A stretch of 64,000 bases of DNA from Apostichopus japonicus (taxonomy: Eukaryota > Echinodermata > Holothuroidea > Aspidochirotida > Stichopodidae), in NCBI RefSeq assembly GCF_037975245.1, contig NC_092568.1, forward strand, positions 11,059,501-11,123,500, written 5' to 3'. The number at the start of each line of letters is the position of its first letter. Within the stretch, counting starts at the first letter, position 1. The position numbers were made by a program, and so were the translations under genes. A model generated the notes under the pieces. That model did not search any database, had not been told where the DNA came from, and saw only the letters and a list, made by a program, of their open reading frames with translations. Positions 1-64,000 of the stretch are shown here, piece by piece.

Positions 1-3000
1 AAATCACCAGTTGGACTAAACTAGTTACGCCAGTCGGTTTGTCTGGTGAGTCTTCTATATCAACGGACTAGTTTCTAGAAAAGTAATATGTTATTGAAAC
101 GTAGCATGCACTGATGGTGTTGTTGGTTCTAGTGGATTTGTTACATTATATACAAATGATCATTTTTACTAAAATTCATTTAGCCTTATTTCTTTCTTTA
201 TATCTCTATCATCAATTGGAAAATTATCCTTTTGGATACAGACATTTAAGAGAGAAAAATGATGTAAACGCTTTTTCTGAATGTTGATGATTTTATTATA
301 TCTAATGTTCTTTTCTATTTTTAATTTTGCAATATATTTGAGTTATTATATACGTCTTGTAAACTATGTGTAAAATTTTACAAAAGTGTTTTAAAGCAGA
401 GAAATAACGTTTTTGACGATAAATGGAACAAAAGCAACAACATGAAAGTCAATCAAAATATTAGTTACATGTAAACAAAAATGTTCATCAGAATGACATT
501 ATTTTAGAAAGATTGTTATCGTTCAATAGTTGTAATACGCAACTGTCATATTTCAGAAAAAAACTTTACTTATTGATCTTAATATTTTATTGAAGTTAAT
601 GTTATTCAAGTTGATCCATATAATTATTAAATTGAAATATGAAATATAAACATATTGTAAAGATTACACCAGTGTTGCTGGTTCAAGCACCTTCCCCCTC
701 CCCACACCATATCCACAAATGACCTAAAACTTGTACCGATTAGAAGACAGTGTACCTGCAACGCACAATTAGGAACGCCTATATCATATACCGTCCGATC
801 AAATAATAAACCCCATCCATTTTAATGTAAGTTATACAGGCCCGCAGCCAGCTCCTTGATGCGAGAAGAAAAAGTCATAGTTGTTGTCCTCTTTTTTTTA
901 AGAGTCAAAGAATCTAAGTTTAGTGAACGCTATACAATGATGACTTTTGTTTCTTTAATGGGGCTCAGAAACAAAATAGTGCTATCATTTTAACTATATT
1001 TGTATTTTTTCGACTTTGCGTCCGTAAGCAATTTCTTGGTTCGTCCTTGCTCATTCTGTGTGTGTGTGTGTGTGTGTGTGTTGGGGTAGAAGGTGGGGGG
1101 GGGGGGGGGGATTCGCTCCCAATGGCTAACTAAAAAGGTCGCTGGATTTGGCACTAACTATATAGAACCAATTTTGTTTCATGATAAGAAAACAAAATAT
1201 TATACTTTGATCGTACCGACCACCAAAGTCCATTTGCGATTGACACTGCAGATATGTATTTATTAATACATTTCTTTTCCTGTTTGTATTTTAGTTGATC
1301 TTGTTGTTATATAGATGAAATGAAAGTTACTTGTATTAAATTTATTTAAACACTTCGTGGAGGAGCAGTCATAGCGTCGAAATATAGGCCTATTGTGTTA
1401 TATTTTTGTAAAAATTTTGAGTATGTTAAAAAAAGTTGTTCTTATTTAAATCTTGTGTTGTTAGTTTCCTAATCTGTTAGGTTTAAGAATAAAAGGTAAA
1501 TTGTTTCGTCCCATATGCATGTTTTCAGAAAACTGTAAAGAAAACAAAGACGTATGTTTACATAATAATTAGGAGCAAAAATATTTAAATTTAAGTCCAT
1601 ATGTTATGATAAATATCCAAGTACTGCCTCAGGAGGCTGCCTTCTCTGTTAATCTATATGTATAATATATAATGTAATAAGAACTCATAAACATTAATTT
1701 TAACATTTGCTTCGTCACTAAAGAGTAGACGCTCCCAGGCACACAGGCGTAGGATATTTAAACAAAAATGAGTCTCATAATATATAGTCATTGTTTTGGT
1801 TTTATTTTATTTTATTTTAATAAATGTTTTATTAATGTGTACCTTTGCCTACAAATCATCTCTCGCCATTTTTTTGCAACTTTGTGGTAATAGTTTTTAT
1901 TTCCTTTACGTTGACGCGAGAAAGCATAAACAGAAACTTTGAAACTGTTTGTGTGAACACCATGAGCTGGTGGGATAAGGAAGGAAGGAGGATATTTGTA
2001 TGCTGAAACGACAACCCCTCCATCCCTTATCGTTCGGGTGACTCCTATAACTACCACCCTCCCCCCCCCCCTCATTCAAACGAGACAGATATCGCTAAGA
2101 TGGAGGATTAACCCCATTCTCTCGCAACTTTACATTTGTCAGTCAATTGCAAGGCTTCCTCAATTAAAACATTTTTCAGAGTTGTTACAGAAATATTGTT
2201 GAAGTACGTTTACTGACGTTGTTTTGATTTATTATAGAAATGGTGTAACGGACAACTGAATACCATATTCGTTACAAGGAAATAGGGAGGTGTGAAGAGG
2301 GGGGTGGGGGTTTATATAGTTAGTGATATGACTGAGGTGTTTGTCTGTCTAAATACTGCGATGCTTTAGTTGTACTTTTATCTGAGATATCAGCTCACCT
2401 TCTAACGCCCCTCTCACACTAACGTACTCCACCCACACGGTCACACCAACACACATGAGAATGTGAAAAAATAATATAAAATTCATATGAACATTTAACA
2501 TATATATATATAGAATTCTCACCCTATACCTTGTAATATCGGACCAAATCCTATACACTGTGCAATTATTCTAATACATTGTAAAATAGAGCGGAATTCA
2601 TGAAGGATGATGTCTTAGATGCACATTTCAACCTATATACAGTTTTGAAAACATTCGCAAAAATATATTATGATTTATTTCAAAAAGGTACCGTTTATGC
2701 ATATTTTCCCCGCAAAATTTACTGTACAAACATTTCAATCAAAAGAATAAAATATCATTAGATTTCGTTCAAATCAAATAAACACTCTGTAATATATAGC
2801 CTACATTACATTACTACTATTATTATTTTTTTTACATTCATACATTTTCTTGGAAGACAGGGCCAGGGACTAATGTCTGTACTACCGAGATTTCGACCAA
2901 AATGGCGGCGCATAAGACAAACATTGGCAACAAGTAAGGAATGCTTGAAGCAAAGCCGAGGAAGGAATTTTGGAGTTCCCCAAAGGAAGCCTTAGTGCTT

Positions 3001-3319
3001 GCCTTAAAGTATGTTGCACTTTGGTTGGTTGAAATCTTCAGTTACGGAGTTTAACCTGTCCCTTGAGCTGTATATTAAGGCACGTATACGGCTTGATAGA
3101 TAAGCTTTATCTTGTCTTTACAAATGCCAAGATATCGTATCATATACCCAAGCAATTATCTTTTCCACATCATCCTGTGAATTCATCGTCTGGAAGTAAA
3201 GTACCAAATTAATTACCTGTTGGTCTATGGTTATCACAGCATTGTAGATAAATCTCTGTATAACAAATAATAATATATTTGAACTTGTCTGCATATAGGT
3301 AAGGTCAGAGTTCACCGTA
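1..3319. other. Gene-poor AT-rich flank
   Basis: No ORF here has a recognisable family, consistent splice sites or a paralogue elsewhere in the window. The stretch is AT-rich and holds simple repeats: a (TG)n run followed by a poly-G tract near 1,058-1,112, a (TTTTA)n run near 1,800-1,820, a poly-C tract near 2,053-2,066 and a short TA run near 2,498-2,512. It ends where homology with 16,171 onward begins. I see no promoter, RNA gene or mobile element that I can support. Confidence 0.6.
1058..1112. repeat. (TG)n microsatellite and poly-G tract
   Basis: A TG dinucleotide run of about 12 units is followed, after a short G-rich spacer, by an uninterrupted G run of about 16 bases. Simple sequence with no coding content. 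Confidence 0.9.
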
Positions 3320-4330
3320 GGTACCGGTTATCTTCAAAATGTATTCAACTGTGTGTTTGCGTGGGTGTTAACAAGTAGGCCTTACTAGCTATATATTTTT
3401 TATTGCACTGTGCATGTTGCCTATAATTATTTCTGAGATTAAAAACCTCAACCAAAGCCCATCGAGAATTTTTTTTCTAGGTTTCCCCGAAATTTTCTTC
3501 AGCAATATTATCAGCTGACAGTGTGATATAATACAATTGAAACACACTCAACTGATTGTGAACATTCGTGCGTTCACATGATTAGGGATCCCGCGCGTAT
3601 GCATTAGTCATGTGATGCACAACGTTGCTATGGTATCAAATTACAAAGGAAATTACAGATTACAAAGGAGAATTACGCATTACAATGCAATCCACAATAA
3701 AAATAAAATTCGGCTATATCATGCTGGTGGTAAACCTACACTTTCCGATGAAAATTGAACTTGTTTAATACTCCCAGACCAATATATAGTGTTAATATAG
3801 TGTTACGTTTGCAGTCGGAAAATTAATTTGGACCTCTGTTCTTTTCGTTAAGTTACGGTATGTAAATCAATCATAACTCTAAGATCGGGGAGACTGTAAT
3901 ATTGTGCCACTGGAAAGCCAGGAAGGTTATCACGAATGGACTTCTTACGGTCGTTGAATCGTAAGGCTTTACAACTCATCTGTTAGAGCTAGAAAATAAA
4001 CAGAAAACGAGAGAAAGAAAGATAAAGGCAGTAATGGAACACAATAGACTACAATAGGATTAAAGAAAGTTACTAATTCATTCAGCATTAGAAGACTTTA
4101 CATGTGGATTTATTTGATGTTTGTTTGATGAGACTTTCTAATAAATGTTTCTTCTTCTTTATGTTGCTATTATTTATTCCATCTTTAAAATGTTTACCTT
4201 TTAACTTGTACTACGGTTTGATTACTTATTTCCCTATGTATACAATCACCGTTTGCCTCTAGCATGAAATAAATTATGATGAAAAGATATGGAGAAGGCG
4301 GTACGGTATACTTTAACTAAAATGCATATG

Positions 4331-5112
4331 CAGGGTTCTGCCGCTGCCGGTCGGCGCCGGTCGGGCCCGACCAGCACGCTGAATTACCGACCACCACAAT
4401 CTGCCTGAGTGACTTTTGCGACCGGCACTTATTTTCGATAGGAACTCCAAAAAACAGCTCCATAGCCGGAGGGTCGAACGTACAGAAACAATCTGTTTGA
4501 GACTAGGGGAAATCCAGTTCATAACTGTTCAAATTCAAAATATCCAACACATCACAGTGTCATACTTAGTAAAAATTACCAGAGTTCCGCATTCCAGACC
4601 AATGACTGTTTCCGTTTCCAACTCCCGATCGTACTTTTGATAGTTTCATTTATATCTATTTTTATCGCGCGAGACACAGGCATTATCCAGCTAGCTAGTA
4701 CACATACGGCCGTTAACCTTCGTAGCGGGTGAATTTACATCATATTGCATTAGGCACGACCAGCGCACTCCGCCTCGTAGTGACTATACGTGACGGCTAC
4801 ACGAACTAGTCAGCCACGTGCACGGTGCATTGCTATTGCTTTTTAGTATACTTAATAGGCACCACCGGCTGGTCTGTACTCTGGTGCTCCAGATATTTGT
4901 CCTAACTTTTTCATTAATTATGAAAAATTCCAGACATGAGATCTCATTTCAAAGCTGTCTATATGTGGCTCAGAATACTCGGGAAGGGCCGTTTCCGGCC
5001 ATCTGGGGGGTTTCCAAAACCCAAAATTTTCTTGTACGCTCCGCGCCAACCGATGGTGGCGCTCCGCTTAGATAGTCCTGCCGGCACTCAATCTACCCTG
5101 GGCAGAACCCTG
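4331..5112. mobile_element. Non-autonomous TIR element (782 bp, hAT-like ends)
   Basis: The ends are perfect 12-bp inverted repeats, CAGGGTTCTGCC at the left and GGCAGAACCCTG at the right. CATATG flanks both sides (4,325-4,330 and 5,113-5,118), a candidate target duplication, although this word is itself a palindrome so the exact length is ambiguous. The paralogous copy II lacks the insert near 16,974-16,990. CAGGG...CCCTG ends fit hAT-type elements, but hATs make 8-bp duplications, so the superfamily is not settled. Internal sequence at 4,936-5,080 resembles 63,136-63,300 in another MITE. No transposase is present. Confidence 0.8.
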
Positions 5113-5829
5113 CATATGGTGTGTATAGTGTGTGTGATGGGGGAGGGAAGTTGTGGGGGTCTAGTTTTATCACTAATTCAAACTTTAAAAGGTCATCAGT
5201 ATTGCTCAAAAAAAGGTTTAAACAATGGCTTAGTGTGTACGGTATATGCTCAAAATGATACATTTTTTTTTCTAGTCACATTTAATGATATGGCATTTTA
5301 CCACCGAAATTGTAATGAAATGTTATGATCTGATATGTAATCTTCTTTACAACTGAACACACATTTTGAAGGCTAGTATGTTTATATTATTTCAGCATTC
5401 TCAACTTGAGGACAATATTTTCAATGGCATTATGATTACCATTACTTTATATACGCAATGGTCACACGTGGACGTAGAAGATACGTTCATAAATAGAAAG
5501 GTATTGTCTACTCTTAACCTGTATGATCCCGGTCTATGTATGATCAAACAACAAAAGGACTTGTGTATTTAATTGTTTGACTAAAAGAGCAACTCTTCGC
5601 ATTTCGTTATGCAGTCCAGGAAGTATCCAGCCGAATGGTTAAATGGTTTCCTATACAGGCATACCGGAAATCCCTTCAGTAAACTCACATGCATTTTGCT
5701 GAATTGATTAAAGCAGTAATACGCCTCGGCTTGGGTAAAGTGTGGGACGGGGGAATCATTTGCAACGGTCAATTTAGAGAGGGAGGTATGGGAGGTGAGG
5801 GGAGAGAGTTGTAAAAGTGGTGTACTAAC

Positions 5830-6144
5830 TTTTATATACTGCAGTGATGGTGCATTCTTTCGATGCCCCTGTTGGATCAGCAAACATACAATGGAATGAG
5901 CCCTTCTTGCTGTTGTGAGTTAGTTCGTACAGTATTCTTAGTCTTCCCATTCCTGGTCCTTCCGATCTTGGGGAAGAAGTCAGGCTTGTAACGTAGATAT
6001 TCTTGGGATCCATCACCGTACAGTTAATATTCGTAACCGACGGAGATTCCGCAACGCACGTTAAACTTCCTTTACCTCTCACAGCTGGTATTTCACAGTG
6101 AACACTGCATTCGGCACAGTCCTTGGCGGAAAACTCCGATGGGC
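5830..6144 (-). CDS. Domain exon of secreted cysteine-containing protein, copy I
   Basis: On the minus strand an acceptor (CCGACAG) at 6,145 opens a 315-nt exon in phase 1 that closes in phase 1 at a GTTAGT donor, which is a weaker donor than the GTAAGT of its paralogues. It encodes about 104 residues starting GPSEFSAKDCAEC, with seven cysteines, a run LTCVAESPSVTNINC and a C-terminal stretch GSFHCMFADPTGASKECTI. The pairing of LTC with FHC followed by a TG turn recalls an immunoglobulin-type B/F strand pair; I rate that fold assignment as weak. It is the probable second exon of the gene whose signal exon is at 7,316-7,385. Paralogous exons lie at 18.5, 22.9, 25.6 and 28.3 kb. No downstream exon could be placed in copy I. 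Confidence 0.7.
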
Positions 6145-7315
6145 CTGTCGGTAAAAACAAAACAAAAACAAACTTAAATTACTTTTCTGAACTTCAGCAG
6201 TAACAGGCGTCCGCAAATGGTTTGGGTGGGGACAGGGGGTATCAAGATTGTAAAAATACTAAAGACCGTGTTCTCTCACTAAAATTATGGTCAACCTGCT
6301 CAATTTGACGGTTAGCCAGCTAATCGGTTAATTCATTTCAATCATCAACCGTTTAGCCGGTTATTCTTTCTTCTAACCGGTTATCGATTAACCAGAAGTG
6401 TACTATCCCTTCCCTCCACCCCCTCCACAGTCTGTATTATGTTCTCCGGACGAATCTTTTACACAAGTATATAGATTAGTTATTTGGGAACATATTTTGT
6501 TTGGAGAAAACAGGTACTGGCGAAAATGATTCTGCTGGCGAGATGATACCACAATTACTTGGGATACGCGTGCATGCAATTGCAGTCTACAAATTGCGTG
6601 ATATACTCATAGGCTATATAATCATAAGTTCCATGTGTGTTACAATATCATTACAAAATCTTTACGATATTCAGCCAAATCTTGCGTGAAAATCTCTAAA
6701 AGCACACAGACAAATACATGCACGCAAGCAGGAAGTAGGGCTACCATTCATTATCTGATTACTACATACGTTAATTACATTGGGTGTAGTGAGCATTTTA
6801 CAAATTTTAGCAACGACATTCGTAGTTGCTTAATTCTAATCACTGTTAAAATTATTAAAATGAAGCCAATGCACAAGAACTCTTTCATATGTATAAACAT
6901 ATAATTAACCCTTTTAGTTTTATCTTCTATCATAATAATTATAATAATTATTATTCTTGCATTTTGACATCTGAATTTTTAGATGCGGTATTGTAAGGGA
7001 TGAGTGGTGTGGTAGAATGTCCTGCCTAACAACCCCCCCCCCCCCCCTCACACTCATGAAACTGGCTGCAGAGGTAACATCGGAATGGATGAAGCAGTCC
7101 AATACAAGACCGAAAAGGATATTTAAAAAGGTAATGAAAGTCATGAAACAACTTTATAAATTGCTAAATAAGTGTTATTTGATAATATACTCTCACATCG
7201 AGATATAGGGATGGTATAGGTGGTAGACGCTTCAACGGGCTAATAGAATATGGAAGACTATCTAAACAAATTGTTTCCGGTGGACAGCCCCCCCCCCACC
7301 CATCCATTCCCTTAC

Positions 7316-7385
7316 CTGGTGAGGAGTAGGCATGCGAGAACAAGGCCATAGTCACAGCCACAGTCAAAACGAAAACATACTTCAT
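7316..7385 (-). CDS. Signal-peptide exon of secreted-protein gene, copy I
   Basis: The minus strand reads MKYVFVLTVAVTMALFSHAY then SSPG, a classical signal peptide: lysine near the start, hydrophobic core of about 14 residues and small residues at the likely cleavage point. The exon ends in phase 1 at a consensus donor (CCAG then GTAAGG), which matches the phase-1 acceptor of the domain exon at 5,830-6,144. The paralogous exon at 29,927-29,990 is two residues shorter but otherwise nearly identical. This phase match is the main reason to join the two exons into one secreted-protein gene. Confidence 0.78.
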
Positions 7386-7749
7386 TTTTGCGTTCTGTAA
7401 TTGGACAGTGGAAAAGGAAGTAAATTAAAAATATCTGTGAAAAGCTTATCTGTGTATAAAAAAAAAAACGAATCAATATTGACTTAAATGATGAGCTTCT
7501 ACGCACTTCAAACTTTCAGACAGAAACAGTAATACATGTTGCGTGTCTATATTTAAATATTGCATCCAATGTATGGGCGTGTCTTTATTCAAAGGCTGCA
7601 TCAGTAATGAATAGTAATGAGGCTTGTCTATATTTGTTTTACTGCATCAAAAATGTATTGGGGTATATGTCTATAGTCAAATATTGTATCATGAATGCAA
7701 TTGGGCTTGTCTATATTCAGAGATTGCATCACTCATGTAAAGGGGCGTG

Positions 7750-7950
7750 TCTATATTTAATGCAGACGCAGGTGATGTGATATGGTGTGATGCGATTCCG
7801 TGCGATACCGTATCGAGATAATGTGATGCGATGAGATGTTTTGTGGTGTAGTGCAATGCGATGCGGTGTGTTACGTTGTGATGTCTCGCAGTGTGATGTG
7901 ATACAGTGTTATTTCAATGCGATACGATACAAGTTCAGGCATGACTCTAA
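7750..7950. repeat. GTGATGCGAT-type degenerate minisatellite
   Basis: Irregular short units built from GATGTGAT, GTGATGCG and GATACGAT words. Related stretches occur at about 19,918-20,000 and 30,395-30,560 in the direct copy and, inverted, at about 61,720-61,830. No coding potential that I trust. Confidence 0.75.
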
Positions 7951-9517
7951 AATACACATATTTATATGGTACGATATTACGTTATCGATACATCCTTCCT
8001 TATTGAAGCTGTTTGCGCTCGACTTTAAATTTGATGAAATTTGACATATGAAGCATCCAAGATTGATAACATTAAATAAAGACTAATCAATGAGTAATAA
8101 TCGAATCCGTTTAAAGTGATAACATTTTGTCATCCAAGCCTTACTTCATATTATTACTGACCATGCACATGTAATATAAAGCAAACTGGAATTCACCAAA
8201 TTGTTTAACTTTCCTTCATTATACTTATTGAAATGAAACTTGATTAGTTATCGAACAGCATCGAAAAATGTATCAAAACGAACTCAGAAAGTAACGTGAA
8301 TAACTATTTTTACCTTTACTATTTCTGTCTCTGGTGGTGTATATGCTTCAATCAAATCCTTTCTGGTTTACGATTCTGATGCGTTTGACGACCGTGTCCT
8401 CTAATATTACTTTACATACCTACTTCTTCCTATATATATAGGCCTACGTTGTTACTTTATCAACCAGATTTGTTAAGTGTCCAATACATGGTATATCATA
8501 AGAAGTCAGACTTTGATCAATAGATATTAGACCGTATTGACAAATCCCAGTGTGCAATCATACCGTATCTCTTTATTGAAGTTCTCTATTGTTGTTTTCA
8601 TTAAATGGTGTACTTAACCAGACGATAACAACCTGACAATCCTTATAGTTTTCTTTTCCCACGGTGTCTTGTAACATAAGGAAATGACCTACCTTGAACC
8701 TTTCAAAGTTGATATTGCTGTTTGAGAATTGGAAGAACCATCATATCCGTAATACCGATGGCAAACATGTATTAACTCAAAATATCAATTTCAATATGAA
8801 TGGATGATTCTTAGTTGTGTCCTTACCTTTCATTGGCTGTTGAGGATACAATTCGGTGTATGAAGTTAGTTATATTTGTAAGAGATCATTGCGTCTTTAA
8901 ATTTAATGTACAGACGGAAGCTAAGATATCAGGTATGAGTAAATAGAGCTGGATCAGTGCATGGTCAGAGTGACAGACCTGTTCGAGCCGTGCAAGGCCC
9001 GGCTCCTGCAGGTAAGCTGGGTCAGTCAGGTCTGTAAATTACTTTATAGTCCTGTTCGGTAAGTGGTTCACCTTTAGGGAATGTGCTACAGGGTCAAAGG
9101 TTATTTCAACTTATTTGTAATAGTTGTTTCTGTACTGGTGGCGCAGGTACATGCGCGGTGCGCCAGGCCATGTCGTCCATAGGGACCGTGGTGGGCGAAG
9201 CCCCTTGAAGCCTTGCGGATTTCATCATTTCCAGAACTTATATAAGCTTTAAATCAGCAGATCTGTGACGGTAGACGTAAGGTAAATTGTAGCTGCAGAA
9301 GAAGAAACCAGGATGCAATATGCATTAAGGTTTCGATGACTTCATTGCAGCTTGTTAACCAGAAATAGCTGTCAAAATATAAATGGTTAGATCCACTATT
9401 TTGATGTACAATTACACTATGGCATGGTATACGCAGGTCAGTCTACTGTATGTGGCAATATACACACCTTCAACAAAAACAACATGGTCTTTGATTTAGT
9501 TTGATGCATGTATAGAT

Positions 9518-9519
9518 AA

Positions 9520-9581
<62 letters not shown>

Positions 9582-9622
9582 GTGTGTGTGTATATATATA
9601 TTGGGTGCGTGTGTGTGTGTGA
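9518..9622. repeat. (TA)n/(TG)n compound microsatellite
   Basis: A long TA run followed by GTGTGT and TATATA blocks. The paralogous site near 32,195-32,245 is much shorter, so the array length has changed since the segmental duplication. The long YIYI-type ORF over it is an artefact. Confidence 0.95.
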
Positions 9623-12116
9623 CTATATCAACTGTTTCCATTATATTCAAGTTATAGTTCATATGCTTAAAACGTAAGTTTCGATCATTCAGACCGTGGT
9701 ATGATATTTCTGTAATTTTGGTTGAGAATTTTCTTCCTAGTAACAATACACACGTTGTAATCAAATAGCCTACATCACCTTTTCCATATAAAGGCCTACA
9801 TGATTTCCCACACGCAATGAAACAAATCTAGGGGTATGTACATGAGAAAGGTTATCGAGTGCATTAAATTCTTATGTTAACTAACCTAACAATAAAATTT
9901 CCTTCTCATTTGCTTTACCGAGATTTATTTACATAGCTTTGATAATCATATTTAGTTCAAACGGATTTTGACTTCCAGACAATGAACTCCAAAGTAGAGG
10001 GTATGTAAACAGACTAGTGCATTGTTATATTTGAAAACATAAGGTAAAGCTTATCCATCACTTTTAGTTAACTTTTATGGCAAGCCATATGGGACAAACA
10101 CCGCATAATATTTACTCGTCTTCATACGAATATAAACTGGTATTATTAATTCGAGTATATAAACATGTTGACATAAGTACGTAGGGACTGAGTATATCAG
10201 CTGCTGATATACAATTTGCTAGTTTTTTATCAACTCGGCGACAGTATTGAAATCATGACCAGTTCCCTAGGGTGGTACCTGTATCCATGTCTGATTTCGG
10301 AAATGAGCAATTTTCTGAGCAGAAGAAGGGGCCAGAATGATACAAGCTGCCATTATATCTCAGAGAAAGCAACAAACCAACAACAACCATATTTCCCTTA
10401 GTTCACATTTCAGACATACTTTTTGCCTAGTAACATGAATAGTTGTACAAAGGGAGAGAGAGGGGGGGGGGGGGTGGTGGTGTTGGGATGGGGAAGGGGA
10501 GGGGGTGTGTATGTGGGGGGGGGGAGAAGATATTAGAGAACGTCTGCCAACCTCACCTCGCCCAACTGTTATTCAACGTTTGGTTTGTTATTGAGATTTT
10601 TTTTAGCAAATAACTTGGAGACGACTCGACCTCCTTTATAGATGATCTATCTATAACCGCTTCGAAATGTACAGCCAGGTTAGTTACGTAACAAACTTAT
10701 GTGAAATTAAGCCCAGACTTGAAACTAATTTTCTGATGATAAAAGTTTGTTTATCTACAATTATGTCGGCTTTGACAGAAAGTGAGATTTTCTGGTGAAA
10801 TATCTATCAGATTGTTTAACCACACGCTGTATTGTGAAAATTACATTTATTGCGTTGAATTCTAAACATCCTAACAGAAACACATTGAAAGGTTACTCAA
10901 GAAAATAAGGTATCTGATAACATTTTAATGCGTGACGTCACTCAGTGAAACGTCGGGCAGATTATCACAAATAATTTGTGTGCGTGTGTTGTCTGAGTGT
11001 GTGTCGGTGTGTTAGGATAAATATTTCGGTGATTTGAATTCTTTCTGACGGGATCATGTCTTACATATGCAAAGTATTCAATTGTAATCCTATAGCTACA
11101 AGAATTCTCTTTTTCTTTGTCAAATAATTTGGAACAAAAGTACGATTCAAGTTGATAACAAGCCAATAATTGCTTATCAGTGCATTGGAGTGAGCGTGAC
11201 ACATTTGCTTGTTACCCAATGGTAATACCAGTTCCTAGAATACCATGGTTATACATTAGTTTACCCCTCACTCATTCGCACAATGGGAGAATCCCTGCTA
11301 GGGAGAATCCCCTACTAGTGAACCTCTGCCAATCGTAGTTCATGCGATTTAAAGTTTGAAAAGAGTTGGGCCACAGTTGTGGAGGGGCGGTGGTGAAGGG
11401 AGAGTAGCTATGACCATGAAAGGGGTGCTATTGCCTCCTTTGGGGGCGGGGGGGGGGGAACTATCCACGCAAATGCCGCAGATTTAGAGGATCAATAAGC
11501 ATATCAAGTTACTGCGGATTAAACAAAGTCTTGTAGTTGGCGAATTCGCGATCCCCGTGTTTCCCAAATCTACTTGCATAAACTCAAAACCCATATGAGT
11601 CCTGTTTCGGGTTTCGAATAACCGTGCTATTTCCAGCAATTTAGATCCCTAAATAAGATTAGTCACATGAAGTTAACGTGTTTGACTTAAAAGCATTGTC
11701 CCTTCCTCATTCAAAACGGTAGTGAAATGTGAATAGGTATTGTTTGTTGAAATTTCAAGCTTACTCAAGTTAATGATCGTCTGCGTAGAATATAGTTGTA
11801 AAAAGACACAATTTACAGAATGGGAATAAGAAGATTTCACGGAATCCGTTTTTCCAGCTGCTTGCTTCGAAGTCATCGATAGTATCGGGGCATAGTCCTA
11901 TTGTACACTTACGGCTTGGAAGGAAACGACATTCTTACTGCTTGCTGCTATGTAAACAAAGACAAGCGTGAGCTTCTTGTAAATAAAGATATTCAGATCC
12001 GTTGTAGTAAAACAGGATGAATAGAGATTTTGTTGAAGGCAGTGTCGTTTACTGTTACCAATACATTTTATCCAGCCAACAATATCAATTTAAACTCGTA
12101 GAAAGTTAACTCGTCA

Positions 12117-12190
12117 AATGGTTCAGTGGGTAGAGCAATGGACTGGTAACCTGTTGAACTGAGTTCGACTCCATCCTTGTTGGTTATACA
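12117..12190 (+). repeat. tRNA-Thr-like pseudogene or SINE head, copy I
   Basis: The sequence holds an A-box-like D arm (TGGTTCAGTGGGTAGAGC), an anticodon-loop-like CTGGTAA (anticodon GGT) and a B-box-like GAGTTCGACTCC in the right order and spacing for a tRNA. The acceptor stem does not pair convincingly, so this is a tRNA relic or the promoter head of a tRNA-derived SINE rather than a working tRNA. The paralogue is at 34,663-34,735. Confidence 0.5.
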
Positions 12191-12289
12191 CGTTTAAAAT
12201 TTCTTTTTTCTATTTCAGTAGTCGACGCTGATGTCTTGATATATTAATTCAACCATATAAATTAATAGCTGATGTGATGGCCGATGCTG

Positions 12290-12562
12290 TTAAGAGGGTG
12301 ACGAAAGACTCATTCCTTGTCGGTCGTGTAAATCGTGGCTAGGGTTCAAGACAGGCCTCTGGCGATAATACCTCTGGCTGTGGCATGGTGCTTTTTTGTG
12401 GCCTAGGATCCCGTACCATGTCTCCCTTGTTGTCGCAAAAGAACCCGGGAGGATGCGCAGAGGGTCGGTCAAATTGACCGGAAGCGTACTAGGTGGCGTG
12501 CGTGAATCCTTGCCTTTGGCCAGAGGTGGTGACATCTCTGCGACCGGCATGCTTGCAGCCAC
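12290..12562 (-). other. Unrecognised GC-rich conserved ORF, copy I
   Basis: An open frame of 90 codons on the minus strand. The nominal start is GTG, with an ATG (MPVAEMSPPLAKGKD) a few codons in. The stretch is clearly richer in GC than its surroundings. The paralogue at 34,831-35,103 keeps the frame with only a few replacements (for example PVNLTD to LVDLAD). I recognise no family. It lies about 100 bp downstream of a tRNA-like sequence, so it may be the body of a SINE or a fragment of a retroelement rather than a gene. Conservation between two recent duplicates is weak evidence for coding. Confidence 0.25.
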
Positions 12563-15544
12563 CGTCCACTGAATACGTGGCCTGATGAGGCGCTATTCTC
12601 CTAAAAGCGAATCTACGGGTGCCTTTAAAAGCCGTACAATATTTTTATATTAAAAAACACCCTGTTTCAAACTAGCGCCATCGAATTTCTTAAAAGTCTT
12701 TTTTTCTTTTCACTCTGAAGGTGGAATGGATTTTATTGTAATGGGTTATTTGTGGTAGGCCAAGCAACACATTCAAACAGTCATGCGGTTCACAAGGGTT
12801 GTAGGAACTTGATTAGGTTCATTGTTTGACATAAATGTGTTGGTAAAGATTTACACAACCTACACCAAAACAAGCATTATATTCGTTGCAATACTAGAGA
12901 CACACCAGCAAGCAAGACCATGAAATAAAATTTTAATATACATAGAATTCAATCTATATCACTTTTGCAACAAAACCAAAGTATACCAGTTTCAATATGG
13001 TCCCATTATAAGCAACAGTGTTGTAGCAAATTCTCATACCGAATAGAAGGAAGTTTCGGAAACTGAGTGATTCTTAAGAACTATGTTTGAGATTCACCAA
13101 AAAAATACCCCGTACTGTGTTTTGATAACCTCAGCAACAAAATTAACTTTGATATGCGGTGGACCGTTAAAAACCACTAGAGGTTCACTAGATAAAGTGA
13201 CTGCACCTTTTTTTGTTTTTGTTTAAACAGCCCATCAGACTTGTTAGTCGATTGCACTACAAAACTCAATAGGAAAAGTGAAGATTATATGGTCTCAAAT
13301 GACATGTTTAAAATTTATTACAAATTTGTTAAGGACAAATGATGTCGAATGCCATCCAAGGGTGCTCTGTTGCTCATATGAGGATTAACAAACATATTCT
13401 GGTTGATCTAAAGAAAGAACGGATTAACATTAACTATAAGAACTGCAGTGAGGAGCCGACGTCATCATCAAGTTAGCCTAAACGATTATTCCAGAAATTA
13501 AGTATATTTAACGATACATATCTTGAAAAATACTGGAATAGCTACAGAAACATTATTGGACCCAAACTTGTCTGTTTTCTTTTTATTATAGCATATCAAT
13601 ACTAACATTCTGCCCTATTAATTATTTAATTATTTAAATGAGTTATCGTGTTACAGCAAAATCTACCTGTCGATCATTCTCCCATGATTGATTACCGGGT
13701 AAACTTTTTAAGAAAAGTCATCCAGGAAAGAACCTGGCCAGGAAAATCAAATTACCGAACGACTGATCCGCTCTCAACCCCAGTCCCCTTGCATCGAGAC
13801 TGTGACTGTGTGATTATCGTCAGGTGTGTATAACCATTCACGTCGAAAGTGAACAGATACTACACATGATTTTCGGGAATGTTTTCAAATCTTCGGTCTA
13901 TCTGTTCGTTGTACACGTCTCAGGATAAAACTAGTTTGCTCTCGGAAGAATGTTACCCGATTTCTTGTTCTTTGTTTTATTTGTTTTACAAGTCAATGGA
14001 CTACATTCTGATGAACAATGAACATATGAAGGAAACTGCCATTCATGGAATACCAAGTAGTCCCCGTTATGTCCAACACGTAACACACTAATGGACTTTA
14101 TCGATACTCATTGACAAACCACATCTTCCTTATTCAAAACAAGTTTATAACAATAGGGAGAGATTAATGCCATCAAGTGGTGCAGTTTACTTTAATATGC
14201 ACTAAAACCTGTGCGACAAGATATTTACGCTATGTGAGCAGTCCAGAATTCACAGTGATCGTTAAGCGTTTTAACCGGCTTCCGGTAACACGTATCAAGC
14301 ATTCAATTGATGACTATATAACGACGAAAAGACATTAAGCACATGGACATTAATATCCTCCTACTTGAGGTACGTATGTGAGGCTCATTTACATCCATTA
14401 TTATCAAAATTTGCTGTAAAATAAACTGTGCTAGCAATTTTTTGCGCAATCTGGGAAATCAAACTCGACCGCTTCGAGGAAACTTAAGGTCCCTGAAAAA
14501 AAGAACCGTGTAATGGTATCCCCTCGGTAGGACCATGGAGGATTATATAAGAAAACCCCTTTCATGGGTTCCAAATGAGAAAAATAGAAGACTATAAATT
14601 AAATCCGTTGACAATTCGTTACTTGTTATTGGATAGACCCAGCTATGTTTTTTTATGACGTTTGTTTGGTAAAGTAACGCAAACCTGGTAATGGTGTGGT
14701 TCCAAGCGGAACAATTTTCGGCAACAGCACTAGAAGCCAATGGCGTGCTCAAGGAGGGAGGGCGGGAATGTCCCTTGCTTTGCAAGAACTTTCATTCGCA
14801 TCTGGCTGTTTCCATAACAGTTCAGCCTACTAAACCTAATTCGCCACTACTGCAGGCATCTGTAAATGCTTGTATACAATATGACTCTCTAATAATATAT
14901 GTACATACCCTTCTTAGAAGAGTCTTAGTTAAGGTAGCAAAACACACAAAACCATTATCAGGTGTCCATGTGATAGATATGAACGACATACCCCAAAAGG
15001 TAAGAACATGTTTATTCCACCCTGCAGGGAAATAGAAACTTAAAGGTTCTTTGACAGACAAAGGTAAAAGCTTGAACAAATCAACATATTACAGACCGAT
15101 TCTCATTTACTTTGATTTTTATAGACTAATCATTTATTGCAGTATCTATATTCCGTTATAAAGTTGGGCTTCCCAAAATAACGGTGGATCAAACATGTTG
15201 AATTTCTGAGCATGTACCTAATAAGTAATGCTTTTAATTGTTTCAGTGTCAAATGTGTAAATTCAGCTTGAAAATGGAAAAAAAACAAGGAAAAATGAAA
15301 AGAAAAACAGAAGAAGAATAGCTTAGGGAATAGCCATGTTTGCACATCCTGGCAACACTTTGTTATCATGACCTGACAAAATGACACACTCATAACACAA
15401 ATTTCCATCCTGATATCTCCCAAATATTTCGAAATATTCCTTGAAATGGTAACGTTTTTAAAGTTCAAGAAACTATTTTAATCTTTCTTAATTAATTCTG
15501 GTGTGTTATTCTTTATTTATTTACTATATATCTGTCATACCACT

Positions 15545-15720
15545 TGAGTGCATTAAATTCTTATCTCAACTAACCAAACAATGAAAGTTCCTTCTTATTT
15601 GCTTTACCGAGATTTATTTACATTGCTTTGATAATCATATTTAGTTCAGCAGGCTTTTTACTTCCAGACGACGACGAGAGTATGTAAACAGAATATTAAA
15701 ATACCACATGTAAAAACATA
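15545..15720. repeat. Extra short copy of a block also at 9.86 and 32.47 kb
   Basis: About 150 bp starting at the words GAGTGCATTAAATTCTTAT is shared with 9,858-10,010 and 32,468-32,620. It sits between the two large duplication copies, outside their collinear alignment, so it is a separate small duplication. The remainder of 14,963-16,170 shows nothing I can name. Confidence 0.7.
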
Positions 15721-18458
15721 AGATAATAATGCATGTCAAACCTGTCCCACCGTAGCATTTAGAAAACATACAAATACACAGTATGCATGTTAATAACATT
15801 GTCGAAGTTTCTCAGCTTTAACAAACTTATAGATTTTTTCGACCTTGTGTCACGAAAAGTCTCAACATAGGTCTATATATATTTATTGCTACATTATATG
15901 TCAAAAAAACGAAAGGTAATAATGCATAATTTTTAGTGAACGTATAACACGGACCTGATCACACATTCTAATATACGGCTCAATGACAAGGTTAAAGTTA
16001 GTAGCTGTAACTATCCCACCCATTCGCAGTGTACTCGAGGCAAGCCATCTCCAAAGGCCAACACCGATTTCCCAACTCACCTTTATCACTAACACACAAA
16101 AAGTGTTAACATAGGCCTTTATATATTTATTGACAAACTTGGGAGTTATTAACCGAAAAGACCAGTGTACAGGTACCGGTTATTTTCCAAATGTATTCAC
16201 CTGTGTGCATTTGCGTGTGTGTAAACAAGTAGGACTTACTAGCTGTATACTTTTTTTTTGCACTGTCCATATTGCCTATAATTATTTCTGAGATAAAAAA
16301 CCTCGAACCAAAGCCCATCGAGAAATTTTTTCCTAGGTTTCCCCGAAATTTTCTTCAGCAACATTATCAGCTGACAGTGTGATACACTACAATTGAAACA
16401 CACTCAACTGATTTTGAACATTCGTGCGTTACATTGTACGTATCTCGCGAGTATACATTAGTGATGTGATGTACAACGTTGCTATGGTGCCAAATTACAC
16501 AGGAAATTACATATTACAAAGGAGGAAAATGATTCATTACAATTCAACAGCAATAGAATATCAAACCCGGCTATATAAGACTAGTAGTAAAGTTACACTG
16601 TCCGATGGAAATTGAACTTGTTTAATACTTCCAGACCTTTATATAGTGCTAGTAGTGAACTTAGTTAAGTCTGCAGTCGGAAAATTAAACTGGATCTCCA
16701 CTCTTTTCCGGAAGGAACGGTATGTAAATCAATGATAACCCTAAGATCGGAGAGACTGTAATATTGTGCCACCGGAAAGCCAGGAAAGTTATCACGAATG
16801 GACTTCTTAAGGTCATTGAATCGTAAGGCTTTACAACTCATCTTTTATTCCATCTAGAACATAAACAGAAAGAGAAGGAAAGAAAGATAAAGGCAATAAT
16901 GGAACACCATAGACTACAATAGAATTAAAGGAATTTACTTATTCATGCAGCATTTGAAGGCTTTACACGTTATACTAAAATACATGTGGAGTGCATGGTT
17001 TGTATGTTGGGGGAGGGGAGTTGTGGGGTGGAGGCTGTCTAGTTTTATCACTTCACACTTAAAAGTTCATCAGTATTGCTCCAAAATATGTTTTAAACAA
17101 TCAGTCACATTCACTGATATGGCATTTTATCACCGACAAATGTTATGATCTGATAATGAATCTTCTTTACATCTGAACAAACATTTCGAGGGCTAGTATG
17201 TTTACGTTATTTCGAACATTTTCAACTTGAGGACAGACAATTGTTATGATGGCATTATGATTACCATCACTTTATATACGCATTGGTCACACGTGGACGT
17301 AGAAGGAGATACGCTTAACAGCTTATAGAGAAGGGTATAGGTCTACTCTTAACCTGCATGATCCCGTTCTATATATGATCAAACAACAAAAGGACGTGTG
17401 CATTTGCTACCATGGGCCAGAATAGTTAAATTAACCAGACAGAAAAAATTGCAGTGTGGTTTCGATGATGCTACATTAATAACCTCATATGAATGTGATA
17501 CACTAGGCTGTAGGGTATAGCCAGGATGAACAACATACTTCAATCTAAGTAGTACAGCAAAAAGCACTGAGTTTTGACAAACAATACTCAAATTGGCAGC
17601 TGATGACCGAGATGGAATCTTTCTTGTATTCAAATAACAGATTGATCTCTATCAAAGACAACAGGATTCTTCTGCTCAATATGGTACATCTAAAAGCCGT
17701 ACATTAAGCAGGCGCCGAGCGTTTTTTTACCCTTTTACCCCCTGGTCCCTATGATGTTGCGTCTGGATTGCCTTTAAAACATCTAACATCTAAGGGTTGA
17801 GCGAGTGCACGGCCGACATTGCACTTGCACACGCAAAGAATATTTGGAAGGTTTAAGAAACCAACATTAGCTATAGTTACCACAATGTGAGCGTTGACTG
17901 TTTCTTCTGCCGACTCCCAATAGCTGATATATTGTAATAAATGAACAAAAGCACGAAGCAATAGAGGGTATTACAAGATACACAGTTTGTCCAAGCTTCC
18001 CTTCTTAAGATATCATGTTTACAAGGTCTCCACAATTTGACCCCTGGTGACTTCGAATGACCTGTCACCTCAATATATAAAAACAATAGGCTTCTTCTAC
18101 TTAATGTGGTACTCTCTACACACCAAATATGAGATTGATCCAATCTTCCCTTCCTGAGATAAACACAGTCACCCGCCTGCACGTCTACAAAGTTTACGAT
18201 TATCATCGAAACCAAAATTGGATTTTCACTTCTTTCCTGTACACATAATAATGTTCACATGCAGATGGGGAATCCCTTCAGAAATCTCATATGCATTTTC
18301 TGAACTTCAACAGCAGTAATAGGCGTCGGAGAGTTGGGGTAGAGTGTGGGACAGAGGTTATCATTTGCAACGAGCAATTTGAAAGCGTTCACCGTAACAT
18401 CACGTCTGAGTTTAGGAAGGGATAGATGGGTGAGAATGGGTAAAAGTTGGAAACTTAC

Positions 18459-18761
18459 TTTCATTTTGATATACTGCAGTGAATTTGCGTTCTGACAATG
18501 TCTCGGTTAGATCGGCAATCTTACAATGGATTGAGCCATTCGTGCTGTTGTTTGTTAGTTCGTACAGTATTGCTAGTCTTCCTGGTCCTTTGTATGTCAC
18601 ACTTGTAACTGAGATATTCTTGACATCGCTACAGTTTATACTCGTAACCGATGAAGATTCCGCAACGAACGTCAAATTTCCTTTACCTCCCACAGCTGGT
18701 ATTTCACAGGGATCACTGCAATCGTCACATTCCTTTTCGAAAAATACCGATGGGTCTTTCG
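18459..18761 (-). CDS. Domain exon A of amplified secreted-protein gene
   Basis: A 303-nt minus-strand exon with acceptor TTTAG and donor GTAAGT, phase 1 at both ends. It encodes about 100 residues (AKDPSVFFEKECDDCSDPCE...) with several N-glycosylation sequons (NLT, NCS, NIS, NNS, NGS). It is the most diverged of the four intact copies in this cluster and the most downstream in the direction of transcription. It carries an extra cysteine (KEC) relative to the 22.9, 25.6 and 28.3 kb copies. An Ig-like fold is possible but not shown. Confidence 0.68.
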
Positions 18762-19823
18762 CTAAACAAAAAACAAGCAAAAAATAACTTGCGTGTATTT
18801 TTCTGAACTTCAGCAGTAACAGGCGTCCGCAAAGGGTACGGTTGGGGACAGGGGGTATCAAAGTGGTAAAACTACAAGAGACCGTGTTCTCTCACTAAAA
18901 TTAGGGTCAACTAGCTCAATTTTGACGCTTAGCCAACTAACCGTTAACTCATTTCAATTATCAACCGTTTAGCCGGAAATTCTTTTGACTGTTAAGCGGT
19001 TGGCGACTAACCAGCAGTGTACTATCCCCTCCCTTCCTCCACCCCTTCCCCAGTCTGTAGTTTGTTCTGCGGACGTATATGAAAGCAATTAAAGGTGAAA
19101 GAACGTTCCGAAAACGGGGCCAATAAACTGCCACTGAACAACCGTAACGTCAATATTTTACACAAGTATTGATTTAAGGGAAAAACTTCGTTTGGAGAAA
19201 ACAGGATAGTGGCGGAAATGATTCCACTGGCGAGTTAACATCACAATTAATTGGAATACGCGTGCATGCAATTCTAGTCTTGAGATTGCCTGATATACCT
19301 GTAGGATAAATAATCTTTAGTTCGGAAAATCTCAGACTTGTTTCAAAGATCCATCACATTGGGATTCGTCACATTGAAGTTTATAACCGTAACCGATGAA
19401 GATTCCGTGATATACTCATAGGCTAAATAATCATCAGGTCTATGAGTGTCATAATATCCTTACAAAATCATTACGATATTGTCTCAGCCAAACATTGCGT
19501 GAATTGTCTCTAAAGACACACACACACCAACAAGAACAAGGGCTATATCGTTTTACACATTTCACATATACCAGTATTTGATTAATAAGCAAATTTAAAG
19601 TTAATTACAGGGGTGTACTGCGTATCATAAGTTAGCAACGAAATTTGTAGTTGGTTAATTAAAACACATTAAAATGACATAGACATTAAAATGAAGCTAA
19701 TACACAAAAATTCCTTCATATAATTACCCCTCTTAGTTTTATCTTTTGTACTATAAAAACAAACAATTATTCTTGCATCTTTAAATCTATTTTTGTTTAT
19801 TTTGATTCGTTATTGTATAGTTT

Positions 19824-19912
19824 AAGGCAGGGTTGTCCAACCTACGGCCCGCGGGCCACAGTACGGCCCGCCGCAGGGTTGCGTCCGGCCCACCAGAGAT
19901 GCTCTACTGTGC
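19824..19912. mobile_element. Fragment of hAT-type element end
   Basis: The stretch CAGGGTTGTCCAACCTACGG followed by two CGGCCCGC-rich palindromic words matches the widespread hAT terminal pattern (CAGGGGT..CAAC..CGGCCCGCGGGCC). The other end is not found: the sequence passes straight into block sequence homologous to 7.85 kb. A truncated end, identified by memory of the family pattern. Confidence 0.55.
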
Positions 19913-20599
19913 GAAATTTAGTGAGGTGTGTTACGGTGTGATGCGATGTCTCGAGGTGTGTTGTGATACAGTTTTATATTGATGCGATACGATACAAGTT
20001 CAGGCATGACTCTAAAATAAACGTATTGGTACGATATTATATGGTACGATATTACGTTATCGATACATCGATTCTTATTGAAGCTGTTTGCGCTTGACTT
20101 GATTATTAATAAGCAAAAGTTAATTAAAGGGGGTGTATTGAGCATCATAAATTAGCAACAGAATTCTGAAGTTGCTTAATTCTTATCACTGTAAATGACA
20201 TTAAATGAAACTAATACACAAAAACTCTTTCATATGTTTATACATATAATAATGCCGTATAGTTTTTCATCTTCTATTATAAAAAACAACAATTATCGTT
20301 ACAAATTTGAATCTAATTTTTTAGATGCGGTATTTTATAGATTAAGGGATGAGTGATGGGGTAGAGTATCCTGTCTCCTCCCCCCCCCCCCCCAATCCCC
20401 TCATGAAACTGGCTTGTAGCGGCTGCATCGGAATCGATGAAGGAGACAATACTAGACCGAAAAGAACGTTAAAAAAGTAAATGGAAATCATGAAACAAGT
20501 TTATATATTGCTTAAATAAGCGTTATTTTTATGCTCTCATATCAAGATATAGGGATGGTAGGTGGTAGACGCTTCAACGGGGACATAGAATATGGATGA

Positions 20600-20705
20600 C
20601 TATCTAAACAAATTGTTTCAGGCGGATCCATCACAGTACAGTTAATATTCGTAACCAACAAAGATTCCGCAACGCACGTCAAATTTCCTTTACCTTTGTC
20701 ACGGA
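20600..20705 (-). pseudogene. Relic of a domain exon (middle part)
   Basis: The minus strand reads GKGNLTCVAESLLVTNINCT and then VMDPP, matching the centre of the copy I exon (GKGSLTCVAESPSVTNINCT). Flanking exon sequence is missing on both sides and the piece runs into unrelated sequence. A second piece with the start of the same exon is at 21,415-21,515. They are remnants of a copy-I-type domain exon broken by rearrangement. Confidence 0.6.
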
Positions 20706-21414
20706 TTCTTTTCAAGAGAGCAGTCGACAATGGTGTAAAAACGGACAGAGAGAGTATATGAGTTTCACAAGTTCAATATAATTGTTAACAACAACAATAA
20801 AATTAATATTGGTTACATAGAACAAAATAAATCATCATTTTCTATATATATCCTTTTAAACTTCCACTTCTATACTTCATATGACTTTCTTTCTTATGGT
20901 CCTAGTTTTGTTCGTTGAGGGTTCTGTCAACGTTTATGGTTACTACACAAATGAATGTTCTTTCTCTCTATATACGAGCGTCGGCCTTTTCCTTTTCGTA
21001 GTTTCACGTTCTCTTTCTTTCCTCGTTCAAGCTTTAATTTAGTTTCTTCCCTGCCTCTTTTGCCATCTATAAAAGTACTATAAACACCGAATTTAATTCG
21101 TAAGGTAATGAGTCCATGTTATCTCAATGAAGGTGGAAATTGGTGTCTTTTGAACTAAAATTCTGAGCTAACATGTCATAATTAAACAAGAGCAACTTAC
21201 GGTTTTGCTTTCGGTTCAAGACTGAGATTGAAAAGAGAGAGCACGTGGCTCTACTGTTCTATTTATACCCAATGCCGACGGAATTCCGATACTCGTTAAC
21301 AAAGAAAAGATTACGTAATGCTTAAGGATGCACAAAACCATGGCTAATTACTTAGCATCCAATTAAATAAACACGTAAAGCAATCAATAAAATACTTGAG
21401 GGGGTTATACCCGA

Positions 21415-21515
21415 ACCGGTTGTGACAACCTTCCACAGCTGGTTTATGACAGTGATCACTGCGTTCGGCACATTGCTGGTCTGAAAACTCCGATGGTTCT
21501 GTCGGTAAAAAAAAT
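21415..21515 (-). pseudogene. Relic of a domain exon (first part)
   Basis: The minus strand reads PTEPSEFSDQQCAERSDHCH then KPAVEG, matching the start of the 5,830-6,144 exon (GPSEFSAKDCAECSVHCEIPAV). The rest of the exon is absent here. Together with 20,600-20,705 it shows that a copy-I-type exon once stood in copy II as well as the amplified type. Confidence 0.6.
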
Positions 21516-22882
21516 ACATTATTTTTCTGAACTTCAGCTGCAGTAAAAGGCATCCGCAAAGGGTATGGTTGGGGACAGGGGGTATAAAAGTAGTAAAATT
21601 ACCATAGACCGTGCTCTCTCACTAAAATTAGGGTCAACCTGCTCGATTTAAACGGTTAGCCAACTAACCGGTTAATTCATTTCAATTATCAACCGTTTAG
21701 CCTGAAATTCTTTGGACTGTTAAACGGTTATCGACTTATCCGCAGTGTACTATCCCCTCCCTTCCTCTGCCCCTTCTCCAGCCTGTAGTTATTTTCTGCG
21801 GATGTTTATGAAAGCAGTTAAAGGTGAAAGAACGTTCCGAAAACGGGGCCTATAATCTGCCACTCAACAACCGTAACGTCAATATTTTACACAAGTATTG
21901 ATTTCCCACATGAATAGCGTCATATGAATGTGATACGCTAGGTTGTATGGTATAGCCAGGATGAACAACATACTTCAGTCTAAGTAGTACAGCAAAAAGC
22001 ATTGAGATATGACAAACAATACTCAAATTGGCAGCTGATGAGCGAGATGGAAACATTTCTTGTATTCAGAATACATATCGATCTCTATCAAAGACAACAG
22101 GCTTCCTCTACTCAATGTGGTACACCTCCAAGCCGTTCATTAAGCAGGCGCCGAGCGTTTGTTTACCCCCTGGTCCCCATGATGTTGCGTCTGGATTGCC
22201 TTTAAAACATCTAACATCTAAGGGCTGAGCGAGTGCACGGCCGACATTGCACTTGCACATGCAAAGAATATTTGAGGGTTTAAGAAACCAACATTAAGCT
22301 AGTTACCACAATGTGAGCGTTGACTGTTTCTTCTGTCGATTCCCAAGAGCTGATATATTGTGATAAATGAACAAAAGCAAGAAGCAACAAAGCTATTGCA
22401 AGATACACAGTTTGTCCAAGCTTCCCTTCTTAAGATATCATGTTTACAAGGTCTCCACAATTTGACCCCTGGTGACTTCGAATGACCTGTCACCTCAATA
22501 TAAAAACAATAGGCTTCTTCTACTTAATGTGGTACTCTCTACACACCAAATATGAGATTGATCCAATCTTCCCTTCCTGAGATAAACACAGACACCCGCC
22601 TGCACGTCTACAAAGTTTACGATTATCATCGAAACCAAAAATGAATATTCCCTGCTTTCCTGTACACATAATAATGTTCACATGCAGATGGGGAATCCCT
22701 TCAGAAATCTCATATGCATTTTTCTGAACTTCAACAGAAGTAAAAGGCGTCGGGAAGTTGGGGTAGAGTGTGGGACAGAGGTTATCATTTGCAACGAGCA
22801 ATTTAAAAGCCTTCACCGTAACATCACGTCTGAGTTTAGAAAGGGATAGATGGGTGAGAATGGGTAAAAGTTGGAAACTTAC

Positions 22883-23185
22883 TTTCATTTTGATATACTG
22901 CAGTGAAATTGCGTTCTGACAATGTCTCGGTTAGATCGGCAATCTTACAATGGATTGAGCCATTCATGCTGTTGTTTGTTAGTTCGTACAGTATTGCTAG
23001 TCTTCCTGGTTCTTCGTATGTCACACTTGTAACTGAGATATTCTTGACATCGCTACAGTTTATACTCGTAACCGATGAAGATTCCGCAACGAACGTCAAA
23101 TTTCCTTTACCTCCCACAGCTGGTATTTCACAGGGATCACTGCAATCGTCTAATTCCTTTTCGGAAAACACCGACGGGTCTTTCG
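22883..23185 (-). CDS. Domain exon B of amplified secreted-protein gene
   Basis: A 303-nt minus-strand exon, acceptor TTTAG, donor GTAAGT, phase 1-1, about 100 residues. Four cysteines (LDDC, DPC, INC, IHC) and the same sequons as its neighbours. The phase symmetry means that any subset of the domain exons can be joined to the signal exon without loss of frame. Confidence 0.72.
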
Positions 23186-25012
23186 CTAAACAAAAAACAA
23201 AACAAAAAATAACTTGCATGTATTTTTCTGAACTTCAGCAGTAACAGGCGTCCGCAAAGGGTACGGTTGGGGACAGGGGGTATCAAAGTAGTAAAATTAC
23301 CATAGACCGTGCTCTCTCACTAAAATTAGGGTCAACCTGCTCAATTTTGACGGTTAGCCAACTAACCGGTTAATTCAATTCCATTATCAACCGTTTAGCC
23401 GGAAAATCTTTGGACTGTTAAACGGTTATCGACTTACCCGCAGTGTACTACCCCCTCCCTTCCTCTGCCCCTTCCCCAGCCTGTAGTTTTTTTTCTGCGG
23501 ACGTCTATGAAAGCAGTTAAAGGTGAAAGAACTTTCCGAAAACGGGGCCTGTAATCTGCCCCTAAACAACCGTAACGTCAATATTTTACACAAGTATTGA
23601 TTTAAGGGGAAAAACTTCGTTTGGAGAAAACAGGATAGTGGCGGAAATGATTCCACTGGCGAGATAAAACCACAATTAATCGGAAAACGCGTGCATGCAA
23701 TTCTAGTCTTGAGATTGCCTGATATACCCACAGACTAAATAATCATTAGTTCGGAATAACTCAGACTTTTTACAAAGATCCATCACATTGGGATCCATCA
23801 CATTGAAGTTTATATCCATAACCGATGAAGATTCCGTGATATACTCATAGGCTAAATAATCATCAGTTCTATGAGTGTCATAATATCCTTACAAAATCAT
23901 TACGATATTGTTTCAGCCAAACATTGCGTGAATTGTCTCTAAAGACACACACAAACCAACAAGAACAAGGGCTATATCGTTTTACACATTTCACATATAC
24001 CAGTATTTGATTAATAAGCAAAAGTTAATTACAGGGTACTGCGTATCATAAGTTAGCAACGAAATTTGTAGTTGCTTAATTCTAATCACTGTTAATGGCA
24101 TTAAAATGAAGCTAATACACAAAAACTCTTCCATAGAATTAACCCTTTTAGTTTTATCTTTTGTACTATAAAAACAAACAATTATTCTTGCATCTTTACT
24201 TCTATTTTTGTTTATTTTCATGCGTTATTGTATAGTTTAAGGGATGAGTGATGGGGAAGATTGTCCTGCCTTAACCCCCCCCCCAGGGAGGGCTAGTATG
24301 TTTACGTTATTTCGAACATTTGCAACAATATTTATGATGGCATTATGATTACCATCACTTTATATACGCAATGGTCACAAATGGACGAAGAAGGAGATAC
24401 GCTTAACAGCTTATAGAGAAGGGTATAGGTCTACTCTTAACCTGTATGATCCCGTTCTATATACGATCAAACAACAAAAGGACGTGTGCATTTGATTAAA
24501 TTCGACCAATTGAGCAGCTGTTCACATTTTGCCATGCATTCAGGAAGCTACCATGGGCCGGAATAGTTAAATTAACCAGACAGAAAAAAACGCATTGAGG
24601 TTTCGATGATGCTACATGAATAGCGTCGTATGAATGTGATACGCTAGGCTGTATGGTATAGCCAGGATGAACAACATACTTCAATCTAAGTAGTACAGCA
24701 AAAAGCATTGAGATATGACAAACAATACTTAAATTGGCAGCTGATGACCGAGATGGAAACGTTTCTTGTATTCAGAATACATATCGATCTCTATCAAAGA
24801 CAACAGACTTCCTCTACTCAATGTGGTACACCTCCAAGCCGTTCATTAAGCAGGCGCCGAGCGTTTGTTTACCCCCCGGTCCCCATGATGTTGCGTCTGG
24901 ATTGCCTTTAAAACATCTAACATCTAAGGGCTGAGCGAGTGCACGGCCGACATTGCACTTGCACATGCAAAGAATATTTGAGGGTTTAAGAAACCAACAT
25001 TAAGCTAGTTAC

Positions 25013-25134
25013 CACAATGTGAGCGTTGACTGTTTCTTCTGCCGATTCCCAAGAGCTGATATATTGTAATAAATGAACAAAAGCAAGAAGCAACAAAGCT
25101 ATTGCAAGATACACAGTTTGTCCAAGCTTCCCTT
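25013..25134 (-). CDS. Candidate transmembrane exon (tentative)
   Basis: Downstream of each of the last three domain exons the minus strand offers an acceptor (CTTAAG) in the required phase 1. It opens GKLGQTVYLAIALLLLAFVH and continues LLQYISSWESAEETVNAHIV to a GTAACT donor. This gives a hydrophobic span of about 20 residues, as expected for a membrane anchor. Equivalent stretches lie near 22,307-22,430 and 27,711-27,835; the last differs mainly by synonymous or conservative changes, which favours coding. Against it: the first codons overlap a dispersed repeat, and the frame is lost in the older unit near 17.9-18.0 kb. No confident terminal exon follows. Confidence 0.38.
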
Positions 25135-25581
25135 CTTAAGATATCATGTTTACAAGGTCTCCACAATTTGACCCCTGGTGACTTCGAATGACCTGTCACC
25201 TCAATATAAAAACAATAGGCTTCTTCTACTTAATGTGGTACTCTCTACACACCAAATATGAGATTGATCCAATCTTCCCTTCCTGAGATAAACACAGACA
25301 CCCGCCTGCACGTCTACAAAGTTTACGATTATCATCGAAACCAAAAATGGATATTCACTTTCCTGTACACATAATAATGTTCACATGTAGATGGGGAATC
25401 CCTTCAGAAATCTCATATGCATTTTTCTGAACTTCAACAGAAGTAAAAGGCGTCGGTTGGGGTAGAGTGTGGGCCAGAGGTTATCATTTGCAACGAGCAA
25501 TTTAAAAACCTTCACCGTAACATCACGTCTGAGTTTAGAAAGGGATCGATGGGTGAGAATGGGTAAAAGTTGGAAACTTAC

Positions 25582-25884
25582 TTTCATTTTGATATACTGC
25601 AGTGAAATTGCGTTCTGACAATGTCCCGGTTAGATCGGCAATCTTACAATGGATTGAGCCATTCATGCTGTTGTTTGTTAGTTCGTACAGTATTGCTAGT
25701 CTTCCTGGTTCTTCGTATGTCACACTTGTAACTGAGATATTCTTGACATCGCTACAGTTTATACTCGTAACCGATGAAGATTCCGCAACGAACGTCAAAT
25801 TTCCTTTACCTCCCACAGCTGGTATTTCACAGGGATCACTGCAATCGTCTAATTCCTTTTCGGAAAACACCGATGGGTCTTTCG
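25582..25884 (-). CDS. Domain exon C of amplified secreted-protein gene
   Basis: Same 303-nt phase 1-1 exon as B, with near-identical sequence; the visible replacement is ADLTGTLSE where B has ADLTETLSE. Acceptor and donor are intact. It lies 2,699 bp from exon B, the period of the tandem array. Confidence 0.72.
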
Positions 25885-28282
25885 CTAAACAAAAAACAAG
25901 CAAAAAATAACTTGCATGTATTTTTCTGAACTTCAGCAGTAACAGGCGTCCGCAAAGGGTACGGTTGGGGACAGGGGGTATCAAAGTAGTAAAATTACCA
26001 TAGACCGTGCTCTCTCACTAAAATTAGGGTCAACCTGCTCAATTTTGACGGTTAGCCAACTAACCGGTTAATTCAATTCAATTATCAACCGTTTAGCCGG
26101 AAAATCTTTGGACTGTTAAACGGTTATCGACTTACCCGCAGTGTACTACCCCCTCCCTTCCTCTGCCCCTTCCCCAGCCTGTAGTTTTTTTTTCTGCGGA
26201 CGTCTATGAAAGCAGTTAAAGATGAAAGAACTTTCCGAAAACGGGGCCTATAATCTGCCACTCAACAACCGTAACGTCAATATTTTACACAAGTATTGAT
26301 TTAAGGGGAAAAACTTCGTTTGGAGAAAACAGGAGAGTGGCGGAAATGATTCCACTGGCGAGATAAAACCACAATTAATTGGAATACGCGTGCATGCAAT
26401 TCTCGTCTTGAGATTGCCTGATATACCCACAGACTAAATAATCATTAGTTCGGAATAACTCAGACCTTTTACAAGCATCCATCACATTGGAATCCATCAC
26501 ATTGAAGTTTATATCCATAACCGATGAAGATTCCGTGATATACTCATAGGCTAAATAATCATCAGTTCTATGAGTGTCATAATATCCTTACAAAATCATT
26601 ACGATATTGTCTCAGTCAAACATTGCGTGAATTGTCTCTAAAGACACACACAAACCAACAAGAACAAGGGCTATATCGTTTTACACATTTCACATATACC
26701 AGTATTTGATTAATAAGCAAAAGTTAATTACAGGGTACTGCGTATCATAAGTTAGCAACGAAATTTGTAGTTGCTTAATTCTAATCACTGTTAATGGCAT
26801 TAAAATGAAGCTAATACACAAAATCTCTTCCATAGAATTAACCCTTTTAAATTTATCTTTTGTACTATAAAAACAAACAATTATTCTTGCATCTTTACAT
26901 CTATTTTTGTTTATTTTCATGCGTTATTGTATAGTTTAAGGGATGAGTGATGGGGAAGATTGTCCTGCCTTACCCCCCCCCCAGGGAGGGCTAGTATGTT
27001 TACGTTATTTCGAACATTTTCAACAATATTTATGATGGCATTATGATTACCATCACTTTATATACGCAATGGTCACACGTGGACGAAGAAGGAGATACGC
27101 TTAACAGCTTATAGAGAAGGGTATAGGTCTACTCTTAACCTGTATGATCCCGTTCTATATATGATCAAACAACAAAAGGACGTGTGCATTTGATTAAATT
27201 CGACCAATTGAGCAGCTGTTCACATTTCGCCATGCAGTTCAGGAGGCTACCATGGGCCCGAATAGTTAAATTAACCAGACAGAAAAAATGCAATGAGGTT
27301 TCGATGATGCTACATGAATAGCGTCATATGAATGTGATACGCTAGGCTGTATGGTATAGCCAGGATGAACAACATACTTCAATCTAAGTAGTACAGCAAA
27401 AAGCATTGAGATATGACAAACAATACTTAAATTGGCAGCTGATGACCGAGATGGAAACGTTTCTTGTATTCAGAATACATATCGATCTCTATCAAAGACA
27501 ACAGGCTTCCTCTACTCAATGTGGTACACCTCCAAGCCGTTCATTAAGCAGGCGCCGAGCGTTTGTTTACCCCCCGGTCCCCATGATGTTGGGTCTGGAT
27601 TGCCTTTAAAACATCTAACATCTAAGGGCTGAGCGAGTGCACGGCCGACATTGCACTTGCACATGCAAAGAATATTTGAGGGTTTAAGAAACCAACATTA
27701 AGCTAGTTACCACAATGTGAGCGTTGACTGTTTCTTCTGCCGATTCCCAAGAGCTGATGTATTGTAATAAATGAACAAAAGCAAGAAGCATCAAAGCTAT
27801 TGCAAGATACACGGTTTGTCCAAGCTTCCCTTCTTAAGATATCTTTTTTTACAAGGTCTCCACAATTTGACCCCTGGTGACTTCGAATGACCTGTCACCT
27901 CAATATAAAAACAATAGGCTTCTTCTACTTAATGTGGTACTCTCTACACACCAAATATGAGATTGATCCAATCTTCCCTTCCTGAGATAAACACAGACAC
28001 CCGCCTGCACGTCTACAAAGTTTACGATTATCATCGAAACCAAAATGGATATTCACTGCTTTCCTGTACACATAATAATGTTCACATGCAGATGGGGAAT
28101 CCCTTCAGAAATCTCATATGCATTTTTCTGAACTTCAACAGAAGTAAAAGGCGTCGGTTGGGGTAGAGTGTGGGCCAGAGGTTATCATTTGCAACGAGCA
28201 ATTTGAAAGCCTTCACCGTAACATCACGTCTGAGTTTAGAAAGGGATAGATGGGTGAGAATGGTCAAAAGTTGGAAACTTAC

Positions 28283-28585
28283 TTTCATTTTGATATACTG
28301 CAGTGAAATTGCGTTCTGACAATGTCTCGGTTAGATCGGCAATCTTACAATGGATTGAGCCATTCATGCTGTTGTTTGTTAGTTCGTACAGTATTGCTAG
28401 TCTTTCTGGTTCTTCGTATGTCACACTTGTAACTGAGATATTCTTGACATCGCTACAGTTAATACTCGTAACCGATGAAGATTCCGCAACGAACGTCAAA
28501 TTTCCTTTACCTCCCACAGCTGGTATTTCACAGGGATTACTGCAATCGTCTAATTCCTTTTCGGAAAACACCGATGGGTCTTTCG
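28283..28585 (-). CDS. Domain exon D of amplified secreted-protein gene
   Basis: First domain exon after the signal exon at 29,927-29,990 in the direction of transcription. It is 303 nt and phase 1-1, with intact splice sites. Compared with B and C it has DDCSNPC for DDCSDPC and EEPERLA for EEPGRLA. If all intact exons are used in order D, C, B, A, the mature protein would carry four similar domains. Alternatively each unit is a separate gene that has lost its own signal exon. Confidence 0.72.
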
Positions 28586-29926
28586 CTAAACAAAAAACAA
28601 AACAAAAAAATAACTTGCATGTATTTTTCTGAACTTCAGCAGTAACAGGCGTCCGCAAAGGGTACGGTTGGGGACAGGGGGTATCAAAGTAGTAAAATTA
28701 CCATAGACCGTGCTCTCTCACTAAAATTAGGGTCAACCTGCTCAATTTTGACGGATAGCTAACTAACCGGTTAATTCAATTCCATTATCAACCGTTTAGC
28801 CGGAAAATCTTTGGACTGTTAAACGGTTATCGACTTACCCGCAGTGTACTACCCCCTCCCTTCCTCTGCCCCTTCCCCAGCCTGTAGTTTTTTTTTCTGC
28901 GAACGTCCATGAAAGCAGTTAAAGGTGAAAGAACTTTCCGAAAACGGGGCCTATAATCTGCCCCTCAACAACCGTAACGTCAATATTTTACACAAGTATT
29001 GATTTAAGGGGAAAAACTTCGTTTGGAGATAACAGGAGAGTGGCGGAAATGATTCCACTGACGAGATAAAACCACAATTAATTGGAATACGCGTGCATGC
29101 AATTCTAGTCTTGAGATTGCCTGATATACCCACAGACTAAATAATCATTAGTTCGGAATAACTCAGACTTTTTACAAACATCCATCACATTGGAATCCAT
29201 CACATTTAAGTTTATATCCATAACCGATGAAGATTCCGTGATATACTCATAGGCTAAATAATCATCAGTTCTATGAGTGTCATAATATCCTTACAAAATC
29301 ATTACGATATTGTCTCAGTCAAACATTGCGTGAATTGTCTCTAAAGACACACACAAACCAACAAGAACAAGGGCTATATCGTTTTACACATTACACATAT
29401 ACCAGTATTTAATTAATAAGCAAAAGTTAATTACAGGGTACTGCGTATCATAAGTTAGCAACGAAATTTGTAGTTGCTTAATTCTAATCACTGTTAATGG
29501 CATTACAATGAAGCTAATACACAAAAACTCATCCATAGAATTAACCCTTTTAGTTTTATCTTTGTACTATAAAAACAAACAATTATTTTTGCATCTTTAC
29601 ATCTATTTTTGTTTATTTTCATGCGTTATTGTATAGTTTAAGGGATGAGTGATGGGGAAGATTGTCCGCCTTACCCACCCCCCTTCCCCTCATGAAATTG
29701 ACTGCAGATGTTACATCGGAATGGATGAAGCAGCCCAATTCGAGACCGAAAATAATATTAAAATAGGTAATGGAAATCATGAAACAAGTTTGCGTTTTGG
29801 TAAAATATAAGTGTAATTTGAAATATAGTGGTTGTAGGCGCTTCAACGGTGACATAACATATGGAAGACTATCTAAGCAAATTGTTTCCGGCGACAACCC
29901 ACTCCCCCACCCATCCCTTCCCTTAC

Positions 29927-29990
29927 CTGGTGAGGAGTAGGCATGCGAAAACAAGGCCACAGCCACAGTCAAAACGAAAACATACTTCAT
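29927..29990 (-). CDS. Signal-peptide exon of amplified gene, copy II
   Basis: The minus strand reads MKYVFVLTVAVALFSHAYSS then PG, closing in phase 1 at a consensus GTAAGG donor. It is orthologous to 7,316-7,385, less two residues. It is the only signal exon in the 18-30 kb cluster, which suggests that the four domain exons downstream belong to one transcription unit. Confidence 0.75.
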
Positions 29991-30394
29991 TTTTGCGTTC
30001 TGTAATTGGACAAAGGAAAAGGAAGTAAATTAAAATATTTGTGAAAAGCTTCTATGTGTAAAAAAACCCCAATTAATATTGACTCATGAGCTGCTATGCA
30101 TTTTCAAACTTTCAGACAGAAACAGTAATACATGGTGCGTGTCTATATTTAAATATTGCATCCAATGTATGGATCCAATGTCTTTATTCAAAGGCTGCCT
30201 TATTAATGCATGAGGCCGTGTCTTTATTCATAGTTGCATCAGTAATGAATAATAATGAGGCTTGCCTATATTTCAATAAGGTTTTGGGTATGTCTATATT
30301 CAAATATTGTAACAGGAATGCAATAAGGCTTGTCTATATTCAGAGATTGCATCACTGATGTAAAGGGGCGTGTCAATATTTAATGCAGACGCAG

Positions 30395-30560
30395 GTGATG
30401 TGATATGGTGTGATGTGATGCGATTCCGTGCGGTACCGTACGAGATTATGTGGTGCGATGAGATGTTTTGTGATGTAGTGCAATGCGATGCGGTGTGGTA
30501 CGGTGTGATGTGATGTCTCGAGGTGGGTTGTGATACAGTGTTATTTGATGCGATACGATA
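30395..30560. repeat. GTGATGCGAT-type degenerate minisatellite, copy II
   Basis: Counterpart of 7,750-7,950 with a few inserted or lost short units. From here to 37,024 the sequence follows copy I with small indels, and I see no gene apart from the tRNA-like piece and the GC-rich ORF listed below. Confidence 0.75.
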
Positions 30561-31047
30561 CAAGTTCAGGCATGACTCTAAAATACACGTATTTATATGG
30601 TACGATATTACGTTATCGATACATCGATTCTTATTGAAGCTGTTTGCGCTTGACTTTAAATTGATGAAACTTGACATTGAGCATTCTAAGATCGACAACA
30701 TTAAATAAAGACTAATCAACGAGTAATTACCGAATCCGTTAACAGTGATAACATGTTGTCATCCAAGCCTTATTTCATATTAGTACTGACCACATGTAAT
30801 ATAAAGCAAACTGGAATTCACCAAATTGTTCACCTTTCCTTCATTATACTTATTGAAATGAAACTTGAAAAGTTATCGAACAGCATCGAAAAACGTATCA
30901 AAAAATGAACTCAGAAAGTAACGTGAATAACTATTTTTACCTTTACTATTTCTGTCCTCTGATGGTGTATTTCAAAACCTTCTGGTTTACGATTTCGATG
31001 CGTTTGACGACCGTGTCCTCTAATATTACTTTATATACCTACTTCTT

Positions 31048-31050
<3 letters not shown>

Positions 31051-31087
<37 letters not shown>
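31051..31087. repeat. (TA)n microsatellite
   Basis: TA dinucleotide run, much longer than at the paralogous site near 8,432-8,440. Confidence 0.95.
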
Positions 31088-31089
<2 letters not shown>

Positions 31090-34000
31090 TCTACGTTATT
31101 ACTTTATCAACCAGATTTGTTAAGTGTCCAATACATGGTATAACATAAGAAGTCAGACTTTGATCAATAGATATTAGACCGTATTGACAAATCTCAGTGT
31201 GCAATCGTATCATATCTCTTTATTGAAGCTCTCTATTGTTTTTGCATTAATTGGTGTACTTTACAAGACGATAACAACCTGATAATCCTTATAGTTTTCT
31301 TTTCCCACGGTGTCTTGTAACATAAGGAAATGACTTACCTTGAACCTTTCCAAGTTGATATTACTGTCTGAGAATTGGAAGGCTTTAAATCTACAAATAT
31401 GATGAACCATCATATCAGTAATACCAATGGCAAACATGTATTAAACTCAAATATCAATTTTAATATGAATGGATGATTCTTAGCTGTGTCCTTACCTTTC
31501 ATTGGCTGTTGAGGGCACAATTCAGTGTATAAAGTTAGTTATATTTGTAAGAGATCATTGTGTCTTTAAATTTAATGTACAGACGGAAGCTAAGATATCA
31601 GGTCTGAGTAAATAGAGCTGGGTCAGTGCATGGTCAGAGTGACAGACCTTTTCGAGCCGTGCAAGGCACGGCTCCTGCAGGTAAGCTGGGTCAGTCAGGT
31701 CTGAAAAGTTACTTTATAGTCCTGTTCGGTAAGTGGTTCACCTTTAGGGAATGTTCTACATGGTCAAAGGTTATTTCAACTTATTTGAAATAGTTGTTTC
31801 TGTACTGGTGGCGCAGGTACATGCGCGGTGCGCCAGGCCATGTCGGCCATAGGGCCTGTGGTGGGCGAAGCCCCTTGAAGCGTTGCGGATTTCATCATTT
31901 CCAGAACTTATATAAGCTTCAAATCAGCAGATCTGGGACGGTAGACGTAAGGTAAATTGTAGCTGCAGAAAAAGAAACCAGGATGCAATATGAATTAAGG
32001 TTTCGATGACTTCATTGCAGCTTGTTAACCAGAAATAGCTGTCAAAATATAAATGGCCAGATCCACTATTTTGATGTACAGTTACACTATGGCATGGTAT
32101 ACGCAGGTCAGTCTACTGTATGTGGCAATATACACACCTTCATCAAAAACAACATGGTCTTTGATTTAGTTTGATGCATGTATAGATAAGTGTGTATATA
32201 TATAAGTGTGTGTGTATATATATTGGGTGCGTGTGTGTGTGTGACTATATCAACTGTTTCCATTATATTCAAGTTATAGTAAACGTAAGTTTTCGATCAT
32301 TCAGACCGTGGTATGATATTTCTGTAATTTTGGTTGAGAATTTTCTTCTTAGTAACAATACACACGTTGTAATCAAATAGCCTACACCACCTTTTCCATG
32401 TAAAGGCCTACATGATTTCCCACACGCAATCAAACAACTCTAGGGGTATGTACATGAGAAAGGTTATCGAGTGCATTAAATTCTTATGTTAACTAACCTA
32501 ACAATAAAATTTCCTTCTCATTTGCTTTACCGAGATTTATTTACATAGCTTTGATAATCATATTTAGTTCAAACGGATTATGACTTCCAGACGATTAACT
32601 CCAAAGTAGAGGGTATGTAAACAGACTAGTGCAATATTATATGTGAAAACATAAGGTAAAACTTATCCATCACTTTTAGTGAACGTTTATGGCAAGCCAT
32701 ATGGGACAAACACCGCATAATATTTACTCGTCTTCATACGAATATAAACTGGTATTTATTAATTCGACTATATAAACATGTTAACATAAGTACGTAGGGA
32801 CTGAGTCATGACCAGTTCCCTAGGGTGGTATCCATGTATCCATGTCTGATTTCGGAAACGAGCAATTTTCTGAGCAGAAGAAGGGGCCAGAATGATACAA
32901 GCTGTCATTATATCTGAGAGAGAGCAACAAACCAACAACAACCATGCATATTTCCGTTAGTTCACATTTAAGACATACTTTTTGCCTAGTAACATGAATA
33001 GTTGTACAGAGAGAGAGAGAGGGGGGGTTGGGGACGTGGACGGGGACGGGGAAGGGGTGTGTATGTTGGGGGGAGGAGATATTCGAGAACGTCTCCCAAC
33101 TATTATTCAACGTTTGGTATGTTATTGAGATGTTTTTTAGCAAATAACTTGGAGACGACTCGACCTCCTTTATAGATGATCTATCTATAACCGCTTCGAA
33201 ATGTACAGCCAGGTTTGTTACGCAACGAAATTATGTCAAATTTAGCCCAGGCTTGAAAAGAAATTTTCTGATTATAAAAGTTGGTTTATCTACAATTATG
33301 TCGGCTTTGACAGAAAGTGAGATTTTCTGGTAAAATATCTATCAGATTGTTCAACCACACGCTGTATTGTGAAAATTACATTTATTGCGTTGAATTCTAA
33401 ACATCCTAACAGAAACACATTGAAAGGTTACTCAAGAAAATAAGGTCTCTGATAACATTTTAATGCGTGACGTCACTCAGTGAAACGTCGTGCAGATTAT
33501 CACAAATAATTTGTGTGCGTGTGTTGTCTGAGTGTGTGTCAGTGTGTTAGCCTAAGGATAAATATTTCGGTGATTTGAATTCTTTCTGGCGGGATCATGT
33601 CTTACATATGCAAAGTATTCAATTGTAATCCTATAGCTACAAGAATTCTCTTTTTCTTTGTCAAATAATTTGGAACAAAAGTACGATTCAAGTTGATAAC
33701 AAGCCAATAATTGCTTATCATGCATTGGAGTGAGCGTGACACATTTGCTTGTTACCCAATGGTAATACCAGTTCTTATAATAACATGGTTATACATTAGT
33801 TTACCCCTCACTCATTCGCACAATGGGAGAATCCCTGCTAGGGAGAATCCCCTACTAGTGAACCTCTGCCAATCGTAGTTCATGCGATTTAAAGTTTGAA
33901 AAAAGTTGGGCCACGGTTGTGGAGGGGCGGTGGTGAAGGGAGGGTAGCTATGACCATGAAAGGGATGCTATTGCCTCCTTTGGGGGCGGGGGGGGGGGAA

Positions 34001-34662
34001 CTATCCACGCAAATGCCGCAGATTTAGAGGATCAATAAGCATATCAAGTTACTGCGGACTAAACAAAGTCTTGTAGTTGACGAATTCCCGATCCCCGTGT
34101 TTCCCAAATCTACTTGCATAAACTCAAAACCCTATGAGTCCTGTTTCGGGTTTCGAATAACCGTGCTATTTCCAGCAATTTAGATCCCTAAATAAGATTA
34201 GTCACATGAAGTTAACGTGTTTTACTTAAAAGCATTCTCCATTCCTTATTCAAAACGGTAGTGAAATGTGAATAGGTATTGTTTGCTGAAATTTCAAGCT
34301 TACTCCAGTTAATGATCGTCTGCGTAGAATATAGTTGTAAAAGGACACAATTTACAGAATGGGAATAAGAAGATTTCACGGAATCTGTTTTTCTTTTACT
34401 GCTTGCTTCGAAGTCATCGATAGTATCGGGGCATAATCCTATTGTACACTTACGGCTTGGAAGGAAACGACATTCTTACTGCTTGCTGCAATGTAAACAA
34501 AGACAAGCGTGAGCTTCTTGTAACTAAAGATATTCAGATCCGTTGTAGTAAAACAGGATGAATAGAGATTTTGTTGAAGGCAGTGTCGTTTACTGTTACC
34601 AATAGATTTTATCCAGCCAACAATATCAATTTAAGCTCGTAGGAAGTTAACTCGTCAAATGG

Positions 34663-34735
34663 TTCAGTGGGTAGAGCATTGGACTGGTAACCTGATGAAC
34701 TGAGTTCGACTCCATCAATGGTTGGTTAGACACGT
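34663..34735 (+). repeat. tRNA-Thr-like pseudogene or SINE head, copy II
   Basis: Paralogue of 12,117-12,190 with the same A-box-like and B-box-like words and GGT anticodon position. A few substitutions outside the boxes. Confidence 0.5.
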
Positions 34736-34830
34736 TTAAAATTTCTTTTTCTATTTCAGTAGTCGACGCTGATGTCTTGATATATTAATTCAACCAAATA
34801 AATTACTAGCTGATGTGATGGCCGATGCTG

Positions 34831-35103
34831 TTAAGAGGGTGACGAAAGACTCATTCCTCGTCGGTCGTGTAAATCGTGGCTAGGGTTCAAGACAGGCCTC
34901 TGGCGATAATACCTCTGGCTGTGGCATGGTGCTTTTTTGTGGCCTAGGATCCCGTACCATGTCTCCCTTGTTGTCGCAAAAGAACCCGGGAGGATGCGCA
35001 GAGGGTCGGCCAAATCGACCAGAAGCGTACTAGGTGGCGTGCGTGAATCCTTGCCTTTGGCCAGAGGTGGTGACATCTCTGCGACCGGCATGCTTGCAGC
35101 CAC
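34831..35103 (-). other. Unrecognised GC-rich conserved ORF, copy II
   Basis: Paralogue of 12,290-12,562, again open for 90 codons. The few replacements do not interrupt the frame. No family recognised; it may be part of a retroelement or SINE body. Confidence 0.25.
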
Positions 35104-37020
35104 CGTCCACTGAATACGTGGCCTGATGAGGCGCTATTCTCCTAAAAGTGAATCTACGGATGCCTTTAAGAGCCATACAATTATTTTATATTAAAAAACA
35201 CCCTGTTTCAAACTAGCGCCATCGAATTTATTAAAAAGGCTTTTTTTTTCCTTGTCACTCTGAAGGTGGAATAGACTCTATTGTAATGGGTTATTTGTGG
35301 TAGGCCAAGCAACACATTCAAACAGTCATGCGGTTCACAAGGGTTTGCAGGAACTTGATTAGGTTCATTGTTTGACATAAATGTGTTGGTAAAGATTTAC
35401 ACAACCTTCACCAAAACAAGCATTATATTTGTTGCAATATTAGAGACTTACCAGCAAGCAAGACCATGAGATAAAATTTTTATATACATAGAATTTAATC
35501 TATATCACTTTTGCAAGAAAACCAAACTATACCTGTTTCTGTATGGTCCCATTATAAGCAACAGTGTTGTAGCACATTCTCATACGGATAGTAGGTAGTT
35601 TCGGAAACTGAGTGATTCTTAAGAACTTTGTTTGAGATTCACCAAAAAATACTCCGTACTGTGTTTTGATAACTTCAGCAACAAAATTAACTTTGATATG
35701 CCGTGGACCGTAAAAACCACTCGAGGTTCTATAGTGAAAGTGACTGGACCTTTTAGTTTTTTTACACAGCCCATAAGACTAGTTCCTCGGTTGCACTACA
35801 AAACTCAATAGGAGAAATGAAGATTATATGGTCTCAAATGAAATGTTTATTATTTATTACAAATTTGTTAAAGACAAATGATGTCGAATGCCATCCAAGG
35901 GTGCTCTGTTGCTTATATGAAGATTAACAAACATATTCTGGTTGATCTAAAGAAACAACGGATTAACATTAACTATAAGAACTGCAGTGAGGAGCCGACG
36001 TCACCATCAAGTTAGCCTAAACGAATATTCCAGAAATTAAGTTTATTTAACGATACATATCTTGAAAAATACTGGAATAGCTACAGAAACATTATTGGAC
36101 CCAAAGTTGTCTGTTTTCTTTTTACTATAGCATATCAAGACTAAAAGTCTGCCCTATTCATTATTTAATTATTTAAATGAGTTATCAAGTTACAGCAAAA
36201 TCTACCTGTCGATCATTCTCCCATGATTGATTACCGGGGATACTTTTTAAGTAAAGTCATCCAGGAAAGAACCTGGGCACGAAATCTGAACGTCTGATCC
36301 GCTCGCAACCCCAGTGCCCTTGCATCGAGACTGTGACTGTGTGATCATCGTCAGGTGTGTATAACCATTTCCCTCGTAGGGGAACAGATACTACACATGA
36401 CCTTCGGGATGTCTTCAACTCTTCGGTCTATCTGTTTGTTGTACACGTCACAGGATAAAACTAGTTTGCTCTCGGAAGAATGTTACCCGATTCCTTGTTC
36501 TTTATTCTATTTGTTTTACAAGTCAATGGGCTACATTCTGATGAACAATGAACATATTAAGAAACCTGCCATTAATGGAATACCAAGTAGTCCCCGTTAT
36601 GTCCAACACGTAACACACTAATGAACTTTATCGATTCTCATTGACGAACCATGCATCTTCCTTATTCGAAATAAGTTTATAACAATAGAGAGAGCTTAAT
36701 GCCATTCGATTGGTGCAGTTTACTTTAATATCACTGAAACCTGTACGACAAGATATTTACGCTATGTGAGCAGTCCAGAATTCACAGTGAACGTTAAGCG
36801 TTTTAACCGGCTTCCGGTAACACGTATTCAAGCATTCAATAGAGAAGACATTAAACACATGGACATTAATATCCTCCTACTATTGAGGTACGTATGTGAG
36901 GCTCATTTGCATCCATTAATATCATTTGCTGTAAAACAAACTTTGCTAGCAATTGTTTTGCGCAATCTGGGAAATCAAACTCGACCGCTTCGAGGAAACT
37001 TAAGGTCCCTGAAAAAGCAC

Positions 37021-37049
37021 CGTGAAGAGACTAGGAAACATTTGGGTAA
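37021..37049 (+). repeat. Left TSD (CGTG) and terminal inverted repeat
   Basis: CGTG at 37,021-37,024 is followed by the inward-reading TIR, about 25 bp to GGGT. Upstream sequence ending TAAGGTCCCTGAAAAA is shared with copy I up to 14,500. Confidence 0.88.
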
Positions 37050-37639
37050 TTAAGGAAATATAACTGTTCACCTTTTCTCCAAGTAAAAGCTGAAAAATGA
37101 AAGATGTACGAGTGAATTCTACCCTTTTACGTTGAAATGTGGTCCGTTAACGAAGGCCTGGGTTTTGCATTGTATAAGTACATGAAAAATATGACATTTG
37201 AAATATGTTGCGTATTTTGTCATTTATTTGCATGTAACATTTCTTATTTGTAAAATTCTGTAAATATACATTTATTCAGAAATGCAGGATACATAGCCAT
37301 TTACATGGAATAATTTTACACAACAGTGTTACCTTGTTAATTCATAGTAAAACGAGCAGACATAAACATTTTATCTCTATTCTGGTGGATTAGATGTCTT
37401 AAAAGAGTTTGCTGTTACAGATACTAACAAATTAAGCAATTTAGCGATAACATTCACTATATTTTGAATAAACCATCACTTACTAACAAAAGCAAAGATT
37501 TTTATCGATCAAGTTGACAAAATATAGCAAATATTTAATATATGATTAATTTTGGTATGATTTTCCCAAAGCGAACATAATATACAAGTATTTTTTGATA
37601 AATAGTCATTTTGGGGCACAATGGATAAATTGTACAATT

Positions 37640-38335
37640 TTTTTGTATCTTTGGGGCGTTCCAATACGCCCCAACCAGTTAAGTGTAGCAATACACCTCT
37701 ACTTGTAATTATTTTTATCTAATAACCCTACTAGCGATTGTTTCTATCTTTGGGGCGTACCAGTACGCCCCTAACCAGTTAAGTGTAGCAATACACCAAT
37801 ATGATAAATTGTATATATCTTTGGGGCGTACCAGTTCGCCCCAACCAGTTAAGTGTAGCAATACACCACTATGATAAATTGTATATATCTTTGGGGCGTA
37901 ACCAGTTTAGTGTAGAAATACACCACTATGATAAATTGTATATATCTTTGGGGCGTACCAGTACGCCCCAACCAGTTTAGTGTAGCAATACACCTGTATA
38001 TATCTTTGGGGTGTACCAATACGCCCCTAACCAGTAGCAATATAACCCTACTAGCGATTGTTTCTATCTTTGGGGCGTACCAGTACGCCCCAACCAATTT
38101 AGTGTAGCAATACACTGCTATGATAAATTGTATGTATCTTTGGGGCGTACCAGTACGCCCCAACCAGTTCAGTGTAGCAATACACCTCTATGATAAATTG
38201 TATATATCTTTGGGGCGTACCAATACGCCCCTAACCAGTACCAATATAACCCTACTAGCAATTGTTTCTATCTTTGGGGCGTACCAGTAAGCCCCAACCA
38301 GTTAAGTGTAGCAAATAGCAATACACCTCTACTAG
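37640..38335. repeat. Left subterminal array of palindromic units
   Basis: Ten units, mostly about 70 bp apart, each centred on a palindrome such as GGGGCGTACCAGTACGCCCC followed by AACCAGTTAAGTGTAGCAAT. Palindromes start near 37,653, 37,752, 37,823, 37,893 (half deleted), 37,951, 38,008, 38,077, 38,147, 38,213 and 38,277. Variation lies mostly at the centre (CCAG or CCAA) while the arms are kept. Beginning about 630 bp inside the left TIR, it is a likely protein-binding cluster, with transposase or the ParB-like protein as candidates. The long minus-strand ORF here is a repeat artefact. Confidence 0.9.
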
Positions 38336-38731
38336 ACCAATTGATAGTACTTTTTGGCTTTAAGCTCCTCGTTAGAAAGAAGGATTTCTATAAGCCTACA
38401 TCTATACTTAATTAATGTGCCAAACTTAAGATGGTTGGATGAAAAATTAAGATTTTTATTCATTTAGAGAAGTTCTGGTGACCATTTCAACACCAGATGC
38501 ATTTTTTTATGTACTTTCAGTAGGAGGCATATCAATAGCAGCTCTTTAATGGGGGGGGGGGGGCAGAGAAAATTATGTATGTTTTTAAAAACTACATGTA
38601 TATCTTCCTTTACACCAGTTGTTACAAGAAAATAAGATTAAACACTGCCCACTCAATAATATGTGTAACACATAAGGTGTCCTAGTTGTTCAGCTCAAAT
38701 TCTTCATCTATAGCTGCATATCTTTCTCAAG

Positions 38732-41700
38732 TCACAAACTACCCTCTTTGGAAGGCGATATTTTTTGGGTAAAATTAAAGCCCCACAACATTAGGGAATG
38801 GAAAGAAACTGATGATGTGTATGGCTGCTTATTTCTTCCTTGGCCACAGTCTAGCAGTTTCCAGTCTCCAGTCCAGGATCCCTTCATCCAATGTAAGATA
38901 ACCTCATCCTTTTCAATCTTTGTGACTTCTCCAATGTATGGTCATTTGCTTGATTCAATGAGGTTCACGGCTGCTATGTTCCTAACTTGAATCGATGAAT
39001 AATCAGATACCTCAATGACTTCTTTAGCAACAACATCACGGCCTTGAGTTCCAATTGTTACCTGCAAAGGTTTCAGCAAAAACAACAGAATAGGGTAAAA
39101 GCACATCTTGAGCACCTTTTTGGAGATATCATGATAAACCAGAACACACAAACTAATCGCATTTTGGAAAATGCAACATGGTTAATTTATTTTGTATGAA
39201 AGTGATAGTGTATATACAACAAAAGTTATAACAATAAGCATTGATATTTTACAAACAATATATTCTAAAAGTCAGCTGCTGACCTATAATGTTTACATGT
39301 TGACCACAAGTGATGTTTCCACAATCATCAATACCAATAAGTTTGTTTTAAGCAGTGTGACACATGCATACTCATGCCAGCATTAATACATTGGTTACAG
39401 AGCCTCCAGCATAGGAATACAAATTTGAAAATTAATAGGTGAATTGCCCATTAATTGTTCAATTTCTAGTATTGAAATAATCTACATATTCAACATCACC
39501 AATTTTAGTTCAGAATAATAAGAAAGAAAGACATTGTAAAGTGAAACAGATAAACATCTCACCACAGGGCATGTTGGTTGGATTCTACCCTTCAAAGTCT
39601 CTAACTGGGCAGAACTTTGTTCCTCACTATCAGGAATTCTCTCAACTTGGTCAAGCTCTAAGAGGTCCCAAATGTCAGGCAGAGGTGGTAGCTATGTGCC
39701 AAGAGAAGAGTTATGATCAGAAAAATAACCTTATAAGGAGAACCACACAAAAAAATGTTTGCCTACAGCAAATTATGTTTGTTATCCTGCTGATGAAAGA
39801 AAATAAAATACTTATTTGATCTGCTATTCCTGGCTTGAAAAAAGAACTGTATTCAAACCACGACCACGGTCAATACCTATATTAAGTGTCATGAGCTAAG
39901 TGAAGACTAAACAAACATAAAATAATTAAAAAGGAACTATATCATATATGAGAATTCATTTCTTTAAGTTATATTATAATATGTTACCTTTTGCCATCCT
40001 TAATATCTATCGGTAAAACAATTATTGCAAATCGGTATTACTAATTTACTTGTGGAAATAGCAAGCACTGTTCACTCTAGCACTGTTTGGGATGACACTT
40101 CATTGTCAAAACATAAGGAAGCACTTTGCTTAAACTTAACTTCTCCTTACAGGCAAACTCTAAGTTTATTGTTAATGTAATGTTTAAAAAACATGTTTCG
40201 TTGTATGAACCTTTATTACCTCTTCAAGACGTGAAATGGAGTTAAGATACTCTTTCAATTCAGCTCTCTTTGTGACGGGCAAACGTTCACCATATCGATC
40301 AGGAATATCCTTCAAAAGATTTGGCAGATCAGTTCTTTCCAAACATGGTACAACCCATCCTGGCTTGATTGAGAGATCTGGCATTGACTGCACAATGAAA
40401 TATAAAAAATATAGACATTAGATAGTAAGGTAATATTTGATATAATTCTGACTTTGGGATTTCCAAATGTATTACCTAATTTCATAATTTGTAATTTTTT
40501 TTTTCAAGATCAATGTGAATAAAACATTTCATTGTTGGTAGAGGGGGAGGGGGTTATCTTGAATTTAAAACAATGTTTAATAAATCAATGTTTTCACCCC
40601 AATTTGAAATAAACAATTAATATTTTTTTTACCTTGAGACAATGGCACATGTCTCTGGTTGCCATGGATCCTGATGCCACATCTTGTACCTCATTTCAGC
40701 ATGACCATTTTGATAGGTAAATTCAAACCATAGGGGCTTGGAATGGTTTGCAAAACTACCAGCAAGATGAGGAGTTAACCATTCCTTCACATTCAAGTTA
40801 TGTTGAATTTCCTCCACCTCAATGGCAGGTGTGAAGCTAGCTTTGATGAAAGAACTTAGTTCTATAACAACAAAAGTAAATAAATAATACAATGAATACC
40901 CACATCAAAAATACATAGAATGTGACATTACTTCAAATATACGTATTTGTCAATATACTCAATTAGTTGGGAGTACAAATATTAATTTACACTTATGTAG
41001 AAGTTGACATAATTTACCCAAACTAAAATAAAATATACAGATTGTTCCAACAGTTTGCATTACCAAAATAAAACATTGAGAATGCACATTGAATACAAAT
41101 TCATGAAGCATAACACATTTTTAAAGATTAAGCAATTTCTTCTATACATCAGCATATGGTGTCATTTGACATAGGTAGGTGTTAGGAGCCTACGATCCAG
41201 TTGCCAACAATCCTTGCAAGTTGATGTTTGGTACATGATTATTTCATGACAACCTATTTTAAGGCATCCTATTTTTTGCTATGCAAAGGTTGGATGTGGG
41301 ATTTTTGCACAGATTAGACAAGTATTTGTTGCCCAACTCATGGTGAGCTCTTCTTTGAGCTTATAGTTTGGCCCATATTGTGTTGAGTATTGCTTAACTC
41401 CAAGCATTGTGATTCCCATATCATAATTCCCATGAAGTAGTATTTTATTTAGGTGTTAAGAACAATTCAAGTTGCCTATGCAATGTAAAATAGGTCATTT
41501 GAAATTGGTAGCCACAATTCCAAATCGAACAACTTCAATGTTACTTTTAGATAGATAGAATAGTTTTACATTGTTGTCATAAACGCCTACTCACAGATAC
41601 AGTATGCATGAGATACACAAGACCCTACCCAACCTGACGCCAGCTATTGAGAATTCATACCCATGAAAAATAAATGTTAATTGTCCTATATCCTGTATCT

Positions 41701-42867
41701 CTATGGTTTTGTAGCCGTAATATCAACATCCAATATGGTAGCACAATACAACCTTCCATTTGATATTGGCCTCTGGATATGCTCACTTTACCTACAACTT
41801 TTCACACACAGACATGTGCACATTCTGATCTGACAGCATTTGTTCATGATAATTATGAGATTATTAACCAAAAGTAAAGTAACTGTAAATAAAGATGAGA
41901 TAGATCCTGGTTCAGTGATTGACTAAATTAAATACCTTGATCTGTATAAGTGTTCTGTTTCTTCAGTGCCCTGGCGATACAGCTGAACATTTGGTCTACA
42001 TCCTCGTGAGTGTGGCCCACAGGTAAGAAATGCACAGTGACCTGTAGATTGAGTGAAGATTTTAGTCAAAGGTTATCATGTTTGTAACATTTTCAAAAAC
42101 TGACCCTGTTTACTTTGAATGACTTATCACCTCCAGCCGAAGCAAAAGGGGATTATCTACTTACAAAGAGCTACCTACATAACAACTTCAAGCAAGGTTA
42201 CAGTACTTTTGAGATATAGTGTTTACAAGGTATCTAGTCTTTGAAGTCTATTGAAGTCAAATGACCTTTGACTACCATGAAAAACAATAGGAATCATTTA
42301 CTGACCACAGGCTACCATTATAGCACTGTAAGTTTAAAGTTCAACCAACTTTTAATTCTTGAGATAAAATGTTTACAAAGTTTTCTGACTTGAACAAGTC
42401 TGTTGACCTCAAATGACCTTTGACCTCCATGATAAACAATAGGGTTCATCCTCACACCATGGGCATCCTCACACCATGGGCTACCTCAATTGCATACCAT
42501 GAAGTTTGAAGTTCAAGCAACTTCTACTTCTTGAGATATTATATTTACGAGCCACGATGTCACATACTGTACACACATGCACAAAATCATAATCGCATAG
42601 ATTCCTTACAATTCAGCAATGAAGTAAGACAGCTGTTAACAAGTTATAACATTAATATATATTACCACTCTGAAGATCTTCAACTCTACCAGCAAGGAGC
42701 AGAAGGACAGAAGATATCGGTTCTTATTCTCCCTGTAACAATTATCCAATTGCAAAAAGAGATCCTTCCCAAGAGTATCCTTATGCTTCACTAGTGTCCG
42801 CAAAATGCACGTTATGGTCATGTTTGAATCATGTGGGATATGCTTCACATCAGTGTATACAACAGAC
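38732..42867 (-). CDS. Transposase-like gene (DUF7869-type), decayed and N-terminally incomplete
   Basis: Six minus-strand exons are visible: 42,867-42,666; 42,041-41,936; 40,861-40,633; 40,387-40,220; 39,691-39,563; 39,061-38,732. The first two join in phase to give PHDSNMTITCILRTL, LFLQLDNCYRENKNRYLLSF and FLPVGHTHEDVDQMFSCIAR. These are the hallmark motifs of a metazoan family often filed as DUF7869; the DN and HTHED residues suggest an RNase-H-like acidic site. The last exon reads PYIGEVTKIEKDEVILHWMK, the usual C-terminal region. It has an in-frame TGA just before this segment, and exons three and four do not join in phase, so this copy is probably inactive. Upstream N-terminal exons were not found. 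The transposase role is inferred from family abundance and its place inside a TIR element. Confidence 0.75.
42100..42545. repeat. Dispersed GACCTCAAATGACCTTTGACC repeat, about 2.5 tandem units
   Basis: Units of about 165-170 bp with the words CTTGAGATATTATATTTAC, GACCTCAAATGACCTTTGAC and AAAACAATAGG. They lie in the intron between the first two visible transposase exons. The same family occurs inverted or diverged at 17,990-18,220, 22,430-22,600, 25,130-25,310, 27,830-28,010, 44,160-44,560 and 51,280-51,480. I know this pattern as a common non-coding repeat of marine invertebrates; I cannot name its class. Confidence 0.7.
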
Positions 42868-45800
42868 CTTCAACATCAGGAAAAGAGAAAAGAAAGGTTC
42901 AACACAAGTTACCTGTGCTTCACAAGAAGAGGAAGAGCAATAAGGATCAGCCAGTTGTCAGCCCTCTAGAAAGCGTCAAGAAGGAAGTCAATGCAGCATT
43001 TTTAGGTGAGAACCCTTAGAAGGTGTCAGGTACGGTAGCAGTACAATAAACTGCCTCAGGAATTGGAACTGTTGTGGTTTAAGTACAGGGATTCTCTACT
43101 GGCCAGATTGAGCATACCAGACAATCTAATCAGGCCCATCAAAAATACAAAGGAAACAAACCCAACATTTTGGTTCACCAACTTACTGGAGGAAAAGTTG
43201 TGAAGAGAATTGGGATAAGCATTAAGTTTCATCATTATAAAACGTTGATAAAAGTTTGTCCTGTGCTAAAACAATCATCTTCCATTTCCATCAATCTATT
43301 CTTGGCCCTTTATTAGTCAAAATGTCCTCCATGGTGGGCCTGCATACTGTATGAGTGATAAACAGAGTTGTTAAATTCATTAACATCACTTTCTGTGCAG
43401 TGTACTTCATACTGAGCCATCTGTATGCCTCCTACTGCATGCCCATTAAGAACTGCCTCAACTGTTCACTTTTTCACCGGAAATTCACAACATAGATAGA
43501 AGTATTATTTTTTTATTTGAGTGTTATCGGGGAGGGGGCCATAGTTAACCCAATAAATAATGTGTTCATTAACTGAACATTGCTTTTCAACATACTGTAA
43601 CAATCATTATATTCACTGTGCACAGTTGGTTTGAATAGTATTGGCATGCTTTAAGGAAAACCTTTTGCATACCTACAGTATGGCATTTCCCTGTCAGTTA
43701 ATTGATGTTAACTTTGTTACAGAAATTGATTTACCATTGTTTTAACTTCTCCACAGGTGTTGCAAATATTGACATTGAAAATCTAGAAGTTGGTCTGAAG
43801 TTGAGAGAAGTGAATGTGCAATTTCTCACCAAACTGAAAGAGGCAATGTTAGATTTTACCAACCACAGTTATCAACCACTGACTGTCATAGCAAAAACTT
43901 TGGAAAACTGGGAGAATTTTTCAGAAGCCACAGTGAGTAATCAGCACTTGATTATAAAGTGATTTTGATAATGGAGTGAATTTTAATTGTTTATCAAAAA
44001 CCATGCAGCAGTGACTGCATGTGTGTGCATATGTGAGAGAGAGACATCTTAGCTCAAATTTTGAAAACTTTGATAATTCAACAATTGCAATATGCATGAA
44101 GTTCATACTGTACTTGGTAGAAAGCTACCCCTTTGCAAATTCTCAGCTACAATTGTTTTCGGGAGAGGTCAAAGGTCACTTGAATCGACAATGGTCAACA
44201 AGTAAAAACTCTATAAACATATCTCACCAAGTACAGCTTGCATGAAGTTAATGCTCAGTATGTAGACACTCTTAGTAAATAATCAGCTGGTAGTGTGTTG
44301 GGAGAAGTCAAGGTCATTTGAGGTCACTAGTGGTCAACAAATGACAACTTTTATAACTGAAGGAGTGAAACTTTTGTTAATGTCAAATTTGGTACGAAAT
44401 AGGTCTCCTTTATAAGCATTGTCTTCTATTTTTTGTTGTGTCGGTCAAGGTCATTTGGGGTCAGTTTAATTCACAGTCTGAAAACTCCTAAAACATGGTA
44501 TCTCACCATGTACATGGGAATATAAGCCCTAGACGAGAAGAACAACATGAACAGATATTTTACTTGACATATGGATCCCACATACATCATAATTTTAAAA
44601 ACCTTTCAAAACACGATAACTCAGGGTTGTCCACACCATATCTTTGAATACACGTTTAATTCTCCTTTGCTAATAATATTTTTCCATTACACTGTGGATC
44701 CCCTGTACTCAGTAGAACTCTCCCCTCCAATGCCCTACAATAACAATAGCCAAGGAATCACTAAGCCTAGTGGCTTTCTGTTTGTATGTCAATTACACCT
44801 GATCTTTGAGGACCAAAGTCATGAAATTACGCTTCTTTTTGATAAATGTAACATTTTGTAACAAATTTTTCTTTCAGGTTAATGGATACCATTATGAAGT
44901 AATTGGTGGCATCCACAATCTGACAGCCTGTAAGGACTTGAGAGAAGAAAATCCTGACAAGAATGTGTTTGCTACCCGTCTGTGTGTAATTTACAGCAGG
45001 TCTCTATCTAAAGATGCAAAACTTTGGTTGGCTAACAAACACAACAAAATAGGGGAAACCAGGCATCAGATGAGCCTTAAGGAGAAGGTGACTACCATGA
45101 ATGTAACATTGTTTTAATAGAAGAATTTCTGCCATGCAGTTATTCATTTCATTCCTCCATATTGTATATTCAGGTTGCAATGACCAATGCATTATGACAT
45201 TAAAGTGTGCATGGAAAGTCTTTGTCTATACATAACACATAACTTTGTGTTGTGCACATAGAATAGCTCTCTTACAGTATGTGAATTTTCAAATGATTGT
45301 TATCTAATTACTCTCATAGGGAGGATTAGGTACAATATTGTAGTTCTTTTGCCAGTTGGACCATTAACAGTAACACGCAACAGTTGCCTTGGTAGTGATT
45401 ATTTTTCCTATGTAGGGACAATCGAGGGGTCATTCATTGTTGGGTATTGCATGGTGATCGGAGGTGCATGACTGAGGGAGGGGTAAAAAGTTGTCTGTAT
45501 GTGGGGTCCTCTTGAATGGCTGGTTTGATTTTCTTAAAACATGGTATGAAGCTGTCCTAGGGTAAATGTCTATGTCTAGCAGACCCCAGAAACATAGGTC
45601 AAATGTCACGTCAAATTAAATTCAATATTTTAATTCAATATTATTCCAAGGGTAAACATAACATTCAAATGGAATCTTCACTTGTATAATGAGAACAACA
45701 TGTAGGCTACTAATACAGGCAGAAACTTGACCTATTCCATAGTATTACTCAGATTGTAGAGGACAGCAGAGTGATAACACTGAAATCATATGACAGTATA

Positions 45801-48800
45801 GTCCTGCTAACTTATCATATCAAAAAACATTAGAGCACCATGATGCATTGTGTTCGTGAGTAATCCAACATTGTGAAAGCTTGTTTGGGATTCACCTTCT
45901 GCTTGTCCAAATTGGACACAGACTAGGCCTATAGCTATATGGGAACGCAAAGTCTGGTGGTGTACATACACTTTAAAGGCATACAGTAGGCACATATATA
46001 AGGGTGTCAATGTACGAATAAAACATATTTTTTACATTGGTCATAATGGTAATATCTGTTTATAAGTATGCTGATGATGAAATATGCAACTCTATATACT
46101 GCCCTCTTGTGTATAACTATACACGTATACATATAATCACATTGGTAATACTGCTTTAACCTTAAAATATTTTCACCCTAAAGCAGACATGGATTGCAGA
46201 CCCTGGAGCAATAATACTAAAGTATACAAATATATGACCCAAGCATTGTTTTATCTTAAGAAACAAAAGTAGGTGTGACATAATGACATAAGGAGCAGAA
46301 CAACTTTGGTTGCCTTGCCCAGTTTCGGTTCTGCTCTCCAAATGATGAACATGGTATGTTATATCTAGTTTGCATTTGGATTAGTTCGGATTCAGTTTGG
46401 ATTAGTTCAAGAATATTGTTGTGTTTTGATGGGTTCAATAAGTAACATTGTCCCTTTTTTAACTTGTCCTGATTCTGGTTAGATTTACTGTTCCTTTAGG
46501 GGTGTAGGGGGGGGGGAGCTGGAGGGAGTGATTGGTGTCAAAAAGTGTACATGGTCACCAACAGTCTTGCATAAACTGTGGAGGAACTTCTGTACATATC
46601 AAGTATAACTTTTCAACCAAGGTATGCTAAAACTGTATAATTAAATTTGACTACTGTATTCAGGCTAAAAGAACCTTAGACCAATATAAGTAATTTCTTT
46701 CCCATGGAAATTAAAATTTCTTAACATTAAGAACATTAAGAACGATTCCCAGTACTTATCAAAGGTATATATGTTTCAATCAACTATCTTTAGCATCTCT
46801 TGCCTCAATAAACATTGAACTCCATGGTAAACTATAGTGGTTAACCCAAGGAGAATATATGCAACATGTTTCATATTCAATCAATTTTCACTTATGAAAA
46901 TAGCTAAAAGGTAATAGCTAAAACTGTTGTGCATTATGGTGGTAATTGTGGAAAACAGAAATGCACCTTGTGTAATAGACCAGTGTGCATCCATACTAAA
47001 CTGTTTCTCAAGTATTGAATGTTATCACATCTTTCAGGTTAAAGAGCAAAGAACCATTAATCTCCTCTGCAACATTGTGAGTAGAGACGATGATGAGGAA
47101 TACAACCTCCTTGAAGAAGTCCTGCAGATGAGCGAACACGGGCAGCTGCTTGGACAAAAGGTGAAGACAGGGAAAATGTTCGTTGATGCAGTCAAGCCTT
47201 GTCAACTGCGTTACTTGACTGGACTCCCTGCTTCATCTACTAAAACCCTTTTGAAGGAGCTGTCCAATGGAATGATGACTTTGGGGCGCGCAATTCAAGG
47301 AGGAAACGCATAAGCTGATAAAGCTCCTCAAAATCCAGCAAATGATCCTGGACTTGGTTGGTTTGGAGACGTGGGAGGAGGCAGAAGAGAAGTTTCCAGA
47401 AGAGACAGGGAGATAAATCATTTTCCCCTTCATAAGGTCCCTCAGGAACTGAAGAGTTATTGTAGTCTCCTGAAGGCTAAGGAAGAGACCAATGGCCTAT
47501 CAAGACCATATCAAATTGGAGGAGCCAGCTGTGTGTTGAGCCAGCTGGATCCAAGGGCAATTACCTTGCCAACAATGCAGCTGCCAGATGCATTCAAAGG
47601 ATTTCCTTTGATTGTGCTGAATACGCCAAAGGTTTGTCAATCAATGTTAATTCAACAGAGGCCTCCACGTCGACCCTCTCAGATTTGGCTGAAACTGATA
47701 TATAGTAAGCTGTCTCAAATGCAGATATTGGGAAAAAAGATGTTGGATACACTTTTGCAACAAAACTATGGTATTTCTGAAAGGGCCCTACAGTTTCCTT
47801 CAAATGTGGAGGCATTTTTACATACATGTTGAGTATTTGATGTCTGAAATTGCAAATGTTGTAAAACACATGAAACCAGACATCCAATTTAGCTAATTTT
47901 GGTCATAATTTAGGGCCTTTTAAAAGCTACCATTGATTTGTTGGTAGGTGTGGCCATATCTTAGCAAGCAAAATGTTTGGAACATTTTTTTTGGGTCCAA
48001 CATTGCCTATGCGACATGTGACAAGACAATGTATCAGTTTCAGCCAAATCTGAGAGAGTCGACATGGAATCGGTCAAAAAATCTGTTGATTTGACATGGA
48101 TTGACTCTTTTGTCTTTTTCATGTGAAAGCAGATCATTCTAAACTTATATGTGTCAATCTGATTGTGTCTGGGACACTGCATGCACAATTTGTGCATGCA
48201 TTAAGCAAAGTATGAACCTTAATCTAGAATCATGACATGTATGATGCTCTCTCACTGTTTAATTTACAATACAATGTTAGTTTTCAAAGCTATGTGCCAT
48301 TTAGATTTACAAAATTACTATTTGAAGAAGGCTGGTTTCTACTCTGTGTATCAAGCTTGCTATAACTACTGTCTTGGTATACATTTAAGTCACATAGTCA
48401 GACCTAAAACCTTTAATAACCTTACACAGTACAAACAACAGTTTGGTGATTATATAATGAAAATTGGTGGCAACGTCATATTACACTGCAAACTCATGCT
48501 TCAAAAATGTTATCCTAGTTACTGCATTACGGTACTAGTCACACACACAAACAGTAATTTTGCACATGTAGGGACATGCATCACTGTTGCTACAGTATAA
48601 TCATCATATGTTGTTTAACGGTTGGTTTGTTTGAAAGTTTTATTGGGCTTAATGAAAAGAGGAGAGAGCTCTGTATTGTATATCTAGGATTGAGTATGGG
48701 GTGTTCATTTAAAATGACTTGTCTCTGCAAGATTAACCTACAGTGGTTAATACTCATCATTTTTTTCTCAATTTGTTATGATCTCTACAGGGATGGATAT

Positions 48801-50880
48801 GTGAAGATGTAAAGAGGTTCACAAACAAGGCTGTTTCCCTGAATCTGAAAGTTGGGCTCAGAGATTTTAAGTTGGTTGTGATGTGTCCAGCAGCAGATTT
48901 GCAGATTATGTGTGAAGACATAAGGGCAACAGAGCATTTTAATTCTGTGATCCCTGCTTACTTTCACATTAGAAATGCAAGATCAGGTAAGTTTCTGAAT
49001 TCAAATGCTGCCAGACAGCTTTTATAATGTTGTGATAGGATTCACAAAGTAGTAGTGTATATTGCTCTAGTAATGTGTTGTAGTAGTGTATATTGTATAT
49101 TGGGTTTTTGCCATTTCCTGGGACTCTGCAAAAATTTTCCCATACAAGTTAGTGATTAAAATACTGTTGTCTTAATGTCAAGCTTAGGAATATGTCTCTT
49201 TAAAAGTTGACTTATTCAATTGGTTTATTTCATTTTATGTTTGCTACTCAATAAGATTATTAAGTTTATGATTTAAGCATTTAACAGCATGGTAAGACTT
49301 ACAATCAGGGGATTGTTTACTGGTAATGGTTCTAAAGACAATAGGAAAAATTGAAGCACAGAAGTTATAATTTTGGCCTATTTTGAAAACAGCAAAGAAA
49401 AAAGAAATAGCACAGCAGAATAGTTGTAACGAATGAGTTTGGATTTTCATTGTCCTTAGCACATGTACCTGATTGTGATTTAGTAACCATATGTCTGAAT
49501 TGTCATTATGTAGTTAATAGGTATTAAATATGGAAAAAATAAATTCCTGTGTAGTTAGGCTGGCCCAAACAAATGCTGTTGCAACAGGTGAATCTGATTT
49601 GCCAGTGGTAGTTCTGAACTCAAAAAGTAATATTCAAATACGTCCTAGTTTTCAGAATTGTAAAAATCTATGAGAAAGTATATAAACATATTTATGAGAG
49701 TCAGGTAGATTGTGACAATTAAGGACTTTGATTATGATGAGTAAAATGTCCTGGTAATATATGCCTGTCTTCCGATCTTAAAGTACATTTCAATCAACCA
49801 ATAAAGCTCTGTACATGAATTACTATGCTTTATTCAAAATGAGCAAAACAATTATGTTTGTGTAAAAGGTTAACTGTTGAAAAATTATGATTGTTGCAGT
49901 CTTTGTTCATTTGTTATTTTACTATCAATGCATCACATGGAAATAAAGGGTAAGACTGTCAGGGTACAATAAAGCTTTATTTCTCTCTTTTTTTCTGAAG
50001 ATGACACAGAAATGCTCACGCAGAGTCTGTTTGGTCTGGCCATTGCATTTAAGGGGAAGACCGTTGCAAGGAAACTTATATGGGATGATGGCACAGACCT
50101 TAATGTGCTTACTGTTGCTAGGGATGATCCTCTGAACACAGAGGATGAAATTTCTTTAGATGATGAAATAATCACCTCAGGAGAGTTGTACCAGAGATTG
50201 GTTGCAACATTCACTACAACTGGCCAGTGGGTTTTGGATGCATGTTGTGGCACAGGTAAGAACATATTGTGATGCTGTCAGTGGAACAAGTACTGATTCC
50301 TAGAAAAATGTATCTGTGTATTTATAAATGCCTTATTGTGGTTTTCTTAAAATAAAGTACTGTTAAAGTTTGTACTTAGTTGCTGGTTATCCTAGTGGGA
50401 TTAACATGTATGATATTGAGTGAGCTGTACTTCTTTAGAAAACTAATATCTGCATAATCATGTGCAACGTTTACATTAATTGGTTTTCTATCCACATTAA
50501 ATGGTGATTAGGGATATCGCTAGTGCAAAAACAGAGAATATTAAGCCGTTCAATGTGTGTGCTTGAATATGGGGAGTTATCAATTCACATACTTCAAACA
50601 TTGTTGCTCTTTAGCAAGATATGAATCATAGTCCTTGGAATCTAACGTTTTCTGATCTTCAGGAAGGAGTTAGCCCCTACTTTACTTTACATTAATCATC
50701 TTTGTTTAAATATTCATACATACAGATAACGGGGTTGTTGCAATTCTGAAAAGTGGGAGGAATTGTGCAGGTGTGGACTGGGATGACGGCAAAATAAAGA
50801 TGGCCAGAGTGAGAATGGCAAGGTGTTTAGCCATTGCTAAGCGACCAGAAGAGGAGAAAGAAATAGAAATAGAAATATAA
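42831..50880 (+). CDS. ParB-like domain fused to SAM-dependent DNA-methyltransferase-like domain
   Basis: Seven phase-consistent exons: 42,831-43,005; 43,757-43,932; 44,878-45,087; 47,038-47,631; 48,791-48,986; 50,001-50,255; 50,726-50,880 (about 586 codons). Exon 1 is basic, with a nuclear-signal-like HKKRKSNK. Exons 2-3 match a ParB N-terminal domain: NIDIENLEVGLKLREVN, QPLTVIAKT, then YEVIGGIHNLTACKDL, where GGIHN stands for the usual GG.HR. Exons 5-7 match a beta-class amino-methyltransferase fold: KGKTVARKLIW, then VLDACCGTG (SAM motif I) and GRNCAGVDWDD (ribose-binding acid). The expected DPPY motif IV appears as CPAA at 48,884-48,895, so catalysis is doubtful. Exon 4 has an in-frame TAA near 47,311; the next 110 bases read better in another frame, so there may be two compensating indels or sequencing errors. 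After the TAA at 50,878 an acidic tail stays open to about 50,963. Confidence 0.82.
43039..43203 (+). pseudogene. Orphan exon-like ORF in intron 1 of the ParB gene
   Basis: A stretch after a stop reads QYNKLPQELELLWFKYRDSL and then LARLSIPDN, followed by NPTFWFTNLLEEKL and a stop. In another frame the sequence continues VKRIGISIKFHHYKTLI, so the piece looks like formerly coding sequence with a frame break. It has coding-like composition but no clear splice sites, and I do not recognise the family. It could be a lost exon of either transposon gene or a remnant of a third. Confidence 0.4.
44160..44560. repeat. Dispersed GGTCAAAGGTCACTTGAGGTC-type repeat in intron 2
   Basis: Three imperfect tandem units with GTCAAGGTCATTTGAGGTCA words, the same family as at 42,100-42,545 in the opposite orientation. 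Confidence 0.65.
45088..47037. other. Intron 3 of the ParB-methyltransferase gene
   Basis: No additional exon or mobile element recognised. It contains a G run near 46,508-46,517. Short ORFs on both strands have no family features. Confidence 0.5.
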
Positions 50881-51279
50881 GCAGAGGAGGAAGTAGGTGA
50901 GGAGGCAGAAGAGGAGGAGGAGGAACTAGAAGAGGAAGAGGCAGAAGAAGAAGAAAGCATTTAGTAAATTTAAGTGTCACATCTCAAGGCTTCATTCTGT
51001 AATAATTAGATGTAGTTCATTATTAATCCTGACTAAAACCTACAGTATATCAGATACATAAAAGATTATTGATCATTTATTCAATGTTAAAAAAGTACTG
51101 TAAGCTTCTTTTGTTATGTTGTATGGTGTTTGCATTCATGATGGTGTATGTATAGGTGCGGGTGTGTATGTGCGTTTGTGACACCCAGCTTGTAAACACA
51201 ATATCTGAAGAAGAGAATGTCGGACCAAATTCATATTTAGTGTAGAGAAGTACCACATTAAGTACAAAGAGTCTATTGG

Positions 51280-51480
51280 TTTTGGTGGAGGTCAAAGGTC
51301 ATATGGGGTCATCAGAGGTCAACTTTTGAAACCTTGTAAAAAAAATATCTCAATATTGGAAGCTTGGGCAGATCTCATACGTGGTATGAAGGTACTATAG
51401 CACTGATTAAAAAAAGCCTATTGATTTTGGTCAAAGGTCATTTGTGGACGGCAGGGAGGTTAATTGTCCTGTAGGGTATA
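51280..51480. repeat. Dispersed GGTCAAAGGTCAT-type repeat
   Basis: Two or three short units with GAGGTCAAAGGTCATATGGG and GTCAAAGGTCATTTGTGG, downstream of the methyltransferase stop. Same family as the intron copies. Confidence 0.6.
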
Positions 51481-51994
51481 TATTTTCATAATCAGGAAGT
51501 GGCAACCCTGAAACAGCCACGAGGTCTACTGCTCTACAAATCCTAAATTGCTTATTTTAAGCGTAAATGAAATAAAAAAAATAAAGCCAATCTAACATAC
51601 TTCTACTGACATTTCTCTCATTTAGCTTCCTGTACCCCTTACTCAAATATAATTTAAAGACAAACAAACTTCATGGCGCGGGCAGAGGTCAATGGTCATG
51701 GGTCAAATCGTGAAAACCATGCTTCACACAATATTTCAACGAGACAGATGCCAGTTGATGAAAGTTAGTATGTAGTATCACATTAGTACTAGAATCTCAG
51801 GACAGCCTGTGTCATTGTGAATTTATTGTTTGTTGTCAAATCACACTGCTTGTCACTCTATTACCAGGATCAAGTATGTTGTACCCCTTCACAATATATT
51901 ACGACAGATTCATGAAGAAAACTGCTCGTTACTTCGTCGAAAACACTGTTGCATTCTGCTTCTTGGTTCTCAAACAAATTACAATAAGTGTGAG

Positions 51995-52210
51995 GGTGAG
52001 TGGGGGAGGGGGTGGGTGTGTAAGGTTACAATGGCTTCTATCATTGTATTTTTTTGGTTTAAAATCATTAATAGGGGTATTGGTATGCCCAATGGGGCTG
52101 AGTGGGGGGGGGGGCAGGGGGTGGGCAAGGTTACAATAACTTCTCCTATCATTGTATTTTTTTGGTGCAAAATCATTAGTAGGGGCATTAGTATGCCCAT
52201 TAGAGCAATC
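51995..52210. repeat. Two-unit tandem duplication with degenerate palindromes
   Basis: Two units of about 110 bp share GGTTACAAT, CATTGTATTTTTTTGG and AAAATCATTA. Each ends in a weakened form of the array palindrome (AGGGGTATTGGTATGCCC and AGGGGCATTAGTATGCCC). They lie just inside the right subterminal array and may be its oldest units. Confidence 0.65.
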
Positions 52211-52279
52211 TGAGGGTCTTAATACATCCTTCAGAACTGCATTATAAGCCACTTAGTGTTGTTATTAATGGTATAATTT

Positions 52280-53170
52280 CTTTGTGATAAATGACACTAC
52301 AACCAGTAGCGGGGCGTATTGGTACGCCCCTCAGAACTATACTGTAAGCCACTTAATGGTGTTACTTTTTGGTGATAAATGACACTACAACCAGTTCAGA
52401 ACTGTACTGTAAGCCACTTAATGGTGTTACTTCTTGGTGATAAATGACACTACAACCAGTAGCGGGGCGTACTGGTACGCCCCTCAGAACTGTATTGTAA
52501 GCCACTTGATGGTGTTACTTCTTGGTGATAAATGACACTACAACCAGTAGCGGGGCGTATTGGTACGCCCCTCAGAACTGTACTGTTAGCCACTTAATGG
52601 TGTTACTTCTTCTACTTCTTGGTGATAAATGACACTACAACTAGTAGCGGGGCGTATTGGTACGCCCCTCAGAACTGTACTGTATGCCACTTAATGGTGT
52701 TACTTCTTGGTGATAAATGACACAACAACCAGTAGTGGGGCGTATTGGTACGCCCCTCAGAACTGTACTGTAAGCCACTTGATGGTGTTACTTCTTGGTG
52801 ATAAATGACACTACAACCAGTAGCGGGGCGTATTGGTACGCCCCTCAGAACTGTACTGTTAGCCACTTAATGGTGTTACTTCTTCTACTTCTTGGTGATA
52901 AATGACACTACAACTAGTAGCGGGGCGTATTGGTACGCCCCTCAGAACTGTACTGTATGCCACTTAATGGTGTTACTTCTTGGTGATAAATGACACTACA
53001 ACCAGTAGTGGGGCGTATTGGTACGCCCCTCAGAACTGTACTGTAAGCCACTTTATGGTGTTACTTCTTGGTGATAAATGACACTACAACCAGTAGCGGG
53101 GCGTATTGGTAAGCCATTCAATGGTGTTTCTTTTTGGTGCTTAATGACACTCCAAGCAGTAGTGGGGTGA
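52280..53170. repeat. Right subterminal array of palindromic units
   Basis: About ten units of 89-95 bp containing ACAACCAGTAGCGGGGCGTA followed by TTGGTACGCCCC and a constant tail (TCAGAACTGTACTGTAAGCC). The palindrome is the reverse complement of the left-array form, so the two arrays face each other like the TIRs. One unit near 52,395 lacks the palindrome, and the last ones near 53,098 and 53,163 are incomplete. The array ends about 430 bp from the right TIR. Confidence 0.9.
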
Positions 53171-53573
53171 TTGTTTACACTGATTCACTCTTTTACAGGG
53201 ACAAAAGGTATTTATTTTCCTTTTACTTCATGTAAGATAGTAACCTACTAAAATTAAGTTTATGGTCATGGTCATAAAATATAACATGAAATACATAAGT
53301 GAGTACAAACAAAGAACAATTTTCTCATTGTGTTATTTTTTGTCTCAAATTTATGTACCTGCAGTATGATTACAATGCATTTGACCTTTCTAACTCACAT
53401 TTTGAAGGTTTATAGACAATGACAGTCATAGCGTAGTTTTTTCCCTTATATATACAATATTTTCATACCCGAGTGCAAACGTCATCAGAAGCTATATAAT
53501 TGCTGGTAAATTTATCAACGTCGAACAAAAAGGTTTTTTTCTTGGATAAAAGTCAGGTTAAACTAGTTCCTAG

Positions 53574-53603
53574 AAACCCTAAATGTTTCCTATCCTCTTC
53601 GTG
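53574..53603 (-). repeat. Right terminal inverted repeat and TSD (CGTG)
   Basis: ACCCTAAATGTTTCCTATCC followed by TCTT, then CGTG at 53,600-53,603 and TAATGGTATCCCCTCGG, which continues copy I at 14,511. Confidence 0.88.
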
Positions 53604-54053
53604 TAATGGTATCCCCTCGGTAGGACCAGGGAGGATTATATAAGAAAACCCCTTTTATGGGATACAAATGAGAAAAATAGAGGACTATAAATTAAATTCG
53701 TTGACAATTCGTTACTTGTTATTGGATAGATCCAGCTATGTTTTTTTTATGACGTTTGTTTGGTAAAGTAACGCAAACCCGGTCATGGTGTGGTTCCAAG
53801 CGGAACAATTTTCTGCAACAGCACTAAAAACCAATGGCGTGCGCAAGGAGGGAGGGCGGGAATGTCCCTTGCTTTGCAAGAACTTTCATTCGCATCTGGC
53901 TGTTTCCATAACATTTCAGCCTACTATACCTAATTCGCCACTGCTGCAGGCATCTGAAAATGCTTGTATACAATATGGTTCTCTAATAATATATGTACAT
54001 ACCCTTCTAAGAAGAGTCTTAGTTAAGGTAGCCAAAGCACACCAAACCATTAT
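53600..54053. repeat. Segmental duplication, copy II (right part)
   Basis: Continues copy I from 14,507 to about 14,962. It includes a conserved open stretch on the plus strand beginning VWFQAEQFSATALKTNGV, present in both copies but without recognisable function. Homology stops near GTAGCCAAAGCACACCAAACC. Confidence 0.88.
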
Positions 54054-55439
54054 CGACATTTTAAAGAAAGTTTTTAGAAAATGCCAACATTTCCACGGAC
54101 TTTGGTAGGCCTATGACAAACCACAAAATAATAAATTGTCGGTTAGCTAGCTGTCAATTTCCTCATAGAAATGAAACCGGGCATTGCTTTTACGTCGGTA
54201 TACCAATGTGCTATGCAGTCATACTTGTAACATTGACTCGAATTTTCAAAGATTACATCTGCCTGGGTTAGTATTATACATGTTTAGACATGGCAAAACT
54301 AGAAATGACGGATAAATCCACACCTCAGCTCCCCCCTTCTTCGCCGTTCATGTAGAAGGTGAATAACCGACACTCGATGTAGTAGGCTATATAATTGGTC
54401 AAACTGGTGCAGAAAGTGTCCTGCAAAGTCATTCCTATAAAACGGAAATGCTTTGAACGCTGAGCTTTGTGATGAATGCTATGTTTTTTGTGTAATATTG
54501 AACCTTCGTGGTTCACGATCCACACGCTTATGTTGTCTGAATAATTCTTACGTCATATCATGGTTCATTCTCCTCCTTTAGTTTCGACCTCTAACGACTA
54601 GCTCTATACAAATCGCCAATACAATCGCTTTGTCTTTATTATTGATTACTTGCAGCGAGTTTTTATATACCTTGCACACACATACCTCATCGATGAGAGA
54701 TGCCATTCATTTTATCCCGACGATTTGAGCAAATAGCACGTAGGCAGTGTCTGTCTGTAACGTTACCATCCACCTCATGTCTTTCGACCTAAAAAAAAAA
54801 AAAATTACCGCCGAGCTATAATTCGATCTAATTTGCATTGTATCTGTAGGACAGACATTCTAGCTGAAGTTACAGATTTAAGATCAGGTTGTAAATGCTG
54901 TCAACTTTCGCCGACCCCCCCCCCCCCCGAAAAACATGATAATATTAAAGTTAATAGGCAAGTATTTCGTACAAAAAGGAATTGTAGAGGCTCCGACACT
55001 ATTCCACAAAGCTCGAAAACCTCTGCAGATGATTTTCGAATCAGTTTGATATAGTACAGAAGATAAACACACTGGCTGTTGACATAATTGACCAATCATG
55101 GTTACAACAAGAAGGCAATCACTGCAGTTGATAATCCCAATATTTGCATATTTGATAACTGCAAATGCACCTATATCTTATTTTTTTTAACTGAGAGAGG
55201 GTTTTTTCAATATTTTTCAAGCATGTTGTCACAAAATGCTTGAAAAACATTAATAAAATGCAGTCTAAAACATATATATAGCTATGTTGATAGTATTGTT
55301 CTGACATTTCTCTTGATGAATTTCAGCATTAAAACAAATTTGTCAGCTGGAAACAATATGTAAATGCTAAATGGCCATCTAAATGTTCTAAACCAAGACA
55401 CCCTGCTTTGATCCTGCGTACATCCTTGGACCTTGGAAC
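54054..55439. other. Unique spacer without recognisable gene
   Basis: AT-rich sequence with a poly-A tract near 54,790 and a poly-C tract near 54,915. Short ORFs lack family features and paralogues in the window. Confidence 0.5.
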
Positions 55440-55787
55440 CATGGGCGTCCGCAGGGAGGGACAAGGGGGGGGGGCACTTTTCCCCCGAAAATCAAAAACT
55501 GAAAAAAAAGTTAAACATTTGAAATTTCAATGATTTCCCCCAACCAACAGTTCTCTAGTTATGTTCATTGCATACGGACCCATCATGCAATACTGAAATT
55601 ATTGAAAGTCAAAATCCTAAGACATTGAGATCTCAAAATAACCGATGTGTAAATACAACTTGAAACGCCCGGGAAGTGTCTTTTCCGACGATCTAGGAGT
55701 ATGCTGCGCTTAGATAATATCAAGTAGTATGTTACACCTACATGACCTACTGATTCCCACCCCCTTGAGAACATTTCTGCGGACGTC
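55440..55787. mobile_element. MITE-like TIR element (about 350 bp)
   Basis: The left end ATGGGCGTCCGCAGGGAGGG and the right end TTCTGCGGACGTCC form an inverted repeat around GGACGTCCGCAG-type words. Internal text GGGAAGTGTCTTTTCCGACG and GCTGCGCTTAGATA recalls the segment shared by the elements at 4.9 and 63.2 kb, so these MITEs may form one superfamily. The target duplication is not clear. Confidence 0.6.
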
Positions 55788-56399
55788 CTTGCTTGGACCT
55801 CCTAATAGGGGCTCCTTTGGGCCAGGAGCCGGGGACCAGGCTCATCGTTTCGCCACTGTCTGAATGGATGGATATAAAGAAGTAACCATTAAACATACCG
55901 GTACTGTGTGATGCCAATTTAATTAAGTAAGTACAAATATATGATATGATTTGCTTTGGGACCAAGATTTGAATGTAAGGTAATTCCGTTAAGTCGGACG
56001 TACATGTTGGACAGTCTGTTGAACCATATCTCAATGGCTATATGTAGGAGATTACTTTTCATTTTGGTTTCATGGAACACCTGCCGTCCAGCTTACTATT
56101 CTGTTATAGAGTTTCAGTCTTAGTCCCTCCAATTAAACCACAAAAATACTGGGAAAAAGCTCCCTGTGACGGACGTACCCAGAGGAAATGACTTTTCCAG
56201 ATGGAATGAGATACAAATAAAAACTATTTACATGTTATGAAGAAGACTCTTAACTGCACATACCAGTAAATAAGCAGTTGAAACAATTATTATTTCCCTG
56301 CAATATTTTCAAAAATTCCTTCCTGACGGACTTCCATTTTTTGGCGATGGACGTACATTAGGTAAGTTATTTTATAAATTTACGTCCTTCACAAACAAA

Positions 56400-56930
56400 A
56401 GCACTACTTGAGTTATTTATTTCATTTATTTGTTTTATCGCCAATTGTGTACAAAGGGAAAGTAAGTCTCCTAAAAAGTCATAAAAGACTTAACAAGGTA
56501 GGAGACTCCCTGGGAGAAAAGAAAAGAAAAATGTACAAATATATATAATACAGTATATACGTAAGGATTAAAATATACAGTAAGAATATCCTAATGATGC
56601 TGAGATGGATACGTGAATAGATTAAATATTACTAGTACGAGTTAATGAATTCCTTTTTCAAATGTCTGGTGAATGTGGGTTTTGAAGTAATGAACTTCAA
56701 ATTTTTTGATAGATCATTCCAGATTTGTATTGCTCTGTTTCGAAGACCGAATTTCCCTATGTTACTATGGTAAAAATTGCAATGAGCGTTGTCGGCTTGT
56801 CTTGTGTGATGGTTATGTAAGACTCTGTTACTACAAATAAAGTCTCCCAGAGTTCTCCCAGAGTTTCTTTTGTTGATAGCTGTACACAATAGTTCAGCAT
56901 TTAATTGTGCCTAATGGAACGACTTATAGG
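56400..56930 (-). mobile_element. LINE 3' fragment (ORF2 C-terminus and 3' tail)
   Basis: The minus strand at 56,889-56,632 encodes a typical non-LTR ORF2 C-terminus: HNHHTRQA, then NIGKFGLRNRAIQIWNDLSK and PTFTRHLKKEF. After the stop a short 3' region ends in an AAATAAATGAAATAAATAA tail near 56,410-56,430. The element is 5'-truncated upstream of 56,930. The clade cannot be fixed from so little sequence; CR1- or Jockey-like elements have similar ends. Confidence 0.75.
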
Positions 56931-58450
56931 TAATAGTGAAACGTGGGTACACCTTCTCACAAACACTGTGAAGTTAAGATGCACCTTCTGGTAATTCTGT
57001 CCGCCAACACATAAAACTATGAACACATGTGGATTCAAAATAAACTTTTCCTCCACATAATATCACCAGAAACCCAACACAGAAGGTAACGAACCTAAAA
57101 CCAAATTAGATAACAACAGTAACAAAATACTAACAATTGCAATAACAGTTCTCGCCGACTCTTTAACAATCTTCATTCCCAAAACTGATTTATTATTGCT
57201 CAAAATTCGTTGAACATATTTGTAATCTAATATGTTCTATATCGATAGGAACGTCACGAAAGGAGGAAAGAATTAATGGCAGAACTACGAAGAAACAATG
57301 TTGTACACAAACAACGAGTTTGTAGCTAATAGTTCTATATATATGTCCATGGTTAATTAGACTAATAGTGCGTGGAACAGGCAGGGTGTTATGTAGGTCG
57401 TTTGTCTTGATCTCGGGTCACCTTCATCCTCCGAGTGTTCACACTCCTGAACAGATATCCCCGAGAACAGGGGACCCAACGTCTCGCGGTCTGACTCTGA
57501 GTAGGAGAGGGTATACACTAGGGTGTTGATCTCGAGCAGGGGACTTAATTCGGATCGGATCCCCTCTGTGCGTTTTCTAATAAGAACAAGGCTTTGAGAT
57601 GAAAGTGTCATATCAATGTAGAAAAAAGCATACTGTACATGTGGTTCAATACCATGTCATTTCTTTGATATTTTGCCAAGTACTAATCAATAACAGGAGT
57701 ATGCTAGTTAATAGTTGACACTGTAGAATGCAGTGTACATACCTCTACAGTTATGCTAATGGAACAACTACAAAACTACCTTAATGGCTGTGTGAACGGG
57801 ATTCATCATTTAATTCAGAGGTAATGTAGTGATAAACACGTTAAAATACATTTAATTATCATTAACATATACATTTAATGTATTATACATTATGTGTATC
57901 TAAAGAAAAAGATTGCGACGGACGTACTAATTATATCACTTTAGCAAATCCAAGAATATTTATTCCTCTGAGGATACACATGCAAAAATAGGCATTTGGG
58001 GGGGGGGGATTTTTCTGAAGCAAATCTGAGATTTTTTCAATTGAATAATACACACTGAACCCAATGTTTTCTGTACAAATTAGCTACATATTATGAAACT
58101 TCATAGTCTTAGCTTTCATATGATACCGGACTTGTAATGACACATCAAACTGAAAAGTTAAAGTTTGACTGCTTATTTCATATTTGATTGACATAACCCG
58201 CCTACATTTTGTAAGACCAATGGATGTTTCAACTTAGTGACCCAAATTGGGTAAAACTTTGCTCCGTTACATTTGCCCTATTTAGGCCAACCCAGATTTG
58301 ACAATGGTATAGTTCCTAAATGAAAATGAAAATGTGCACCAAAGGCAAAACAAAACAAAACATGTGTGGGATAGTTCATGGTTCTACATGTTTCCGTTTG
58401 TGGTAAGCACAACAATTTTTCCAAGTCAACTTATTTCTTTGACAGGAATT
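56931..58450. other. Spacer without recognisable gene
   Basis: AT-rich, with one more GC-rich stretch at about 57,380-57,620 whose minus strand is open for 84 codons (MTLSSQSLVLIRKRTEGIRS at its start) but matches no family I know. A G run lies near 57,999-58,008. Confidence 0.45.
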
Positions 58451-59019
58451 TGACAGCCAGTTATAACTACAATTTACCTTACGTCTATACCCCTACAGTT
58501 CCGCTGATTTGAAGCTTATATAAGTTCTGGAAATGGCGTCGCGCACCGCGCTTTCACTTGCGCCGCTAGCACAGTAACAACTGTTACTAATAAGTTGAAA
58601 ATAACCTTTGACCCTGATATTTTGACTTTAATACATGATTACCATCGGTATTAAGGACATGACGGTTTCTTCATATTTGTTGATTTAAAGTCTTCCCATT
58701 CTAAAAGCAGCAATATCAACTTGGGAAGCTTCAAAGTAAGTCATTTCCTTATATTTCAAGAAACATTGGGATAAGAAAACTATAAGGATTGTCAGGTTGT
58801 TATCGTCTGGTAAAGTAAACAATAATGAAAACGAAAGAAATTAGAGAGCTTCAATAAACATATTTGGTACGATTGCACACGGAGATTTATCAATATTCAA
58901 TAGATAAAAGTTGACTCCTTTATACCCTCATAATGGTTGCCATAGAATGTTATGTATATAATACGGAGGGCCAAACGTTCCATAAATGTCGAAAAAGAAG
59001 GTGAAGTGTCAAAGTTGTG

Positions 59020-59175
59020 GAATGTTAGCTCAGTGGTTAACGCCGGTGCCTTTCAATCATAAGGTCCCGTTAAATATGAATCTAAGCGACTGACGTCGGT
59101 CAGCTTGGGGCTTTGATAAGCCAACGATGGCTTCTTCGCGAGTTCTTGGAACTAAAATACATACATACATACATA
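59020..59175 (+). mobile_element. tRNA-derived SINE-like element
   Basis: The start AATGTTAGCTCAGTGGTTAA is an A-box-like tRNA D arm. The anticodon arm region follows, then a weak B box, then a body with GACGTCGGTCAGCTTGGGGC and a terminal (ACAT)n tail near 59,156-59,186. The inverted copy III is interrupted here, consistent with an insertion. Target duplication not resolved. Confidence 0.5.
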
Positions 59176-59238
59176 CATACATACAAGTTATATTTATACG
59201 CCTACAGTGGAGTTACGACCTTCCTTACCGGAGTCGAA

Positions 59239-59241
<3 letters not shown>

Positions 59242-59279
<38 letters not shown>
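59242..59279. repeat. (TA)n microsatellite
   Basis: Uninterrupted TA dinucleotide run. Confidence 0.95.
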
Positions 59280-59283
<4 letters not shown>

Positions 59284-59982
59284 CTCAACATGTTACAATT
59301 CCATGATATGACCATATCGAACCCAAATACAATATGTCATTACGTCTATTAACATTTATGGAATGCTTTCTCATCCGTAATATTTGAACATCGATTTTGA
59401 ACGAGAATAAAATATTGATTGTGCTTTCATATGATAAGACATTCTTATTTGCTATGTTAATACTTGGTCTACTTTTCTTATGCTACAAACACTGTACGTA
59501 TTGGACAACATTATCAATTCTGGATGAAAAATTAACAAAGTAAGTACGTATACAAAGTCGTTAGTCGCATACATAGCTCGAACAGGTTTCAACCGGCTAA
59601 CACAAAGTCAGAAACTAGAAAGGATTTGATTGAAGCATATACACCACCAGAGACAGAATTGGCAGAGACAGAATGGGCAGACAGGTAAATATAGTTATTC
59701 AAGTAAACTTTCTAAGTTCGTTTTGATACATTTTTCGATTTTTACCTTGGCGCTTGTGTCGAGCTGCCGTGTGGAGAATGGTTCTTGTAGTCATGATTTT
59801 CTCATGTTTTTTTCTTTGTTTAAGTGTTTTAACTTGTGTTTACGTGTGGGTGGATGTCTTTCAGAGGAAGAACTTACCCTTGTAATGTGACTTTGCAAGA
59901 AATTCGTAATATTTTTTGAGTTGTTGCAGAACATTTATTTGTTACACCATAGGTATGGTCCTATATGTATTTACGATATACC

Positions 59983-60075
59983 TTACAATGGCCTATACTA
60001 GCATAATGAACGTTAGTAGTAGTATATAAAACATTATTACAAACCGTAGCCTATACCATAGCTCACGGACATTTC
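59983..60075. repeat. Direct repeat, left copy, flanking a LINE relic
   Basis: CCTTACAATGGCCTATACTA and the following 70 bp recur at 60,911-61,005 in the same orientation with a handful of differences. The two copies are 926 bp apart and bracket the LINE endonuclease relic. Confidence 0.8.
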
Positions 60076-60233
60076 GTAATATTTGTAAAGGAATGAACGA
60101 CTTCACAATAGAGTCACGGTTGATGAACAAGAATACAGAAGAGTCGATTATACAACAATACAGGGGTACCTGAGCAGGAACACATACACAGATAAAGCAT
60201 ACACAGAAATCTAATTTAAGCTTACCTGACGGG

Positions 60234-60640
60234 TTGATTGCAAATGTATACAATTTACAAGGGAAAATCTTACATCTGGAACAGACAATATTGAACTTGA
60301 AAAACTTGTGTTTTATAACGCTACAAGAAACGAAACTACAGAATATGGACAAGGAATGGCACAATGAGAGACCACAACACAGACTGCCGGATGAGGCACT
60401 ACGCATCGAGGATTAGTTTATGTTTCTGCTAACGGAGGAGGACTTATTACATATATTGCTAAGGACTGGTCAGTCAGTTGCCCGAAAGTATGTTCTACTC
60501 TATCAACGCCGGATATTGAACTCACTGCTAAAAGAGCAAGTCCACGCTCTCTTCCTAGTGATGTATCAAATGTTACCATAATTAATGTGTATACAAGACC
60601 ATCATCTAACTTCTCTCTGGCTGAAGTCAAGAAATGTTAA
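60234..60640 (+). mobile_element. LINE apurinic-endonuclease relic
   Basis: The plus strand reads NVYNLQGKILHLEQTILNLK and CFITLQETKLQ, matching the start of an APE-type endonuclease (N-R-S-L..., LLQET). In another frame it continues HRGLVYVSANGGGLITYIAK, ending in TIINVYTRPSSN, the later strand of the same domain. At least one frame break lies near 60,417. Neither the reverse transcriptase nor a 3' end is present. Confidence 0.65.
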
Positions 60641-60910
60641 GTAAAAGTAATAAGAAGCGTTTAAAAAATAGGACGAACTATGGAACTCACTAAAGTGAGT
60701 ACTTTTAACGTATCTGACGAGTAGAAATCCTCCTTTCAGCAACATAATTGTGTACAACCACGCCGAGCCATAAGTAAACATTTGTTACACTCTTTGGGTA
60801 CGAAGTCACGCTTGATGATATCAGCATAATTAAAACACAAATAAGCTTTACATGCAAGGTACTGGTCTTGCACAACGAAAGTCGGGTGTACTGGTTTTGT
60901 ACTGTGATAT

Positions 60911-61005
60911 TACCTTACAATGGCCTATACTAGCATAACGAACGTTAGTAGTAGTATAGAAATCATTAGTACAAACCATATAGCATATACCATAACTAGC
61001 AGACA
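60911..61005. repeat. Direct repeat, right copy
   Basis: Partner of 59,983-60,075. The pair could come from a tandem duplication followed by LINE insertion, or from two MITE copies. Confidence 0.8.
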
Positions 61006-61137
61006 TTGAAAGAATGCATATATGTTAGGACGAGGTAACTCATTATCATGAGTTAAAAATAAAAACTGTGTTGTCTTTATTAGCCTTCGCACCATTTAAC
61101 CTCATGGGCTCAACATTCAGTAAGGACATGACTAACC

Positions 61138-61350
61138 TATCTTCTGCTTCCCCCTCCCACCCTGTTCTCCTCTGTCACCCCTCTACTCCCAGCCCTCTTT
61201 CGCCTATTTTCTCCTCACTTATCCTGTCTTTGTCCTTTTGCAGTTTCTTCCCTACCCTCTTCCCTTAACTTTCCTTTTTACTTCTACAGTTTATATCCTA
61301 CCTCTCCTCTTCCCCCTGTTGGTTCCTTTCATTTCTTTCTTCTCTCCACC
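61138..61350. repeat. Pyrimidine-rich (C/T) tract
   Basis: About 200 bp almost lacking purine runs on the plus strand, with repeated CTTCCCCTCC and CCTCTTCCC words. Likely a decayed polypyrimidine microsatellite; the ORF across it is compositional. Confidence 0.7.
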
Positions 61351-62150
61351 CATTGTCAACTAATTCTCTTACATCAATCTCTTTTGTGTTCACCTTGCTC
61401 ATTGTCCTATCTGTATTCTGTGTTTGTAGTTTGGCCCTTGTAGTTTCTGTTACTTGTCATTCAGCCTCTGTAGAAGATTCTCTTAGGATCGAACGTCAGG
61501 CCCACTTACTTTTACACATTATTATGTATTTAGTCTTTATTAAGTGACACTATCTACGAGGGTGGAACTGGATTAGATTAATTGATCACGGAAGTCATCA
61601 GCCTCAGAATGTTTCCTGTTAAGTTTCATCAAATTTAAAATCGAGCGCAACAGCTTCAATCAGAATCGATGTATATATTACGTAATATCATAGCATATAA
61701 ATATGTGTATTTTAGAGTCATGTCTGAACATGTATCGTATCGCATGAACTAACAATGTATCACAACACACCGCGACAGTTCACATCACACCATCGCATTG
61801 CACTACTTCACAAAACATCTCATAGCATTAAATATAGTCATGCTCCATTGGATTACTGATGTCAATATATATAAAGACATGTTGCCAAACATTATTGATT
61901 AAATGTTTGAAATATAGGCAAGCTCAATTACTTATGAAACCTTTGAATACAGAATACACGCTCTATTGCATTTGTAACGAGGCAACAGAACGGTTGCCAT
62001 CGTATTATTTTAATTGAACGTATTTTTATACACGTATAGCAAGCAGTATTGTGATACGGCTTCTTGTAAATGTCGTTTAATCGAGGCTTAAGTCATGTGT
62101 TGAATTGCCAGGGTTATGTTCAGGTAGTCGCTCGTTACTTAGTTATCGAA

Positions 62151-63483
62151 CAGGGGCGTATCCAGGGGGGGCGCAACAGGCGCGCGCCCCCCTATTGGCC
62201 GTCACCAAAAAAAAAAAAGTTTAGCAAAAAGAAAAAAAAAATTGATGACGACCTTTATGTGAGATGTCGGTGATCGCTCAACCCCCCCCCCCTCCCGTAT
62301 GCTTTATTTTTTGTTTGCCAAAAAAAGGTTCTGGCGAAGTTCGGCGGCATAATAGTTTTAGAAACATAGACGGTAATTGTGTTTGTATTATCACTATAAA
62401 CACTAAGTGACATGCCAGCCATACTAAATTGTGCATTTTGTGTCCATATTTACTGGAAATGTTGCTTATTATTAAGGTCGAAAAATGGATCACATATGGC
62501 CATGGGCGGCGATCCTGGGGGGAGGGGGGATATATCCCTCCATGAAAATGGGTGGAGGGGATGTAATACACCATATCCCCCCCCCCACCAAATGCCAGGG
62601 ATAAGAATATTTTCATGCCTACATTTATGCATCTTCGTTAATGTACGGCCCTTTTTTAGCTTCATTTCTCGCCTACCATAAACGCAGTGCGATCTTTTCA
62701 AATAAAGCGTCTTTATAAAGCAAGAATAGTTGACTGTAGGCTTCATTGGCCCTATAACAACAAAATGTATTATTGCGCCCACGGTATTGATATAGTACAT
62801 ATATGCACCCTCATAGTATTCATATAGGCCCTATAGTAGGCCTACACACGTACATGTTCCCTCGAACAGCTGAGAATCTCATGTTACCAGGGTAATGCTT
62901 TATACACGTTTCACCTGGATGCCCTAGCAATCGGTACCTAGGAATGTAACTATGTGTAATTGTGTATTGCATGTGTATAGGCCTATAATAGCCTGCATGA
63001 GGCCATTTTCTTCATCGAATAATATAAAAGAGCTCTCGAACATTCTAACGTTGCGCCTGAAACAAGATTGACAGGGGCAATTTTCCCAAAATAACAACCG
63101 AAATTAAAAAAAAAGTATTTTGGATCCTGATTATGAGATATTTCGGACATGACATCCCTATTTTAAAGTTGGGTATATGCCGCTTGGAAACCTCGGGAAG
63201 TGCCGTTTCCGGCCATCTAGAGGGTTTTTTAATCCCAAAATTTTCTTGTACGCTTCGCGCCAACTCATGGTGGCGCTACGCTTAGATAGTCAACAAGGTC
63301 ATATCCCCCCCCCCCCACTCGGAAGTACGGATCGCCGCCCATACATATGACACCATTTTGCATTTCAGCCCTTCTTCGAAAGCAAAAATTGTACACCGCT
63401 CCCCTTAGACCCATCCCCCAGGACGGCGATCATTCATGCCTGACGCCCCCCCCCCCTATTGGAAAATCCTGGATACGCCCCTG
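62151..63483. mobile_element. Outer TIR element, about 1.33 kb
   Basis: The ends CAGGGGCGTATCCAGG and CCTGGATACGCCCCTG are perfect 16-bp inverted repeats, a known pattern of non-autonomous hAT-like elements in invertebrates. Flanks ATCGAA and ATCGGA may be a target duplication with one mismatch, but hAT duplications are 8 bp, so this is uncertain. A second element is nested inside at 62,502-63,342. No transposase frame found. Confidence 0.82.
62502..63342. mobile_element. Inner nested TIR element, about 840 bp
   Basis: The ends ATGGGCGGCGATCC and GGATCGCCGCCCAT are perfect 14-bp inverted repeats lying inside the 62,151-63,483 element, flanked by ACATATG-like words. Positions 63,136-63,300 (GGAAGTGCCGTTTCCGGCC, AAAATTTTCTTGTACGC) match 4,936-5,080 of the 4.3-kb MITE. 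Confidence 0.72.
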
Positions 63484-63689
63484 ATCGGAGCTGTGTCGCT
63501 TTTGATGTGCCCGGATGGTTTCCCAGGGAGGTTCTTCTACAATTGCATTGTTTGTTAAGGCGGTGCTAGTGTCAGTTGATTAGTACTATAAAGTTGACGG
63601 ACTTCTATTGGATGAACTTTGAAGGAATATAAGGGTGTTTAACATTTGTTAATATTGGAAACAGTGCTTTGGGTGCAGGAGGACAGGTA

Positions 63690-63790
63690 TAGTATAAAAG
63701 AGCGTGTCGGTTGACGCGCGGCTCTCCCTCTCTCTCTCTTCACTCTGCTGCTGTACCAATTATATCATCGGTTGTGTTCTGTGCTGCAGA
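63690..63790 (+). promoter_or_regulatory. TATA-box promoter-like region
   Basis: TAGTATAAAAGAGCG near 63,691 is a good TATA box. About 30 bp downstream a CT-rich CTCTCCCTCTCTCTCTCTTC could hold the start site. No coding sequence follows before the window ends. It could be the 5' promoter of a gene beyond 64,000 or of a retroelement end; the window does not decide. Confidence 0.4.
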
Positions 63791-64000
63791 GTACACCGTA
63801 TACGTTTTCCGTACTTTGAAGTTTTCTCAATGTGTTCAAGTTGCAATAACTTAACTTGTACGCTAGTAGTAGTAAATTGAGTCTCGTCCATCCAATATGC
63901 TCAGTGATTAACCTCCGCGATCACGACCTTGCGCAAGGTTTATTGCTTCCTCGAAATTGTTAACGGGCCTTCCTACTGGTTTAGCAGTAGGTCTCAATGC

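Follow-up and report, generated by a model that had tools for sequence, protein, structure and literature searches.

One of two duplicated segments in a stretch of Apostichopus japonicus DNA is interrupted by 16,575 bp, and the question raised by this locus is whether the insert is a DNA transposon, as a first-pass annotation had proposed, and if so what kind and what moves it. The stretch analyzed (the window, 64,000 nt in all) is C8:11,059,501-11,123,500, and the genome searched comprises 671.6 Mb in 35 contigs. Coordinates of features are given in Table 1. By self-BLAST, window positions 10,253-14,500 match 32,806-37,016 at 93.4% identity, and 14,507-14,959 match 53,600-54,054 at 94.7%. Because both flanking matches adjoin at 14,507, the duplicate at 10,253-14,959 is uninterrupted where the one at 32,806-54,054 holds the insert. 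Read directly, the filled site runs ...ACCGTG/AAGAGACTAGGAAACATTTGGG...CCTAAATGTTTCCTATCCTCTT/CGTGTAATGG (slashes marking the junctions), and the empty site at 14,507 reads ...ACCGTGTAATGG without a break. The CGTG is duplicated without any deletion scar; a short distance (a few bases) to the left of it, a small indel distinguishes one duplicate from the other. The annotated ends, terminal inverted repeats (TIRs, 22 bp) and CGTG duplication on both sides are thus confirmed, as is the presence of an empty site in the same window, the one pre-insertion site found for the family described below. The window is full of segmental duplications by self-BLAST, and at 21908-29683 a unit of about 2.7 kb forms a tandem repeat whose copies are about 98% identical, with older relatives close by. 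No tRNA was found in it by ARAGORN, and no Rfam family at threshold.

Table 1. Positions of the insertion, its arrays and its exons within the window
Feature	Position	Strand	Basis
Transposon copy (16,575 bp), belonging to a larger family and internally deleted	37025..53599	+	Junction bases, self-BLAST, genome copies
Left target-site duplication, CGTG	37021..37024	.	Junction bases; family rule, 34/38 exact
Right target-site duplication, CGTG	53600..53603	.	Junction bases, duplication count across copies
Empty (pre-insertion) site in the duplicate, with CGTG once	14507..14510	.	Junction bases, self-BLAST
Left TIR, 22 bp, AAGAGACTAGGAAACATTTGGG	37025..37046	+	Junction bases, genome pattern search
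Right TIR, 22 bp, minus strand = AAGAGGATAGGAAACATTTAGG	53578..53599	-	Junction bases, other copies
Left subterminal array, 9 palindromes of type GGGGCGTACCAGTACGCCCC, period ~70 bp	37653..38295	.	
Right subterminal array, 8 palindromes, mostly of type GGGGCGTATTGGTACGCCCC, period ~88 bp	52311..53029	.	
DUF7869 exon D, second conserved Asp (LQLDNCYRENKN); cut at 42860, upstream exons missing in the window copy	42666..42860	-	
DUF7869 exon E, third acidic cluster GHTHEDVDQ	41936..42041	-	
DUF7869 exon F	40629..40861	-	Limits by comparison with the C22 copy
DUF7869 exon G	40220..40387	-	
DUF7869 exon H	39563..39691	-	Matches P0001
DUF7869 last exon, approximate limits; in-frame stop and frame changes in the window copy	38670..39061	-	
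Second gene, exon 1	42831..43006	+	Annotated protein P0121
Second gene, exon 2	43757..43932	+	
Second gene, exon 3	44878..45087	+	
Second gene, exon 4; stop after a frame change in the window copy	47038..47313	+	
Exon with SAM-binding-like motif VLDACCGTG; presumed linkage to the second gene	49997..50255	+	
Following exon (NCAGVDWDDGKIKMARVRMARC), methyltransferase-like	50726..50880	+	

If the insert is a transposon, further copies with the same termini should lie at unrelated sites, flanked by duplications of 4 bp or, as had also been considered, 2 bp. Searches of the genome with both 300-bp ends found many such copies with 4-bp duplications. The left end gave at least 40 matches at 94-100% identity (40 of 45 candidates scored), and the right end at least 40 at 91-100% (40 of 56). 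Allowing up to two mismatches, the 22-bp left TIR matched at 79 places on both strands and the reversed pattern at none, so these termini are not peculiar to one locus. Flanks were read for 39 other left ends, 39 right ends, and three further right ends. With the window copy included, there were 40 left ends, 39 of them paired with the nearest right end on the same strand; four of 42 right ends lacked a listed left partner (two on C19 and two on C22), and for the left end at C22:17182692 no right end was found on its strand. The paired copy at C20:18636464, whose outermost left bases are lost, was excluded from the duplication count, leaving 38. In 34 of these the 4-bp duplication is exact, in three it has one mismatch, and in one (C4:5083542) there is none; mispaired ends, as a control, match over 4 bp in 19 of 1,406 cases. 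Flanks match at k = 2 in three of 38 copies and at k = 3, 5, or 8 in none, which gives no support to a 2-bp duplication and upholds the reading of the insert as a DNA transposon. There are 36 distinct flank pairs rather than 38 because three copies on C16 share theirs. These three (L013, L014, and L025) have a common AATA duplication as well, and probably lie on a duplicated chromosome segment.

The duplications include CGTG, TACA, GCTG, GGTG, GTTG, TTAA, and GAGT, with no fixed motif among the 38. There is a weak symmetric target preference, A-N-[4 bp]-N-T, with A two bases before the duplication in 21 of 38 copies and T two bases after it in 28 of 38. The termini are AAGAG..CTCTT or one-base variants in the copies read, and a right-TIR variant, CCTATCC, is common to four copies: that in the window and those of 15.2 kb on C12, 37.0 kb on C22, and 2.7 kb on C14. 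Twenty left ends besides the window's are 97-100% alike. Since these ends are so similar and 34 of 38 duplications are intact, the spread is recent; this is a giant TIR transposon family that has recently spread in A. japonicus. Another copy, 45.2 kb long and in opposite orientation, is found at C8:11166241-11211398, about 53 kb from the window copy. Contig C16, 6.9% of the genome, has 13 of the 40 left ends among the matches listed, or 11 of 38 if two duplicated insertions are left out (binomial P 3e-5).

A length of a few kilobases is usual for cut-and-paste DNA transposons; here most of the copies that share these ends and have a 4-bp duplication exceed 22 kb. End-to-end lengths of the 39 paired copies range from 2.7 to 45 kb, plus one pair at 124.5 kb, with a median of 28.5 kb, where interiors were read in part and some lengths include later insertions. 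The three shortest measure 2.7, 15.2, and 16.6 kb (the window copy), followed by 35 of the 39 at 22.3-45.2 kb, 16 of these at 22-27 kb. The 16.6 kb of the first-pass annotation falls below the usual size, the window copy being internally deleted. In the 124.5-kb pair (C1:3183886-3308397) the left and right ends have matching TAAC duplications, and the interior was read to 9.6 kb; this is either a huge element or a set of nested insertions. Compared with a 37.5-kb copy on C16 (35.6 kb read), the window copy is without about 17.3 kb between 42,860 and 42,861, and the C16 copy in turn is without window positions 39,031-42,640, 45,832-49,893, 50,151-51,395, and 51,578-52,103. The last 10.0 kb read of the C16 copy (C16:19760870-19770883) are unmatched to the window copy, and these roughly 10 kb toward its right end are probably a later insertion. 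None of 20 other left parts, read to 9.6 kb, has a match of more than 300 bp to the window copy beyond 39,030.

The presence of a DUF7869-type gene, noted from the sequence at first, is confirmed by Pfam (PF25273) in three exon pieces of the window copy, with E-values of 3e-25, 5e-14, and 3e-10; it is more probably the transposase than a piece of cargo. A fuller version is found in the C22 copy (C22:19530270-19567292; 37,023 bp, 10 kb read), where seven exons bounded by GT-AG sites give an uninterrupted frame of 687 codons, in a model whose 5' end lies beyond the stretch read. NCBI's annotated protein P0001 agrees with this model over exons B-G, with a different start, a shorter first part, and two extra exons, and scores 222 bits against the Pfam DUF7869 profile (cut-off 26). 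The protein spliced from the C22 copy is 100% identical to an annotated A. japonicus protein over 68% of the query. The window copy keeps exon D through the last exon, with everything upstream of D missing at the 42,860/42,861 junction; without the N-terminal exons and with a stop in the last exon, it should therefore be non-autonomous. The exon E region is found three times in the genome, in the window, on C12, and on C22, always in a copy of this transposon family, and the N-terminal exons and exon E were seen together only in C22. In five other copies exon A has two or three stops, with 43-47 amino-acid-changing and 20-24 silent codon changes, third positions being changed somewhat more often. 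Judged by these sequences, most copies look non-autonomous and outnumber those with a full gene, and since exon E is left in just three, most must move in trans.

A search for DUF7869 homologues returned 161, and the 120 listed come from echinoderms, hemichordates, amphioxus, a nemertean, molluscs, cnidarians, sponges, and metagenome contigs. Across 60 aligned homologues the acidic residues D146 (59/60), D149 (59/60), D230 (58/60), E269 (55/60), and D272 (59/60) are conserved, along with C86 (59/60), C89 (60/60), H115 (60/60), and H266 (60/60). The acidic pattern can be written D-84-D-39-E, with spacings of 84 and 39 residues leading to E269, and this is a plausible spacing for DDE enzymes. 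Sequence and profile searches of the PDB gave no match between the DUF7869 protein and a transposase among solved structures; a profile match to Nipped-B-like protein (E 6e-15), in the C-terminal part of the profile, is suspected to be due to composition. Two amphioxus DUF7869 proteins (P0024 and P0036) also carry PF02902, which we take to be a Ulp1-type protease domain. The term "DUF7869" was not found in any paper of the open-access literature searched.

In the A. japonicus genome itself the DUF7869 profile has 53 exon matches, 43 of them within copies of the family by position. The others are six in a pair of loci on C16 and C17, one each on C12, C20, and C17, and one further on C17. The C20 match (C20:9563474-9563869) lies in an 875-aa open frame without stops. 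The paired loci (C16:42322458-42324087 and C17:24708225-24709854), with equal scores, represent a second DUF7869 family. Two probes spaced about 5.5 kb from each other are the same in both loci (150/150 and 149/149), and downstream of the gene each has a tandem array, the two arrays differing in length by 935 bp. The pair may be a segmental duplication; unlike probes were considered as possible borders of this second family and discarded, as they are accounted for by the 935-bp register shift. Arrays on the downstream side of a DUF7869 gene may be a common trait.

The subterminal palindrome arrays were described correctly at both ends of the window copy. All 17 occurrences in the window of the 20-bp palindrome (up to two substitutions) are inside them, and since the left palindromes are of one type and the right ones mostly of the other (Table 1), the arrays face each other. 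Twenty other left ends have between 0 and 25 palindromes. Arrays of short subterminal repeats inside short TIRs are also a feature of EnSpm (CACTA) elements, where the subterminal repeats are binding sites, and by analogy we think the palindromes here are candidate binding sites.

A second gene lies on the plus strand, its exons 1-4 annotated as P0121 (278 aa). Further plus-strand exons hold VLDACCGTG and CAGVDWDDGKIKMARVRMARC, with weak matches to methyltransferases, including phage DNA methyltransferases. These would form one gene with exons 1-4, which may thus end in methyltransferase-like exons, as the following matches faintly suggest. For the last exons, PHROG gave methyltransferase at E 4e-6 and DNA methyltransferase at E 6e-5; Pfam PF01555 (N4/N6 DNA methyltransferase) reached 20.4 bits, below its cut-off of 26.7; all NCBIfam scores were below cut-offs, the best being for a non-DNA methyltransferase; the best PDB matches were to dehydrogenases and to methyltransferases acting on small molecules, a DNA methylase being matched at E 0.02; and the best phage tblastn match among those listed had an E-value of 5e-3. 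No motif IV of the DPPY type was identified by eye in what is an incomplete gene model, and a ParB-like domain read by eye in exon 3 found no support in Pfam, PHROG, or NCBIfam. Among the best 40 of 44 candidates the VLDACCGTG exon is complete in only three, again those in the window, C12, and C22, while in the remaining 37 the match is to its first half. For the second gene, one search gave no homologue at E 1e-3, and another returned the window's own gene alone (best 8,000 candidates in each).

Taken together, these comparisons argue for a giant cut-and-paste TIR family making a 4-bp staggered cut, with the DUF7869 protein as its most likely transposase, a reading to which we would give a probability of roughly 80%. 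The DUF7869 gene, on the minus strand and with at least nine exons, would encode a putative DDE/D enzyme that recognizes the 22-bp TIRs and probably also the 20-bp palindromes arrayed inside them at both ends. The element would move by cut-and-paste with a 4-bp staggered cut, and the rare copies keeping the full gene would supply transposase in trans to the deleted ones. Movement is read here from the copies and their flanks; DDE chemistry, palindrome binding, and supply in trans are what we infer from residues, arrays, and the distribution of exons. If DUF7869 is the transposase, this would propose a function for proteins that are widespread in marine animals and now called "uncharacterized" in the animal groups named above, and the family would offer a natural system for the handling of very long DNA by a transposase and for the role of subterminal palindrome arrays.

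Other accounts of the insert differ in what they take to be new or to be moving. That it is a one-off rearrangement or segmental duplication might be thought from the duplications in the window and the common flanks of the three C16 copies, but the 38 copies have 36 different pairs of flanks, with a 4-bp duplication in nearly every case, which leaves this with next to no probability. A virus-derived or self-synthesizing element (Polinton/Maverick or Teratorn-like) would suit the size, Polintons being typically 15-25 kb and reaching 40 kb (PMC6431247); in the scan of 20 ORF pieces from the window copy, however, no polymerase, integrase, or viral structural family has a significant match, and such an origin is very improbable. 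DUF7869 could instead be a passenger or accessory, the mover being a transposase from some other superfamily that is supplied in trans or has its gene in an unread or unscanned part. Nearly all copies are without DUF7869 exon E and have spread all the same, and, the family scan having covered 20 ORF pieces of the window copy, another transposase gene could lie in the part of the common copies that is missing from the window copy, or in the 27 kb of the C22 copy beyond the 10 kb read. Against this, no other transposase matched among the same 20 pieces, a DDE-like set of residues is kept across the 60 homologues, and DUF7869 genes occur at several further loci; we consider the passenger role unlikely.

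With DUF7869 preferred as the transposase, its classification can be considered. One possibility is that the family belongs, as a giant branch, to a superfamily already named, with Sola (Sola1/2/3) the likeliest, in which case only the size and the second gene would be new. The motifs DNC..NKN and GHT..D may resemble those of Sola-like proteins, which is a lead in this direction. In Sola2 elements the target duplication is 4 bp long, the TIRs measure 12-13 or 21 bp, and there are chimeric forms whose interiors differ (PMC3627910). Their duplications are AT-rich according to the same source, however, whereas CGTG, GCTG, GGTG, and GTTG are among the 38 here, and no Pfam transposase family matched among the pieces scanned. 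Membership in Sola is quite possible on this evidence, if a little short of even odds. The other possibility, put forward tentatively and with the odds somewhat against it, is that DUF7869 is the hallmark of a superfamily of DDE transposons new to animals, characterized by a 4-bp duplication, AAGAG ends, and subterminal arrays of palindromes, with full elements that reach about 37 kb and carry a DNA-modifying methyltransferase gene, and with internally deleted derivatives, still giant, moved in trans.

Superfamilies with TTAA targets, 8-bp duplications, or CA..TG ends do not agree with the ends or duplications of the copies read. Like Kolobok/KolobokP, this family is found in animals and has 5'-RR termini (PMC9587614), but the TTAA target of Kolobok and piggyBac is seen in just one of 38 duplications, and the 8-bp duplication of KDZ (Zisupton) has no counterpart at k = 8 in any of the 38. 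A 4-bp duplication is within the 2-5 bp range of the EnSpm/CMCT clade (PMC12730594). The ends differ, however, being AAGAG..CTCTT rather than the CA..TG of most CMCT cases, and P0007, inspected by eye, has no C(2)C motif in the interval from its second D to E269. A putative DNA-modification gene on a DNA transposon is also described for fungal elements carrying TET/JBP (PMC12730594); the exons here are instead methyltransferase-like, and weakly so. Sola2, compared by description only, shares the 4-bp duplication, short TIRs, a large transposase, and chimeric non-autonomous forms (PMC3627910), and differs in its AT-rich duplication rule and in that the usual length here is 22-45 kb. The giant eukaryotic DNA elements of a 2019 review are Helitrons, Polintons, and Teratorn, and no TIR element of comparable size with a plain 4-bp duplication appears in the available part of its text (PMC6431247). 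With Teratorn and Polintons (PMC6431247), and with Starships, the A. japonicus family has in common that it is a giant mobile DNA element of eukaryotes; it is set apart from them by the lack of a viral or polymerase gene in the pieces scanned, and by its combination of TIRs with a plain 4-bp duplication.
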